64,000 bases of DNA, taken from contig JAIOYW010000004.1 of NCBI GenBank assembly GCA_021740915.1, positions 62,001 through 126,000 on the forward strand, written 5' to 3'. The translations under genes and the position numbers were made by a program. Source of the stretch: Ignavibacteriales bacterium. Lineage in GTDB: Bacteria > Bacteroidota > Ignavibacteria > Ignavibacteriales > Melioribacteraceae. Of this stretch, positions 1-64,000 are shown in pieces. Position 1 is the first letter of the stretch. Every line of letters starts with the position of its first letter. The notes beneath the pieces were generated by a model. It saw only the letters and a list, made by a program, of their open reading frames with translations, was not told where the DNA came from and made no database searches.

Positions 1-1
1 C

Positions 2-3000
2 ATTTTCTGATACCTTAAATACGAGCGAGAATAAAGTCTCTCCCGCTTTTACCTGAAGAGGCTGCAAATCGTCCCATGCTATGCTGATCAAACCTTCATT
101 TTCATTGAAAACTAAACCGCTGCCGGCAAATCTGATAGATTTGAAACTCAGATTATCAGAATCATATTTAATTCCGGCAGTTATTGCAGCTATGTCGGCA
201 TTATAGTTAACTGATACTGGCAATTCAAAGGTTTCGCCCGGTTTTACGTACTGTTTTGTTCCGGCGCTTAAAGCCAGAAACTCGGTTGATTTTGCTATCG
301 GAATATTTGAATATGATGCATTGACATCACCTACAGTCAATCCGAGCAAGTTTTGTGTGGCATTTTGTCCTGCAACTGTAACATCGGGTTTTGTAAATTT
401 CCAGTCACCGGCGGCGAAGCCTGGATCGAGACCGACAGTCCTTCTTCTGATAAGCAGCGCATCGGTAGAATTAACAGAGTTACTTCCATTAACATCTGCT
501 ACAACAAGTCTCAACCCTTCGAGAAGAGTCAAACCTACTGTGTGCCTGCGTACAAGCAATGCGTCAGTTGAATTGACACCACCCCATGCTTTTGTCGTTG
601 TCGAGCTGATAGTATAGGTTCCGTTCTCAACCTGATCAATCTGATATGCTCCATCTGAACCGGTAAGATCAGTCCCAATGCTTTGACCGCCGAGCATCAG
701 ACTGACAGATACATTAGAAAGAGCCGTATTTGCAGTATTATCATACTGAACAAGTCCGCTCACTGAATATGTCGAGGGTAAGATTGAAAAATAAGCATCA
801 CTTACGTCGTAAGTCATAGGATTGGAAGCATCCGATATTTTTATCAAAGCTGACGTGGTGGGTGTATTCGGCACTGCCCACTGATAAGAACCTGTTGAAG
901 CATTCAGCCCGGTTGCAATGGTCTCGAAATTATTTCCGCCGTCAGTCGAGTAAGCAAGATCAACCTGGGCAATGTTAAATGTGAGCCATTCGATTAGGAA
1001 ATCGGAAGAAGCAAATATGTTCTCACCGCCATTTGGAGTGGTAACAGTAACCGGTGCTACACTTACATTTCCGTTTTCGTAAAATACTGTTATCAGATTA
1101 CCTTCAGGATCGCTGACTTCGCATCCCGCAACATTGAAGTCTATCCCTGATTCTCCGCCAATATATGTGAATTTGATATCAAATAACTTTCCGTCCGGAA
1201 CATTTATTCCGGTAAAAGTATTGTCAACCCATGAAAAGTTTACAAATCCATTAGAAGCATTTGCAAGAGCGCCGGTGATCTGAGGATTGTAATTCGTCAA
1301 TGCCTGATATGTAAGAACTGCGGGATCGTATGCAATCTTAAAAGTGATTGCACCAACATTGTTAAAATTCATTGCAGTAACAGGAACATAAACTGTATGC
1401 CCGGGAGCTGCCTGAACCGTTCCTGCTTTTACCAGAACAGGTGTAACAACATGAATTGTAGATGTAACTTCATCAAAGAGGTCACCATCTGATACTTTGA
1501 CTGTAAAGGTGAAATCGCCTGTGTTTTGGGGAGTCCACTCAAAAAATCCGGCAGGGCTTAATGTCGCGCCATCCGGCAGATCAGCGGATGAGAATATCAG
1601 ATCATCATTTTCAGGATCTTCTGCATCATACGGATACGGGAAATACATACCAACAGGAATCGTGGTTTCCGAGATGTATTGAGTAAAATAAGGAGCTGTA
1701 TTTCCAAGTGTTGTCACCGTAGCGACATTACTGTAATCCGACTCAAGTTCGGTATTAAAAGCTTTGACCCGGTAATTATAAGTTGTAAATTGTGCAACTG
1801 AGTTATCCGTATAGGATGTTTCATTCTCACCTAAAGTAGCAATTACTGTGAATGTCTTTTCAGTGCCCTCTTCGCGTTCCACTGTAAATCCGGTTTCATT
1901 CGAAGAATTATCTGCCCAGGTTAGTGCAACTGAACCTATACCAAGATTTTCTGCACTCAAATCAGAAGGAGCATTGATTCCCGGAGCTTCGGTAGAATAA
2001 GTTGCAGTAAGAGTGAGTGATGTGAATGCAGTGTTTGTTACTGTATAAGTTCCCGGTCCTTCTCCGAACGTAACATTAAATATTACTCCGCCGAACGGGT
2101 CTTTTAAGTTTATCTCAACTCCTGCAGGAAGATTCCAGCTTAATGTGTAACCCGATGATCCTGTTCCAAGCTGCCATTTTACATTATGTATGAAAGAGCC
2201 GGTTGTTTGATTGTCGCCCTGACGTAAATCTTTCAGAGAACCAATCGCTGAATTTGGTAATTGAAATCTTGTGTCGAAAATTCCCGCCGGTGGTGCCGGT
2301 GGAAGTTCTTCCTCTCCAAGGGCTGGATCAAGTCCGTCTGTAGCATCAGGATGAAGCCCGAATGTTAATGTCTGGGTTCCGCCCACTCCGTCATTTATCT
2401 GGAGAGGAACAGAGATTCCAGTGCCGGTTCCGCCGGTCAATGCTGTTGCACTTGCTTCGTTACTGTAATCTGATTCTGTTTCCGAATTAACGGCTTTAAC
2501 TCTGTAGGTATATGTCGTACCTTCAACAACGTCCATATCTGTAAATGTCGTTGAATTTGCAGCAAGAGTTGCATAAAGTTCAAATCCGCCTGTATTTTTT
2601 CTTTCTACAACATAATTTGTTTCATTATCTGCATTATCATTCCACGAAAGTGCTATCTCACCAAGCAATAATGCTTCAGCCATAAGATTTGTCGGGGCGG
2701 CTATCGGATTAATAACAGTTCCGCTGTAAGTTGCAGTAAGAGTGAGTGATGTGAATGCAGTGTTTGTTACTGTATAAGTTCCCGGTCCTTCTCCGAATGT
2801 AACATCAAATATTACTCCGCCGAACGGGTCTTTTAAGTTTATTTCAACTCCTGATGGAAGATTCCAGCTTAGAGTGTAACCAGATGATCCCGTGCCAAGC
2901 TGCCATTTTACATTATGTATGAAAGAGCCGGTTGTTTGATTATTGCCCTGACGTAAATCTTTCAGCGTGGCGATGTTTGAATTTGGTAATTGAAATCTTG

Positions 3001-3217
3001 TGTCGAAAATTCCCGCCGGTGGTGCCGGTGGAAGTTCTTCCTCTCCAAGAGCAGGATCAAGTCCGTCTGTAGCATCCGGATGCAATCCGAATGTCAGAAC
3101 ATATTGTCCGCCCACACCATCGCTGACGTCCACGGGTACTGATATAGCTGTACCCTGTCCAAACAGATACGTCCCGGACATTAATAAAATAAATAGTACA
3201 AAGATTTTCCTTTGCAT
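2..3217 (-). CDS. Secreted multidomain protein with Fn3, cohesin and dockerin modules (3' end outside window)
   Basis: The reading frame opens at 3217 after a strong GGGAGG ribosome site and stays open for 1072 residues to the window edge, so the C-terminus is missing. Domains in order: signal peptide 1-21; repeat module A 22-165; Fn3-like 173-261; repeat module B 265-408, nearly identical to A; Fn3-like 416-505; Ig/cadherin-like 506-592; cohesin-like 596-722; a 'TPNGGE' Ig-like domain 723-814; a carboxypeptidase-regulatory-like strand domain 818-875; a dockerin-like pair of VNSTDALL helices (around 881-896 and 908-930, the second with a calcium loop DVNGSNS); and the start of a second cohesin-like domain from about 980. 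It is probably an exported surface or extracellular scaffold or adhesin. A type IX secretion signal could follow beyond the edge but is not visible. No catalytic domain is seen in this portion. Confidence 0.85.
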   Translation of the reverse strand, partial: MQRKIFVLFILLMSGTYLFGQGTAISVPVDVSDGVGGQYVLTFGLHPDATDGLDPALGEEELPPAPPAGIFDTRFQLPNSNIATLKDLRQGNNQTTGSFIHNVKWQLGTGSSGYTLSWNLPSGVEINLKDPFGGVIFDVTFGEGPGTYTVTNTAFTSLTLTATYSGTVINPIAAPTNLMAEALLLGEIALSWNDNADNETNYVVERKNTGGFELYATLAANSTTFTDMDVVEGTTYTYRVKAVNSETESDYSNEASATALTGGTGTGISVPLQINDGVGGTQTLTFGLHPDATDGLDPALGEEELPPAPPAGIFDTRFQLPNSAIGSLKDLRQGDNQTTGSFIHNVKWQLGTGSSGYTLSWNLPAGVEINLKDPFGGVIFNVTFGEGPGTYTVTNTAFTSLTLTATYSTEAPGINAPSDLSAENLGIGSVALTWADNSSNETGFTVEREEGTEKTFTVIATLGENETSYTDNSVAQFTTYNYRVKAFNTELESDYSNVATVTTLGNTAPYFTQYISETTIPVGMYFPYPYDAEDPENDDLIFSSADLPDGATLSPAGFFEWTPQNTGDFTFTVKVSDGDLFDEVTSTIHVVTPVLVKAGTVQAAPGHTVYVPVTAMNFNNVGAITFKIAYDPAVLTYQALTNYNPQITGALANASNGFVNFSWVDNTFTGINVPDGKLFDIKFTYIGGESGIDFNVAGCEVSDPEGNLITVFYENGNVSVAPVTVTTPNGGENIFASSDFLIEWLTFNIAQVDLAYSTDGGNNFETIATGLNASTGSYQWAVPNTPTTSALIKISDASNPMTYDVSDAYFSILPSTYSVSGLVQYDNTANTALSNVSVSLMLGGQSIGTDLTGSDGAYQIDQVENGTYTISSTTTKAWGGVNSTDALLVRRHTVGLTLLEGLRLVVADVNGSNSVNSTDALLIRRRTVGLDPGFAAGDWKFTKPDVTVAGQNATQNLLGLTVGDVNASYSNIPIAKSTEFLALSAGTKQYVKPGETFELPVSVNYNADIAAITAGIKYDSDNLSFKSIRFAGSGLVFNENEGLISIAWDDLQPLQVKAGETLFSLVFKVSEN
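1994..2425 (-). repeat. Direct repeat module, second copy
   Basis: This codes for residues 265-408 of the secreted protein and is the partner of the module at 2723-3154. Each copy is followed by a more diverged Fn3-like domain. The duplicated unit is therefore module plus Fn3, with strong DNA conservation only in the first part. Confidence 0.85.
2723..3154 (-). repeat. Direct repeat module, N-terminal copy
   Basis: This codes for residues 22-165 of the secreted protein. It matches the second copy at 1994-2425 with a constant offset of 729 bases (243 codons). Over about 2730-3069 the two copies are almost identical in DNA, with only scattered substitutions. The shared part includes the Pro-rich EELPPAPPAG segment and the GTYTVTNTAFTSLTLTATYS end. 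Confidence 0.85.
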
Positions 3218-3362
3218 AATTCCTCCCGTATTTTATTTGATTAACAACTAATTTAACTTTTACAAATATCTGATTTCCAAACGTTAAATAATGTGTCTCA
3301 GCGCAATAAAAATAACTAAATCTAACTTATTGATAACGATCACAATAAGTTGTTTAATCCTA

Positions 3363-4037
3363 TTAAGTTAAAACGGTATTATCTTTCAAAATTAGTACTC
3401 TGTCACAAAGTTTTTCAAGATATTCTGTTTGATGTGAGATAACAATGAATGTGATCTTAAATTTACTGCGTAACCTTACAATCAGATTAAACAGATTTAG
3501 CTTGGACGCGGTGTCCTGTGCAGAAAACGGTTCATCCAGAATCATGATTTCAGGCTTAATTGCAAAAAGCCTAGCCATAGCTATTCGCTGCCTTAATCCT
3601 CCGCTAAGTTCAGATGCCTGCTTGCTCAGAGATCCTCGATCAATTTCAAATGTATTTAATAAAATATCTATTTCTTTACTATAATCAAAGGTTTTTGATT
3701 TAAAAATGAATGAATCTGTCAATAAATCGTAAACATTCCTCTCCGGGTTGAGCAGCTCTTCACTGTTCTGGAATAATAACTGAATCGGAGAATATTTCTG
3801 TTCAAAATCCATCCCAAAATAATCAATTTTTCCAGCCGAGGGAACAAGTAAACCGACAAGTAGTTTTGCAAGGGTGGTTTTCCCACTCCCTGATCTGCCT
3901 GTTATCCCAAGTGTCTCCGATCTCATAACACTGAAACTGATATCTCTGAGCAGATCCGATCTTTTTTTTATAAAAGCGGTTTTACCCTCATATGAACTGT
4001 ATCCAACAGATATTAACCTGATAATATCATTTTCCAT
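3363..4037 (-). CDS. ABC transporter ATPase, oligopeptide/dipeptide type (DppF-like)
   Basis: This is a 224-residue nucleotide-binding protein with a Walker A (GRSGSGKTT, about residues 46-54), an ABC signature (ELSGGLRQR) and a Walker B (IMILDEP). It would energise uptake through the permeases encoded divergently at 6499-8699. It is short for the DppF/OppF family because it lacks the usual C-terminal oligopeptide-binding extension. Its start overlaps the end of the upstream ATPase gene by 11 bases, which indicates translational coupling. Substrate specificity cannot be read from the sequence; peptide or nickel-type substrates are family-based guesses. Confidence 0.87.
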   Translation of the reverse strand: MENDIIRLISVGYSSYEGKTAFIKKRSDLLRDISFSVMRSETLGITGRSGSGKTTLAKLLVGLLVPSAGKIDYFGMDFEQKYSPIQLLFQNSEELLNPERNVYDLLTDSFIFKSKTFDYSKEIDILLNTFEIDRGSLSKQASELSGGLRQRIAMARLFAIKPEIMILDEPFSAQDTASKLNLFNLIVRLRSKFKITFIVISHQTEYLEKLCDRVLILKDNTVLT

Positions 4038-4806
4038 AAAAAAATCTATAACTGTCTATTAGTGAGCGGAGATAATCGCTGTTCATGTTGTCATAATCGA
4101 AAAATTCAGTTTTGGTAATGAAAGGAGACAGGGTTTTTTCGTTCACGTAAGCAATTTGCGTACAGATATCTTTTAAAAATCCGAGATCGTGTGATACCAG
4201 AAAAATAATCCCTCCTTCATCAGCCATTTTGCAAAGTAAATTGGAGACCGATTCAGCGGATATGAGGTCAAGAGCTGAAGTGGGTTCATCCAGAAAAAGA
4301 ATCTGCGGTCTGGAAACAAGTGCAAAAAGGAGCGCAATTCGCTGTAGCTGACCAACACTTAATTCATGCGGGAATGCAGAAAGAAATTCATTCGTCGAAG
4401 GAAGCCCCAAAATTTCAGAATATTCCGAGATTCTTTCTTCGGGAATATCAGGAGGAAAATAGAATCTTATCTTCCTGAAAGGATCGAAACTATCTGACGG
4501 ATTCTGGAAAATATAGCGGATTTGTTTTTGCCTCAGGATTCTCATCTCACCATTATTCAACTTTAGAATGTTTTGCCCATTTAAAAGAACTTCACCTTCA
4601 GCCGATATTATTTTCTCATCCTGCAGCCCGGTGATACATTTTAACAAAGTTGTCTTCCCTGTCCCGTTATCTCCAATAATCCCGTATAGATTTCCACCCG
4701 TGAGTTTAAAGTTTATTCCTTTAAGAATTGTCTCCGAATTGGAAACAATTTGTATTTTTGGGAAATTGACAGACAGTTTGATTTCGCACATATAGTAATG
4801 AACCAA
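4027..4806 (-). CDS. ABC transporter ATPase, oligopeptide/dipeptide type (DppD-like)
   Basis: This is a 259-residue ATPase with a Walker A (GDNGTGKTT), a signature region LSVGQLQR (the second Gly of LSGGQ is kept, the first replaced by Val) and a Walker B ILFLDEPTSALD. It is probably the partner of the ATPase at 3363-4037 in a heterodimeric motor. An internal ATG at 4791 is an alternative start, and neither start has a strong ribosome site. The gene diverges from the substrate-binding protein gene, with only 35-50 bases between the two starts. Confidence 0.87.
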   Translation of the reverse strand: MVHYYMCEIKLSVNFPKIQIVSNSETILKGINFKLTGGNLYGIIGDNGTGKTTLLKCITGLQDEKIISAEGEVLLNGQNILKLNNGEMRILRQKQIRYIFQNPSDSFDPFRKIRFYFPPDIPEERISEYSEILGLPSTNEFLSAFPHELSVGQLQRIALLFALVSRPQILFLDEPTSALDLISAESVSNLLCKMADEGGIIFLVSHDLGFLKDICTQIAYVNEKTLSPFITKTEFFDYDNMNSDYLRSLIDSYRFFYGK

Positions 4807-4841
4807 AACAGTTTATTTTATAATAACAAAACAATAGCATT
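4807..4841. promoter_or_regulatory. Compact divergent promoter region between ATPase and binding-protein genes
   Basis: Only 35 bases separate the two divergent start codons. A perfect TATAAT sits at 4819-4824 on the plus strand, 17 bases before the binding-protein ATG, but no matching -35 box is evident. The same AT-rich stretch would have to serve the minus-strand ATPases unless their promoter lies inside the neighbouring gene. This is a motif-level call only. Confidence 0.3.
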
Positions 4842-6506
4842 ATGAAAATAACAAAAATCATACTTATGCTGTTATTTCTCATGACAGCCTTTTCCTGCGT
4901 AAGAAATTCACGACATGATGAAGAGAGAATTATTATTGGAATTTCATCGGATGTAGAATCGCTAAGCCCACTTTATTCCTTTACGGTTGCTCAGGGTTAT
5001 CTCTCTGAACTTATGTTCCTGTCATTAGTAAGATATAAGTGGGATAATGAAAATCACAAAATTTCAGTTGCACCCATGCTGGCAGAAGAAATGAGATGGA
5101 ATCAGGACAGTACTTCTATTGAAATTGCTCTTCGGGAGGATGTTCAATGGAGTGATGGTTCAAAACTGACTGCGAATGATATTTCCTTTTCTCTCTGGGC
5201 TTACTCAAATCCTGAAGTTAACAGCAGATTTGTAGGCGTTTTGAACAAATATTACCTGTTAGATGACGGAACGATAGATACTTCAAAATCAATAACAATT
5301 CTCTCGGATTATAAATTTCGTCTGAATTTTCACAAAGATTCAAATCCGGCATATTTTGAATTTGATTTTCCTATTATCCCCGCTCATCGATTCATTAAGG
5401 TTAATCCAAAGGACTTTGAAAAAACTGATTTTAATTTTCAACCGGTGACAAGCGGACCATATAAATTAAAACGATGGGAAAGAAATCAGCATATCATTCT
5501 TGAAAAAACCAAAACATCATTCCTGAACTCAGATGAAACAGTAGGTGAACTTGTTTTTAAGATAGTGCCTGATTATGTCTCAAGAATAACACAATTAAAA
5601 ACCGGGGAACTTGATCTGGTCGAGGAGGTGAAGCCGGAAGACACCAGAGATCTGAAAGCGTATGATCATCTGAAAATCGCAACAGTTGGAGACCGTGAAT
5701 ATGATTATATCGGCTGGAATAACATTCTAAGGAATAGCCGGAAAAATAAGTCCGTGAACCCCCACCAATTGTTTGGGACTCCGGAGGTCAGAACCGCACT
5801 CGCCATGACAGTTAACAAAGAGGAATTTATCTCGGAATATTTAAATGGTTTCGGGAAAATTTGCAAAGGTCCAATTTCGGATATTTTTATTGACAATCCT
5901 GATAGAAATCCTGTACCTCTTGGATTCGATTTAAAGAAAGCCGCTGAAGTATTGAGTTCTGCAGGATGGAAAGATACCAATGGTGATGGTCTTTTGGATA
6001 AAGATGGTGTTGATTTTTCATTCGAACTTATTATTAGTTCCGGGAATCCAAGAAAAGACTATTTGTCAGAAGTCTTAAGAAATAATCTGCGATCGATCGG
6101 GATAGAGACAAAAATCAAAAAACTTGAAATGGGACTCTTCATCGATAAACTGCTGACAGGTGATTTTGATGCATTTATTGCTGGCGCATACGTGCCAATA
6201 CCTCTCGAGATGCGTACCTACTGGTATTCAGATCTCGATATTGCAACATTTAACCTAATTTGTTATAGAAACCCTGCTGCAGATAAAATCATTAATGAAT
6301 TGGAGAATTCTTCTGATTATTCAAAAAACCAGAAGAATATTATTGATTTGCAGAGAATAATTTATCGGGATCAGCCTGTTTCATTTCTTTATTGGATCGA
6401 TAATATTATTGTACATAACTCCAGACTCGAAAATGCTTCATTTGATCCTTTGAGTGCCATACATGATTGCTGGAACTGGAGAATATCAGGAAGCCAAGAT
6501 GAATAA
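4842..6506 (+). CDS. Extracellular solute-binding lipoprotein, family 5 (peptide ABC importer)
   Basis: This 554-residue protein has a lipoprotein signal peptide with lipobox TAFSC (lipidated Cys at residue 19). The family-5 binding-protein fold shows in the typical segments VTSGPYKLKRW and AAEVLSSAGWKDTNGDG. It should capture peptides or similar solutes in the periplasm and hand them to the two permeases that follow. Its stop overlaps the next start by 8 bases. Length is normal for DppA/OppA proteins. Confidence 0.9.
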   Translation: MKITKIILMLLFLMTAFSCVRNSRHDEERIIIGISSDVESLSPLYSFTVAQGYLSELMFLSLVRYKWDNENHKISVAPMLAEEMRWNQDSTSIEIALREDVQWSDGSKLTANDISFSLWAYSNPEVNSRFVGVLNKYYLLDDGTIDTSKSITILSDYKFRLNFHKDSNPAYFEFDFPIIPAHRFIKVNPKDFEKTDFNFQPVTSGPYKLKRWERNQHIILEKTKTSFLNSDETVGELVFKIVPDYVSRITQLKTGELDLVEEVKPEDTRDLKAYDHLKIATVGDREYDYIGWNNILRNSRKNKSVNPHQLFGTPEVRTALAMTVNKEEFISEYLNGFGKICKGPISDIFIDNPDRNPVPLGFDLKKAAEVLSSAGWKDTNGDGLLDKDGVDFSFELIISSGNPRKDYLSEVLRNNLRSIGIETKIKKLEMGLFIDKLLTGDFDAFIAGAYVPIPLEMRTYWYSDLDIATFNLICYRNPAADKIINELENSSDYSKNQKNIIDLQRIIYRDQPVSFLYWIDNIIVHNSRLENASFDPLSAIHDCWNWRISGSQDE

Positions 6507-7467
6507 ATCTTTTATCCTGTTTTTATTTCGAAGGATATTTTCTGCGTTACTCAGCATAATAATTATTCTTACTATCGTTTTCTTAATGACCCGCTTCGTT
6601 CCTGGTGTAAGCAGCAAAGCTATTCAGAGCCGGGCCGAGAATAAGGTCTTAATCGAAGAAAATCAACAACGTGGAAATTCGTTCTTTATTGAGTATATAT
6701 CATCAGTTACAAATTTCATAAGATTGGATTTTGGCTATTCGCATGATTATCATCAGCCTGTAACAAAAATAATTAAACAATATTTTCCCTTTACTTTGTT
6801 TTTTGCGCTGACAATTTTTTTCTTCCAGATAATTTTTACAATAGGATTTGCCTTATTATCATTCACGCTCCGCAGTAATAAGCTTGATACATTTTTTTCA
6901 AATCTTTTTTTATCACTCTACTCAGTACCCACTTTTATCATTGGTATTTCGCTGATCTCCATATTCAGTTTATTTCTCGGAATTCTGCCAACCTCAGGGA
7001 CAGGATCATATGAAAGTTATGATCAGGACTTTTTAATATACATCTTTGAAAAAGTAAAATATCTTATTCTTCCTGTTGCAACTCTGACAATAACCGGAGT
7101 TTCCTATTATTACAAATTCCTCAGGGAAATGATGGATGAAGTCTCCCGTAAACAATTTATACTTGCTCTCAGAGCGGCAGGAAAAGATGAGAGATCAATC
7201 CTGCTAAAAAATATCCTTCCAAATTCTCTTTCGCCATTTATATCTAATGCAGGCATTGAACTCGGATTGCTGCTTTCAGGAAGCCTGATTGTTGAATTCC
7301 TCTTTGGTTTGCCTGGAATGGGAAGGATAACAGTTGTTGCCATCCTTAACAGAGATTATCCTCTTGTGGTTGGCTGCACCGTTGTTGCATCTTTTGTTGT
7401 GCTTTTTGCTAATATGACCGCCGATATTGTGCGTAACCGGCTTAATATCAGGCTTGAAATGAAATGA
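6499..7467 (+). CDS. ABC transporter permease, DppB-like
   Basis: This 322-residue integral membrane protein belongs to the binding-protein-dependent transport permease family. The start is taken at the ATG at 6499 (MNKSFILFLFRR), which overlaps the preceding stop as expected for coupling. A longer in-frame start at 6454 lies inside the binding-protein gene. The EAA loop region is visible around ALRAAGKDERSILLKNILPNSL, followed by a LFGLPGMGR segment. It ends in an ATGA overlap with the second permease. Confidence 0.9.
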   Translation: MNKSFILFLFRRIFSALLSIIIILTIVFLMTRFVPGVSSKAIQSRAENKVLIEENQQRGNSFFIEYISSVTNFIRLDFGYSHDYHQPVTKIIKQYFPFTLFFALTIFFFQIIFTIGFALLSFTLRSNKLDTFFSNLFLSLYSVPTFIIGISLISIFSLFLGILPTSGTGSYESYDQDFLIYIFEKVKYLILPVATLTITGVSYYYKFLREMMDEVSRKQFILALRAAGKDERSILLKNILPNSLSPFISNAGIELGLLLSGSLIVEFLFGLPGMGRITVVAILNRDYPLVVGCTVVASFVVLFANMTADIVRNRLNIRLEMK

Positions 7468-8699
7468 AAAAATATTGGAATTTATATCATTTCATTCTGA
7501 TTATTTCAGCAGCGATAGTGGTGCTGAATTATAAAATAATAGTCTTCACCGGCATGTTTATCTGGAATCCGGGAATTCAGTATGAAACTGATCCAGTGTA
7601 TTTCAGGGATACATTTCTCCATTATCAGCTGTCAGTTTCTGCTGCGATGATTGCTTTGATAATCTTGCAAATTCCTTTCGTCAGGGTTAAACTCAGTTCG
7701 AAAAGATTGGGTCTGCGGAATTTTGCCTTTATACTGCTTCTATCTTTTTACTTTTTTGCTCCTCTGCTCACGTCTTTGCATCCGAATTTCAGAGATAATC
7801 TGAAAGCAACTAAGTTACTTCCCCCCTTAAGCAGTATAGAGTATTTAAGAATTATCGACCCTCAAATAGAAACATCCCTCTTACTAAACTTTGAATACGA
7901 TAAAAATCTTCATTTTGCAGAAAAAATTGAAGTATATGAAAATTTCGCAATTCTCTCGACCGGGCAAATATCAGACACCCTCTCGTTAATAAATACAAAC
8001 GGAACAAAACTCAGCTATTCAAATGGGCTAAGGATATTTCCTTTCGGCTCCGATGAGCATGGCAGAGATACTTTTTCCAGAGTGGTTTTCGGGGCAAGGA
8101 GTTCACTTACAGTAAGTTTTTTTTCAGCGCTGATTGCATCAGTAATAGGCATATTATTAGGATTTTTCGCCGGATACTATCAAAAATACACCTCTTTATT
8201 CATTGATCGTATCTCCGAGATAATACTTGCATTTCCAATGATTTACCTTATTATAATGATATATGTTGTATTCGATGCCGGTATCTATAATTTAATTCTG
8301 ATACTTGGATGCAGCGGTTGGGTATCGATGTACAAAACCGTGCGGGGAGAAGTCTTGAATATTGTTAAAAAAGATTATTTTTTGACTTCAAAATTGCTGG
8401 GAATCAGGGGTTTGAACCTTCTTTCAAAAGAAATTATCCCCATAATAAAAATACCGGTTTCAATAAATCTGGTTTTAATGTTTGGAAATTTTATACTCAC
8501 AGAATCGGCTTTGAGTTATCTTGGTTTAGGGATAACGGGTAATAATCCATCCTGGGGTTCAATGATAACTAATGGACAGGAATACCTCGGTGTCACTTTC
8601 TGGCCGATTGTTTTTCCTTCACTTGCAATCATAACGACGACAGTTACTATTTATTCGGTCGTTCAAAATGTCAGGGAATCAAAAAGTCAGCGCTTATGA
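7464..8699 (+). CDS. ABC transporter permease, DppC-like, with enlarged extracytoplasmic insert
   Basis: This 411-residue permease has the DppC/OppC hallmark PFGSDEHGRDTFSR and a C-terminal SALSYLGLGI segment. It is about 100 residues longer than usual. The extra sequence lies between the N-terminal membrane segments and the DEHGRD motif (roughly residues 105-190) and looks soluble, probably facing the periplasm. Its start overlaps the upstream permease (ATGA) and its end overlaps the kinase gene start, also as ATGA. Confidence 0.9.
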   Translation: MKKYWNLYHFILIISAAIVVLNYKIIVFTGMFIWNPGIQYETDPVYFRDTFLHYQLSVSAAMIALIILQIPFVRVKLSSKRLGLRNFAFILLLSFYFFAPLLTSLHPNFRDNLKATKLLPPLSSIEYLRIIDPQIETSLLLNFEYDKNLHFAEKIEVYENFAILSTGQISDTLSLINTNGTKLSYSNGLRIFPFGSDEHGRDTFSRVVFGARSSLTVSFFSALIASVIGILLGFFAGYYQKYTSLFIDRISEIILAFPMIYLIIMIYVVFDAGIYNLILILGCSGWVSMYKTVRGEVLNIVKKDYFLTSKLLGIRGLNLLSKEIIPIIKIPVSINLVLMFGNFILTESALSYLGLGITGNNPSWGSMITNGQEYLGVTFWPIVFPSLAIITTTVTIYSVVQNVRESKSQRL

Positions 8700-11600
8700 T
8701 AAATTTCAGATACCTTGTAAAAAATAAAATTGGCGAAGGACGAAGCAAAGTTTTCAGGATCGAAGACAAGTTCTTCCCGGAACAACCGCTGGCGATCAAA
8801 GTTTTGAGTTCTTCAGCAAATTACCAGGAAAAAGAACTGTTTGAACGGGAATTTGAGATTTTACAAAATCTTGATCACCCGGGAATTATTAAATGTTATT
8901 CCCGGCAGATAGTAGATTATTCAGATGAAAGTGATAATGAAATAGATATTCAAAACGGTGATCATTTCCTTGTGCTTGAATATTTCCCCGGCGATGATCT
9001 AAACAAATCATGCGGATATCTTTCCTCAGAAAATCTAATAAATATTGCTTGTCAGATAGCAGATATACTCTTTTATCTGCATCTTAATAATTATATTTAT
9101 TTCGATGTCAAAGCAGAAAACATCCTTTTAAAAGTCGATCTTTCGGGGTTAAAGATTAAATTCGTCGATTTTGGGATGACTGAATTTAATCCCACCATTT
9201 TAGATTATTCAGTCAGAGGAAGTATTGAATACCTTGCTCCTGAAATAATTACCGGCACTTTATATGATTTCAAAGTTGACCTGTATTCACTTGGCATTCT
9301 GCTCTATAAGATCAGCACAGGCAACTATCCGTTCAGGGAGCTGGAAAGAGTTGATATTTTGAACTGGCATCTGAATTCGGATTATATTCCGGAAAATCAA
9401 AAGCTGCCGCCAAAGTTTTATAAACTAATTCAAAAACTGGTTTCCAAAGAACCAGTTGAGCGCCCTCAAAGCGTGCTTGAAGTTATTATTACTTTGCTGG
9501 GAACCATCCCCGCTGAAATGAAACAACATTGGAGAATTTCCGGCAAATTCAAAAACAGAAAATCCTTCTACGAAGTCTGCAATAATTTTCTTGACGGAGA
9601 ACAAAAATACAATGTCATTCTTATCAGGGGAAAGTCAGAATTTGAGAAAAGAAAACTATTACCCGAGATATACCTGAACAGAACTGATACGCTCTTTCTC
9701 GATTGCAGTATTGATTCCGATATTATTAATGCATATAGAGTAATTGCTCATCAGCTTGTTTTCTCTGTTAAGACAAATTCTTCAAAATTACTTTTTAAAG
9801 AATTACCCGAACTTTTTGACAAACAGGTGAATGATGCTGTAAAAGCCGGACTGATTCTCACCAATTTGTTCCGCAGGCTTGATAACAATCTTATTATAAG
9901 TAATCTGGATTCAGCACCAAGATTTTTAGCAGAAACATTGCGCAATCTGATTCTAATCTCGTCAATAAACGGACTTCGCATAATTATAGATACTGAAAAG
10001 GAATCCTTTGTTTCCGGTTTACAATCTGAAACCCATGTCTATAATTTACTTCCATACGCGGAGAGTGAAATCACACAATACGTGAAAGAAAATCTCAATG
10101 AATTTATACATCCTGAATCGCTTGGTGCAATAATTTCAAAATCCGGCGCTCAGTATCCCGATGAATTCAATTATCTGTTTTTCGAATTGCTGACGCATGG
10201 TTATATCTCAATATCAGATAGCAGTTTCACTCTTGCAGATTCGGCTGATCTTATTGAAATGTTCCGGAATAGAAAAGCCGATTTTTTTTACAGTAAAATT
10301 TCCATGCTGAGTTTTGGTGCAAACAGACTGCTTAAAACAATTTCCATTCTCAAGTCAAAGTTCTCAACAACTGAATTAATCTCATTCGGGCTGATAAATG
10401 AAGGAAACCGGGAAACAATTTTTACGGAGCTATTTGAAGCTAACCTTATATTTGAAGACGCTGGGAAAAATCGGTTAATGCTTAGCTCCGGGGTAATTGC
10501 CGATTTGCTTCGGGAACAAATTTCTCGGGATTTTGAACTTATTGAAGAAATCGCTTCAGCAGCTGCAGAACATCAGTTTATGAGTTATAAGGAAATTGGT
10601 GACCTTTATATGATTGCTGTAAATCCAAAGAAAGCTTACAGTTATTATAAAGAAGAAACCGAAAGATTAAGCCGTATAAATGAATCTGTTTATAAGAGTG
10701 AATTTCTTGAAGAAATATTAAAAAAAGTCCCGGATCAGAGTAATGAAGCTTTTATTCGCTTTGAATTATTCAAAGTTTACTCAGCACAAAATAAACTTGA
10801 GAAAGCTAAGGAGATGGGAGAATGGTGTTTGAATACATTCCATTCTGACAGTTCTGAACTAATAACTGTAAAAAAACAGTTGATTCTGATTTATATAAGA
10901 CTCCGTTTGCCCGAAAAAAGTATAACACTTGTTGAAGAACTATGTGGTATTGATCAGAATTTCAGACATCTTGGATCTACTAAATTATTCAGGGCAGAAA
11001 TAGCTCTGGATAAAGAAGACCTTGTAAGTGCCGATAATCTTTGCAGAGAAGTTATAGAGGACGATAATTCCGCACTAGAGGACAAGGGCAATGCATATAA
11101 TCTCGCAGGAATTATCAAATATTATTCCGGCGCTCCTTTTGAGAGTGTTGTATATGATTTTAGCAGGTCAATCGAAATATTCAGTTCCGAAGGAAACTAT
11201 GAAAGAAAATCTTCAATTGAGGTTAATCTCGGAAACATTTTTTCGCTTCGGGGTGAATTTGAGAAATCAAAAAATTATTGGGATGAAGCGTTGAACTCAA
11301 ATGAGAGAACAGGCGATCTCAACCAGCAAGCCAACATACTGATGAATCTTGGGATTTATTATCTGAATCTGGCGTCACTCGAAGAAGCGAATGAGAAATT
11401 AGCAACCGCTGGTAAAATATTCAGCGCAATGGGTGATTCTTATGGTTTTGCCCTGAGTCTCATAAATCTTGCTGAAACACACTATTATAATTGCATGTGG
11501 GAAAATTCATTGGATGAATTGCGGAGAGCTGAAAGAATTTGTCTTGATCTTAGTGAATACAGAGAAATTCCGCTTATCAAATACTTTATGGCCGCTAATT

Positions 11601-12253
11601 ATTTCAGAATTGGGGAGATTTCTGCATCTGAAAATATTGTTGAGGATTTTTTTAATGATTCTCCTGAAAAAGATGTCCGCGTTAAAGCAAAATATATTTA
11701 TCTGCGGCATGAGCTGGCATATGAAAAAGAAAAAGATATTGATCGGGAAGAACTCGTTTCTGCTGTAAAAATACTTTCAGAATCCGGGGATCATTTCGAT
11801 TGTTTTTTTGCACTTCTTTTACTGATCAGCTATAATATTAAATTAACTGATTTTTCTGCTGCTCAATCGCTTCTCAATGAGTATTCTAATCTCTTTAAGA
11901 ATAATGAGATGTTTGCGGCCGGGGAACACTTCCTCACCGGAGAATTAAGGCAGAGTAACAGTCTTCTCAAAGAGGGTTCGTCCCTTGATGAATATTTGAA
12001 AGCTTTCCATATTGTTGAAAATCTAAGTATTAATGAAATGACGTTAAAAATAATATTCGCGATTGGAAATGATTATTTTCATCGGGGAGCGTACAGAAAA
12101 GCCGAAGAATACTACAACTATGTAAAAGAGTTGCTTAAAATTATGGCGGGCAAAACTGGAAATGAAAGGTCGGTGAAAAAATTTCGGCTAAAAAAGGATA
12201 TTTCCTCAATGATTGAGCAGCTTAAACTTTTTGAGCAAACAATTGAATCCTAA
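8696..12253 (+). CDS. Ser/Thr-kinase-like protein with STAND-like middle region and TPR repeats
   Basis: This is a 1185-residue protein. Residues 5-270 form a eukaryotic-type protein kinase domain: glycine loop IGEGRSKVF, Lys35 in AIKVL, catalytic-loop D137 in YFDVKAEN, DFG 158-160 and APE 181-183. The usual HRD is replaced by YFD, so the catalytic-loop His and Arg are missing. Residues 285-560 resemble the AAA/STAND ATPase part of giant kinase/histidine-kinase proteins, but the P-loop is degenerate (IRGKSEFEKRK at 310-320, lacking GxxxxGK). Residues 600-1170 are helical and TPR-rich. There is no signal peptide, so the protein is cytoplasmic. The gene is translationally coupled to the peptide-transporter permease, suggesting it senses or controls transport. 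Kinase activity is uncertain. Confidence 0.85.
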   Translation: MINFRYLVKNKIGEGRSKVFRIEDKFFPEQPLAIKVLSSSANYQEKELFEREFEILQNLDHPGIIKCYSRQIVDYSDESDNEIDIQNGDHFLVLEYFPGDDLNKSCGYLSSENLINIACQIADILFYLHLNNYIYFDVKAENILLKVDLSGLKIKFVDFGMTEFNPTILDYSVRGSIEYLAPEIITGTLYDFKVDLYSLGILLYKISTGNYPFRELERVDILNWHLNSDYIPENQKLPPKFYKLIQKLVSKEPVERPQSVLEVIITLLGTIPAEMKQHWRISGKFKNRKSFYEVCNNFLDGEQKYNVILIRGKSEFEKRKLLPEIYLNRTDTLFLDCSIDSDIINAYRVIAHQLVFSVKTNSSKLLFKELPELFDKQVNDAVKAGLILTNLFRRLDNNLIISNLDSAPRFLAETLRNLILISSINGLRIIIDTEKESFVSGLQSETHVYNLLPYAESEITQYVKENLNEFIHPESLGAIISKSGAQYPDEFNYLFFELLTHGYISISDSSFTLADSADLIEMFRNRKADFFYSKISMLSFGANRLLKTISILKSKFSTTELISFGLINEGNRETIFTELFEANLIFEDAGKNRLMLSSGVIADLLREQISRDFELIEEIASAAAEHQFMSYKEIGDLYMIAVNPKKAYSYYKEETERLSRINESVYKSEFLEEILKKVPDQSNEAFIRFELFKVYSAQNKLEKAKEMGEWCLNTFHSDSSELITVKKQLILIYIRLRLPEKSITLVEELCGIDQNFRHLGSTKLFRAEIALDKEDLVSADNLCREVIEDDNSALEDKGNAYNLAGIIKYYSGAPFESVVYDFSRSIEIFSSEGNYERKSSIEVNLGNIFSLRGEFEKSKNYWDEALNSNERTGDLNQQANILMNLGIYYLNLASLEEANEKLATAGKIFSAMGDSYGFALSLINLAETHYYNCMWENSLDELRRAERICLDLSEYREIPLIKYFMAANYFRIGEISASENIVEDFFNDSPEKDVRVKAKYIYLRHELAYEKEKDIDREELVSAVKILSESGDHFDCFFALLLLISYNIKLTDFSAAQSLLNEYSNLFKNNEMFAAGEHFLTGELRQSNSLLKEGSSLDEYLKAFHIVENLSINEMTLKIIFAIGNDYFHRGAYRKAEEYYNYVKELLKIMAGKTGNERSVKKFRLKKDISSMIEQLKLFEQTIES

Positions 12254-12383
12254 AATTTTTAATATGCCATTTCTATTTATTACAGGTATTTTTTACCGGA
12301 AATATTTCAAATCATCGTAATAATAATATATATTATGGACTTAATAATGGCATGATTTATGATTGTTACAGTCAGATATATTC

Positions 12384-12390
12384 AAGGAGT
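12384..12390 (+). promoter_or_regulatory. Ribosome binding site that fixes the lipoprotein start
   Basis: AAGGAGT lies 5 bases before the ATG at 12396. This favours the short start, which puts a lipoprotein signal peptide at the N-terminus, over the in-frame start at 12363. Confidence 0.7.
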
Positions 12391-12395
12391 ATTAT

Positions 12396-12974
12396 ATGAA
12401 AACTGTTAAATTTCTTCTCGTTCTTTTAGTGCTTGTCGCCATCGGCTGTTCAGAATCGGGTATTACCGATCCTATCAATGAAGGTAGTTCAACTAAAACT
12501 CTTAAAAAAGAGTTCATAAAACTTCCTACTCTCGATCAAAGCAACGATTTAAATACTGAAGCATTATTTATTGCCGCAAAATTCATCAAGGGCGAAATTG
12601 GTGGAAATATTACGCTCAACCGCACTTACTACACGGAATCCGGTATTGCAAAAGTAAAATCCAAATTGGATATACCTTCAGATGCTTTTTCGGGATGGCA
12701 GCTAATAGCCTATTTAATCAGCACTGAATATGCAGTTGTTGACTTTTTCCCATCAATGGAGTTCGACAAGGACCTGACTCTCGATCTTGAATTCCAAAAT
12801 ATCGACCTTTCCGCGGTTAGCAGCCCTTCAGAAATTGAATTCGCCTATATTGATAATTCCGGAACAGTTCAGATCGCCGAATACGATGAAATTGAAGTTG
12901 ATGTTGAAGAAGGCACTTTGTCGGTGACTGGTGCTAAAATTGGGCACTTTTCAAGATATGGATTCATTAGATAG
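12396..12974 (+). CDS. Lipoprotein with ZU5-like domain, function unknown
   Basis: This is a 192-residue protein with a lipoprotein signal peptide (lipobox VAIGC, Cys at residue 18). The region from GEIGGNITL through LDIPSDAF to a C-terminal IGHFSRYGF resembles the layout of ZU5-type beta domains (GG...IP.gA...HFS.Y). That match is by eye and tentative. It lies 142 bases after the kinase/TPR gene and 21 bases before the next TPR gene, so it may be an envelope partner of that signalling cluster. It is acidic in its second half. Confidence 0.65.
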   Translation: MKTVKFLLVLLVLVAIGCSESGITDPINEGSSTKTLKKEFIKLPTLDQSNDLNTEALFIAAKFIKGEIGGNITLNRTYYTESGIAKVKSKLDIPSDAFSGWQLIAYLISTEYAVVDFFPSMEFDKDLTLDLEFQNIDLSAVSSPSEIEFAYIDNSGTVQIAEYDEIEVDVEEGTLSVTGAKIGHFSRYGFIR

Positions 12975-12995
12975 GACATATTTAAGTCTATCAAA

Positions 12996-14243
12996 ATGGA
13001 AAGAGTAAGTGGAGAACTTGCGAACGGACTGATCGATGCTCTGAAGGAAATACTTCCTGAGTCTGAGATCAGTAATTTTAAGGATTATTTTAAAAGCCTT
13101 GAGAAATCATCTGTCCCCTTATCTTCAAAGAATATAATCACAGCGAATGGAATCTCTGTTGAATCGAACGCAGCAGTACACAGGTTTATTACCTATATTA
13201 TGCTGCGTTATGAGGACAAGACAAGAATCTCCATTCTGATTGCTATTGGAAATTACTGTATTGCACGAGGTCAGTATAATATTGCCGCGGATATTTTTGC
13301 AGTAATTATCAACAAGTTTAAAAATAATCCTAATTTCCGCCTGACGCTTGCTTACTGTTATATGGAGACTGGAAATATTCTTGCCTGCCAGGCTTCATGG
13401 AAACGGTCAGTAACTTCACTAAAAACATCAGTCTCACTTTTCAATGAACTTAATGATTTCAAAGGACTCGCAAAATCGAACAACATTATTGGTTCGGTTT
13501 ATGCGGAAAAAGGTGAGTTAGATTCAGCTTTCAATTACTTTAATTCTGCTCTTGGTTATGCCGGAAAAATAAACGAAACAGGAGTGATTGCGGGTATTGA
13601 AGCCAATATTGGAATTCTCAATAATATGCGTGGAAAATTCGATGCGGCTTATGGATATTTTAACCGGGCGCTCATCAGGTTTACTGAATTGAATGAATTG
13701 AGATATATGGCTGAAATGAGGCATAATCTTGGGATGTACTTTTTAGAAAAAGAACTTTTTGAATCAGCTTTTCACGAATTTGATGAGAGCATAAATCTTT
13801 CAGTGAATGAGCGATTTATGCCTGTACTCGCTTTAGGATACATCAGCAAGGCTTATACATACACCATCCTCTCTGATCTTAAACTTGCAAAAGCTTTTAA
13901 TGATATTGCTGCCAAACTTGGCTATGAACTTTCTGATAAGTTAACCGTTGCCGAAAGTTTTAAAATTGAGGGGATTATTAACAGGAAAAGCGGTAATCAT
14001 GCTTTAGGTGAATCCAATTTGCAGACTGCAATAAGACTCAACCAGGAACTTGGAAATCAAATAAACCTTGCTGAATCACAAATTGAATTGGCTCTTTTAT
14101 TTCTTGATCTGAATGACTATAATTCTGCTGCTACTCTTTTATCGAAAGCAGCAGGCTATTATCGAAGAATTGGTAATCAGAAACAACTCGACAAAATTAA
14201 ATCATTAAAAGAACAGATCAGGAAAAACAGATCAATTAAATAA
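12996..14243 (+). CDS. TPR-repeat protein
   Basis: This 415-residue protein is made almost entirely of tetratricopeptide-like helical repeats, with patterns such as AKSNNIIGSVYAEKGELDSAFNYF and similar around residues 150-400. It has no signal peptide or membrane segment, so it is probably a cytoplasmic scaffold. The repeats resemble those at the C-terminus of the kinase protein at 8696-12253. The gene sits between that gene and a histidine kinase gene, as a TPR block would in the fused giant kinase proteins. Start context is weak (no clear ribosome site). Confidence 0.8.
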   Translation: MERVSGELANGLIDALKEILPESEISNFKDYFKSLEKSSVPLSSKNIITANGISVESNAAVHRFITYIMLRYEDKTRISILIAIGNYCIARGQYNIAADIFAVIINKFKNNPNFRLTLAYCYMETGNILACQASWKRSVTSLKTSVSLFNELNDFKGLAKSNNIIGSVYAEKGELDSAFNYFNSALGYAGKINETGVIAGIEANIGILNNMRGKFDAAYGYFNRALIRFTELNELRYMAEMRHNLGMYFLEKELFESAFHEFDESINLSVNERFMPVLALGYISKAYTYTILSDLKLAKAFNDIAAKLGYELSDKLTVAESFKIEGIINRKSGNHALGESNLQTAIRLNQELGNQINLAESQIELALLFLDLNDYNSAATLLSKAAGYYRRIGNQKQLDKIKSLKEQIRKNRSIK

Positions 14244-14286
14244 TAATTCTCACTTTTCAGAACTCCGGGTCAATATAGTTAATACA

Positions 14287-15621
14287 ATGAAATTTAACGA
14301 CTTCAAAGATAAAATCGATCAAAAACGGCGTGAAGTTGACAGGAACAACTCTTCCGGTTCCAGAATCAAATATCTTGAGGCTATTCTTGATATCACCTCG
14401 AGGATAAATAAAACTCTCATCCTTGAGGATGTACTTAAGCAGGTTTTAATTAATGCTATACAATTGGCGGAAGCTGACCGTGGATTCATTGTGCTTCTGA
14501 ATTCTGAAAATTCTCTTGAGTATAAACTTGGAATAAACTCCACAGGAAATGTATTACCTTCTCAGCTCTTTCAGATCAGTCAGAGTGTTGTTGAAAAAGT
14601 TTTCCACGAAAAGCGTTCACTGTTTATTGAATTTGCCCAAAGCGGTGAGGATGATGCACCTTCTAAGAGCATTCTGAATCTCGATCTTCAAACAATACTC
14701 TGTTCCCCGCTTATAACTGATGACAAAAAAATAGGTGTTATTTACGTTGACAGTAAGTCCCTGCGGAAGATTAAGAATAAAGAAATGACTGATACTTTTG
14801 AGATTCTTGCCGGTCAGGCTGCTATCGCGATAAAAAATGCGCAGCTTTACAAAGTTCAACAGGAAACAATGAAAGCGCTTCGGGAAAGTAATCAGAATCT
14901 GAGACTTGCGAAAATCGAAGCGGAAAATTCAAATAAACTGAAATCTGAGTTCCTTTCTCAGATGTCGCATGAAATAAGAACACCCCTAAACATTTTAATG
15001 GGGTTTTCCAACTTATTAAAAGAAGAATTTGAGGAAGTATCGAACAAAAAGCATAAAGATATTCTTGAAATGTTTGATCTTGCGGGGCAGCGGCTCATGC
15101 AGACTATAGACTCTATACTTGAGATGTCACAAATACAAACCGGTAATTATGTTTTAGAACCTGTCAGATTAAATCTGCATTATGATGTTCTTTTTGATAT
15201 AGCAGAGAAGTTCAGAGCAGATTCGTACAGAAAAAACCTCGGTTTTGTTTATTCTTATCATGGCACTGATGTTGAAATTGTTGCAGATAGATTTATGGTA
15301 AGGCAAGCTATTTCAAAAATACTCGAGAATGCCGTAAAATTTACAAATACCGGCGTAGTATCTCTTATAATGGAACCTGGAAACGGACATGGTATTTCTG
15401 TCACGATTCGTGATACCGGAATTGGAATATCAGAGGAATATCAGAGAAAACTGTTCACTGCCTTTTCACAGGAGGAAAGCGGATATTCCCGGCGTTATGA
15501 TGGGAATGGACTTGGACTGGCAATTGCAAAAAAATATCTTGATCTGAATTCTATAAAAGTCGCTTTCACTAGCACCAAAGATTTAGGGACCGAATTTACC
15601 CTTCAATTCAACCGTTCCTGA
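14287..15621 (+). CDS. GAF-domain sensor histidine kinase
   Basis: This 444-residue soluble kinase has a GAF domain at about 45-185, a short coiled-coil linker at 187-215, HisKA at 217-285 with phospho-acceptor H228 in FLSQMSHEIRTP, and HATPase_c at about 325-440 with DTGIGI and GNGLGLAI. There is no transmembrane segment and no receiver domain. The GAF-HisKA-HATPase tail is the module usually found at the C-terminus of kinase-STAND-TPR giant proteins, and here it is a separate gene 43 bases after the TPR gene. A response regulator is not encoded nearby. Confidence 0.92.
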   Translation: MKFNDFKDKIDQKRREVDRNNSSGSRIKYLEAILDITSRINKTLILEDVLKQVLINAIQLAEADRGFIVLLNSENSLEYKLGINSTGNVLPSQLFQISQSVVEKVFHEKRSLFIEFAQSGEDDAPSKSILNLDLQTILCSPLITDDKKIGVIYVDSKSLRKIKNKEMTDTFEILAGQAAIAIKNAQLYKVQQETMKALRESNQNLRLAKIEAENSNKLKSEFLSQMSHEIRTPLNILMGFSNLLKEEFEEVSNKKHKDILEMFDLAGQRLMQTIDSILEMSQIQTGNYVLEPVRLNLHYDVLFDIAEKFRADSYRKNLGFVYSYHGTDVEIVADRFMVRQAISKILENAVKFTNTGVVSLIMEPGNGHGISVTIRDTGIGISEEYQRKLFTAFSQEESGYSRRYDGNGLGLAIAKKYLDLNSIKVAFTSTKDLGTEFTLQFNRS

Positions 15622-15892
15622 AGCATCCCTGCATTTGGAAATATCCACATAAAATATTGCGGGTATTTCCCGGTTTGCTTTTGGCTGCGGAGATACCCGT
15701 CATGTCACACAATAATTGCAGATAATATTTACGGAAGAATTCCTGTCAGTAGATAGATCCACATTCGAAAAATAAAAAGGGTTTCACAAATGAATGTTAT
15801 TGATATTCTAATTGAGGATTAAATCGAAAAAAATATAATACTGAAGTTTTAATCTAAAACAGCGGGATTGAATGTCTGTAATGCCTTAATTG
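15622..15892. other. Non-coding region containing an inverted repeat
   Basis: No credible gene is seen. CGGGTAT at 15660-15666 pairs with ATACCCG at 15693-15699, with further partial pairing inside (TCC/GGA and CCG/CGG). There is no U-tract after it, so a canonical intrinsic terminator is not supported, although it closes the histidine kinase operon. Confidence 0.4.
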
Positions 15893-15966
<74 letters not shown>

Positions 15967-16318
15967 AAATAAAACGATTTCTAATTTAATGATATTATAA
16001 TTAATTTCAAATTCTGATCGTCTGACTAAAAAATAATTCGCTAATGAAAAAAACCAAAAAATAGTTTGGTAATTTCAAAATCTATTAACATATTAAAAAG
16101 TCAAAATTTTATTTGTAATGGAAATCACATTAACAAATTTTTTAATCTATGACGAATATTGTTTTTAGGAAATGATAAGTTTAACTGATCATTCCGTTAC
16201 TTTATGCCCTTTTTCAAATATTAAGAAATTATTAATTTCTTACTTCCGCATAGTTTTTTCACACATTCTTCACCAAATTAACATTTCTTTTTTTTTAAAC
16301 TATCATAGAGGTAAACTT
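15967..16318. other. AT-rich leader between tRNA-Pro and the TonB receptor
   Basis: This is 352 bases of very AT-rich sequence with no convincing gene. A small hairpin ACCAAA/TTTGGT occurs at 16053-16070. An in-frame upstream ATG at 16172 would add 49 residues lacking any signal-peptide character, so I treat this as an untranslated leader and promoter region. Confidence 0.5.
16307..16311 (+). promoter_or_regulatory. Ribosome binding site deciding the TonB receptor start
   Basis: AGAGG sits 7 bases before the ATG at 16319. That start gives a standard signal peptide (MTNYYKRLG... to SLFAQ). Confidence 0.65.
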
Positions 16319-19009
16319 ATGACCAACTATTACAAGAGACTTGGCGTCATTATGATGTTCTTGTTCTTAAGTAGTTCATTATTTGCTCAGTCTTATAAAA
16401 TCACCGGTTCAGTTACAGACGCGATGACCGGTGAAAAACTTATTGGAGCAAATGTTTATATCAAAGGTACAAACCTTGGCTCAGCAACCGATGAAACCGG
16501 AAAATATGCTATCACCGCTTCTAAAGGTTTGTATGCATTAGTTTGCAGTTATATCGGTTACGAAACCAAAGTTGAGGATATCAACCTGACCAATGATATG
16601 GTAGCTGATTTTCAGTTGAAAGATTATCAGTTTTCTCTGTCTTTGACAGTTCTTGCTGAACGCGCGAAAGAAAGAGAAACTCCGGTTGCTTTTACAAATC
16701 TTGATAAAGCCCAAATTACCTCTCAGTTGGGTTCAAGAGATATTCCACTTGTTCTTAACAACACTCCATCGGTTTACTCGACAGTTGGCGGCGGCGGTGC
16801 TGGTGATGCAAGAATAAACGTCCGCGGTTTTGATCAGAAAAACGTTGCAATTATGATCAATGGTGTTCCTGTTAATGATATGGAAAATGGATGGGTTTAC
16901 TGGTCAAATTGGGATGGAGTTGGTGATGCAACCTCATCTATTCAGATGCAGAGAGGTTTGAGTGCTGTTAACCTCGCAACCCCTTCAATCGGTGGTACAA
17001 TGAACATCATGACCGATCCTGCCAAATCAAACACCGGATTTTATTATAAAAACGAAATAGGCAGCGGCAATTTCGAAAAACAATCACTATTTGTAAATAG
17101 TGGTCTAATAGATGGTAAATATGCGATCAGTGTCGGCGGCGTAAAAAAGACCGGTAAGGGTGTTATCGATGGTACATGGACTGATGCAAGTGCTTATTAT
17201 TTCGGTGCAAGCTATCAGTTAAATGAAACAAACCGTATTGAACTTTATGCAACTGGCGCTCCTCAAAGGCACGGACAAAACCTCTACAAGAATAATATTG
17301 CTTCATATAGCCATGAATACGCAAAAGAAGAATTCAATTACCCTGATGCTGCCTTAGATGCTATCGCTGAAGGTGGAAGATTGTGGAACCCGACAGTAAA
17401 TGGTGTTTCCTCTACTTACGATAACATGCAATACTGGGATGGTGAAAAACAATTAAGATATGACAGATCCTACATCAACGAAAGAGAAAATTACTATCAT
17501 AAACCAATTGTAAACCTTAACTGGTACACCCAGTTAAGCAACAAACTTTCTCTTTATTCTACAGTTTATTATTCCGGTGGTGTTGGTGGTGGTTCAGGAA
17601 CAGCGGGAAGTTTGAAATGGGATTATACTTACCTTCAGAGAACTGCTGATTGGGACGCTACCATTGCTGCTAACCATGCTAATGGGGATACATCAAAAGG
17701 AATTTTAAGAAACTCAACAAATATTCAGTGGACAATCGGCGCAATATCCAAAGCTTACTATAAGGTAAACAAAAATCTTACTGTTTCTGCCGGTTTGGAC
17801 TGGAGAACAGCAAAAATTGATCACTATCAGGAAGTACGCGATTTACTGGGCGGAAAAGTGTATATTGATAATAACAACGCTTTTCAGACAACAAACGCCA
17901 AAAAACTTGGCGATAGGATCTCTTACGATTATACAAATAGTGTTGACTGGTTAGGTGCTTTCGGTCAGGGCGAATATACATTGGATAAATTGACAGCTTA
18001 TGGTATGTTTGGTTTTTCAATGATTAAATACAACCACCTGAACCATTTCATTGCCGATGCTAATGATGCAACAAAGAAACTTGAGCTTGAAACAGACTGG
18101 ATCAGTGGTTTCCAGGTTAAAGGCGGCGCAAGTTTCCGTATTAACAGAGAAATGAACGTTTATGCTAACGCAGGTTACGTTTCAAAAGTACCAATCTTTG
18201 ATCAGGTAATTGACGACAATAACGCTGTTGTTGCAAGCGATCCCGCAAATGAAAAATTCATTTCTGTTGAAGCTGGCGTAAATGCTTCTTTATTCAACGA
18301 TAAGGTCTCTTTTTTAGTCAATGGATATTTTACACAGTGGACAGACAGAGCTCAGTCAGTTTATATTGCTAATGTTAATGCACCTGATGCTCTTGTTTTC
18401 CTGAATGGTATCGATGCTATTCATACTGGTGTTGAAGTTGAAGTTGGATACCGGCCAGTTAGTTTTGCAAGAATTGATGCTATGGCTTCAATTGGTAGCT
18501 GGCAATATACAGATGACTCAGAAGGTAGTTATACTTCAAACAACATTCTCACCAAATACTTTTATGCAATCAAAGATTTAAAAGTTGGAGATGCTCCTCA
18601 GACTCAGCTTGGCGCAATCTTTACACTATATCCTATCACCGGGTTTGCTGCTTCAGTTCAGTGGAAATATAATGCTAAGCATTATGCTGCTTGGGATCCG
18701 TTCTCAAGACAGGTCTCTAACCTTGTAAATGCTGACAGAGAACAAGTCTGGGAAACTCCTGCTTATCATCTTTTCGATCTTCATTTCAATTATGATCTAC
18801 CAACGAAGATCGCTGGTGTGAATATGGCTGTTTTTGCACATGTATTTAACTTATTTGATACTATGTACATTCAGGATGCTACTGATAACTCATCCTTTAA
18901 CGGATATAAGGTTGCTGGAAAATATTTCGATCCACATGGTCCTTCTGCTGCAGAAGTTTACCTTGGAATGCCGAGAACTTTCAACCTTGGATTTACGCTT
19001 AATTACTAA
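16319..19009 (+). CDS. TonB-dependent outer-membrane receptor with carboxypeptidase-regulatory-like domain
   Basis: This is an 896-residue protein. The signal peptide covers residues 1-23 (cleavage after FAQ). A CarboxypepD_reg-like beta domain follows at about 26-105 (ITGSVTDAMTGEKLIGANVYIKG). The plug domain covers about 115-235 (LNNTPSVYSTVGGGGAG, INVRGFDQKNVAIMINGVPVND), and a beta-barrel runs to the C-terminal aromatic end FTLNY. It imports a TonB-energised ligand across the outer membrane. Unlike SusC transporters it has no SusD partner beside it. It is transcribed alone, between a long leader and a strong terminator. The ligand is unknown. Confidence 0.93.
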   Translation: MTNYYKRLGVIMMFLFLSSSLFAQSYKITGSVTDAMTGEKLIGANVYIKGTNLGSATDETGKYAITASKGLYALVCSYIGYETKVEDINLTNDMVADFQLKDYQFSLSLTVLAERAKERETPVAFTNLDKAQITSQLGSRDIPLVLNNTPSVYSTVGGGGAGDARINVRGFDQKNVAIMINGVPVNDMENGWVYWSNWDGVGDATSSIQMQRGLSAVNLATPSIGGTMNIMTDPAKSNTGFYYKNEIGSGNFEKQSLFVNSGLIDGKYAISVGGVKKTGKGVIDGTWTDASAYYFGASYQLNETNRIELYATGAPQRHGQNLYKNNIASYSHEYAKEEFNYPDAALDAIAEGGRLWNPTVNGVSSTYDNMQYWDGEKQLRYDRSYINERENYYHKPIVNLNWYTQLSNKLSLYSTVYYSGGVGGGSGTAGSLKWDYTYLQRTADWDATIAANHANGDTSKGILRNSTNIQWTIGAISKAYYKVNKNLTVSAGLDWRTAKIDHYQEVRDLLGGKVYIDNNNAFQTTNAKKLGDRISYDYTNSVDWLGAFGQGEYTLDKLTAYGMFGFSMIKYNHLNHFIADANDATKKLELETDWISGFQVKGGASFRINREMNVYANAGYVSKVPIFDQVIDDNNAVVASDPANEKFISVEAGVNASLFNDKVSFLVNGYFTQWTDRAQSVYIANVNAPDALVFLNGIDAIHTGVEVEVGYRPVSFARIDAMASIGSWQYTDDSEGSYTSNNILTKYFYAIKDLKVGDAPQTQLGAIFTLYPITGFAASVQWKYNAKHYAAWDPFSRQVSNLVNADREQVWETPAYHLFDLHFNYDLPTKIAGVNMAVFAHVFNLFDTMYIQDATDNSSFNGYKVAGKYFDPHGPSAAEVYLGMPRTFNLGFTLNY

Positions 19010-19027
19010 GAGTATTTTCTTAGACCA

Positions 19028-19064
19028 GAGAGGCTGTCCCCAAAGGACAGCCTCTTTTATTTTA
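19028..19064 (+). terminator. Intrinsic terminator after the TonB receptor gene
   Basis: An 11-bp perfect stem (AGAGGCTGTCC at 19029-19039 with GGACAGCCTCT at 19045-19055) has a 5-base loop and is followed by TTTATTTT. It lies 19 bases after the stop codon. Confidence 0.9.
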
Positions 19065-19291
19065 AAGTCAGCCGCAGGAAAAAGTGAATCAGGAATGCAT
19101 ACGGAAAACTCAAAAAATCGTAGATTGTAATTTGGAAATGTTATAAAATTTCTAAATAGCCAAATTATTAATTAGTCCCAAATGTGCAGTTGATTTGCAG
19201 AGAATGTTATTGAGATTTCTTTTCAAGAGCATATTAAGAAACTTCGACAAAGTTTTTATTATAATTTATATACATGTGCAGGAAAGATACA

Positions 19292-20494
19292 ATGATCAGG
19301 AAATTGAACTTTTTTACGATATTCCTATTTGCAGCAATTCTTTTTGCTGGGGAGAAGAATAAAAATACTACAATATTAATCTCGTTCGATGGTTTTCGAT
19401 GGGATTATCCTTACAGAGGCTTAACTCCTAACCTCGATGCAGTCTCTGCAGAGGGGGTTACCGCACTCTCACTAAAACCGGTTTTTCCAAGTAAAACTTT
19501 CCCGAATCATATCGCCATTATCACTGGATGTTATCCGCAAAAACATGGAATAATAGCAAATTCTTTTCTTGATAAGGAAACCGGCAGACGGTATCGGATA
19601 GGTGATACAGCTGAGGTTAGGAAAAGCTACTGGTATAAGAGGGAGTTTTTCTGGGAAACTGCTATGAAAAATGACATTATCTGTGCTTCATATTTTTGGC
19701 CCGGTTCTGAGATAAATGATGCTCAGAGATACCCGGACTACAGGGAATACTATGAGCACAACCGGGATTATAAAATAAGGATAGAAGGAGTGCTGGAATG
19801 GATCGCGCTGCCGGAAAATAAACGCCCCGGCTTTATTACGCTCTATTTTGACGCTACTGATACCTACGGTCATGCTTTCGGCACAAACAGCACACAGGTT
19901 GATTCTGCGATTGGGGTACTTGATTCAATGATAGGTCTCTTACGTGACGGTATAATGAAGCTGGGCATGAAAGATTCTGTTAATCTGATAATCGTTTCTG
20001 ATCATGGAATGATCAACACACCCCAGGATATGATAATTAACATGGATACTGTACTGACAGATGTTTCATTTAGATTGACTGATACCGGACCTTTATCAGG
20101 AATTAAAACTGAACTGGATTACAAAGTACTCCGGGAAAAAATCAGTCATATCAATCATGTTTCAGTATATAAAAAGAATGAAATGCCGAAATATTTTTAT
20201 TATTCGGAAAATGAAGATATTGATGATATACTTTTAGTAGCTGATCCCGGTTATACGATCACATCGGGAGAACGAAGACCTTATTCATCCGGTGGAAATC
20301 ATGGATACGATAATAATGCCATAGAAATGCATGGTATCTTTTTTGCCGCCGGACCGGATTTTAAAATCAATTATAGGACCGGCACACTAAAAAACATAGA
20401 TATTTATCCAATGCTTTGCAGACTTTTTGATATAGAGCCTGCCGATGGAATTGATGGTACACTTGAAAATATTGAATATATATTAAGGAAATAA
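19292..20494 (+). CDS. Secreted nucleotide pyrophosphatase/phosphodiesterase (ENPP-like)
   Basis: This 400-residue protein belongs to the alkaline-phosphatase superfamily, NPP branch. The signal peptide is at residues 1-20. The two-metal site can be traced completely: D33, nucleophile T69 in PSKTFPNH, D190 and H194 in DTYGH, D237-H238 in VSDHGM, and H337 in GGNHGYDN. It should hydrolyse phosphodiester or pyrophosphate bonds of nucleotides or related compounds in the periplasm or outside the cell. The start is set by AGGAAA at 19280-19285, six bases before the ATG; an upstream ATG at 19274 is less likely. The M16 peptidase gene begins right after the stop. Confidence 0.92.
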   Translation: MIRKLNFFTIFLFAAILFAGEKNKNTTILISFDGFRWDYPYRGLTPNLDAVSAEGVTALSLKPVFPSKTFPNHIAIITGCYPQKHGIIANSFLDKETGRRYRIGDTAEVRKSYWYKREFFWETAMKNDIICASYFWPGSEINDAQRYPDYREYYEHNRDYKIRIEGVLEWIALPENKRPGFITLYFDATDTYGHAFGTNSTQVDSAIGVLDSMIGLLRDGIMKLGMKDSVNLIIVSDHGMINTPQDMIINMDTVLTDVSFRLTDTGPLSGIKTELDYKVLREKISHINHVSVYKKNEMPKYFYYSENEDIDDILLVADPGYTITSGERRPYSSGGNHGYDNNAIEMHGIFFAAGPDFKINYRTGTLKNIDIYPMLCRLFDIEPADGIDGTLENIEYILRK

Positions 20495-21760
20495 ATGTCA
20501 TTTAGGTTTGACTTCAATTATGAAAAATATACACTCGCCAACGGTCTGGAAGTTATCTTATACCCTGATTCTCAGAAACCCGCAGTAAGTGTTAATATTT
20601 GCTATAAAGTTGGTTCAGCAAATGAGATAAAAGGTAAAACCGGTTTTGCTCATCTTTTTGAGCACCTCATGTTTCAGGGCTCGAAAAATGTGCCGAAAGG
20701 CGGACATTTCCGTTACATTGAAGATGCAGGCGGAAATCTTAATGGCGGAACAGGATTCGATTACACTCATTATTACCAGACAGTGCCTCCTGATTCACTT
20801 GAACTTATTTTATGGCTCGAATCTGATAGAATGGGACAATTGCTTCCTGCGCTGGATGAAGAAAAATTACAGAACCAGATAGATGTAGTAATAAACGAAC
20901 GAGCAGAAAGATACGATAATGCGCCATATGGTACCGCATTTGAAACACTGCTCGCGAATTTACATGACGAAAATCATCCTTACCATTCTCCGGTTATCGG
21001 TTTCAGTGAAGATATCAGGACATTTACATTAGATGAAGTTAAATTATTTTTCGAAAATTACTATTCTCCCGCTAATGCTTCAATTGTTGTAGCAGGCTCA
21101 TTTGATCCGGGATCGGCAAGAAAGCTGATCGAACAGTACTTTGGTGGTATTACCGGGACAAAAAATATTCCGGGTGAAAACTTGATTGACAGAAAAAAAA
21201 TCTCCTATAAAATAATTGAAAAGAGGGAAAACGTTAATCTTCCAAGAATCCATCTTGCCTGGCGAAGTGATAAGATATTTGGAGAAGATGATGCATCCCT
21301 CGACGTTTTATCTCACCTGCTTACGGAGACAAAAAGTTCCAGATTGAAAAAAAGACTGATCTATGATGATCAAATATCTCTCGATGTAAGTTCAGCTCAG
21401 TTTTCAGGACTGCAGGACGGGAGTTTCTTTATCATATCGACAGCAAAACAAGGCGTTGATCCGCAATCATTACACGATATTATTCTTGGAGAACTTAGTC
21501 TGTTAAAAAAAGATGGGATCAGACCTGATGAGCTATCAAAAGCTATTAATAACATAAAGTCAGGATATATCTACAGTCTTATGAAATTGAGTTCGATTGC
21601 TCAACAGTTTAATTTGTACAATTATTTCCTTGGAAATCCGGATATGTTCAATTTTGATATTTCCCGTTATGAAAACCTTTCTATCGAATCACTTATGGAA
21701 ACTCTCGATAAATTTCTGAATGATTGCTATATTGACCTAAGGATATTGCCGAATGAATAG
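20495..21760 (+). CDS. M16 family zinc peptidase, catalytic subunit
   Basis: This 421-residue protein carries the inverted zinc motif HLFEH (H53, E56, H57) and the downstream Glu in VINERAERY (E135), so it should be catalytically active. The domain pair (about 10-160 and 170-400) matches half-size M16B peptidases related to mitochondrial processing peptidase beta and PqqL. No signal peptide is visible. The end overlaps the start of the second M16 gene by 8 bases, which suggests a heterodimer. Confidence 0.93.
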   Translation: MSFRFDFNYEKYTLANGLEVILYPDSQKPAVSVNICYKVGSANEIKGKTGFAHLFEHLMFQGSKNVPKGGHFRYIEDAGGNLNGGTGFDYTHYYQTVPPDSLELILWLESDRMGQLLPALDEEKLQNQIDVVINERAERYDNAPYGTAFETLLANLHDENHPYHSPVIGFSEDIRTFTLDEVKLFFENYYSPANASIVVAGSFDPGSARKLIEQYFGGITGTKNIPGENLIDRKKISYKIIEKRENVNLPRIHLAWRSDKIFGEDDASLDVLSHLLTETKSSRLKKRLIYDDQISLDVSSAQFSGLQDGSFFIISTAKQGVDPQSLHDIILGELSLLKKDGIRPDELSKAINNIKSGYIYSLMKLSSIAQQFNLYNYFLGNPDMFNFDISRYENLSIESLMETLDKFLNDCYIDLRILPNE

Positions 21761-23120
21761 AATATCAGATAAGATACCGGCTTCAGTATTTCATTCAACC
21801 AATTTGCCGGTAATGAACAGATTAGATCTCGGCGAAGGGCTCACACTTATTCATCACGAAGTTAATAGTCTGCCAATTGTAAACCTTAATTTTATAATAC
21901 CATTGCCGCTGATCAGCGGTGAAAAAAGCGGCACTGCTTATATTACATCGAATCTACTGAACGAAGGAGCCGGAAAACTCAACGCTTTTGAAATTGATGA
22001 CTTACTTGAATCAATGGGAACAACTCTTTCAGTTCATGCTTCAGCCGATAATTTTTATTTGAGCATCCTTACACTGACTGAGAACCTCGAAAAATCAATT
22101 TCTTTAGCCCGAGACATTTTAATGACTCCCCATCTTAATGAGAGCGATTTTCTCCGCGAACGTGAAAGAATCCGCAACAGAGTCGTCAGAATGAGTGATG
22201 ATGCTTCTTATCTGGCCGAAACTCTTTTCCAAAAAATTGTATTTAATAATTCTGTTTACGAATCTCCGGTTACAGGGTTTCTGAATGATCTGAACAAACT
22301 GGCGATCGAAGATGTCCGGAACTTTTATCAAAATCGGATTAAAAATATAGCGGCATCTGTTGTTTCAGTTGGAAACATAAAATTGACCGAATTAGCTAAA
22401 CTGATTCAACATTTCCTCCCTGATCGAAGAATATCTGCTCCTTCCTTTCAAAAAACAGATCAGTTCAAAATTGATAATACAACAATATATTTTATCAAAA
22501 GGAAAGACTCGAAACAATCGGAAATAATTCTCGGTCAGCCAACTGGAGGCAGAAAAGAGAAAAGACTTGCCGAAAAAATAATTCTGAATTCCGTACTTGG
22601 CGGTCCGTTCAGCAGCAGATTGAATCAAAACCTGCGAGAAAAACATGGTTACACTTACGGTATCAGTTCAGGCTTTAATTTTAATAAACATCTATCAGCC
22701 TGGCAATTATCAACCGGGGTTGACTCTGAAAATACTTACAATGCATTAAAACAAATACTTTTCGAAATTGAAAGATTAGAAAAAGGTGTTTCAGATAACG
22801 AATTCCAATCCGCTCTCGATCATACTCTAAAGAGTATTCCCTTACAATTCGAAACACAAACTCAGATAACAAATAAATATTCAAATCTTATTAGTAACGG
22901 TCTGGCGCATGATTACTTTGAAAATTTTATAAAGATACTTCATGAGTTGAGTATTGAGCAGGTCAATGAGTATGCCAGTGAATTTATTACAAAAAAAGGA
23001 TTCGTGATTGTGGTTGTCGGTGAGAGAATTGAACCTGTGGAAAAAATAGCTGCTGAGATGAGTTATAATCTTAAGGACGTAAAAATCGAGGATGTGATCA
23101 GTGGGAATATCACTTTTTAA
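21753..23120 (+). CDS. M16 family peptidase-like protein, non-catalytic partner subunit
   Basis: This 455-residue M16 homologue lacks the HxxEH motif; the corresponding stretch reads AYITSNLLNEG around residues 62-72. It keeps the C-terminal substrate-binding Arg/Tyr region RLNQNLREKHGYTYG at about 289-303. This is the usual signature of the regulatory half of a two-gene M16B enzyme, paired with the upstream catalytic subunit. Its stop codon shares a TTAA palindrome with the stop of the convergent gene. Confidence 0.92.
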   Translation: MNRISDKIPASVFHSTNLPVMNRLDLGEGLTLIHHEVNSLPIVNLNFIIPLPLISGEKSGTAYITSNLLNEGAGKLNAFEIDDLLESMGTTLSVHASADNFYLSILTLTENLEKSISLARDILMTPHLNESDFLRERERIRNRVVRMSDDASYLAETLFQKIVFNNSVYESPVTGFLNDLNKLAIEDVRNFYQNRIKNIAASVVSVGNIKLTELAKLIQHFLPDRRISAPSFQKTDQFKIDNTTIYFIKRKDSKQSEIILGQPTGGRKEKRLAEKIILNSVLGGPFSSRLNQNLREKHGYTYGISSGFNFNKHLSAWQLSTGVDSENTYNALKQILFEIERLEKGVSDNEFQSALDHTLKSIPLQFETQTQITNKYSNLISNGLAHDYFENFIKILHELSIEQVNEYASEFITKKGFVIVVVGERIEPVEKIAAEMSYNLKDVKIEDVISGNITF

Positions 23121-24124
23121 TAACTAAAAACCAGTCCTTTCTTTTTAAATTTATGGATATCATCCTGCAGGATTTCGAAATACTCCCTGCTGAAAAGGAA
23201 GACATTGCTTTTCTGCTGTTCAACTGTCGTCATCAGATAAGTAAAAACTGATTTAATATCATCATCAGATTTTGGTATCACATGATTAATATCTTTGTAA
23301 GTCAGAAGAGTTATCCGCCATTTTTTAAACTCTTTTTCAACAAAATCATAAATAGGAGAATTAAAAAGAGCTGATTCCGGATCAACTAAAATGAATCTGG
23401 CTCCTGAGAAATCTCGTGCAATGTTTGTAATGATTCTCGAGATTTTTGTCTTGGTATATTCCTCATCAATTAGATAGTTTTCATCCTTAACATCATCGTC
23501 GAGAATCAGACAATATGATTTACCAAATTCACCGATTTTTGTAAGACTCTTATACTCAGCTTCCCCCGGGCGAAGTGCCAGTGAGAAAGGAATGGTAATA
23601 CGAAGAGAATTTTCAAATCTTTCCGGATCAGAGGGCTCAATTTCGCTGATAACCAAAAAAAGCATTACTTCCCTCCTCTGACATTCGGGATTTTTATTTA
23701 GTTTTGCACGTAATCGAAGAAGACTATCAGCAAATATCTCAACTTTTGTTTCACCATCAATTGGAAATTCATAACTTAGTATTTTGATCTTGGTGTCGGG
23801 AAGTAATTTTCGTATCTCCTGTAAAAGAAGCGGTTGCGGGAATGCTTTGGGAAGATCGACTGTGTAATAATAATATAAAGTGTCATTCTTCAGTTTATCG
23901 AGCACCCTTTTAATATTGCCATCAGGGACTGCATAATTACTCAGACTATTTTCGAACTGCTCAGAAATGAAGTGAACATCTGTTCGTCTTTCAGTAATTG
24001 TTTTTCCCGGCTCATAAAAAATTCTTAAAATAACATCAGTTACTCCCAACAAACTGACCAACGCAATCAGAAGAAAAAGAACAGATTTTTTATTCTCGAA
24101 TAGTTGCACAGATATTTTGCTCAA
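23117..24124 (-). CDS. Membrane-anchored protein resembling a divergent polysaccharide deacetylase, catalytic residues lost
   Basis: This 335-residue protein has one N-terminal transmembrane segment (about 14-36) and otherwise an extracytoplasmic-looking body. Segments FLVISEIEPS, LRITIPFSLALRPGEAEY and FILVDPESALFNSPIYDFVEKEFKKW follow the order and spacing of the YibQ/DUF610 divergent polysaccharide deacetylases (IDD strand, then 'tfAilPg', then 'fvDsrT'), but the metal-binding Asp pair reads S-E. The relation is by eye and tentative; the safe name is hypothetical membrane protein. The start overlaps the end of the hybrid histidine kinase gene by 4 bases, so the two are probably made together. 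Confidence 0.55.
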   Translation of the reverse strand: MSKISVQLFENKKSVLFLLIALVSLLGVTDVILRIFYEPGKTITERRTDVHFISEQFENSLSNYAVPDGNIKRVLDKLKNDTLYYYYTVDLPKAFPQPLLLQEIRKLLPDTKIKILSYEFPIDGETKVEIFADSLLRLRAKLNKNPECQRREVMLFLVISEIEPSDPERFENSLRITIPFSLALRPGEAEYKSLTKIGEFGKSYCLILDDDVKDENYLIDEEYTKTKISRIITNIARDFSGARFILVDPESALFNSPIYDFVEKEFKKWRITLLTYKDINHVIPKSDDDIKSVFTYLMTTVEQQKSNVFLFSREYFEILQDDIHKFKKKGLVFSY

Positions 24125-27100
24125 CCAATTATTTTTTTCAATTCAGCGAACGATTTTTTAAAAAGCGGTTCAATATCCTGTACGCGTTTTGAAACCTGCC
24201 AGGCATTTTCTTCTTTAGAAAAATCCTCTATTTCTTTGGCCATTTCCCCAAGTCTGGAAGCCCCTATATTGAACGCAAGCCCTTTTATACTGTGTGCATT
24301 CCTGGTAAGGCTTTTCATATCATTATAGATCAGGTTTTCAGTGAGTGTTGCAATAAGATCAGAAATATTCCCGTGCGACATTTCAATAATCTCCCTGAAA
24401 AACACAGCATCTTCGGGATTTTCACTCTCAAGGTACTGATTAATTATTTCCATTGATAAAAGTGAATCAGTATGAATCTCCGGCTCTTTTTTAATTTCCG
24501 GTTCGTGATCGCCCCGTAATTCCTGGATATCATTCCATTGCTTAACAATCATTTCTTTTATCTTATCCATTGTTACCGGTTTGCTCATATACTCATCCAT
24601 TCCGGCGTTAAGACATTTTTCCCTGTCATCTTTAAGTGCATTTGCAGTGAGCGCAATAATCTTAGGCCTCAAATCACCATATTTATTAATGATCACCCTG
24701 GTTGATTCGAATCCATCCATCACCGGCATCTGGATATCCATAAAAATGAGATCATATTTTTTTTGTGCTAAAAGATCAAGAACTTCTTTGCCGTCACCCG
24801 CCACGTCTGCTGTGTATCCAATTTTTTTTAAGACATGTAGCACAAATTTCTGATTAACGGGATTGTCTTCTGCAATCAGAATTCGCATAGGAAATTTTTG
24901 TGCAAATGATTGCCCTGTTTTAAGTACCATTTCCTCTTCCTGCCGAATCATATTCCCCGTCTCTGAAAAAAAGATATAGTGTAAAACATCGAAAAGTTGT
25001 GATTGTTTTATTGGCTTAGTCAAATGAGCGGTGTAATAGTTCATCGCTTCATTTTTTTCACTTTCCGTAAATGAATAGGATGTTACAAAAACAATAGGAG
25101 AAAGTTTCTTTCCCAATAGAGAATGAAGTTTTTTCGCCAATTCCAATCCGCTCATTTCAGGCATTTGCATATCGAGAATAATTGCATCATACGTCCTCCC
25201 CTCCTGAATACGGGAAAGAGCAGATAACCCCGATTCGACCGTTTCGGGTAAAAATCCCCATTTTTCAGTCATTGTTCTGAAAATTTTCAGATTTGTCAAA
25301 TTATCGTCAACAATGAGTAGTCTTTTATTCTTAAGAGAATCGATGTTGTGATCTTTGATCATTCTTCCTGGCAGCGGCAGAACATCGATAGAAAATGAAA
25401 AGGTCGAGCCTTTTCCTTCTTCGCTGTCCACCCATATTTTACCATCCATAAGTTCAACAATCTGTTTGCAGATTGCCAGCCCCAATCCTGTCCCGCCAAA
25501 TTTCCTGGTTGTACTTGAATCAAGCTGGGAGAATGCCTTGAAAAGATTATTTGCTTTTTCCTTGTTAATACCGATTCCGGTATCTTTTACCTGGAATAAT
25601 ATTCTTGATTTTCCCTTGATTTCTTCGGTTTTCCGGACCGTTATCAAGACCTCGCCGTAATATGTAAATTTGATAGCATTCCCGATAAGGTTGACAAGAA
25701 CCTGCCTTAACCTGGACGTATCGCCCAGAATCACTTCAGGCACGTTTGGGTCAATAAGGTAAGCTAATTCGAGCCCCTTTTTTTCCGCAGAATTCGCTGT
25801 CAGATCAATAGCCTCTTCAAGACACTGATTCAGTTGAAAAGGAGCCTCTTCAAGGTCCATTTTACCGGCTTCGATTTTCGAATAATCAAGAATATCATTG
25901 ATAAGATTTAATAAAGCCTCTCCGCTTGTTCTTACAATTTCAACATATTCACGTTGTTCCTGATTGAGTCTGGTCTCAATTAACAAACTCGTCATTCCAA
26001 TCACACCGTTCATAGGTGTCCGGATTTCGTGACTCATTGTTGCCAGGAATTCCGACTTTGCTCTCGATCCGGCTTCAGCATCTTCTTTAGCTTTTTTAAG
26101 TTCTTCAACATAATTCATCCTCTCGGTGATATCCTCAATCATGCCTATCATAAACTTTACACGACCCTCACCGCCTTTTACTGCTGAAGCGGTCATCCTA
26201 CCCCATATAAGGTTACCATCGCCTCGCCTGAACCGTTTTTCCACCTGATAGCTTTCTCTCTCACCTGCCATAAGTTCACGTTTGTAAACTGAATCTTTTG
26301 CGTTGTCTTCATCCCAACAGAAAGCTCCAAAATTTCTGCTCAGAATTTCATTTATATCAAGGCGTAAGAAATCACAGAAAGCACTATTTGCATCAATAAT
26401 CCGTCCGTCAACATCAATCAGTGCAATTCCTGTTGCTGCATCACGGAAAAGTGAACGGAATCTTTCTTCACTCTCAATTAACTTAAATTCTGCTTCCATC
26501 CTTTCAGTGATATCACGAGAAACACTAAGGATATTAATTATCCTATTCTTTGCGTCCCTGATTGGCTGAGTAACAACTTCAATCCACGTAAACTCCCCAT
26601 CCTTTCTTTGAACATACAACTGGACTATATTATCGACTGAGAGTTCCAGATTTCGTCCGGACATTGCTCCTTTAATCAGTCTTGAAGAGCCTATTTTTAG
26701 AAAATAGAATGGATTCTGACCTAAAAGTTCATCCGGTTTATATCCAAGAAGATCAATCACCGATGGCGACACATACTCATATCTTCCATCCGGGTCGTGA
26801 AGACAAATAAGTTCATTCATATTTTCAGTAATAAACCGGATTCGCTCCTGAGTCTCACGCAACATCATCTCAGTAGCATAAATATCAGTTATGTCATTCG
26901 CTATTCCTATCAGTCCTGTAAGATCCCCATCCGGATCCCTGAGGGGTTTTGCCGATATCTCAAGGATAATTGTCGAACCATCCTTATGCATTGCTTCCAC
27001 TTCGAATGTGGGCGGGTTTTCACCTTTGATCACCAGTTCAAGGGTCGCAAGCAGTTTTTCTCTGGTTTGAGGATAGTTTTTAATTATCTTCCTGAAATCA

Positions 27101-28194
27101 CCATAGATCGACTCTTTTTCATACCCCATTATTGAAGTGAAATTATTTGAAAGAAAATTTATGTTCCAGTGCTTATCGAGACGAAAAATAAAGTCACGGG
27201 AATGTGTGAGCAGCAATTGCTGATCTTCAAGTAATCTTTTCTGTTCATCCTTGCTCTCCGAGAGTTCTTTGAAGGCAAAATTTCTCTCCCGGATGATTAT
27301 AATAAACACTGAAATAACCAATGTAGTCACAGCAAAAAGCAGGAAAAAAATAAGATATGAATTACGCTGAATGGTCTCAAGCAGAACATTTTTATCAATT
27401 GCAAAAACAAGTAAAAATTCGTTTGAGAAAATTTCAAAAGGAAATGCCGTTCCAAGAAGGGCAATTTCTTCACCATCGCGGTTAATGGCAAATTCACTTT
27501 TGGTGATCACTCCTGAGGCAAGAAGATCCTGCATAGATTCGAAAGTTTCTTTCTCAAAAACTGTACGGTCTAATTTTTTCTTTTCTTTGCCGATATATCT
27601 GAGCGAAAATATATCACTACCCTTCTGGGTGAAAATTTCATAACTTTCTTCACCGAGGTAATAATTTTTGAGTTCAGTCTCAACAAATGTTTTAATATCA
27701 AGGAAAGAACTGATTACACCGGATAACCTGCCGGATGTATCAAATATTGGAAAGGAAAGCACAATTGACCCGTCATGTTCTCCTACAGTCCTGTACTCCA
27801 CAGTTTGCTGCCAGCTTAATGATTCCACAGGAATAAATGAGTACCTGTTTTCCCTTCCCTTTGTAACTTTAATTGTTTTTTCATAATCAGTAAGTATAAG
27901 GGAGTCTATAAGTTCCTGATATCTCGAATAAAATCGCTGGATTTTAATCCTGAAATTGGAATTGCTTGTAGAAAGATTGAATCCGCTGCTTTGTTCTGAA
28001 TCAAGAAGTACGGCAAGATCCTGATCAAAAAATTCTGCCTGTTTAATGATGTTTTGGACACAAATCCTTGTCTGGTTGTCAATGAATTCCGCCTGGGTTT
28101 GAGTCTCACTTCGTACAAGATGAATAAAAAAGTAAACTGTGAGAAGCACTGCTGCAATTGTCGTAATACCCAGGTAAGCATAAACTCGCTTCAT
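24121..28194 (-). CDS. Hybrid sensor histidine kinase with two receivers and an HPt domain
   Basis: This is a 1357-residue membrane kinase. It has TM segments at about 7-27 and 281-301 around a Cache-like extracytoplasmic sensor (30-280). Three PAS domains follow at about 325-438, 450-565 and 575-692. HisKA has H722 (FLATMSHEIRTP), and the ATPase domain covers about 825-940 (DTGIGI, GGTGLGLAI). Receiver 1 is at 956-1075 with D1008 and receiver 2 at 1103-1220 with D1153. The C-terminal HPt domain has H1301 in RNAHSIKG. All phosphorelay residues are intact, so it could run a full His-Asp-His relay internally. No DNA-binding output gene is adjacent. It follows the enoyl-CoA hydratase gene by 6 bases. 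Confidence 0.95.
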   Translation of the reverse strand: MKRVYAYLGITTIAAVLLTVYFFIHLVRSETQTQAEFIDNQTRICVQNIIKQAEFFDQDLAVLLDSEQSSGFNLSTSNSNFRIKIQRFYSRYQELIDSLILTDYEKTIKVTKGRENRYSFIPVESLSWQQTVEYRTVGEHDGSIVLSFPIFDTSGRLSGVISSFLDIKTFVETELKNYYLGEESYEIFTQKGSDIFSLRYIGKEKKKLDRTVFEKETFESMQDLLASGVITKSEFAINRDGEEIALLGTAFPFEIFSNEFLLVFAIDKNVLLETIQRNSYLIFFLLFAVTTLVISVFIIIIRERNFAFKELSESKDEQKRLLEDQQLLLTHSRDFIFRLDKHWNINFLSNNFTSIMGYEKESIYGDFRKIIKNYPQTREKLLATLELVIKGENPPTFEVEAMHKDGSTIILEISAKPLRDPDGDLTGLIGIANDITDIYATEMMLRETQERIRFITENMNELICLHDPDGRYEYVSPSVIDLLGYKPDELLGQNPFYFLKIGSSRLIKGAMSGRNLELSVDNIVQLYVQRKDGEFTWIEVVTQPIRDAKNRIINILSVSRDITERMEAEFKLIESEERFRSLFRDAATGIALIDVDGRIIDANSAFCDFLRLDINEILSRNFGAFCWDEDNAKDSVYKRELMAGERESYQVEKRFRRGDGNLIWGRMTASAVKGGEGRVKFMIGMIEDITERMNYVEELKKAKEDAEAGSRAKSEFLATMSHEIRTPMNGVIGMTSLLIETRLNQEQREYVEIVRTSGEALLNLINDILDYSKIEAGKMDLEEAPFQLNQCLEEAIDLTANSAEKKGLELAYLIDPNVPEVILGDTSRLRQVLVNLIGNAIKFTYYGEVLITVRKTEEIKGKSRILFQVKDTGIGINKEKANNLFKAFSQLDSSTTRKFGGTGLGLAICKQIVELMDGKIWVDSEEGKGSTFSFSIDVLPLPGRMIKDHNIDSLKNKRLLIVDDNLTNLKIFRTMTEKWGFLPETVESGLSALSRIQEGRTYDAIILDMQMPEMSGLELAKKLHSLLGKKLSPIVFVTSYSFTESEKNEAMNYYTAHLTKPIKQSQLFDVLHYIFFSETGNMIRQEEEMVLKTGQSFAQKFPMRILIAEDNPVNQKFVLHVLKKIGYTADVAGDGKEVLDLLAQKKYDLIFMDIQMPVMDGFESTRVIINKYGDLRPKIIALTANALKDDREKCLNAGMDEYMSKPVTMDKIKEMIVKQWNDIQELRGDHEPEIKKEPEIHTDSLLSMEIINQYLESENPEDAVFFREIIEMSHGNISDLIATLTENLIYNDMKSLTRNAHSIKGLAFNIGASRLGEMAKEIEDFSKEENAWQVSKRVQDIEPLFKKSFAELKKIIG

Positions 28195-28200
28195 TTATAA

Positions 28201-28986
28201 TTACTCCCTGAAAACGGGTTTTCTTTTTTCAAGGAATGCACTGGTTCCTTCCTGAAAATCATTTGTCCCGCAGGCAATTCCGAATAATTCTGATTCCAGG
28301 TCCAAACCTGATTGGAGATCGAGAGAGTTAGTGGCTAAAGTTGCTGAAAGTGCATATCCAAGGATACCTGAACTTTTTGATGCTATGCCTGAGGCTAATT
28401 CCATAGTCTTCGGCATGAGTTCTGATTTCTCGAAAACTTTATTCACAAGTCCAATCTTTAATGCCTCTTCAGCATCGATCATCCTTCCGGATAGTATTAA
28501 TTCTAAAGCTCTCCCAACATTAATCAGCCTCGCTAACCTTTGAGTCCCCCCATATCCGGGAATGATGCCAAGATTTATTTCCGGCTGTCCAAATTTTGCA
28601 TTATCGGAAGCATAGCGTATATGGCAACTAAGTGCGAGTTCACATCCGCCTCCCAAAGCAAAGCCGTTTATTGCGGCGATTACCGGTTTTCCTAATTGCT
28701 CAATTTTATTAAAAACTCCCTGTCCTTTTGAGGAAAAGACTGAACCTGATTGCTTATTCTGTCTGTTCAGCTCCAAAATATCTGCGCCGGCTACGAACGC
28801 TTTCTCTCCGCTTCCGGTAATAATCACACACTTAACCTCATCATTTACCTGCAATCCTGAAAAACAATGATCTAATTCATCAAATGTTGCATCATTTAAT
28901 GCATTGAGTTTTTCGGGTCGGTTTAACGTAACGATTGCAATTTTTTCCGTGGTTATTTCCACTAAAAGATTTTCGTAAATCATCAT
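28201..28986 (-). CDS. Enoyl-CoA hydratase/isomerase family protein
   Basis: This 261-residue crotonase-fold protein has the oxyanion-hole region AFVAGADI and both catalytic glutamates of true hydratases: E116 in GGGCELAL and E136 in FGQPEINLG. It should add water to trans-2-enoyl-CoA thioesters, for example in beta-oxidation or 3-hydroxybutyryl-CoA formation. Tandem ATG codons at 28986 and 28983 follow an AAGAGGTGA site; the second gives better spacing. It lies in the middle of a minus-strand operon with no other fatty-acid gene. Confidence 0.92.
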   Translation of the reverse strand: MMIYENLLVEITTEKIAIVTLNRPEKLNALNDATFDELDHCFSGLQVNDEVKCVIITGSGEKAFVAGADILELNRQNKQSGSVFSSKGQGVFNKIEQLGKPVIAAINGFALGGGCELALSCHIRYASDNAKFGQPEINLGIIPGYGGTQRLARLINVGRALELILSGRMIDAEEALKIGLVNKVFEKSELMPKTMELASGIASKSSGILGYALSATLATNSLDLQSGLDLESELFGIACGTNDFQEGTSAFLEKRKPVFRE

Positions 28987-28993
28987 TCACCTC

Positions 28994-29581
28994 TTAGAAG
29001 ATTATAAATATCGGTATAGTTATTCTCAAATCGAAAGCGATAATGCCATTATTCTTAAAATAGTTATATGATAATGAAGCATCCATTAGAAACATTGAAA
29101 TTCCGATAGCGCCGTGAAAACCTGTCTTAAAAGTTTCTTCAACAAAATTTCTGATTCCTGTCCCCTCCTTATACCTGTGTGAGGTCTCAAAGTAACCAAA
29201 TGAAATTCCCCCTTCAAGAGTCGGCATAAGCAGGATATAGTCAGATATTATCGGAGGGAAAAAATAATGAACACCGGTTTTCACTATTAACAGATTTGAA
29301 GAGATCGCAGAATAGTGACTATTTTTATAAAAATCCTGTCTGCCGGGAAAATGCTGATAACCTGCTGTTCCATATAAAAAGATCGGTAATAGTTTGTTGT
29401 CGGTATAAGAAAACTTAAAATCAAAACCTACCCCAATATTGTGGCTCTCAGAATATTCTGCAATTGGTATCCTGGGACCTACTCCCAGCCCCATAAAAGT
29501 GCCTCTTGCCTCTCCAAGTTCATAAATCTGAGGGAAGTAATTTCCGGCTAAAACCAGAAACAGGATAAAAAATTTCTTCAT
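28994..29581 (-). CDS. Predicted outer-membrane barrel-like protein, function unknown
   Basis: This 195-residue protein has a signal peptide (MKKFFILFLVLAGNYFPQ) followed by alternating aromatic/polar strands typical of small outer-membrane barrels (GVGFDFKFSY, SLSYNYFKNNG). It ends in a hydrophobic strand. I recognise no named family. It is packed 5 bases after the DUF2231-like gene and 7 bases before the enoyl-CoA hydratase gene. Confidence 0.65.
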   Translation of the reverse strand: MKKFFILFLVLAGNYFPQIYELGEARGTFMGLGVGPRIPIAEYSESHNIGVGFDFKFSYTDNKLLPIFLYGTAGYQHFPGRQDFYKNSHYSAISSNLLIVKTGVHYFFPPIISDYILLMPTLEGGISFGYFETSHRYKEGTGIRNFVEETFKTGFHGAIGISMFLMDASLSYNYFKNNGIIAFDLRITIPIFIIF

Positions 29582-29586
29582 TAAGT

Positions 29587-30048
29587 TTATTTAATCAGTT
29601 GAGTGCCAATACCATATTGAAAAACCAGCGTTCCTCCCTGATCACCAGTCATATAAATCAGGTAAAGACCGCACAATGCTAATATAATAAAAATATACTT
29701 TAGCCTGTGGGACATTTTTTTCTTTATTATTAAATAGAACTGAAAAATCAGAATTAGTGAATACCATAGAATAGTGTATGTGGCAAAATTTGAATGAGTT
29801 CTGATAAGGTCATATATATATTTATCTTTAACAGGGTCTAAACTGGTTATCACAACGGTTTCAGCAGCGTTTCCTGTAAGTGCTGCCAGAATTGCGAATA
29901 CTATTCCGAAGGCAAGGACAAATAATCCGCTAAAAATGGAAGGGTTTCCCGTTTTTTTTAATAAAATAAATTCGAGGAAAGGATAAACAAAAAGAAAAAC
30001 TATTGGGAAATGAATAATCACAGGATGTAAGTGCTCAAGATCCATCAT
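29587..30048 (-). CDS. DUF2231-like membrane protein
   Basis: This 153-residue protein has four predicted membrane helices and the N-terminal signature HLHPVIIHFPIVFLF that marks DUF2231. The function of the family is unknown; members are small inner-membrane proteins. It overlaps the upstream SRPBCC gene by 14 bases. Confidence 0.8.
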   Translation of the reverse strand: MMDLEHLHPVIIHFPIVFLFVYPFLEFILLKKTGNPSIFSGLFVLAFGIVFAILAALTGNAAETVVITSLDPVKDKYIYDLIRTHSNFATYTILWYSLILIFQFYLIIKKKMSHRLKYIFIILALCGLYLIYMTGDQGGTLVFQYGIGTQLIK

Positions 30049-30508
30049 TCTCCATTAATTGTTTTGTTTTTTTATGCCGGTATCTAAACATAAAAATTAG
30101 ATTCAGCAAAATAAAGGGAAGAAATATTTTTCCAATAATCCCGAAAGGCGGAATAAAAACTATTTTATCTGTCATAGTTATTAGCTCACCTTTCAGCAAA
30201 AAATTGTGTTCATGCTTCCAGTAATTAAAAGGACCGCTGATCTGCAAGTCAACAATTTGTGTGGGAAAACTGATTTTCTCAATTTTGACTTCCCAGGGGA
30301 TAAACATACCGAATCTGCCAATTTCTATTGTAATTTGCGACTTTTCCTTCAGGGGCAAATCCGAAATGTGCCTGACTCTCACTTTCAAAAAAGGTGGAGA
30401 TATTTTTATTACATTATTCGTATCAAGATGAAAATTGAATATTTTATCAACAGGACAATTAATGTCAACCGAGCGGGTGAAAATGTTAAACCGGTCTTTC
30501 ATAATCAA
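30035..30508 (-). CDS. SRPBCC (START-like) ligand-binding family protein
   Basis: This 157-residue protein begins with the characteristic strand and motif INCPVDKIFNFHLD of the SRPBCC/Bet v1-like fold. It also has the conserved GPFNYWKHEHNF region seen in the CPBP/'cell division inhibitor-like' members. A C-terminal hydrophobic stretch (about 125-140) is part of the last helix or a membrane contact. The ligand is unknown. It is coupled to truA by an ATGA overlap and to the DUF2231-like gene by a 14-base overlap. Confidence 0.8.
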   Translation of the reverse strand: MIMKDRFNIFTRSVDINCPVDKIFNFHLDTNNVIKISPPFLKVRVRHISDLPLKEKSQITIEIGRFGMFIPWEVKIEKISFPTQIVDLQISGPFNYWKHEHNFLLKGELITMTDKIVFIPPFGIIGKIFLPFILLNLIFMFRYRHKKTKQLMENDGS

Positions 30509-31242
30509 GACCGATATTTGACCTTGAATAAGAACAGTCCCTGTGATGGAAGAGCGGTTGCTGAGGCTTTCCTGTCCCTCTCAGCAAATATATCAAGGAT
30601 ATAATCCTCATTCAGTCCATTCTCAACTGCATATAGAATGGTACCTCCAATTGCTCTAACCATTCCATGAAGGAAGCGATTTGCTTCAATAAAGAATATT
30701 AATTTTGTAGTATCTTTCCGCCAGTGAATATTAAGGATATTACAGTCATGTTTGTCAAGATCATCTCCCTTTTTGCAGAACGACTTGAAGTTATGTTTAC
30801 CTAAAAATACCCTGCTCAAATCATTCAATTTTTCCACATCGAGGTTTTTAGCAGGACCATATTGATAAGAATATTTTCTGTAAAAGGGCGATTTTTCAAA
30901 AGTGAAATAATAAAGATATGACCTGGAAACGGCATCAAATCTTGAGTGAAATGATTCATGCACTGCATCAATACTGGTAACTGAGATATCAACAGGTAAG
31001 ACGGCATTTAGTGATCGAAATATTTTTACAGTATCAAGTTCCTTCTCAATGCGGAAATTACATACCTGGCCGAATGCATGCACTCCAGCGTCAGTTCTGC
31101 CGGAGCCGATCAAATTCACTGATTCCGAAGTAATAAGCTTGATTTTTTCTTCGATTACCTCCTGAATTGAGAGCGCATTTTTCTGTCTCTGCCAGCCCGA
31201 ATACTTCTTCCCCTCATACTGAACAACCATTTTATAATTCAT
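30505..31242 (-). CDS. truA: tRNA pseudouridine(38-40) synthase TruA
   Basis: This 245-residue enzyme isomerises uridines 38-40 in the tRNA anticodon arm. The catalytic motif GSGRTDAGVHAFGQV contains the nucleophile D51. Other family marks are YEGKKYSGWQRQ near the start and FLHGMVRAIGG near residue 205. Length is normal. Confidence 0.97.
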   Translation of the reverse strand: MNYKMVVQYEGKKYSGWQRQKNALSIQEVIEEKIKLITSESVNLIGSGRTDAGVHAFGQVCNFRIEKELDTVKIFRSLNAVLPVDISVTSIDAVHESFHSRFDAVSRSYLYYFTFEKSPFYRKYSYQYGPAKNLDVEKLNDLSRVFLGKHNFKSFCKKGDDLDKHDCNILNIHWRKDTTKLIFFIEANRFLHGMVRAIGGTILYAVENGLNEDYILDIFAERDRKASATALPSQGLFLFKVKYRS

Positions 31243-31293
31243 GAGAATACCTGAAATATGTTCAATAATCCGCGACAGAAGTCAAACCCGGCA

Positions 31294-32010
31294 TCAGAAG
31301 GCTCCATAAAAATTGAGCCTGATCATTGAGCTATTCCCCTGAGGCAGATAAGTAGCCGAAATACTGATCTGATCTGAATTCTGAATCGATCGGTTAAAAG
31401 AATTCACATGTCTGACTGCATTTATTATACTGACTATCCTGTTTATTATCATAGCACCGACAGCAAACCTGACGTTATTATATGCCTGTTCACTCGAAAC
31501 CCAGGTGTTCCGGTATTCTTTTCTCGCTGCATCTGTTTTCCAATCCCAAAAGTAAACCTGCTCGTCATAAGTTTCATCGAAATCACGATTAAGTCTGCTT
31601 ATTCTATTATACTCGAAAACACTCGGATATTCACCGATCCGGGCAAAAAACTCTTCGTCTTTACCATCGGTTGTTACTCCCCCGGTGGAAGCTGCATAAG
31701 CAATATAATTTTCTTTCTGCCAATCACCATACATACTAAAACCTGCAAAACCGCCCCAAATAAAAGCCTCTGCAATAGTAAAATATTTTCCTGTACCATA
31801 ATCACCTGAGTACAGTTCCCCCATACCAGGAAGTAAAAAAGAATAAACAGCGCCTAAAAATGGACTTTTTTTGACAGGATCAGCAGTGAGTTTTATCTCA
31901 TCATTTTTTTCAAGCTGAATTCTATTCATAAAGTCTTCATGGAATAATGCTTTAGAACTTTGACCAAACAAGGAGAAACTTAGTAAGAGAATCACATACA
32001 TTTTTTTCAT
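31294..32010 (-). CDS. DUF5683-like exported protein, function unknown
   Basis: This 238-residue protein has a signal peptide (MKKMYVILLLSFSLFGQS). At about 50-85 it has a PFLGAVYSFLLPGMGELYSGDYGTG-like stretch. This LPGxGxxYxG pattern followed by hydrophobic helices is typical of DUF5683-type proteins of Bacteroidota, whose role is unknown. The start overlaps the mtaB stop (ATGA). The rest of the protein is soluble and rich in aromatic and acidic residues. Confidence 0.65.
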   Translation of the reverse strand: MKKMYVILLLSFSLFGQSSKALFHEDFMNRIQLEKNDEIKLTADPVKKSPFLGAVYSFLLPGMGELYSGDYGTGKYFTIAEAFIWGGFAGFSMYGDWQKENYIAYAASTGGVTTDGKDEEFFARIGEYPSVFEYNRISRLNRDFDETYDEQVYFWDWKTDAARKEYRNTWVSSEQAYNNVRFAVGAMIINRIVSIINAVRHVNSFNRSIQNSDQISISATYLPQGNSSMIRLNFYGAF

Positions 32011-33335
32011 AATTGACCGACTACTAATTTAAAATTATTTTTTATTTGAGATGTTTCGGCATAACAAAATTCACCATCAGTTTCTGATATCTGCACCTGA
32101 ATCAGATTGTTAATCATTTCCGGATTATGATCTGCTCTAATCCTGGTATAATTTGAACTCCAGCCAGTCATCCGGCCATTTGATTCATTCTCTTCAAAAA
32201 GAGTTTGGAGCGTTTTCCCCTTCATACCTCTATAGAAAGCGGCACGCTTTTTGGCGCTTAGAATTCGGAGCATATTATTTCTTTTTCTACGTAACCCTAC
32301 ATCCACAACATTGCCTAATTCCAGTGCCGAAGTTCCTGGTCTCTCCGAATAAGTGAAAACGTGGAAGTAGGACACATCCAGGGCATTTACAAAATTGTAT
32401 GTATTCTCAAAATCATTTTCATCTTCACCAGGGAAACCAACAATAATGTCAACCCCAATTCCAACGTCTGCAATCCTGGCATTCAGTTTCTCAATCACTC
32501 TTTTATAATCAGATGAATTATAACGTCTTCTCATAAGTTTCAGAATTTTGTCCGAACCACTCTGTAGTGGGATATGGAAGTGATTGCATACCCTTTCATC
32601 GTCAGCAGCAAGAGCGATGAGATTATCATTCAGCAGGTTCGGTTCGATTGAACTGATACGCAGCCTGTAGTCTCCGGGTGTCTGTAATAATGATTTTAAT
32701 AATTTATAAAGATCCTGGTCATAATTCAAGCCATAATCTCCGACATTAACACCTGTCAGAATGACTTCCTTGTAACCCTCCCTTATAAGCGAATGGAATT
32801 TTGAAACAGCATCCGAGGGATTCATACTGCGGCTTTTACCTCTTGCCTTCGGTATTGTACAAAATGAACATTTATAATCGCAGCCATCCTGCACTTTAAA
32901 AAATGCTCTGGTTCTGGTATCAGCTTCGGAAGATGAAGCAGAATAAAAATTTTCCAAATCATCTGAATCGGAGACGTGAATGCAGGATAATTCATTCTTT
33001 TCAAAATCTTTTATATAATCAAAAATCCTGAATTTTTCATTACTTCCAAGTACAAAATCCACCCCTTCAATCTGTCCGATCTCTTCAGCCCTCAATTGGG
33101 CATAGCATCCCGTTACAACAATAAGGGCATCCGGATTCTGACGCAAAGCCCTCCGAACAGTTTGGCGGCAATCTTTCTCCGCATTCTGAGTCACGGTACA
33201 TGTATTGATGACATAAACATCAGCGGGCTGTTCAAAGGGAATAATATCGAACCCTTTGTTCAGAAATTCCTGACTTATTGTAGCGGTTTCTGAGTAATTC
33301 AGTTTACAACCAAGTGTATAAAATGCGGCTTTCAA
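32007..33335 (-). CDS. mtaB: tRNA t6A37 methylthiotransferase MtaB
   Basis: This 442-residue radical-SAM enzyme converts t6A37 of ANN-decoding tRNAs to ms2t6A. The N-terminal MTTase domain supplies three cluster cysteines (C10 in GCKLN, C46 in NTCTV, C77 in GCYAQ). The radical-SAM cluster motif is C152-C156-C159 in GCDYKCSFCTIP. The C-terminal TRAM-like region follows residue 380. The opening TLGCKLNYSE is typical of MtaB rather than MiaB or RimO. It heads the nine-gene minus-strand run ending at 23117. Confidence 0.93.
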   Translation of the reverse strand: MKAAFYTLGCKLNYSETATISQEFLNKGFDIIPFEQPADVYVINTCTVTQNAEKDCRQTVRRALRQNPDALIVVTGCYAQLRAEEIGQIEGVDFVLGSNEKFRIFDYIKDFEKNELSCIHVSDSDDLENFYSASSSEADTRTRAFFKVQDGCDYKCSFCTIPKARGKSRSMNPSDAVSKFHSLIREGYKEVILTGVNVGDYGLNYDQDLYKLLKSLLQTPGDYRLRISSIEPNLLNDNLIALAADDERVCNHFHIPLQSGSDKILKLMRRRYNSSDYKRVIEKLNARIADVGIGVDIIVGFPGEDENDFENTYNFVNALDVSYFHVFTYSERPGTSALELGNVVDVGLRRKRNNMLRILSAKKRAAFYRGMKGKTLQTLFEENESNGRMTGWSSNYTRIRADHNPEMINNLIQVQISETDGEFCYAETSQIKNNFKLVVGQL

Positions 33336-33362
33336 AAAAAGAAAATTCTCCTTTCCTTAAAT

Positions 33363-33415
33363 AAAAAAGGACTGTATTTTCAAAAATATTACTTCTCTTT
33401 GAAAAATACAGTCCT
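33363..33415 (-). terminator. Strong intrinsic terminator after rpsA
   Basis: On the minus strand a 17-bp stem has one bulged base. Its arms are 33398-33415 and 33368-33384, enclosing a 13-base loop, and it is followed by a run of six T (the A run at 33363-33368 on the plus strand). It starts 29 bases after the rpsA stop and separates rpsA from mtaB. Confidence 0.9.
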
Positions 33416-33444
33416 ATAATTTTTACAGAACGACTTTAATCAAA

Positions 33445-35367
33445 TCATTCTGTAGGTTTTGACTCTTCTTCAACTGCAGGTTCGGCAGATTCTTCTGCTT
33501 TTGCTTCAGTTTTAGCTGCTTTCTGAGCCTTCGGTTCCCTTGCTGGTTTATTTTGATCCTTCTGTGAAGGAATCTCAATTGAAGGTTTCTGACTTTCAGG
33601 ATTATACATATTGAAATCAGAAGAATCGAATTTGGCTGCATCGGCACTAAGAATGTCGTTAACAGTCACTTTTTCAAGCTTATGCTTTTTGATAAAATCG
33701 TTTATCTCTTCATCTGTTTTATCTTTCATTGCAGCAACAGCGCTGAGCACGATTTTTTTATTTTCTTTATCGAATTCAACTACTTTAAGAGCAAGAACGG
33801 TTTCAACTGGGAAACAGAATGAAATGTTCTTAATTCTTGATGGTGATAGTTGAGATGTTGGAACAAACCCATCAACTGAATCGGGCAACTCACAAATAAG
33901 ACCTTTTTCAATAATCCTGACAACCTTGCCAGTGGTTTCAACACCAACTGCATAACCGGTTTCGAAAGCATCCCAGGGGTTATCATTGATCTGTTTGTGA
34001 CCAAGTGAGATTTTCCTTTGATCGGTATCAACACCAAGAACAACAACTTCAATTTCTTCACCCTTTTTAACAACTTCGCCGGGGTGGCGGATCTTTTTAG
34101 TCCATGAAAGATCAGAAATATGGACCAATCCGTCAATGCCGGGTTCGAGTTCAACAAAGACACCGAAATTGGTGAGGTTTCTTGCAATTCCTTTGTGTTT
34201 CGATCCAACAGGATATTTTTTCATTAGTTCCTGCCACGGATCTGGTGTGAGGTGTTTCATGCCAAGAGATATCTTTTTCTCATCTTTATCGAGAGAGAGT
34301 ATCACAGCTTCAACAACCTGACCCATCGAAACGAACTGCGAAGGATGGCTGATGTGCTGAGTCCAGCTCATCTCTGAGATGTGAATAAGACCTTCGATGC
34401 CCTTTTCAATTTCAATGAATGCACCGTAATCTGTAAGAGAAACAACTCTTCCGGAAACTTTATCGCCAGGATTATATTTGGCATCGATATTTTCCCATGG
34501 GTGTGGGAGCAGTTGTTTGAGACTAAGTGAAATTCTCTTTCTCTCAGTATCGAAATCTGTAACAACAACTTTAATCTTTTCGTCAAGTTTAACAACTTCA
34601 GAAGGATGATTGATTCTTCCCCAGCTAAGGTCGGTAATATGAATAAGTCCATCTACGCCGCCAAGATCAACGAACACACCGAAATCTGTGATAGCTTTGC
34701 AGGTTCCTTCAAGAATCTGACCTTTTTCCAGTTTCGAAAGTATTTCTTTTCTCTGATCGGCAATTGTTTCTTCGATAAGTACTTTGTGTGAAACAACAAC
34801 GTTTTCAGTAGTATTGTTGATTTTAACGATTTTAAATTCCATCGTCTGACCGACAAAAGAATCAAAATCCCTGACAGGTCTGATATCAATCTGTGAACCT
34901 GGTAAAAATGCCTCAATTCCAATGAGATCAACAACCATACCACCCTTGATCCTTTTAAGGATTTTTCCGGTGAGAATTGTATCATCTTTGTAGGCATTAT
35001 TAATTCTTTCCCAGATTCTGAGAAAGTCTGCGCGCTTTTTGCTTAATACGAGATAGCCATCGGTATCCTCAACACTTTCGATAACAACTTCTACTTCCGA
35101 TCCAATTTTCATCTCATCAGTTGAATTGAATTCAAGTTTCGAAATTGTTCCGTCAGATTTGAATCCCACATCGATAACAGCGTTATCGCCTGAATATCCA
35201 ACTATCTTGCCTTTAATTATCTCACCTTCTTTAATATCCCGGAATGATTCATTATAAAGGCTTGCCAAGGTCTGAAGTTCCGCCTCGGAATAGTCATCAG
35301 CATTCAGGAACTTTATCCTGCCCAAATCTTTGCGTTTAACATCCGTTGCTTGTTCTTGTTCGGACAT
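33445..35367 (-). CDS. rpsA: 30S ribosomal protein S1
   Basis: This 640-residue protein has six S1 RNA-binding domains spanning about 38-560. Successive copies are marked by [41 protein letters not shown] and [22 protein letters not shown] low-complexity Lys/Glu/Ala tail covers 590-640. It brings mRNA to the 30S subunit and is essential in most Gram-negative bacteria. It lies downstream of cmk, the same cmk-rpsA order as in E. coli, and ends in its own strong terminator. Confidence 0.97.
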
Positions 35368-35456
35368 TTATCCTCCAAAAAAATAATGTACCGGTTATGA
35401 TCAAAAAGCCATAAAACCAATCATAGCCGTAATTTAATTTAACATGTCTCTGGCTT

Positions 35457-36128
35457 TTAAACTTTTAATCTATCGTAAACTTTCTTCAGTAATTTTTCTA
35501 CAACCTCATCAATCGAAAATTCAGTTGTATCAATTATTTCAGCATCCTCTGCAATTTTGAGCGGGCTCACTTTGCGTTGACTGTCAATCCTGTCCCTCTC
35601 TGAAAGATTTTTACTTACCTGCTCAATAGAAATATTTTCTTTTTTTGCTTCGAACTCAAGATACCGTCTTCGGGCTCTTTCGTTTATTGAAGCTTCCATA
35701 TAAACTTTTATTTCTGCATCAGGGTAAACAACTGTGGTAGTATCCCTGCCTTCAGCAACGAGTGAACCATACTTCACCAGATTCTGCTGAAGTAAAACAA
35801 GTTGTTCCCGAACCTCGGGGATTTTACTTACAAAACTCACATTATCATTGATCACCGGCGACCTCAGTTCATCGGTAATATCATCGCCATTTGCCAAAAC
35901 TTTTATAACTCCATCTTCAAAAAGCAAACGAAGTTCAACTGATTTAAGCAGTTTTACAATTTCTGATTCCACTTTGGCATCAGCCTGAAGTGCGAGATAT
36001 GTAACTGCACGGTACATCGCACCTGTATCCACATAAATGAATCCAAGTTTCTGCGCAAGTAACTTTGCGACAGTGCTTTTACCGGAACCAGCCGGACCAT
36101 CAATGGCAATGATTATATTTTTTGGCAT
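35457..36128 (-). CDS. cmk: Cytidylate kinase
   Basis: This 223-residue enzyme phosphorylates CMP and dCMP with ATP. The P-loop is IDGPAGSGKSTVAK (9-22), and the CMP-binding region includes YVDTGAMYRAVTYLAL and VAEGRDTTTVVYPDA. The lid-type Arg motif is SERDRIDSQRKVSPL. It sits 89 bases upstream of rpsA, the classic pairing. Confidence 0.97.
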   Translation of the reverse strand: MPKNIIIAIDGPAGSGKSTVAKLLAQKLGFIYVDTGAMYRAVTYLALQADAKVESEIVKLLKSVELRLLFEDGVIKVLANGDDITDELRSPVINDNVSFVSKIPEVREQLVLLQQNLVKYGSLVAEGRDTTTVVYPDAEIKVYMEASINERARRRYLEFEAKKENISIEQVSKNLSERDRIDSQRKVSPLKIAEDAEIIDTTEFSIDEVVEKLLKKVYDRLKV

Positions 36129-36312
36129 AGAATAGAAATTTAAGCAATTTTCCGAAAATATTCAATTCATGGAGCTATAAAGAGTGATTTTATAATGATC
36201 TTTAGGAGCATATCAAACATTAATATTTTAACAACTACAGAGGAACAGAACAAACACATTCTCTTCCTCATTAATAATATGAGATAAAAAAGCTGGAATG
36301 AATTTTTAGAGA

Positions 36313-37098
36313 TTATTGCATTGCCTCTCTGCCAGCCTCACTTAAAAGATTCAAAAGACTGTTATGGATTTTTCCATTTGTCGCAACTATTTGTTTTTCG
36401 AAAATGTCAATTCTCAAGCCATTTTCATCAGTAACTCTGCCTCCTGCTTCCTCAATAAGTAAAACCCCTGCACACATATCCCAGGGATTAAGAGACACTT
36501 CCCAGAAGCCGTCAAAAACACCCTCAGCAACATAACACATATCAATTGCTGCAGAACCAAGCCGCCTTACTGCCCTGCTCGATTTAATAACTTTCGAAAA
36601 TTTTTCAATAACGTTATCAGGATTTTCATCAACATTATAAGGAAATCCTGTGACTAAAAGACTTTTACGAATGTCATCATTATCGTTTACAGAAAGTTTT
36701 CTACCGTTTGCAAATGCGCCTTTATTCAATTCGGCAGTATAGAGCACATTGCGCATAACATCATAAATAACTCCGGCAATTATCTCTCCCCTGTTCATAA
36801 GTCCAATGGAGACAGAAAAAATCGGCAAACCGTGAGCGAAATTTGTTGTGCCATCGAGCGGGTCAACAACCCAGAGAAATTCTTCATCTTTTAATGATTT
36901 TCCGCTTTCTTCAGAAAGAATGGAATGAGTCGGGAAATTATTTGAAATATAATTAATGATGGCTTCTTCAGCTTTTAAATCAATATTTGTAACAAGGTTT
37001 GAAATGTTCGTTTTATATTCAATTTCAATCCTTGAACCGAAACCTTCCCTGATTATGGACCCTGCAATCCGGGCAGCAAATTCAAGATGTTCAATCAT
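36313..37098 (-). CDS. Inositol monophosphatase family protein (SuhB-like)
   Basis: This 261-residue Mg-dependent phosphatase carries the metal site E63-E64 in SEES, the family signature WVVDPLDGTTNF (D79, D82), and the C-terminal NPWDMCAGVLLIEEAGG motif. The substrate may be myo-inositol-1-phosphate or a related sugar phosphate; the family also includes SuhB, which has an RNA-related role. It diverges from lon across a 215-base promoter region. Confidence 0.92.
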   Translation of the reverse strand: MIEHLEFAARIAGSIIREGFGSRIEIEYKTNISNLVTNIDLKAEEAIINYISNNFPTHSILSEESGKSLKDEEFLWVVDPLDGTTNFAHGLPIFSVSIGLMNRGEIIAGVIYDVMRNVLYTAELNKGAFANGRKLSVNDNDDIRKSLLVTGFPYNVDENPDNVIEKFSKVIKSSRAVRRLGSAAIDMCYVAEGVFDGFWEVSLNPWDMCAGVLLIEEAGGRVTDENGLRIDIFEKQIVATNGKIHNSLLNLLSEAGREAMQ

Positions 37099-37253
37099 AA
37101 AAATCCTGTTTAATGATTTTGAATGTTAAGATACTGGCCAATATTTTTATGGAATCGTAAAAATATTACAAAATAGCGTCTCTATTTTAATAAAAGTCTG
37201 TCTGGTATTACAAAATCAGGTAAGACACTTAATTGAGGGCATGTTTTGTTTCC

Positions 37254-37282
37254 TTGTTAGCCGAAAATTAAAATCCTATATT
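37254..37282 (+). promoter_or_regulatory. Candidate sigma-70-like promoter of lon
   Basis: TTGTTA (37254-37259) and TATATT (37277-37282) are separated by 17 bases, giving a predicted transcript start about 25 bases before the lon ATG. No CIRCE or other heat-shock operator was recognised. AT-rich sequence makes chance matches likely. Confidence 0.35.
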
Positions 37283-37313
37283 TTGAGTTTAAAATTAATT
37301 ATTCTCGGTAGAA

Positions 37314-39761
37314 ATGAAAGCAGATTCCAAAGATAAAAAAGAAGTACAGACTGTAGTTGAAAATATACCCAAAGAATTGCCTGTATTGCCTTTAAGAGAC
37401 AATGTTATATTCCCCTATATGATTTTTCCTGTGCTTGTCGGGCGTGATCAATCAATAAAAGCAGCAAATTATTCTCTTGAAAATTCGAAATTCATTTTTC
37501 TCGCAGCCCAGAAAAAATCAAATATTGAAGAGCCTACAAAGGATGATATTTATACTGAAGGTACAATCGCAAAAATAATTCAGATACTGAAGCTCCCAAA
37601 CGGGCTCATGAAGATTCTCGTTGATGGCGTTATTCAAGGCAGGATTTTACGCTTTACACGTGAGGACAAATTTTTCGAAGCTGAAGTCGAAATTGTTATC
37701 AGCACGCACGAAGATCCCAAAGAACTTAATGCTCTTATACGTCAGATGTCCAATCTTTTTAAGGAATATGTCAAGATCAGTAAATCAGTGCCCACTGAGG
37801 CGATCAGTGCTTTTGATAACATTGATGAACCCGATCGCAAAGTTTTTTATGTTGCAGCAAATATTAGCCAGTCAATTGAAGTAAAACAATCAATTATTCA
37901 AAAATTTTCTATAAAAGATCAAATATTTACGATAATTAAGATACTTACTTCAGAGATCGATATACTTAAAATCGAAAAAGAGATTGAGAGTAAAGTTCAG
38001 GAAAACATTTCCAGATCACAGCGAAAATTTATTATCCAGGAACAAATCAGAATTCTGCATGATGAATTGGGTGAGGATGATGAGATTTCGCCTGAAATCA
38101 TCAAACTCAAAGATAAAATCAAAAAGGCAAAAATGCCGAAGGAAGTTTTTGAGAAAGCTAACGATGAATTAAACAAACTAAAAAAAACTCCCCCAAATTC
38201 ACCCGAATCAACGGTGATAAGAAATTATCTCGATTGGCTGTGTGATGTCCCCTGGTCAAAACGCACCAAAGACAATCTTGATCTGAAAAATGTACAGGTA
38301 ATTCTCGATCAGGATCATTATGGGTTAGATAAACCAAAAGACCGTATTCTCGAACATATTGCCGTACTTAATCTTGTAAAAAGTATGAAAGGACAGATAC
38401 TCTGTTTTGTGGGACCACCCGGAGTTGGTAAAACATCACTTGGGAAATCTATAGCAAGAGCTCTCGGGAGGAATTTTGTCAGGATAAGTCTTGGCGGAGT
38501 AAGAGATGAAGCAGAAATTAGAGGACACAGAAGAACATATATCGGTTCAATGCCCGGGAAAATTATTCAATCAATGAAACGTGCCAAAACTCATAATCCG
38601 GTTATTTTACTTGATGAGATTGATAAAATGAGTATGGATTTCAGAGGCGACCCCTCCGCAGCAATGCTTGAAGTGCTGGATCCAGAACAAAACCATAGCT
38701 TTAACGATCATTATCTGGATGTCGATTATGATCTTTCGAATGTTATGTTTATAACTACGGCCAACGTGAGATATAATATTCCTCTTCCGCTTCAGGATAG
38801 AATGGAGATCATTGAACTCCCCGGATATCTTGAATTTGAAAAACTGAGGATTGCAAAAGACCATATCATTCCAAAACAACTTAAAATGAATGGACTTGAT
38901 AAATATAATGTCAGCCTGTCCGATAATGCTGTTGAAAAAATAATTTCTGATTATACCAGGGAAGCTGGCGTTCGAAATCTTGAAAGAGAAATTGCATCGG
39001 TGCTCAGAAAGACAGCAAAAAAGATAGTGCTGGAAGGAAGCAAATCCAAAAACAGGAAAAAACCCGCTGCTTTTGAAATTACGCCTGAATATGTTAAAGA
39101 ATTTCTGGGCGTTCCGAGATTCAGATCATTAAAAGCTGAGAAGGAAGCGAGAATAGGAAGTATCACCGGATTGGCATGGACAAGTGTCGGGGGTGAGATT
39201 CTAAATGTGGACGTCACTGTAATGGATGGGGCTGAAAGGCTTACGCTTACAGGACAGATAGGAAATGTAATGAAGGAATCTGCGCAGGCTGCCCTCAGTT
39301 ATATCCGGTCGAAATCCGAAGATCTTGGCTTGGCTAAGAATTTCTATAAACATAAAGAAGTACACATACATCTGCCTGAAGGTGCAATACCCAAAGATGG
39401 ACCGTCAGCAGGAATTACAATGGCAATGGCAATGTATTCTGCATTCAGGGGAATTCCAGCCAGGAGTGATGTTGCGATGACAGGCGAGATAACATTGCGC
39501 GGCAATGTTCTGGCAATTGGAGGTCTGAATGAGAAGCTCCTCGCGGCAAAACGAAGCGGCATTAAATTAGTGCTTATTCCTGCAGAGAATGAGAAAGACC
39601 TTAAAGAGGTTAGAGCAGAGATATTAAAATCTCTCCAAATTATTCCTGTTGAAACAATTACCGAAGCAATAAAGATTGTTTTTGAGTCACAAGGTGAGAA
39701 AACTAAGGTAAACAAATCAAAAACCACCAAAAAGAGTGCAGATGAACCAAACTCTAATTGA
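37314..39761 (+). CDS. lon: ATP-dependent protease Lon
   Basis: This 815-residue cytosolic protease has an N-terminal substrate-recognition domain at about 20-215, an AAA+ module with Walker A GPPGVGKTSLGK and Walker B VILLDEIDKM, and a C-terminal protease domain with catalytic S698 (PKDGPSAG) and K741 (GGLNEK). It degrades misfolded and regulatory proteins. A Lys/Ser-rich tail follows residue 795. Its 3' end overlaps the start of the methionine sulfoxide reductase gene. Confidence 0.97.
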   Translation: MKADSKDKKEVQTVVENIPKELPVLPLRDNVIFPYMIFPVLVGRDQSIKAANYSLENSKFIFLAAQKKSNIEEPTKDDIYTEGTIAKIIQILKLPNGLMKILVDGVIQGRILRFTREDKFFEAEVEIVISTHEDPKELNALIRQMSNLFKEYVKISKSVPTEAISAFDNIDEPDRKVFYVAANISQSIEVKQSIIQKFSIKDQIFTIIKILTSEIDILKIEKEIESKVQENISRSQRKFIIQEQIRILHDELGEDDEISPEIIKLKDKIKKAKMPKEVFEKANDELNKLKKTPPNSPESTVIRNYLDWLCDVPWSKRTKDNLDLKNVQVILDQDHYGLDKPKDRILEHIAVLNLVKSMKGQILCFVGPPGVGKTSLGKSIARALGRNFVRISLGGVRDEAEIRGHRRTYIGSMPGKIIQSMKRAKTHNPVILLDEIDKMSMDFRGDPSAAMLEVLDPEQNHSFNDHYLDVDYDLSNVMFITTANVRYNIPLPLQDRMEIIELPGYLEFEKLRIAKDHIIPKQLKMNGLDKYNVSLSDNAVEKIISDYTREAGVRNLEREIASVLRKTAKKIVLEGSKSKNRKKPAAFEITPEYVKEFLGVPRFRSLKAEKEARIGSITGLAWTSVGGEILNVDVTVMDGAERLTLTGQIGNVMKESAQAALSYIRSKSEDLGLAKNFYKHKEVHIHLPEGAIPKDGPSAGITMAMAMYSAFRGIPARSDVAMTGEITLRGNVLAIGGLNEKLLAAKRSGIKLVLIPAENEKDLKEVRAEILKSLQIIPVETITEAIKIVFESQGEKTKVNKSKTTKKSADEPNSN

Positions 39762-40251
39762 TAAAGAATTGCCGGAAGAGCAAATTTACAAATCTTTGCT
39801 CGAATATCTCCCGGCAACTTTTGATTCTAATGAACCCGTAACAACGGCATTGGCAAATTTCTCGGCAGCTATCTTTAATGCTTTTAATAAAATAAGCTGG
39901 GCTGGATTTTATATCCTGGGCGAAGGAGAAACCTTATACTTAGGACCATTCCAGGGAAAACCCGCCTGTACAAAAATTAAAATTGGGAAAGGAGTTTGTG
40001 GGAAAGCCGCTTCAATAATGGAAACGGTAATAGTCCCGGATGTACATAAATTCCCTGGGCATATAGCCTGTGATTCTGGTTCGAACAGCGAAATTGTTTT
40101 ACCGGTGACAAAAAATAATTTGTTAATTGGTGTTTTTGATCTCGATAGTTATCTATTGAATGCTTTTACTTTCGTGGATAAATATTACCTTGAGGAGTTG
40201 CTTAAAAAATTTTCCGAAATTATTAATCTGTCAAATTATAAGATTTTATAA
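39742..40251 (+). CDS. msrC: Free methionine-(R)-sulfoxide reductase (GAF-type fRMsr)
   Basis: This 169-residue GAF-fold enzyme reduces free Met-R-sulfoxide. The three signature cysteines C76, C86 and C110 (KPACTK, GVCGKA, HIACDS) have the 10- and 24-residue spacing of the E. coli enzyme. The ATG at 39742 follows AAAAGAG with good spacing; an in-frame GTG at 39736 is possible. It overlaps the lon 3' end by 20 bases and stops 3 bases before dnaX, so the three are probably co-transcribed. Confidence 0.92.
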   Translation: MNQTLIDKELPEEQIYKSLLEYLPATFDSNEPVTTALANFSAAIFNAFNKISWAGFYILGEGETLYLGPFQGKPACTKIKIGKGVCGKAASIMETVIVPDVHKFPGHIACDSGSNSEIVLPVTKNNLLIGVFDLDSYLLNAFTFVDKYYLEELLKKFSEIINLSNYKIL

Positions 40252-40254
40252 AAT

Positions 40255-41913
40255 ATGAGTTTCTTAGTTACTGCCAGGAAATGGCGCCCGCGTTTTTTTG
40301 CTGATGTTGTTGGTCAGGAGCATATAACAAAGACAATAACTAATGCGATTATTAAGAACCGGGTGGCTCATGCATATATTTTTGCTGGTCCCAGAGGAGT
40401 TGGGAAGACTACCACTGCAAGAATACTTGCTAAAAGATTAAACTGCACATCCCCGTTAGATGGTGAACCTTGTGATAAATGCAAAATGTGCCAGTCTTTT
40501 AATACCTCACAGTCTATGGACGTGATTGAAATTGATGGTGCCTCGAACAGAAGAATTGAGGAAATTCGTTCATTAAGGGAGACTGTTCAGTACACACCAA
40601 CATCCGGACAGTACAAAGTGTATATCATTGATGAAGTCCATATGTTAACCACTGAGTCTTTTAATGCACTGCTTAAAACACTTGAAGAGCCGCCCTCGCA
40701 CACGATCTTCATCTTTGCCACAACAGATGTTCACAAAGTCCCGGCAACAATTTTATCCCGCTGTCAGCGATTCGATTTCAGAAGGATAGAATTGCACATA
40801 ATCAAAGAACTTCTTTCAAAAATTGCTGTGGCTGAAGGTATTGCCGTTGACGATAATTCACTGACAGTTATTGCTAAAAAGGCTGACGGAGCCCTTCGTG
40901 ACGCTGAAAGTCTTTTTGACCAGGTTGTATCTTATTGCGGATCAAATGTTGACTTTTCGGTTGTCAGAGAAATGTTCAATATCATTAATGACGAACTGTA
41001 TTTTGAGTTATCGGAAGCAGTTCTACAAAATAATTTTGCCGCAACATTCGACATTACTTCAAAAATTTATTCGAATGGTTGGAATTCACTGGATTTTCTG
41101 AATGGACTAATTGAACACTACCGGAATATACTTGCGGCAAGTGTCACTGGCACATCAAAACATCTTGAGGTCTCCGAGGAGATTAAGAGCAGATATAAAA
41201 AATACAAAGGCGTTTATTCTGAAGGTGATCTGCTGAGAATATTAAATTTTCTTAACCGTTCATTCTATGAGATTAAATCTTTTCCGAACGAAAAATTAAA
41301 ACTTGAGCTAATACTTGCTCACCTGGTCGGTTTCGAGAAATCATCCTCGATTTCTGAGATAATTAAAAGCCTGGGTCAGATTGACCCTGAAAAAAAAAAG
41401 CATGAACAGAAGCTAAACTCTGCGCAAAATCAGAAAAATGAGACAAAAAAGGAAAATCAGCAGCCAGAATCAGTAACTGAGACTGCTGTAACAGCCGAAA
41501 ACAGGTTAAGTGGAAACAGCATCGAGGAAATCAGAGGCGGATGGGAATATTTCCTCTCAGTTATTAGGGAAAAGAAAAGGATAAATTTCAATTTAATCGA
41601 TTCCTCATACCCGGAGAAAATAGAAGGAAATTTTCTAATTATTAGTCTTGCTTCCGGAAATGGTAAAAGTGCTCTTGAGAGCCAGCCCCAATTTGTTCAG
41701 TTTTTAAATAAAGAAATCGAAAGTATCTTCAGCCGCCCTTATATACTGAAATTTGAAGTTAATAAAAAAAACGAAGCTTTGGCAGCTAATGAGGAATCGG
41801 CTGATAAGCAAACTGATCTGATTTTATCGCCGGAATCTGCAGAATTGTTTGAGGCTGTGAAAGAAGTGTTAAACGGAGCTGTAATAAGTACTGGCAAAAA
41901 TGCACTCAAATAA
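40255..41913 (+). CDS. dnaX: DNA polymerase III subunit gamma/tau
   Basis: This 552-residue clamp-loader ATPase has Walker A GPRGVGKTTTAR (about 45-56), a zinc module of C64, C73, C76 and C79, Walker B IIDEVHML (D126-E127), and the sensor/SRC motif ILSRCQRFDFRR. A low-complexity Lys/Gln/Glu linker covers about 380-425. A C-terminal domain that may contact other replisome proteins follows. Its stop overlaps the convergent clpS stop by 8 bases. Confidence 0.96.
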   Translation: MSFLVTARKWRPRFFADVVGQEHITKTITNAIIKNRVAHAYIFAGPRGVGKTTTARILAKRLNCTSPLDGEPCDKCKMCQSFNTSQSMDVIEIDGASNRRIEEIRSLRETVQYTPTSGQYKVYIIDEVHMLTTESFNALLKTLEEPPSHTIFIFATTDVHKVPATILSRCQRFDFRRIELHIIKELLSKIAVAEGIAVDDNSLTVIAKKADGALRDAESLFDQVVSYCGSNVDFSVVREMFNIINDELYFELSEAVLQNNFAATFDITSKIYSNGWNSLDFLNGLIEHYRNILAASVTGTSKHLEVSEEIKSRYKKYKGVYSEGDLLRILNFLNRSFYEIKSFPNEKLKLELILAHLVGFEKSSSISEIIKSLGQIDPEKKKHEQKLNSAQNQKNETKKENQQPESVTETAVTAENRLSGNSIEEIRGGWEYFLSVIREKKRINFNLIDSSYPEKIEGNFLIISLASGNGKSALESQPQFVQFLNKEIESIFSRPYILKFEVNKKNEALAANEESADKQTDLILSPESAELFEAVKEVLNGAVISTGKNALK

Positions 41914-42205
41914 TGATCTGAGTGTGAAGATCTATTTCGTCTAATACTGACGTAATCCTGAGACATTCTTTTATTTCGCCCTGATAAATAATTGTTTTAC
42001 CGTTCATATGAGCTTCCATTGTCAGGTCATAGGCTTTTTCAATTGTACATCTCAACGCTTTCACCAATTGTAAAATTACTTCCTGAAATGAGTGATAATC
42101 ATCATTAAATAAAAGCACCTTATTTGGTTCTTTTATTTTTGTTTCCCCATCATTTGTGATTTCCGGATGAATCTGCCCGGGAATGTCTTCCATATTTGCC
42201 AACAT
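41906..42205 (-). CDS. clpS: ATP-dependent Clp protease adaptor ClpS
   Basis: This is a 99-residue adaptor that delivers N-degron substrates to ClpA/ClpC. The binding-pocket residues fall at N34, D35 (LLFNDDYHSF) and H66 (MEAHMNGK), the same numbering as in E. coli ClpS. The expected N-terminal flexible tail is present. No clp ATPase gene is nearby. It is encoded against dnaX. Confidence 0.93.
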   Translation of the reverse strand: MLANMEDIPGQIHPEITNDGETKIKEPNKVLLFNDDYHSFQEVILQLVKALRCTIEKAYDLTMEAHMNGKTIIYQGEIKECLRITSVLDEIDLHTQIII

Positions 42206-42310
42206 CCGTTAGGATTAGATTAAAAAATAAAAAGTGATTATATTTAGCACTTAAATTTAACTAAAGCAAAATTTCTTCACCAATATCGCTCATAATTTAG
42301 AGGAGAAATA

Positions 42311-43057
42311 ATGAAAATTGTTGTATGCGTTAGTCATGTTCCGGATACTGCCACAAGAATTAATGTCTCGGGTGACGGTAAAAACATTGATTCGACCGGA
42401 GTGACTTATATTGTTAATCCATATGATGAATTTGCAATTGAAGAAGCATTAAAACATAAGGAAAAATCCGGTGGTGAAACTTATGTTGTTTCATTGGGCG
42501 GAGATGCCAATAAAGAAACAATTAAAAAAGCCCTTGCAATGGGTATCGATAATGGAATCCTGCTTAAGGATGATTCCTACAGGGATTCACTCTCAGTGGC
42601 AAAAGCTCTTGCCGCGGAGATAAAATCTATAGGGGCTGACCTTGTATTCTTCGGAAAGCAATCAGTAGATTATGACAGTTCTGCTGTTGGTCAGTTAACT
42701 GCAGAACTTCTTGGTATGCCCCTTATAAGTGTCGTTGTGGATTTGTCAGTTGAAGGATCAAAAGTTACCGCTGAACGAGAGATTGAAGGCGGAAAAGAAG
42801 TTATCGAGACCACGCTCCCTTGTGTTATTACTACTCAAAAAGGATTGAATGAACCAAGATATGCCTCTCTTAAAGGTATAATGGCTGCAAAGAAAAAAAT
42901 TATTGAGGAAAAACCAGCACTTGCAGTTGCCAATTATGTCGAACTTCTTCAGATGAAACGCCCCCCTGCAAAAGAAGCCGGAAAAATTGTGGGCACGGAT
43001 GTATCCGCAGTTCCGGAACTTGTCAGATTATTAAGAGAAGAAGCTAAGGTAATTTAA
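42311..43057 (+). CDS. etfB: Electron transfer flavoprotein beta subunit
   Basis: This 248-residue protein binds AMP and forms the ETF heterodimer with the next gene product, passing electrons from acyl-CoA dehydrogenases to the quinone pool. Family marks are the start MKIVVCVSHVPDT, NPYDEFAIEEAL and the C-terminal GLNEPRYASLKGIMAAKKK signature. The start has a strong AGAGGAG site 6-7 bases upstream. Confidence 0.96.
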   Translation: MKIVVCVSHVPDTATRINVSGDGKNIDSTGVTYIVNPYDEFAIEEALKHKEKSGGETYVVSLGGDANKETIKKALAMGIDNGILLKDDSYRDSLSVAKALAAEIKSIGADLVFFGKQSVDYDSSAVGQLTAELLGMPLISVVVDLSVEGSKVTAEREIEGGKEVIETTLPCVITTQKGLNEPRYASLKGIMAAKKKIIEEKPALAVANYVELLQMKRPPAKEAGKIVGTDVSAVPELVRLLREEAKVI

Positions 43058-43068
43058 GGGAGGAAAAA

Positions 43069-44031
43069 ATGTCAAAAGTACTTGTATTTATAGAACAGAG
43101 AAATGGAATAATTAAGAAAGCTTCATTTGAGGCTGCAAGAGTTGCTGCTGATATCGCAGGGAAAACAGGCTCCGAGGTTGAAGCTGTATGTATCGGGGAC
43201 GAGGTAGAATCTCTTGAGAAAGCAGGAAACTTTTCTGTGCCTGCTGTAACACATATTAAAAACAAAGATTTTGCAAATTATAGCAGTTCGGCTTATGCTT
43301 CGGCACTGGCAGAACATGCTCAGGGTGCTTCTGCAACAGTTGTAGTATTTGCAAATACATCTATGGCAAAAGAATTCTCTCCTTTGGTTGCAGCAAATCT
43401 TGATGCAGGATTGGCAATGGACGCAACAGCATACCAGGTTGATTCAACATCATTTATCGTTACGCGCCCTGTTTATGCCGGGAAAGCACTGATTGATGTG
43501 AAAATTACAAGTCCGGTAAAAGTTCTTACTCTCCGCCCCAATGTTTTCAATCCTGGAGAACCTTCCGACCTGAAAGCTGCTGTAACAGTAAAAGAAGTAA
43601 CAAACGCTGACCTTCGTTCAAAAGTGATTGAGACAAAAAAAGCGGAAGGCAAACTTGATGTTGCCGAGGCAGATAAAATTGTCTCAGGCGGAAGAGGACT
43701 TAAGGGCCCGGAGCACTTTACTTTAATAGAAGAACTTGCCGAAGAGCTTGGAGCGGCAGTTGGTGCATCAAGAGCTGTGGTTGACGCTGGCTGGAGATCG
43801 CATAGCGAGCAGGTTGGACAGACCGGTAAGACCGTTTCACCAAATTTATATATCGCAGTTGCTATCTCCGGTGCAATACAGCATCTTGCGGGTATGCGGT
43901 CATCCAAGTATATCGTTGCAATCAACAAAGACAAAGATGCGCCAATTTTCCAGGTTGCCGATTACGGAATTGTTGGTGATGCTTTCGAAATAGTTCCTGA
44001 ATTGATCAAAGAGATAAAAAAGATAAAGTAG
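43069..44031 (+). CDS. etfA: Electron transfer flavoprotein alpha subunit
   Basis: This 320-residue FAD-binding subunit starts 11 bases after etfB. The C-terminal FAD domain shows the signature run from GASRAVVDAGWRSHSEQVGQTG through LYIAVAISGAIQHLAGM to NKDKDAPIFQVADYGIVGD. Its ETF-quinone oxidoreductase partner is not in this window. Confidence 0.96.
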   Translation: MSKVLVFIEQRNGIIKKASFEAARVAADIAGKTGSEVEAVCIGDEVESLEKAGNFSVPAVTHIKNKDFANYSSSAYASALAEHAQGASATVVVFANTSMAKEFSPLVAANLDAGLAMDATAYQVDSTSFIVTRPVYAGKALIDVKITSPVKVLTLRPNVFNPGEPSDLKAAVTVKEVTNADLRSKVIETKKAEGKLDVAEADKIVSGGRGLKGPEHFTLIEELAEELGAAVGASRAVVDAGWRSHSEQVGQTGKTVSPNLYIAVAISGAIQHLAGMRSSKYIVAINKDKDAPIFQVADYGIVGDAFEIVPELIKEIKKIK

Positions 44032-44038
44032 ATTACTA

Positions 44039-44677
44039 ATGACCGGAATCGATAAAGTAGAAGTAGAAATATTTGGATTATCAAATAGTCCCAACCCGGG
44101 AGGAGCGCATGCGCTCCTCCTCAAGGAAGTTTACGGCAATAGAAGATTGCCGATTATTATCGGACTTTTTGAAGCACAGGCAATAGCTGTTGTGATGGAA
44201 GGCTATACAACTCCGCGTCCTCTTACTCATGATTTACTAAGCACGCTGATTGTTCATCTTGGAGCTAACGTTAATGAAGTTATCATTGATGCACTCCGCG
44301 ATAATACATTTCACGCCAAAATTATCCTTGATGTTGCATCCATTACAAGCGAAATAGATTCGCGTCCAAGCGATGCTATTGCACTTGCCGTAAGGGTCAG
44401 ATGCCCTATTTTTGTGGCTGAAAGCGTTATGAAATCAGCCTCATATCATCCACAGGATGACGAAGCCTCGAACGAAAATGATTTCATTGATGAAATTGAA
44501 CATGACGCCGAAGAAGCTAAGGATGAAGAAGAAAGCACAAATAATTCTTTGGAAGCGCGAATTTCCTCATTACAGGAATACCTGCGGCAGGCGCTTGAAA
44601 AAGAGGACTACGAAAGAGCTGCCAGATTAAGAGATGAGATCAATAAACTGAACGGAAATCCGGGTAATTCTAATTGA
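44039..44677 (+). CDS. Bifunctional nuclease family protein (DUF151) with UVR motif
   Basis: This 212-residue protein has an N-terminal BFN/DUF151 domain at about 5-140, marked by RRLPIIIGLFEAQAIA and SRPSDAIALAVR. An acidic linker and a C-terminal UVR-like helical hairpin (LRQALEKEDYERAARLRDEI, about 180-205) follow. The fusion is common in Bacteroidota-type bacteria. The plant and bacterial relatives have reported nuclease activity; here the activity is inferred from family only. It starts 7 bases after etfA and may be co-transcribed. Confidence 0.88.
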   Translation: MTGIDKVEVEIFGLSNSPNPGGAHALLLKEVYGNRRLPIIIGLFEAQAIAVVMEGYTTPRPLTHDLLSTLIVHLGANVNEVIIDALRDNTFHAKIILDVASITSEIDSRPSDAIALAVRVRCPIFVAESVMKSASYHPQDDEASNENDFIDEIEHDAEEAKDEEESTNNSLEARISSLQEYLRQALEKEDYERAARLRDEINKLNGNPGNSN

Positions 44678-46148
44678 ACGAATTTTTTCCGATTTCACAT
44701 TCAAGACATTTTCCCTGAGAACAATAAGTTCGAAACAATTCAATCATACCCTGCTGGAATATCGTCCTGTGAACATGATCAGGCATGTTTAATCCTGAAG
44801 CAATATCTGTAACCAGTTTATTTTCAGGCTCCTGCTTCAGATTTCTATAAATCCCCAGGATTCGTTTTGATATCTGCTGATTTCCGAAAATTTCAAAATA
44901 CACTGAAAAATAAGGCAAAATAACATTGATTAATATTTCATCAACTCTCGATAGACCGATGAAATATTTTAATTCTTTATTTACCTGATGTTCCAGCACA
45001 TAATGATTCTTCCAGAATCCGGAACCCTTAACAATAAGAACCGAACGCAGATTATTCAGGAGGGCATCATTATTCCTTATTTCGGTGATTTTTTTTACAA
45101 TTGTTTCCAGCATGTTTTGATACATGATCCGATATATAATATGAATTCCACCGGCAATTCTGATTGTAGGAAAATTCTGCGGCCGAAGTTTAAAGAAATG
45201 CCATTTAGTCACTTCAAAAGTCTCACCATCGTAAATTCTCTTAATAAACTCCCAATCAGACCTCAATTTATCAAGATATATTTTCTCCGGACCATCAGGG
45301 AAAGTGATATCAGAGGGAACCAAACCGGCAATATTAAATAATGCTGATTCAATTCGACCAATAGTACCATTGTCGTTTCCTAATGTTTTCAGAAATTTAA
45401 GGTTGGACGCCTTTGCAAGGTTCATCATTATAGCTTTATTTTTTGTGTAACCCAATGCTTCAAAAATAAACTCATAAAGCAGCTGCTGCCATATTTCTTT
45501 GTTGGTAAAATCGGTGAAAGAAAATTCTCTTTTGTGAAACTGCTCTGATAGCTCGTATTTGACAACAGGTTCATGGATCTTCATTTCATTTAGAAATGTG
45601 ATTTCCTTCAGTCGCTCATATATTCTTTTACATTTTTTATCATAACGTTCAAATCCAAGATTCAGAAGAAACCGCTCTTTGAGTTCGAGCTCCATCTGCA
45701 TATTAGTCTGGTCGCATTTTAAAAAATTAATTTCCTGTTTCTTCTTTTCCTGGTAATTAGAAATATCCCGGGTGATATTTTCATCAATAAGCCCATGGAG
45801 ACATATCGAAGGGACTTTTCGTCCGTCCTTTGTAAAAACGAAATGATGGTGTTTGCTATTAAAGAGGCATGCGTGAAGAATAACTTTGTTGTATTTATTA
45901 TCAATATTATGTCCGTGCGATCTCCAGTCATTATAATCGCGGTCAATCTCTATATCTCCAACATAAGTCAGGTTGCCGATCCTCACTCTTGCATTCTTAA
46001 AATCAGCCCCAGCTGAATCAGTATTAAGAACGCCCGTGTCAAGAACTTCAATTGCTAATCCGTCAAGAGTCTCAATGGGTTTGGTGAACTCCTGCTTCGA
46101 CCAGATTTCATGAAGTGTCTTTTCTAAAACTTCCTGTTTCAGTTCCAT
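44670..46148 (-). CDS. DUF2851 family protein
   Basis: This 492-residue protein matches DUF2851, which is widespread in the FCB group and has no known function. Recognisable parts are GDIEIDRDYNDWRSHGHN near residue 80, FELRPQNFPT-like KLRPQNFPTIRIAG near 330, and a C-terminal Cys-rich end (CSQGKCLECEIG). The last part could bind a metal. There is no signal peptide. It follows pyrF by 105 bases, and its stop overlaps the convergent DUF151 gene by 8 bases. Confidence 0.85.
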   Translation of the reverse strand: MELKQEVLEKTLHEIWSKQEFTKPIETLDGLAIEVLDTGVLNTDSAGADFKNARVRIGNLTYVGDIEIDRDYNDWRSHGHNIDNKYNKVILHACLFNSKHHHFVFTKDGRKVPSICLHGLIDENITRDISNYQEKKKQEINFLKCDQTNMQMELELKERFLLNLGFERYDKKCKRIYERLKEITFLNEMKIHEPVVKYELSEQFHKREFSFTDFTNKEIWQQLLYEFIFEALGYTKNKAIMMNLAKASNLKFLKTLGNDNGTIGRIESALFNIAGLVPSDITFPDGPEKIYLDKLRSDWEFIKRIYDGETFEVTKWHFFKLRPQNFPTIRIAGGIHIIYRIMYQNMLETIVKKITEIRNNDALLNNLRSVLIVKGSGFWKNHYVLEHQVNKELKYFIGLSRVDEILINVILPYFSVYFEIFGNQQISKRILGIYRNLKQEPENKLVTDIASGLNMPDHVHRTIFQQGMIELFRTYCSQGKCLECEIGKNSFN

Positions 46149-46253
46149 GACGAACTCTCCTAAATGGAGGATAATATCCGGTTTTAGTTTTGCATATTTT
46201 CGCTTCTAAAAAATACAATTCTCCGGTAAATATTCCAACCCCATGCGGGCTGT

Positions 46254-47057
46254 TTATGAATTATTTATCTCAGAATGATAATCGGAAATTGTACGTTGGA
46301 GTAAATCCGGAAAATCGTTCCCGTTTGAACAATATATCAGCGCTCTCGAAATGTTAATAAGGTAATCTGTATGCAAAGAATTCTTAAAAGCATTAACAAC
46401 GCTTCGGAGATTTCCGCTCTGGGCTCCAATACCGGGAAGCAGAATGTATTTCGCCTTTAGAATATTCATCGATCTATTAAGATCGTCCTCATTGGTAGCC
46501 CCGAAGACCACTCCGCAATTCCTGTTTGAATTCCAGCCGTCAATTGTTGTGATTACTAATTCATAAAGATGTCTTCCATCAGCAAGTTTTACTTTCTGAA
46601 AGTCGGATGAAGATTTGTTTGATGTAAGTCCCAGGAAAAAAGTGATTTTATCCTTGTAATCCAGAAAAGGTTTCGCTGAATCATATCCCATGTAGGGATT
46701 GGCAGTCACCGAATCAAAACTGAAATGATCGAATACCGATGATGCATACATCATGGATGTGTTACCAATATCCCCTCTTTTTGCATCGGCAATCGTAAGG
46801 ATATTCTCGGGAATCAGATCCAGAGTCTGCTCAATAATTTCAAATCCGGATGCTCCGAATCTTTCATAAAATGCGAAATTTATTTTATAAGCAGCCGCTA
46901 AATGCGAAGTGTTTTCAATGACCGTTTTATTGAATTCAAGAACCGGGTTCGGATAATCGAAGAAGTAACGAGGAATTTTTTCAGGATCGGTATCCAGCCC
47001 AACACAGACATGCTTCCCCTGACTGGTGAGATTTTCAATTTTTGATTGTGCTTTCAT
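46254..47057 (-). CDS. pyrF: Orotidine-5'-phosphate decarboxylase, type 2
   Basis: This 267-residue enzyme carries out the last step of UMP synthesis. The active-site strand TIADAKRGDIGNT holds D91, K93 and D96. The opening KHVCVGLDTDPEKIP and the LLPGIGAQSGN phosphate loop fit the longer subgroup-2 form common in Bacteroidota and Actinobacteria. It is the last gene of the elongasome/nucleotide operon, 15 bases after rodA. Confidence 0.95.
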   Translation of the reverse strand: MKAQSKIENLTSQGKHVCVGLDTDPEKIPRYFFDYPNPVLEFNKTVIENTSHLAAAYKINFAFYERFGASGFEIIEQTLDLIPENILTIADAKRGDIGNTSMMYASSVFDHFSFDSVTANPYMGYDSAKPFLDYKDKITFFLGLTSNKSSSDFQKVKLADGRHLYELVITTIDGWNSNRNCGVVFGATNEDDLNRSMNILKAKYILLPGIGAQSGNLRSVVNAFKNSLHTDYLINISRALIYCSNGNDFPDLLQRTISDYHSEINNS

Positions 47058-47072
47058 CTACCCTCAATTTTA

Positions 47073-48302
47073 CTAAACATATTGCTTACGGTTTCTGTAT
47101 ATATTCAACGCAAGTCCGATCAAAGCCATATTTATAAGAAGTGAACTCCCCCCGTAGCTGATAAATGGAAGCGGGAGTCCGATCACCGGTGCAATACCGA
47201 TATTCATTCCGATATTAATTGCGAAATGGCTGAAAAACAGTCCGATCATCCCGCTGATAATTAATCCTGAAAATTTATCCTTGACTGTGTGAGCAAGTTT
47301 AAGCAGCCTGTAAAGTAGAAGGATATAAAGCCCGATTATTATCAGAGAGCCGATAAAACCAAATTCCTCACCGATAACACAGAAAATAAAATCAGTCCAT
47401 TGTTCTGGAATAAATCTCAATTGAGTCTGGTTTCCCTGCATAAATCCTTTACCGATCAGCCCTCCGGATCCAACGGCAACTTTTGCCTGAAGTGCATTAT
47501 ATCCATTCCCAAGTGGATCGAGATCAGGGTTGAGAAAAGAATCGATCCGCTGCTGCTGGTGAGGTTTTAAAAGTCTGAAAATAAATTCAAAGAAGAATGC
47601 AGATGAAAGATTAACAACAAAAACAGTGAGTGATGTAAAGATATTCCGCCTGAAAAGTAAAAGAGAGGTTATCACCAGTAAAAGACCTCCGGCAAGACCC
47701 AGCCAGCCAAAGAGTGACATAAAAATCATAACCCCGGGTGATATTACCACAAATAATGCGAACAGATTAATGCCTGCCCAGAACAACATCGAAATTATTA
47801 TTGCTATAAACACTATTGCGGTTCCCATATCCGGTTCGAGCAGAATAAGAAATACCGGCAGAAGCCCGATACTTAAAGATACACCGAGATCAAAAATATT
47901 ATTGATATCCTGTTTTCGGTTTGAAAGCCAAAGCGCCAAAAGAAGAATCGTTCCCAGTTTAGCAAGCTCAGATGGTTGAAAACCTATCAAACCGAAACTG
48001 AGCCAACTTTTTGCGCCGTAAACTGTTTTACCCATTATTAATACAAGGACAAGGAAAAAGATGGATATGACATAAAAAACTATAGTAATCCATCGAAAAG
48101 TCAGAATAGGCAGGAAGTAGATTATTATGACTGCAGCAACCGAAAGAAGTAAAAAAATAAATTGTCTGTCAAAATTGCCGTTTGCAGTAGGATGATTAAT
48201 CGTACTGCTATAAACTGCAATTAGTCCGGAAATTGCAAGCAGAAATGCCGGCACTAAGATTGCAAAGTCTATTTTATCCTGAATTTTGTAATCAATCTTC
48301 AT
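47073..48302 (-). CDS. rodA: Peptidoglycan glycosyltransferase RodA (SEDS family)
   Basis: This 409-residue polytopic protein has about ten membrane helices and the SEDS signatures GLIGFQPSELAKLG, LEPDMGTA and the C-terminal GLPLPFISYGGSSLL. It polymerises lipid II during side-wall elongation together with PBP2. The start overlaps the PBP2 gene end by 11 bases. Confidence 0.96.
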   Translation of the reverse strand: MKIDYKIQDKIDFAILVPAFLLAISGLIAVYSSTINHPTANGNFDRQFIFLLLSVAAVIIIYFLPILTFRWITIVFYVISIFFLVLVLIMGKTVYGAKSWLSFGLIGFQPSELAKLGTILLLALWLSNRKQDINNIFDLGVSLSIGLLPVFLILLEPDMGTAIVFIAIIISMLFWAGINLFALFVVISPGVMIFMSLFGWLGLAGGLLLVITSLLLFRRNIFTSLTVFVVNLSSAFFFEFIFRLLKPHQQQRIDSFLNPDLDPLGNGYNALQAKVAVGSGGLIGKGFMQGNQTQLRFIPEQWTDFIFCVIGEEFGFIGSLIIIGLYILLLYRLLKLAHTVKDKFSGLIISGMIGLFFSHFAINIGMNIGIAPVIGLPLPFISYGGSSLLINMALIGLALNIYRNRKQYV

Positions 48303-50085
48303 CTAAAGGTTTCCCTGCTGATGAAATCAGATTTTGAGAAGGTGGTGATGGCTTAAGATATTGTGTGATTACTTCCTTCGCTATTGGTGCTGCATAAGTA
48401 GAACCAAATCCTGAATTTTCAACCATAACGGCTACGGCGATCTTAGGATTATCAAAAGGAGCAAATCCAATAAATATGGCATGGTCTTTTCCATGGGGAT
48501 TCTGGGCCGTTCCTGTTTTTCCAGCAATAAGAAGATCCGGCATCCGAAGATGTGTTGCAGTCCCGGCTCCCTGAACCACTTTTAGCATCGCATTTCTCAC
48601 TATGTCAAAAGTCTCATCGCTGACATGAACATCGATATCTTCAAATTCCAAGGGTATATAAGTTAAGTCTTCGCTATGGATTAACCCTTTCACAATATGC
48701 GGCTTTTTGGATTTTCCTTTATTAGCAAGGAGGGCACAGTACTGGGCCAACTGAACCGGAGTAGCACTTATTTCTCCCTGACCAATACCAAGACTTAACA
48801 AAACCCCGGAAGGGAAATCAGCATTCCCGTAAATCCTTTTATAATATTTTTCCGTAGGAAGAATCCCGGCATTCTCTTCTGTAATATCGAGATCAGTTTT
48901 TCGACCAAACCCAAAGCGGGAAGCATAATCTGACCAACGTTCAAGCCCGATTTTAAGAATCAGTTGATAATAGAAGGTGTTACAGGATTTTTCGATTGAC
49001 TGCTCAAGATCAACATGACCATGCACATGAGTACACTTAAAAAATCGGTTTCCATAAAAATATCCGCCGCCGCAATTGACAGAAAAATCCGGTGTGATAA
49101 TTTTCTCCTCAAGAGCTGTAATCGCTGACACCATCTTGAATGTCGATCCGGGAGGGTAAATAGACATAGTTGCCCTGTTGAACAAAGGCTTTTGAGGATC
49201 ATTCATAAACTCTGCCCATATATCAGATGAGATAACCGTAGATAAGCGGGAGAGATCGTAATCAGGTTTACTAACAAGAACAAGAACTTCACCGGTTGAT
49301 GGGTCTATTGCAACAACCGCACCATTTTTTCCTTCAAGCATCTCCTCAGCTTTTTTCTGCGCACCGGCATCAATCGAAAGAACAAGATCGAATCCTTTAC
49401 CCGGTTCAATATCCGCATTGCCCTCAAGATATCTGCCAACTGTTTTTTGGCGAGAATCAACAAGAGTGAATTGATAACCTTTTTTTCCACGAAGGTAATC
49501 TTCGTAGGTTTTTTCGATACCGCTGGCTCCAAGGAAATCACCCATGTCATACTGTTCTTTCATCTTCCTCAATTGTGAGGCGGAAATTTCCCTGATAAAA
49601 CCAAATATATGAGATCCTTTAACGCCGTAACTGTAGTCTCTCTGCAGTTCAACTATATAATCAATTCCCTTCAGTTCTTCCCAGTGCTCTTCGTACCAGG
49701 CAATAAGAGGAAGATCGGCATCACGTTTAATTTTCACAGGAATATAACTTGAAAAACGTCTGTTTTGCCTGAGAATTTTTTTCATGAATCCGGGTTTTTC
49801 ACCTAATCTCTTATCAAGAATTTTATTATTGGATGTATCATAATCAGCAGGCGTAACTCTTACAGTATATGATGGTTTGTTGGCGACAAGTACCTGGAAA
49901 TTCCTGTCGAAAAGTATTCCTCTCGGTGGAGAAAGCACATTTTTTTTAATGCTGTTTTCCTGACTTTTCTCTTCAAAAGAAGTATTATTAACTATCTGAA
50001 GATTAAAAAGCTGATAAATAACCAGCAATCCGTAAATTCCAATAACCCAAAGAGCAATTCGATATCTGAAAATTGAACTTTCCAT
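48292..50085 (-). CDS. mrdA: Penicillin-binding protein 2 (elongation transpeptidase)
   Basis: This 597-residue class B PBP has a single N-terminal membrane anchor (about 10-30), a pedestal dimerisation domain at 50-220, and a transpeptidase domain with S314-x-x-K317 (PPGSTFKMV), S367-C-N369 and K523-T-G (AGKTGTAQNP). It cross-links side-wall peptidoglycan with RodA as its glycosyltransferase partner. The start shares one base with the mreD stop. Confidence 0.96.
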   Translation of the reverse strand: MESSIFRYRIALWVIGIYGLLVIYQLFNLQIVNNTSFEEKSQENSIKKNVLSPPRGILFDRNFQVLVANKPSYTVRVTPADYDTSNNKILDKRLGEKPGFMKKILRQNRRFSSYIPVKIKRDADLPLIAWYEEHWEELKGIDYIVELQRDYSYGVKGSHIFGFIREISASQLRKMKEQYDMGDFLGASGIEKTYEDYLRGKKGYQFTLVDSRQKTVGRYLEGNADIEPGKGFDLVLSIDAGAQKKAEEMLEGKNGAVVAIDPSTGEVLVLVSKPDYDLSRLSTVISSDIWAEFMNDPQKPLFNRATMSIYPPGSTFKMVSAITALEEKIITPDFSVNCGGGYFYGNRFFKCTHVHGHVDLEQSIEKSCNTFYYQLILKIGLERWSDYASRFGFGRKTDLDITEENAGILPTEKYYKRIYGNADFPSGVLLSLGIGQGEISATPVQLAQYCALLANKGKSKKPHIVKGLIHSEDLTYIPLEFEDIDVHVSDETFDIVRNAMLKVVQGAGTATHLRMPDLLIAGKTGTAQNPHGKDHAIFIGFAPFDNPKIAVAVMVENSGFGSTYAAPIAKEVITQYLKPSPPSQNLISSAGKPLDED

Positions 50086-50573
50086 CAGGATATTTTCATT
50101 TCCTTTCTAAAAAAAGCAAGCGGAACGGCAATAAATGAAGTATAAAGGGCTGGTAAAATGCTCTGGATCAGCAAAAATGCGATAAATGAAAGATCAAGTC
50201 CTTCGAATGATGATAATGAGTTTATAAGAGTCTCAATCAAAGTAGTAAAAAAAAGAATTATAAGAAATTTTCTGAAGTAATAGAATGGATCGGTAACGGA
50301 TTCATCAAAAAAATACCCTGCAAAAAACCCAGCAACGGTCAGGGAGACTGCGTTTATGCCCCAGATATCACCTGAAAGGAGATCGTAAATCAAGCCGAAA
50401 ATGAATCCAGCGATTGTGCCGCGAAACTGACCCTGGCTCAGACTAAAATAAACAACAGGAAGAAGAATAATTTTAGGGTAAACAGAATAGATCTGAATAA
50501 ACGGAACAACGAGAAATTGTACTATAGCAAGCAGAACAAATGAGATTCCAATAAAAATGTATGATTTATTCAT
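50085..50573 (-). CDS. mreD: Rod shape-determining protein MreD
   Basis: This is a 162-residue membrane protein with about five helices. The conserved feature is the internal GFIFGLIYDLLSGDIWGINAVSL stretch, seen near residue 60-80 as FGLIYDLLSG. It links MreC to the elongation machinery. It overlaps mreC by 4 bases. Confidence 0.88.
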   Translation of the reverse strand: MNKSYIFIGISFVLLAIVQFLVVPFIQIYSVYPKIILLPVVYFSLSQGQFRGTIAGFIFGLIYDLLSGDIWGINAVSLTVAGFFAGYFFDESVTDPFYYFRKFLIILFFTTLIETLINSLSSFEGLDLSFIAFLLIQSILPALYTSFIAVPLAFFRKEMKIS

Positions 50574-51403
50574 AATGGCTGGTTTCCAGCCTGCTGAATC
50601 ATTTGTTCGGCTTCCTTGTCTGAAGTAACTTTAAGAACAAATAAATTTCTGGCTTTATCAAAATTTGCAAACGGTATTACATGAATATTACTGAGGATTC
50701 CGCTAATTTTTTCTTCTTTTTCTGCTGCAACTCCAACAGGAATTGAAGGAGGAACCAGGGTGCTGAATTCAGAGGTAACAACCCTGTCTCCTGCCTGAAA
50801 ATCATAATTTGTCGGAATATTCTTAATAATAAGTCTGATACCATCCCATTCAAGTATGCCGCCGATACCGCTCCGCTGGTTTTTTACAGCTATTCGCAGT
50901 TTGGGATTCCTGAGTGTGCGAACGGTTGCAAAATTTCCTGCCACTATTGAAACTACTCCAATCAGCCCAGACTCATTAATAACCGGCATTCCGGTAAAAA
51001 TACCGTCCTGTTCACCTTTATTGATAATATAATATCCGCGAATCCTGCCGCTTAGTTTCGAAATTATCGAAGCAGCCACAAAAGGATACTGTATTGTGTC
51101 CCTGAGACTGAGAAGTGACCGCAAAGAAGTATTTTCATCAGATAGCTCACGAAGCATATTAAGTTCAAGATTCAGACGCGCATTTTGAATTCTGAGATTT
51201 TCTATTTCCTCATTTTCAGGAAGCAATCCCGTAATACTTTCTATAACAGTATATGCTGTAACTACCGATCCGAATGCTGCCGCTCTTGCTTTTGAACTAC
51301 CCTGCCGTTCATTGATTACCTGCAGAAACAATCCGAGAGTGACCAGGAAAATTAGCAGCAGGTATTCCTTGTATGGATAAAGGTACCTGAGAAATTTATT
51401 CAT
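50570..51403 (-). CDS. mreC: Cell shape-determining protein MreC
   Basis: This 277-residue bitopic protein has one membrane segment (about 13-28), a Leu/Asn/Glu-rich coiled coil at about 60-95 (ENEEIENLRIQNARLN) and a beta-barrel periplasmic domain with the GVVSIVAGNFATVRTL pattern. It activates PBP2-RodA. The start shares one base with the mreB stop. Confidence 0.94.
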   Translation of the reverse strand: MNKFLRYLYPYKEYLLLIFLVTLGLFLQVINERQGSSKARAAAFGSVVTAYTVIESITGLLPENEEIENLRIQNARLNLELNMLRELSDENTSLRSLLSLRDTIQYPFVAASIISKLSGRIRGYYIINKGEQDGIFTGMPVINESGLIGVVSIVAGNFATVRTLRNPKLRIAVKNQRSGIGGILEWDGIRLIIKNIPTNYDFQAGDRVVTSEFSTLVPPSIPVGVAAEKEEKISGILSNIHVIPFANFDKARNLFVLKVTSDKEAEQMIQQAGNQPL

Positions 51404-52428
51404 TAATAAGTTCTTTTACGAATAAAGACCTTTGAATACTTATTCATATTTTCTATTGATTTACCAGCGCCTCTTACAACTGCAGTAAGGGGGTCATCCG
51501 CCACATGAACTGGAAGGTTTGTTTCCATTCTTATTCTCTCGTCAAGACCTTTAAGCAAAGCTCCGCCACCTGTCAGCATTACTCCGCGATCCAAGATATC
51601 TGCGCTCAGTTCCGGAGGAGTTCTTTCAAGTGTTCTTTTAACTGCATCTACAATCTGCTGTATGTTTTCATTTAATGCATCGCGTATCTCAACCGAACTG
51701 ACTTCTGCCGTTTTAGGAATACCCCCGACAAGGTCTCTTCCTTTAACATGAACAGTAAGTTCCTCTTTAAGTGGAAGGGCAGATCCAACTTCACATTTGA
51801 TAGCTTCAGCCGTCCTCTCGCCAACCAATAGATTAAAATTTTTCTTGAAATATTGCATTATTGCATTATTCATCTCATCTCCGGCTATCCTGATTGATTC
51901 TTCAGTAACAATCCCGGAAAGAGCAAGTACTGCAATCTCTGTAGTACCGCCGCCTATATCTATAACCATATTACCGACTGGCGCCTCAACGTCAATCCCG
52001 ATGCCAATTGCAGCGGACATTGGCTCTGCAATAAGGTGAACTTCTTTAGCGCCTGCATGTTCGGCTGAATCCCTGACAGCTCTTTTTTCAACCTCGGTCA
52101 CACCGCTGGGCACAGCGATAACAATTCTTCTGCTCGAGAGAAAGTTACCGGTACCCCTCTTGATAAATGCCCTTATCATACCTTCTGCTATTTCGAAATC
52201 AGCAATCACACCGTCCCGCATCGGTCGCGAAATTCGTATCTCCCTGTGTTCACGGCCTTGCATTTCTTTAGCTTCATTACCAAGAGCAATAATTTTTTTT
52301 GACCTCCTGTCGAATGCAACAATAGAAGGTTCGTTCAATACAATTCCTTTTCCTTTTATATATATGAGGGTATTTGCCGTTCCAAGGTCAATAGCAATAT
52401 CGGCAAATAAAAAATCAAAAAGACCCAT
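51403..52428 (-). CDS. mreB: Rod shape-determining protein MreB
   Basis: This 341-residue bacterial actin has the phosphate-1 loop AIDLGTANTLIY, the phosphate-2 loop IDIGGGTTEIAVL, the adenosine motif MLTGGGALLKGL and an N-terminal amphipathic segment MGLFDFLF for membrane binding. It organises the elongasome as curved filaments. It begins 9 bases after purH. Confidence 0.97.
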   Translation of the reverse strand: MGLFDFLFADIAIDLGTANTLIYIKGKGIVLNEPSIVAFDRRSKKIIALGNEAKEMQGREHREIRISRPMRDGVIADFEIAEGMIRAFIKRGTGNFLSSRRIVIAVPSGVTEVEKRAVRDSAEHAGAKEVHLIAEPMSAAIGIGIDVEAPVGNMVIDIGGGTTEIAVLALSGIVTEESIRIAGDEMNNAIMQYFKKNFNLLVGERTAEAIKCEVGSALPLKEELTVHVKGRDLVGGIPKTAEVSSVEIRDALNENIQQIVDAVKRTLERTPPELSADILDRGVMLTGGGALLKGLDERIRMETNLPVHVADDPLTAVVRGAGKSIENMNKYSKVFIRKRTY

Positions 52429-52437
52429 ATTATTCCC

Positions 52438-53958
52438 CTAATGTTTAAAATTCCGGATACCGGAAAATATCATACAAATACTGTTTTTATCAGCGGCTTC
52501 TATAACTTCATTGTCCCGGACTGAGCCGCCGGGCTGTATTACAGCATTAATTCCAAAAGAAGCCATTTCTTCAATTCCGTCCGGAAATGGAAAAAATGCA
52601 TCTGAAGCGGCAACTGATCCGGAAATTTCGTGTCCGTTATTCCGCGCTTTCATTGCTGCTATCCGCACAGAATCAATTCTTGACATCTGCCCGGCACCGA
52701 TTCCAATCGCCATTTTATCCTTAACATAGACAATAGCATTTGAGCGGACGTGCTTACAAACCTTCCAGGCAAACTCCAGATCGTTCAACTGTTTTTCATC
52801 AGGTGTTTTTACTGTGACTACCTCTAAAGTGCCTCTGTCCAGTTTAGAATTGTCACTATTTTGTTTCAGAAAACCACCCGGCACAGAACGATACTCATCT
52901 GTTCTGTTTTTATTAATACTTTTCAACTTCTTTAGCAGCCGTCTCTGTTTTTTCTTCATTAGTAAATCAAGAGCTTCTTTATTATATGAAGGAGCCACAA
53001 TCACCTCAAGAAATAGATCATGAACCGATTCGGCAAGCTTCAGATCAACATTTCCATTAAAAACGGCAATCCCGCCAAAGGCTGAAACCGGGTCACAGGC
53101 AAGTGCTTTTTTGTAAGCTTCAATTAAATCAATGCCTGAAGCAGCTCCGCAGGGATTATTGTGTTTAATTATCATACACGAAGGCTCGGAAAATTCTTCC
53201 AGAAGATTAGAGGCAGCTACAAGATCGACAATATTATTGTACGATAGTTCTTTGCCATGAAGAATTTCAAAGTAATTAAAGAAATCTCCAAGAACAGATG
53301 CGTTTTGATGAGGATTTTCACCATATCGCAAATCGGAAACTCTTTTCAAACTGAAGGTTTCCCTCTCAGGCTTGTACTGAAATTCCTGATTAAAAAATCC
53401 CGATATAACTGAGTCATAATAAGCTGTATGATTAAAAGCCGCTGCGGCAAGTTTAGCCTGGTATTCTATCTCAATGGTTCCCTGCTTCAACTGCTGAATA
53501 AAATTTTCATATTGTCCGGGATCAGTCAAAATCGAAACATATCTGTAATTTTTAGCCGCAGCCCGGATAAGGCTGGGGCCTCCTATATCAATATTTTCGA
53601 TTTTTTCCATCTGTGAAGCTTCGGGATTATTCACAACCTCAGGAAACGGGTATAAATTGACACAAACAATATCGATTGGACTAATACCATTTTCCTTAGC
53701 CTGCTGCTGGTCGGAAGCTTCATCTCTCCGGAAAAGTATGCCACCGAAAATCCTTGGCTGCAAAGTTTTTACCCTCCCGCCAAAAACCTCCGGAAATGAT
53801 GCATATTCTTCGACTGATATACATTCGATACCGGATTTCCTCAAGAGACTAAGTGTTTTCCCTGTCGCGATGATTTCATATCCGGCAGAAATTAAAGAAC
53901 CGGCAAATTCCACGATGCCAGTTTTGTCTGAAACACTTATTAACGCTAATTTTTTCAA
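52438..53958 (-). CDS. purH: Bifunctional AICAR transformylase/IMP cyclohydrolase PurH, TTG start
   Basis: This 506-residue enzyme catalyses the last two steps of IMP synthesis. The N-terminal MGS-like cyclohydrolase domain shows ISVSDKTGI and the 60-GGRVKTLQPRIFGGIL-75 region. The transformylase domain has RYGENPHQ at 211-218 and the catalytic K265-H266 in IIKHNNPCGAA. The start codon is TTG at 53956-53958; an in-frame stop lies two codons upstream, so no earlier start is possible. It is 11 bases after purN. Confidence 0.95.
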   Translation of the reverse strand: MKKLALISVSDKTGIVEFAGSLISAGYEIIATGKTLSLLRKSGIECISVEEYASFPEVFGGRVKTLQPRIFGGILFRRDEASDQQQAKENGISPIDIVCVNLYPFPEVVNNPEASQMEKIENIDIGGPSLIRAAAKNYRYVSILTDPGQYENFIQQLKQGTIEIEYQAKLAAAAFNHTAYYDSVISGFFNQEFQYKPERETFSLKRVSDLRYGENPHQNASVLGDFFNYFEILHGKELSYNNIVDLVAASNLLEEFSEPSCMIIKHNNPCGAASGIDLIEAYKKALACDPVSAFGGIAVFNGNVDLKLAESVHDLFLEVIVAPSYNKEALDLLMKKKQRRLLKKLKSINKNRTDEYRSVPGGFLKQNSDNSKLDRGTLEVVTVKTPDEKQLNDLEFAWKVCKHVRSNAIVYVKDKMAIGIGAGQMSRIDSVRIAAMKARNNGHEISGSVAASDAFFPFPDGIEEMASFGINAVIQPGGSVRDNEVIEAADKNSICMIFSGIRNFKH

Positions 53959-53969
53959 ATTTTACCAAC

Positions 53970-54581
53970 TCACAAAATAATAATTCTGTTATCTATCTCT
54001 TTTAACTTCCCTGCAGCAATTTTTCGTACAGTTTCAGGTAAAAGTTTATGTTCAGTTTTTAAAACTAATCCGGCAATATCCTCAGGTGACAACGCATCTT
54101 TAATATCAACTGCTGCCTGTGCAATAATTTTACCGTGATCATAATACTCATCCACAAAATGAATGGTCGCACCCGAAATCTTAACACCCGACTCAAAAAC
54201 TGCCCTGTGTACTCTGATTCCATACATCCCTGCCCCGCCAAAACCTGGCAGAAGCGCCGGATGAATATTGATAATCCTGCTTCTAAAAGTTCTGACAAAA
54301 CTATCGGGAATTTTTTTCAAAAATCCTGCAAGAACTATGAGATTTATGTTTTTTTCAGTAAAAACAGATGCCAGTGCATCATAAGTTAGAAAACCTGGCT
54401 TTCCGGTTTCTGCCACGTTAAGAACGGGCACCGAATATTCAGCAGCAACATCAAAAGCTCCGGGGTGTATTTTATCAGATATAACAAAATCAACCCGGAT
54501 ATCTTTACTTTTATCAAATTCATTGAGTAAAGACCTTAAATTTGATCCTGAACCTGATGCAAATACGACAATTTTAAACAT
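53970..54581 (-). CDS. purN: Phosphoribosylglycinamide formyltransferase PurN
   Basis: This 203-residue enzyme transfers formyl from 10-formyl-THF to GAR. The phosphate loop FASGSGSNLRSLL is at 7-19, the catalytic Asn-His pair is in INIHPALLPGFGG, and the conserved Asp lies in VDEYYDHGKIIAQ. It lies directly upstream of purH. Confidence 0.95.
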   Translation of the reverse strand: MFKIVVFASGSGSNLRSLLNEFDKSKDIRVDFVISDKIHPGAFDVAAEYSVPVLNVAETGKPGFLTYDALASVFTEKNINLIVLAGFLKKIPDSFVRTFRSRIINIHPALLPGFGGAGMYGIRVHRAVFESGVKISGATIHFVDEYYDHGKIIAQAAVDIKDALSPEDIAGLVLKTEHKLLPETVRKIAAGKLKEIDNRIIIL

Positions 54582-54585
54582 CTGG

Positions 54586-58039
<3,454 letters not shown>

Positions 58040-58693
58040 ATGTGGACTAAGTTTAATTCATTTATGAAAACCACTGTTTTCGGTGGTTTCCTTATCGTAC
58101 TTCCGCTAATCATAATGGTATTTGTACTCCAATGGTTTTATAATTTTGTTCTGAATGCAATTGCTCCGGTAACAAATGTTCTTATAGACACTGCCAGAAT
58201 AAGCCATATTGTTGCATCAATTATTGCGATTGCAATTATTCTCGTTATTTTCTTTCTTGTTGGATTAGCTGTTCAGACGAATCTGGGGAGATACATTTTT
58301 CAGACTATTGAGGAGCGCGGGTTAAAAAAAGTCAAATTGTACAAGATCATAAAGGAAACTGTAATACAGCTCTTTGGTGGCGAAAAATTAATATTCCGAT
58401 CGGTCGCACTCGTAAAACTATTTGAATCGGATACTCTTCTGACAGGTTTTATTACTGACGAAACGGTGCCTGGAATAACCACCGTTTTCGTGCCTTCCGG
58501 TCCCGCACCAACAGGCGGTTTTGTTTATCATGTACCAAGCAGAAATGTTTATAAACTGGACTATCCCCCGGAACAGGCGATGAGAACAATTTTCAGCCTT
58601 GGAGCAGGATCGAGGGAATTATTCCAATCTCTGAATAAAAAATCACCTGAACTCTATGAACAATTAATCAAAAAAATGAGTGAAGGTAATTAA
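58040..58693 (+). CDS. DUF502 family inner-membrane protein
   Basis: This 217-residue protein has two membrane helices (about 15-40 and 52-77) and a soluble C-terminal part. It carries the DUF502 marks GFLIVLPLIIMVFVL near the start, GLGRYIF-like TNLGRYIFQTIE, and PSGPAPTGGFVYHVP. Function is unknown. The stop codon shares a TTAA palindrome with the stop of the convergent symporter pseudogene. Confidence 0.88.
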   Translation: MWTKFNSFMKTTVFGGFLIVLPLIIMVFVLQWFYNFVLNAIAPVTNVLIDTARISHIVASIIAIAIILVIFFLVGLAVQTNLGRYIFQTIEERGLKKVKLYKIIKETVIQLFGGEKLIFRSVALVKLFESDTLLTGFITDETVPGITTVFVPSGPAPTGGFVYHVPSRNVYKLDYPPEQAMRTIFSLGAGSRELFQSLNKKSPELYEQLIKKMSEGN

Positions 58694-60107
58694 TTTCTGC
58701 TCAGACGGGAAACAATAATAATTGCTATAAATGCCGCAATAAAGGATACAAATCTGGCTGATATTATTGCATTCAGATAATCAATATCATGCCAGATAAT
58801 TGTTGTGAGAAATCCTGTCAACATTCCTGCCAGTGCTCCATTGGCTGTCATTTTTTTCCACTTCAATCTTAGAAGGATAATTGGTCCAAAGGAAGCACCA
58901 AGACCGCTCCATGCATAGGAAACAAGTGCAAAGATCAATTCCTGAGATGTGATTGCAATAAGGAATGCTGCAACCCCGGTAAAGAGAGTACTTAACCTGC
59001 TCATAAGAAGAAGCTTTTTCTGAGTCACTTCCCTGCTGAGTATTTTATGATATATATCCTCGATAATTGTTGATGAGACGACAAGGAGCTGACTGTCCGC
59101 TGTGGACATCATCGCCGCGATAGCTGCAGAGATAAAAACGCCTGCAATCCAGGAAGGCAGTATGGAATTTGCCATAAATGGCATAACCTGCTCGGGATCT
59201 GAAAAATATCCGTGCCCGTACATCGCCATTCCGGCTAAGCCGAGTAAAATTGCTCCGCTGAAAGCTGGAATAGCCCACCAAATTGCAATTTTTCTACCAA
59301 TCCTGATATTTTCCGGATCATTAATTGACATAAATCTCGTTAGCAGATGAGGCTGCCCCATATAACCAAGTCCCCAACTCAGTCCTCCAATAATGAGAGC
59401 AACGGCGGCCATACCTTCTGCTCCTCCGGTGAGTGAGCTTAAATTAGCAGATTCTTCACCAATAGCAGAAAACAGAGAAATACCCCGGGAATTAAGTTCA
59501 ACTATTGCAACAATAGGAAGAACAACTAAAGCCCCAACCATTAACAATCCCTGGATAAAGTCTGTGATCGCAACTGCCAGAAATCCTCCTAGCATAGTAT
59601 AAATTACAATTACCGCGCCCCGATTATCATTCCAGAAGATGCAGGAATTCCAAATGTAACTTCTAAAACTTTACCCGCTCCGTTGAATTGAGCAGCCAGA
59701 TAAAAAGTAAAGAAGAAAAGAATAATGACACTCGACGCTAACCTTAGAAGAGTTTCATTTTCAGGGAAGGATTTTGCGACAAAATCGCTGATGGTGATTG
59801 ATCCACTGCGCTCTGTCTTCTCTCTCAGATCTTTTCCGATAAACGACCAGTAAAAAATAATGCCAAGGACACAACCTAAGGCTGTCCAAACTTCAATCAG
59901 TCCTGATGCCATTGCAGCGCCGGGTAAGCCTAGAATCAACCATGCTGATTCTCCAGATGCCCGCTCTGAAAAGGCTACTATCCACGGATTAAGTTTTCTT
60001 CCAGCCAGGAAATAATCAGAATGATCCTTGTTCCGCCTGTACGTAAAGACTCCAACTACCAGAACAAGAAACAGATAGAATAAAAAGCCAAGAAAAGTAT
60101 AGTCCAT
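58690..60107 (-). pseudogene. Sodium:solute symporter (PutP-like), broken by a one-base frameshift
   Basis: The N-terminal part starts at ATG 60107 (GGAG ribosome site upstream) with the PutP-type signature AGRKLNPWIVAFSERASGESAW. It runs to GMIIGAR and a stop at 59610-59612. The C-terminal part continues in another frame with VIVIYTMLGGFLAVAITDFIQG and runs to 58690. Joining them needs one base restored near 59613-59618, inside GGGGCGCGGTAATTG, and would give a normal-length symporter of about 472 residues with a dozen membrane helices. Everything else is intact, so the break is recent or a sequencing error. The probable substrate is proline or another small organic solute. Confidence 0.85.
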
Positions 60108-60378
60108 AATTAAAACTCCGGTTGACTTCGAAAAAAGGAATCTGGCTACGATAATAATAAAATTTGCAGAAAAAGAAGAAGCTGAAAAATCTAAATTCAA
60201 AAAAAATTGAATTTCAAAACGCTTTGTGAATTCAGCTTATTTCAAGAATGATAAATAAAAAAAGACAATCGTGAAGTATATTAATTGCTTGGCGGGAATT
60301 ATCCCACGGTTTCAATATTTTCAATATTCACAGTTGGCAAAATATCCTTATTTTTACACTAAATTAGTTTCAGGGAAA

Positions 60379-60927
60379 ATGAACAAAACCATAATTACAA
60401 TACTATTTCTGCTTGTCCTGACCGCAGGGATAAAAAACGCTCAACCAGTTATCAGCAATGTATATGCCGGTTTTGGAGCAGGTACTATATCTTCTAATTC
60501 GCCGCAATTGGGCAGCATTTCTGTTAAAGTTGGCTTGGAAAGTGCGCCGGTTTTTGGGAACGATTTTCGCATCGGAGTATCTTATCTTTGGGCACGGAAA
60601 CCAGAATTTTTCTTTCCGGATCGGAGAGAGGGCATTAATTATCCTTACATCTGGTCTGTTTCAGTTTATGGTTTAATATATCAGGAATTATCTGAAACTT
60701 TCAGACTTGAAGAATTCGGGGGTGTGGTTTTAGTAAAAGACCGGATATTCACAGATTCAGATGAAATAGCATTTGGCATCACTTTTGGTATGAATCTGGT
60801 TATTGATATCAACAGCAATTCCAGGAATAACTTAATATTTGGGCTCAGTTTTGAAAACGGAGCAACATATTCAAACACATCGCCCGGGTTTGCCCAATTA
60901 TCATTTTTTCTCCGGAAACATTTCTGA
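60379..60927 (+). CDS. Predicted outer-membrane barrel-like protein, function unknown
   Basis: This is a 182-residue protein from the ATG at 60379, which gives a clear signal peptide (MNKTIITILFLLVLTAGIKNAQ). An in-frame ATG at 60271 would add 36 residues without signal character. Alternating strands (NVYAGFGAG, FRIGVSYLWA, IAFGITFGMNLVIDI) and a C-terminal LSFFLRKHF suggest a small beta-barrel. It is convergent with mfd, one base apart. No family is recognised. Confidence 0.65.
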   Translation: MNKTIITILFLLVLTAGIKNAQPVISNVYAGFGAGTISSNSPQLGSISVKVGLESAPVFGNDFRIGVSYLWARKPEFFFPDRREGINYPYIWSVSVYGLIYQELSETFRLEEFGGVVLVKDRIFTDSDEIAFGITFGMNLVIDINSNSRNNLIFGLSFENGATYSNTSPGFAQLSFFLRKHF

Positions 60928-60928
60928 T

Positions 60929-63900
60929 TTAGGCTGCCGGCTCGTAATCGATGACATTATCCCTGATCTCTTTAACAAATTCTGATATCTGATCCAGTAT
61001 TTTTTCCGGTGATACGTGTCTGTTCTTCAACTCCAGCCTGAGCGATTCTTTCTCCTGCCGAAAGTTAACATCATAGGGATGTTTCCGGGAAATATATTCT
61101 ATCATCTGTGCAAATTTGTGCCGATAAAAATTCTCGTTCTCCCCTTTCGGTAATATCAGAGATGTTTTGTCTCTTAGAATAACAACTCTCTCAAACAGAG
61201 CATGTGAAGCGTAAAAACGTAAGACTGCCATCAATGACAAACGCTCGACAAGGATAGGAAATTTTCCAAAACGATCTGCCATCTCTTCTTTTATTTCGTC
61301 TATCTCTTCAAATTCCTTAATAGAGAATAAAGCGCTATAATAACTGAGTCTGTCAGCCTGGTCAGGCATATAGTCCTTTGGAATTCCAATCTCAAAGTAC
61401 GAATCCAATTTAGGCTCCGTTCTTGATTTTGGAAGCGGAAGATCTTTAAATATTTCCCTGAATTCAGTGTTTTTGAGCTCTTCAACAGCTTCGTCAACCA
61501 TTTTGAGATAGAGATCGAAACCGACAGTATCAATAACTCCGCTCTGCTCAGTACCGAGGAGATTTCCAGCTCCCCTGATCTCAAGATCGCGCATTGAAAT
61601 TGAAAAACCCTCACCAAGATCTGTATATTCTTCTATAGCCTGCAATCTCCTGACAGCCTTTTTAGTTATTGCTTCGAGAGAAGGGACGATCAGATAGGCA
61701 TACGCCTGCCTGTCGCTTCTGCCCACTCTGCCCCTTAGCTGGTGAAGTTCTGCAAGACCAAACCGGTCAGCTCTGTTGATAATAATCGTGTTTGCATTTG
61801 GGATATCGAGCCCGGATTCAATTATTTTTGTAGATATCAGGACGTGATATTTCTTACTCATAAATCCGTGAATCACATTTTCAAGTTCTATTGGCTTCAT
61901 TTGTCCGTGCGCAATTCCAATATTTATTTCGGGAATATGCCTTTTCAGGTAAGATGATATTTTCTCAATTGACTGAACCCTGTCATGGACAAAATATATC
62001 TGTCCGCGCCGTTTAACTTCATCGAGAATCCATTCCCTGATTTTCATAATATCGAAAATCTCAACTTTTGTGTATATCGGCTGACGGTTTGGAGGAGGAG
62101 TAGCAATAATCGAGAGATCTCTTGCGCCTAAAAGTGATAGATTAAGTGTCCTTGGAATTGGAGTTGCTGTAAGAGTAAGTGTATCAACCGTAGATTTAAG
62201 CTGTCTCAGTTTCTCCTTAGCCATTACCCCGAATCGCTGCTCTTCATCAATAATCAATAATCCGAGATCCTTAAACTCAACATCTTTTGAAAGGACCCTG
62301 TGAGTTCCGATTATTATATCAAGTTTCCCTTCTTTGAGGTCTTCAACTATCTTTTTCTGTTCTCCTTTGCTTTGAAAACGGGATATAACGGCAACCTTGA
62401 CCGGAAATTGAGACATTCTATCGTTAAAGGTATTAAAATGCTGCTCGGCTAAGATAGTTGTCGGCACAAGCACACATACCTGCTTATTATCACTGACGGC
62501 CTTAAATGCTGCACGAACTGCAATCTCTGTCTTTCCAAAACCCACATCGCCGCAGACAAGGCGGTCCATTGGATTCCGGGACTCCATATCCTGTTTAACT
62601 TCCTCAGTGACTTTGGACTGATCCGGCGTATCCTCATAAAAAAAGGATGCTTCAAGTTCCTTTTGCCAAATCGTATCCATGCCAAATGAAAATCCTTTTG
62701 AAGCCTTTCTTGCAGCATATAATGTGATTAATTCCTTGGCGGCTTCTGCAATCCTCGCTTTGACTTTCTTCTTGGTGTTTTTCCATTCCTTGCTTCCCAG
62801 AACTGAAAGGACTGGGACAGAACCTTCCTTCGGAGAGAACTTTTTAACCAGTGAGAGATAGTTAAGATTCACATAGACTATGCCGCCCTCGGCGTAGAGT
62901 ATTTTAATGCTCTCCTGCTCAATATTCCCGATTTTGATTACATGCAGTCCGGCATACTGTCCTATTCCAAAATTTTCATGAACAACATAATCGCCATGTT
63001 TTAAGGATGCAAAATCTTTGTACCTCGATTTTTTGATGTTCCTTTTGGATGAAATGCGGGTTCGGTAAGGTTTATTGAAAATTTCATAATCAGAAAGGAC
63101 CATTATCTTCGGGTCACTTACAAAAAAGCCTTTCCGAATCGGAAGTTCGGAAATTCGGATTTTTCCGGTGTCAATAAGGTCGCGCAATTCTGTATTATAA
63201 TCGGACAATAATTCTTCCAATCTGTGACTCTGAATATCATTCTCGGTCGTCAGATATATCACAAAACCACGCGAAGTATAATCTCTTAAAGTATTAAACA
63301 AAAATTCGAAATTTGAATTTATTGATGGGGAAGAGTGCAATTCCAAAGAAAAACATTCATTCCGGGATACTAATTCGGTTTCGATGATCCATCTTGATCC
63401 GGCTTCAAAAAGATCATCAAGTCTCTTCGGATCTGTTTTTACATTGTAAGTATTTGCCTCAGTTTCTTCCGGCTTCAAGTCCTCAAATATTTCGGATATC
63501 AGTTCCGAGTCAAGATCTGCAAAACTGACTTTTAAATTGCTTGTCTTCCCGTGCGCCTTTTGGAATTCTATCAGATCGAATTCCGCAAGAAATGTCACAG
63601 GATCATTAAAATAATCGAATATCGTGCTCTTAAGATCCCCTCCGGAACTCATTGACGAGGCTAAGGTAACATTCTCAATCACAACAAGTGAACGCTGTGT
63701 TTCGGCTTCAAAGTACCTTATTGATTCAAGCAGGTCACCATCAAATTCAAGCCGTACCGGTGATTTTTCGCTGTAAGACCAAAAATCAATGATTGATCCT
63801 CTCACTGCAAATTCTCCGGGATTTTCAACGTATTTTTCCCTTTTGAATCCCAGTTCAACAAGATATTGAATCAACTCGTCATAATTCATTTCAGAGCCGG

Positions 63901-64000
63901 CAACAAGAGTATCAGTATTTTTCTGCAGATCAGTTGGGGAAGGCAGATTAATAAGAAGCAATTCATATGGCACAAGCACTATTTTGTTCTCAATACCTGC
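60929..64000 (-). CDS. mfd: Transcription-repair coupling factor Mfd (5' end outside window)
   Basis: The frame is open to the right edge and 1023 residues are visible; the N-terminal portion lies outside. Visible parts in order: the end of the UvrB-like region (GEFAVRGSIIDFWSYS); the RNA-polymerase-interacting domain starting HGDYVVHENFGIGQYAG; the RecG-like translocase with Walker A GDVGFGKTE, DEEQ box IIDEEQRFGV, TATPIPRTL and QLRGRVGRSDRQAYAYL; and the C-terminal TRCF domain. It removes stalled RNA polymerase at lesions and recruits UvrA. A GTG at 63979 is not the true start because the frame continues upstream in conserved sequence. Confidence 0.96.
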   Translation of the reverse strand, partial: AGIENKIVLVPYELLLINLPSPTDLQKNTDTLVAGSEMNYDELIQYLVELGFKREKYVENPGEFAVRGSIIDFWSYSEKSPVRLEFDGDLLESIRYFEAETQRSLVVIENVTLASSMSSGGDLKSTIFDYFNDPVTFLAEFDLIEFQKAHGKTSNLKVSFADLDSELISEIFEDLKPEETEANTYNVKTDPKRLDDLFEAGSRWIIETELVSRNECFSLELHSSPSINSNFEFLFNTLRDYTSRGFVIYLTTENDIQSHRLEELLSDYNTELRDLIDTGKIRISELPIRKGFFVSDPKIMVLSDYEIFNKPYRTRISSKRNIKKSRYKDFASLKHGDYVVHENFGIGQYAGLHVIKIGNIEQESIKILYAEGGIVYVNLNYLSLVKKFSPKEGSVPVLSVLGSKEWKNTKKKVKARIAEAAKELITLYAARKASKGFSFGMDTIWQKELEASFFYEDTPDQSKVTEEVKQDMESRNPMDRLVCGDVGFGKTEIAVRAAFKAVSDNKQVCVLVPTTILAEQHFNTFNDRMSQFPVKVAVISRFQSKGEQKKIVEDLKEGKLDIIIGTHRVLSKDVEFKDLGLLIIDEEQRFGVMAKEKLRQLKSTVDTLTLTATPIPRTLNLSLLGARDLSIIATPPPNRQPIYTKVEIFDIMKIREWILDEVKRRGQIYFVHDRVQSIEKISSYLKRHIPEINIGIAHGQMKPIELENVIHGFMSKKYHVLISTKIIESGLDIPNANTIIINRADRFGLAELHQLRGRVGRSDRQAYAYLIVPSLEAITKKAVRRLQAIEEYTDLGEGFSISMRDLEIRGAGNLLGTEQSGVIDTVGFDLYLKMVDEAVEELKNTEFREIFKDLPLPKSRTEPKLDSYFEIGIPKDYMPDQADRLSYYSALFSIKEFEEIDEIKEEMADRFGKFPILVERLSLMAVLRFYASHALFERVVILRDKTSLILPKGENENFYRHKFAQMIEYISRKHPYDVNFRQEKESLRLELKNRHVSPEKILDQISEFVKEIRDNVIDYEPAA

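Follow-up and report, generated by a model that had tools for sequence, protein, structure and literature searches.

Why should the gene of a large Ser/Thr kinase be coupled to the genes of a peptide importer, and what would such a kinase perceive? The question is raised by a gene cluster in the window, the stretch of 64,000 nucleotides of Ignavibacteriales DNA analysed here. The original prediction read this cluster as a giant kinase-STAND-TPR-GAF-histidine kinase protein, dispersed over separate genes and reading peptide transport. The reading preferred here, to which a probability of about 0.7 is given, is that the cluster forms an imported-peptide signalling system, in which a heptapeptide would be released from its precursor, imported by the Opp transporter and read by the kinase-STAND-TPR protein, with feedback through sigma-54. 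The evidence is computational throughout: conserved genes and their co-occurrence, heptamers that match, promoter-like sites and fold matches.

Genes of the cluster and their conservation

All the open reading frames named in the original prediction are found at their positions, and a complete Opp set is recognized by Pfam within the cluster. The plus strand encodes an OppA-like peptide-binding lipoprotein (4842..6506; SBP_bac_5, E 1.5e-62; top NCBIfam match Opp4A, below its cut-off), the permease OppB (6499..7467; BPD_transp_1, E 1.7e-26) and a permease OppC of a long subtype (7464..8699; BPD_transp_1, E 5.5e-19). The two ABC ATPase genes, one OppF-like (3363..4037; ABC_tran, E 2.8e-26) and one OppD-like (4027..4806; ABC_tran, E 8.9e-28), lie on the minus strand, divergent from the importer genes (3363-4806 together), and this divergent pair recurs adjoining the cluster in relatives. 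The predicted coupling of kinase and permeases is confirmed, in that the kinase gene (8696..12253, plus strand) starts 4 bases before the end of OppC at 8699, the same overlap that joins OppB and OppC. Further downstream on the plus strand are a ZU5-like lipoprotein gene (12396..12974), for which ATG 12396 is a likelier start than TTG 12363, a gene for a TPR protein of 415 residues (12996..14243; TPR_12) and the gene of a GAF-HisKA-HATPase histidine kinase (14287..15621); for the last two, Pfam matches (GAF, HisKA and HATPase_c in the histidine kinase) agree with what had been predicted.

A full-length kinase homologue, in some cases cut by contig ends, is present in 24 of 58 genomes, this one included, and the named homologues belong to Ignavibacteriaceae and Melioribacteraceae MAGs. 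The OppC query matches in 25 of the 58, namely all the kinase genomes and G025, so that co-occurrence is 24/24 versus 1/34 (Fisher 2e-15, a figure that treats related genomes as independent). Moreover, 22 of the 25 kinase copies in these 24 genomes lie directly 3' of OppC. Gene order in relatives, on which the original prediction had staked the link between kinase and importer, thus identifies the two as a conserved unit. Across the class the OppC query matches 171 of 294 genomes, many through the common permease domain, so the OppC subtype is inseparable by E-value at that scale; in G253 an Opp set is present and the kinase is absent, both from the fetched stretch and at E 1e-60. The three genes downstream, for the lipoprotein, the TPR protein and the GAF kinase, also belong with the importer-kinase unit, as had been supposed: lipoprotein-TPR gene pairs are found at many loci, and the GAF-HisKA-HATPase gene recurs within the downstream unit of relatives. 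The families of genes further out, F10 and F12-F17, are shared only by smaller sets of loci, numbering 3 to 8.

The kinase-STAND-TPR protein

The predicted layout of kinase, STAND-like region and TPR array is borne out by Pfam at both ends of the protein (Pkinase, E 3.5e-38, residues 7-258; TPR_12); the middle is without a Pfam match in this copy, and its assignment as a degenerate STAND ATPase draws on motifs and the structural model. When 24 homologues are aligned, all 23 copies other than the window's have Walker A as GK[ST], and the window copy has EKR in its place; in the Walker B region, where DDxN prevails, the window copy reads SNLD. The window copy lacks intact forms of these two motifs of STAND ATPases. 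A full-length homologue on a Zixiibacteriota contig matches AAA_16 above cut-off. In the kinase tree, the window protein sits on the longest branch, with an unsure placement.

The best fold match of the model of residues 275-1185 is MalT domain III (Z 27.5). Rap-peptide complexes match the C-terminal model at Z 26-27 and NprR-peptide complexes are also close; these matches are unspecific, as APC/C chain O and LGN follow at a distance of about 2 Z units or less. Similarly, the separate TPR protein matches RapF among PDB profiles (E 5e-14), and LGN and KLC rank above it. PknK has a kinase-STAND layout, and the window kinase resembles MalT/PknK-type STAND proteins in joining a STAND ATPase to a C-terminal TPR-like sensor; it differs from them in its peptide-importer operon, in the degenerate P-loop of the window copy and in that no DNA-binding domain was found in it by Pfam. 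Defence-system profiles were discarded, as they match the kinase domain or match weakly. An 1176-residue kinase protein of this genome (L230), encoded next to a different activator, was considered as a paralogous module and set aside as a different architecture, because its kinase domain is C-terminal, after FG-GAP repeats.

A lipoprotein with a conserved tail

The lipoprotein, which the original prediction treated as a bystander between the kinase genes, is probably the signal precursor. It is a folded protein of about 190 residues (model pLDDT 86). The name ZU5-like finds support in structure comparison, where the nine best rows are all ankyrin ZU5 domains (Z 9.9 to 8.4, with unrelated rows reaching 8.3 and 8.0; best match rmsd 3.1, 115 aligned) and GAIN domains are also among the best matches, and is not echoed by Pfam, whose ZU5 profile has no match to the protein; no Pfam family reaches cut-off for it, and Foldseek gave no significant match. 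Matches to the lipoprotein occur in 37/58 genomes at E 1e-3 and in 22/58 below 1e-17, and rows between these limits were left out. With the stricter limit, a gene for the lipoprotein or for the repeat protein F9 described below is present in 24/24 kinase genomes versus 3/34 others.

The protein ends in HF-SRYGFIR. The triplet HFS is found in 48 of 53 distinct lipoproteins, the window's included, and is missing from 5/53 tails; 43/53 end at the last residue of the heptamer. This count leaves out three rows (two cut by locus ends, and one, HFSAYAFGR, outside the search expression), and the tails of G118 and G192 were read from fetched loci only. The sequence HF/S is described as the self-cleavage sequence of the ZU5 protein PIDD (PMC3210808). 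Self-cleaving ZU5 domains end in HF/S or SF/S, with a nucleophilic serine. In the window lipoprotein, self-cleavage at HF/S is probable and is proposed to fall between F185 and S186 (H-F-S codons 12945..12953, plus strand); a cut at this point would free exactly the proposed heptapeptide SRYGFIR (12951..12971, plus strand). In the model, the tail forms the last beta-strand of the lipoprotein, predicted with confidence; its role may therefore be structural, and it may remain associated with the protein even once cut.

In this genome the tail pattern has a single match, the window lipoprotein (backward control, 3). A degenerate, stop-anchored version searched in G000, G055 and G056 gave 9 matches, 7 of them known carriers; the two further matches were dropped, lying in stop-free stretches of only 26 and 20 residues (backward controls 3, 3 and 4).

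Proposed repeat precursors and their heptamers

Relatives encode a second secreted protein, F9, built of tandem 16-residue units, each with the same kind of heptapeptide, repeated up to 16 times. It occurs in 15 of the 58 genomes, all kinase-positive. Outside the heptamer the lipoprotein and F9 families are unlike; within a genome, the tail and the F9 units can carry one and the same heptamer, as in SRYIFAK, SRYAFAK and ARYGFTR. Taking the best pair per genome in 12 genomes, 72 of 84 positions are identical and 6 pairs are exact, an agreement equalled in 0 of 300,000 permutations and holding up when each genus contributes a single genome (P 3e-6 and 1e-5). The idea that F9 is an unrelated protein was abandoned on this match. 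HFSxY could be a generic ending of ZU5-like domains, and the likeness might be attributed to that; the lipoproteins of G037, which have lost HFS and still end in that genome's own F9 heptamer, ARYGFTR, speak against this objection. The two genomes with both precursors on one contig, G007 and G053, match at only 3/7 residues; F9 often lies at contig ends, so a different contig is no proof of distance. Beside F9, many loci encode an HExxH protein, F11, for which no Pfam family reaches cut-off.

Sigma-54-like sites and the adjacent activator

Sigma-54-like sites precede 21 of 46 lipoprotein genes (0.30 expected) and 10 of 16 F9 genes (0.12 expected), as against 0 of 178 genes for the ABC, SBP, OppB, OppC, kinase and activator proteins; upstreams shorter than 130 bases or containing N were left out. 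Because a first weight-matrix scan preceded the choice of the search expression, upstreams new since that scan were counted separately, giving 13/38 for the lipoprotein (0.31 expected) and 1/7, a weak result, for F9. The window's own -24/-12 site (TGGCATGATTTATGA; 12348..12362, plus strand) shares its position before the lipoprotein with the relatives' sites and is weak alone, the window holding 17 pattern matches with 8.7 expected. Its sequence and position suggest that the lipoprotein may have a transcript of its own; separate transcripts for transporter and kinase cluster, which the original prediction would have taken as counting against it, may thus exist in part with the system unbroken.

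A sigma-54 activator gene follows the kinase in 15 of the 24 copies with visible downstream sequence. It has an AAA+ domain, a lid and a Fis helix-turn-helix, as in the NtrC family, from which it is set apart by its place beside a Ser/Thr kinase gene and by its N-terminus, whose likeness to a receiver comes from a single weak match to CheY2 (E 0.039) and which lacks a conserved Asp. The window's cluster has no activator gene, and 8 further kinase copies among the 24 are likewise not followed by one; on the kinase tree this absence takes about 4 changes, 3 of them forced, so the activator-less copies are not a single clade. This genome has rpoN and 15 activator-like genes elsewhere.

Proposed mechanism

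Cleavage, import, binding, phosphorylation and feedback are the steps that we infer from these observations. The lipoprotein, and in relatives also F9, would carry a heptapeptide of the form SRYGFxR. Self-cutting of the ZU5-like domain at HF/S would free the last seven residues of the lipoprotein, and a protease, possibly F11, would process the F9 units. The neighbouring Opp importer would then carry the heptapeptide into the cytoplasm, to be bound by the TPR superhelix of the kinase and/or by the separate TPR protein. The kinase would pass the signal on, its likely target in most relatives being the adjacent sigma-54 activator, and sigma-54 transcription of the lipoprotein/F9-TPR-GAF kinase genes would close a feedback loop. 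With the activator gone from the cluster and the ATPase motifs degraded, the output step is the least certain one in this genome. The earlier idea that the cluster reads peptide transport gains precision here, since what is sensed seems to be one particular heptapeptide for which the cluster itself codes.

Alternative explanations

The heptapeptide may serve the cell's own envelope and not communication between cells. Under stress or turnover of the envelope, the lipoprotein would free its last strand, Opp would recover the heptapeptide from the periplasm and the kinase would read damage or assembly, which is possible, at odds appreciably below even. Sec-type leaders are seen by eye in both types of precursor, a membrane anchor would hold the lipoprotein, the importer could presumably take the peptide straight from the periplasm, and fragments can stay associated after self-cleavage, as described for CARD8 (PMC3210808); F9, with its many heptamer repeats, looks built for bulk supply and not for sensing. 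Such self-monitoring is a version of the preferred reading and not its opposite. The tandem, core-like repeats of F9 could also mark it and the lipoprotein tails as RiPP or antimicrobial precursors, with transporter and kinase serving uptake, regulation or immunity. A patellamide-type family match (14 residues, just under cut-off) and the top NCBIfam match of the TPR protein, a RiPP-associated TPR protein far under cut-off, point the same way; this is nonetheless unlikely, as the heptapeptide also lies within a folded lipoprotein, the transporter is of an importer type with an SBP, and the identified recurring neighbour families, from the part of the neighbours scanned, include no maturation enzyme.

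It would be simpler still if HFSRYGF were the closing strand of a ZU5-like fold, F9 a repetitive surface protein and the Opp-kinase pair a sensor of nutrient peptides. The ordered strand in the model, the kinase-Opp link taken alone and the poor heptamer match where both precursors are linked would suit such a coincidence; it is an improbable and already disfavoured one, given the heptamer identity within genomes across otherwise unlike families, the G037 tails, the confinement of F9 to kinase-positive genomes among the 58 and the sigma-54-like sites mainly preceding these two families. The dispersed giant protein, sensing flux through the permeases, was already weak and is very unlikely. Its domain order does run along the window DNA, and on the Zixiibacteriota contig a GAF-HATPase kinase gene comes straight after the kinase-AAA_16-TPR gene, with Opp absent from the stretch covered, so the link between the two kinases is wider than this order. 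The split-giant idea is rejected for this set because no kinase-GAF-HisKA fusion occurs in any locus read: kinase homologues that are not cut short take up whole open frames of about 1190-1340 residues, lipoprotein-TPR(-GAF kinase) units are found on other contigs too, and gene order varies, the TPR gene being absent, duplicated or elsewhere and other genes intervening. A candidate specific ligand also exists. The two outsized frames of GAF type that lie close to Opp genes, L267 and L269, turned out to encode PAS histidine kinases that lack a Ser/Thr kinase.

Relation to known systems

Peptide signals that are imported by Opp and read inside the cell are known from Gram-positive bacteria; Ignavibacteria-related bacteria are diderm and are not known to use such signals. 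The TPR receptors of RRNPP(A) systems belong to the Rap, Rgg, NprR, PlcR, PrgX and AimR families, and their mature peptides have 5-10 residues. The cluster shares with RRNPP(A) systems (Rap-Phr, NprR-NprX, PlcR, AimR) a candidate precursor whose short peptide is C-terminal or repeated, an Opp-type importer, a TPR candidate receptor and a candidate receptor gene beside the candidate precursor gene; tandem pheromones are also described there (PMC11343458). It differs in that the importer genes are in the same operon, the candidate receptor is fused to a Ser/Thr kinase and a STAND domain, the proposed precursor is a ZU5-like lipoprotein and the proposed output runs through sigma-54; this lipoprotein is also larger than the propeptides of 50-120 residues described for RRNPP(A) (PMC11343458), and folded. 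RRNPPA genes are reported in Firmicutes, the group surveyed (PMC9765709), and the named homologues here are Ignavibacteria-related and outside Bacillota, so the cluster is classed as working like RRNPP(A) and not as a member. The lipoprotein likewise resembles the ZU5/FIIND (PIDD, CARD8, NLRP1) and GAIN domains in its best fold matches and in HF/S just after the domain, and is distinct as a bacterial lipoprotein that ends seven residues past the motif and whose self-cleavage is proposed.

No published description of such a system was found in open PMC papers. It is tentatively suggested, with slightly less than even confidence, that a heptapeptide pheromone freed from a Gram-negative lipoprotein by ZU5-type self-cleavage, with repeat precursors in relatives and a kinase-STAND-TPR reader controlling sigma-54 transcription of the precursor, is of a previously undescribed kind. 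The repeat precursors may be likened to alpha-factor. If the preferred reading is true, Opp-import peptide signalling would have arisen elsewhere, in diderms and with other parts, among them a dedicated importer, a receptor that is a Ser/Thr kinase and a peptide readable straight from the genome, and bacterial signalling would be linked to the self-cleavage that ZU5/GAIN domains undergo in adhesion receptors and inflammasomes of animals. Predicted heptapeptides are available from about thirty genomes, which makes the idea testable with synthetic peptides.

Gene cluster and its conservation

In the window, the cluster starts with divergent OppF/OppD-like ATPase genes (3363-4806, minus strand) and continues on the plus strand with genes for a peptide-binding lipoprotein, OppB, OppC, a Ser/Thr kinase-STAND-like-TPR protein of 1185 residues (8696-12253; hereafter the kinase), a ZU5-like lipoprotein of 192 residues (12396-12974; hereafter the lipoprotein), a separate TPR protein of 415 residues and a GAF-HisKA-HATPase kinase; four-base overlaps join OppB to OppC and OppC to the kinase. 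The kinase domain of the window copy retains K35, the catalytic Asp (YFDVKAEN) and DFG. Its middle domain lacks the GK[ST] motif present in 23/23 other aligned copies. In a full-length homologue from Zixiibacteriota, AAA_16 scores above its cut-off; the middle domain is STAND-like in the relatives of the window copy. The window yielded a single tRNA gene, tRNA-Pro (cgg) (15892-15966, minus), located between the GAF kinase gene and that of a TonB-dependent receptor. Also on the minus strand, positions 1-3217 (whole gene at contig stretch L057:2613-6218) encode the beginning of a protein that has 1202 residues and combines cohesin, fibronectin type III, dockerin and type IX secretion-tail domains. 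A hybrid histidine kinase, 1357 residues long, is encoded on this strand at 24121-28194; it contains several PAS domains along with two receivers and an Hpt domain.

That the cluster is a conserved system is near certain. A full-length kinase homologue was found in 24 of the 58 genomes searched, the window's own counted and the others being 23-28% identical; one homologue is split into two matches and one is truncated at a contig end. Named organisms with homologues include an Ignavibacteriaceae MAG, a Melioribacteraceae MAG and Bacterium BMS3Abin03. When up to 20 kb around each copy was read, the kinase gene stood directly 3' of OppC, on the same strand, in 22 of 25 copies; in the remaining three (two in genome G020, one in G012) OppC lies about 8, 18 and 9 kb off on the same contig. 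Outlying genes are common only to subsets of 3 to 8 loci. The OppC query found a match in 24/24 kinase genomes and in 1/34 others (G025, which also has the lipoprotein); it matched 171 of 294 genomes drawn from the class, many via the common permease domain only. From this draw and from that for F9, a second secreted protein of the relatives, 17 further genomes were read. OppC and the kinase are adjacent in 11 (G291, G310, G298, G118, G288, G281, G245, G192, G151, G078 and G112) and near each other without being adjacent in G067, G142, G188 and G093. In G253 the Opp set is present, and the kinase was found neither in the stretch read nor, at E 1e-60, elsewhere in the genome; G068 has a generic Opp set with no kinase within the stretch read. 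Phylum-wide, with two candidates scored per genome, the kinase search at E 1e-60 matched 21 of 395 genomes; every one belongs to the same class, and one match is partial. Zixiibacteriota contig QZKQ01000087.1 (L061:8247-15392) encodes consecutively a sigma-54 activator, a full-length kinase-AAA_16-TPR homologue and a GAF-HATPase kinase; the stretch is without Opp genes, and the row may represent a broader or more ancient version of the module. One of the two kinase copies of G020 (L038, 4637-8227, minus) has changed catalytic motifs (YNLNPAN, FDFS) and is perhaps a pseudokinase.

A heptapeptide shared by two secreted families

The window's lipoprotein ends in SRYGFIR (12951-12971), and the C-terminus of its family reads HF-S-R-Y-G-F-x-R/K, with variation. 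A similar heptamer recurs in F9, in which a Sec-type leader and a short conserved region precede tandem units of about 16 residues (e.g. SNSQLDELGSRYIFAK), and which occurs, within the cluster or on a separate contig, in 15 of the 58 genomes, all kinase-positive. Tail and F9 heptamer are identical in G055 (SRYIFAK), G056 (SRYAFAK), G037 (ARYGFTR), G002 (SRYGFVR) and G118 (SRYGFTR), while G031 has SRFGFLR and SRYGFLR, each in both families. They differ by one residue in G017, G020, G039 and G192, and agree at just 3/7 positions in G007 and G053; these two poorly matching genomes are those in which both genes share a contig, the contigs being separate in 10/12. Over 12 genomes, the best pair of each gave 72 identities in total; 300,000 permutations averaged 49.8 and reached at most 67. 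When the set was reduced to one genome per genus (nine genomes), two such choices gave P values of 3e-6 and 1e-5. We hold with high confidence that the shared heptapeptide is a functional unit. Since the two families are dissimilar outside the heptamer, its match is best explained by a single receptor or transporter that reads both.

The F9 search gave no match in the window's genome, where one family lipoprotein and one tail-pattern hit were found, both being the gene at 12396-12974. A duplicated lipoprotein-TPR block is present in G037 (L221, 5642-10643), and some lipoproteins there are without HFS yet retain that genome's F9 heptamer.

Predicted release and reading of the peptide

The lipoprotein is modelled (mean pLDDT 86) as a beta sandwich with its last strand (residues 187-191) within the heptapeptide and a break at HFS. 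Ankyrin ZU5 domains occupy the first nine rows of the structure comparison (Z 9.9 to 8.4), followed by an unrelated row (8.3), GAIN domains of CD97, BAI3 and BAI2 (8.0 to 7.6) and UNC5b (7.5), with glycosidase domains at similar Z. One account describes PIDD and like ZU5 proteins as cutting themselves at HF/S directly past the domain, and the serine of SF/S as needed in CARD8 and NLRP1 (PMC3210808). HFS is present in 48/53 distinct lipoproteins, and the heptamer's last residue is the protein end in 43/53. A cut at HF/S would free the heptapeptide, whose first residue, the same serine, is where similarity to F9 starts; the odds of such ZU5-type self-cleavage appear about even. Release of the F9 units would require a protease. 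F11, whose gene adjoins F9 in many loci, has HExxH in 8/8 aligned copies; Pfam gave no peptidase match for it.

Import of the heptapeptide and its intracellular reading are likely, and the receptor could be the TPR protein or the kinase. At many loci a gene for the TPR protein forms a pair with a lipoprotein gene, a Rap-Phr-like arrangement that speaks for the TPR protein as receptor; the argument for the kinase is its operon linkage to Opp. The model of kinase residues 275-1185 (mean pLDDT 83) matches MalT domain III (Z 27.5), Rap-pheromone complexes (about 26-27) and NprR-NprX (25.0); because APC/C chain O and LGN fall within about 2 Z units of the top matches, the resemblance of its TPR part to MalT/Rap-type sensors is suggestive only. 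The separate TPR protein matches Rap chains, with LGN and KLC ranking above. A gene for a peptide-binding protein of the cluster family is found in G039 on a separate contig (L219), grouped with lipoprotein and TPR genes, which ties the importer to these genes. The heptapeptide may serve either cell-to-cell signalling or self-monitoring of the envelope.

Relation to known systems

The cluster resembles RRNPP quorum sensing in its predicted parts, namely a putative exported precursor, a short peptide, probable Opp import and a candidate TPR receptor; tandem pheromone precursors are also reported in RRNPP systems (PMC11343458). One source assigns the RRNPP family to Gram-positive bacteria (PMC7564271), and another describes RRNPPA in Firmicutes (PMC9765709). 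Because of that distribution, and because the proposed receptor, precursor and output are here of different kinds, the cluster is not classed as an RRNPPA member; by analogy, it would work like RRNPP quorum sensing without belonging to it. In NCBIfam, neither the kinase nor the TPR protein reached the cut-off of any family, and the same holds for the lipoprotein, F9 and F11; literature searches of open PMC papers found no published description of the system.

Sigma-54 activator and promoter-like sites

A sigma-54 activator gene (AAA+ and Fis-type domains) directly follows 15 of the 24 kinase copies with visible downstream sequence, and is absent after the window's copy and eight others. The activator's N-terminus looks receiver-like, with a single weak match (CheY2, E 0.039), and has no conserved Asp, so that control by the neighbouring Ser/Thr kinase, via phosphorylation or binding, is a natural inference. 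The window's genome has rpoN and 15 activator-like genes outside the cluster.

Sigma-54-like sites were counted within 130 bases upstream, with expectations from shuffles. They precede 21/46 lipoprotein genes (0.30 expected) and 10/16 F9 genes (0.12 expected), 0/178 ABC, SBP, OppB, OppC, kinase and activator genes, 1/38 TPR, 3/40 GAF kinase and 0/12 F11 genes. Among upstreams new to the first scan, the counts were 13/38 for lipoprotein (0.31 expected), 1/7 for F9, 1/17 for OppB, 1/34 for TPR, 1/40 for GAF kinase and 5/303 for unrelated open frames. The window's own site is at the expected position and weak, the window holding 17 matches in total against 8.7 expected. Transcription of lipoprotein and F9 genes by sigma-54 would constitute a feedback step. 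Elsewhere in the window's genome (L230:9146-12676, minus), a gene adjoining another sigma-54 activator encodes a protein of 1176 residues in which FG-GAP repeats are combined with a Ser/Thr kinase domain at the C-terminus; this kinase-activator pair is different from that of the cluster.
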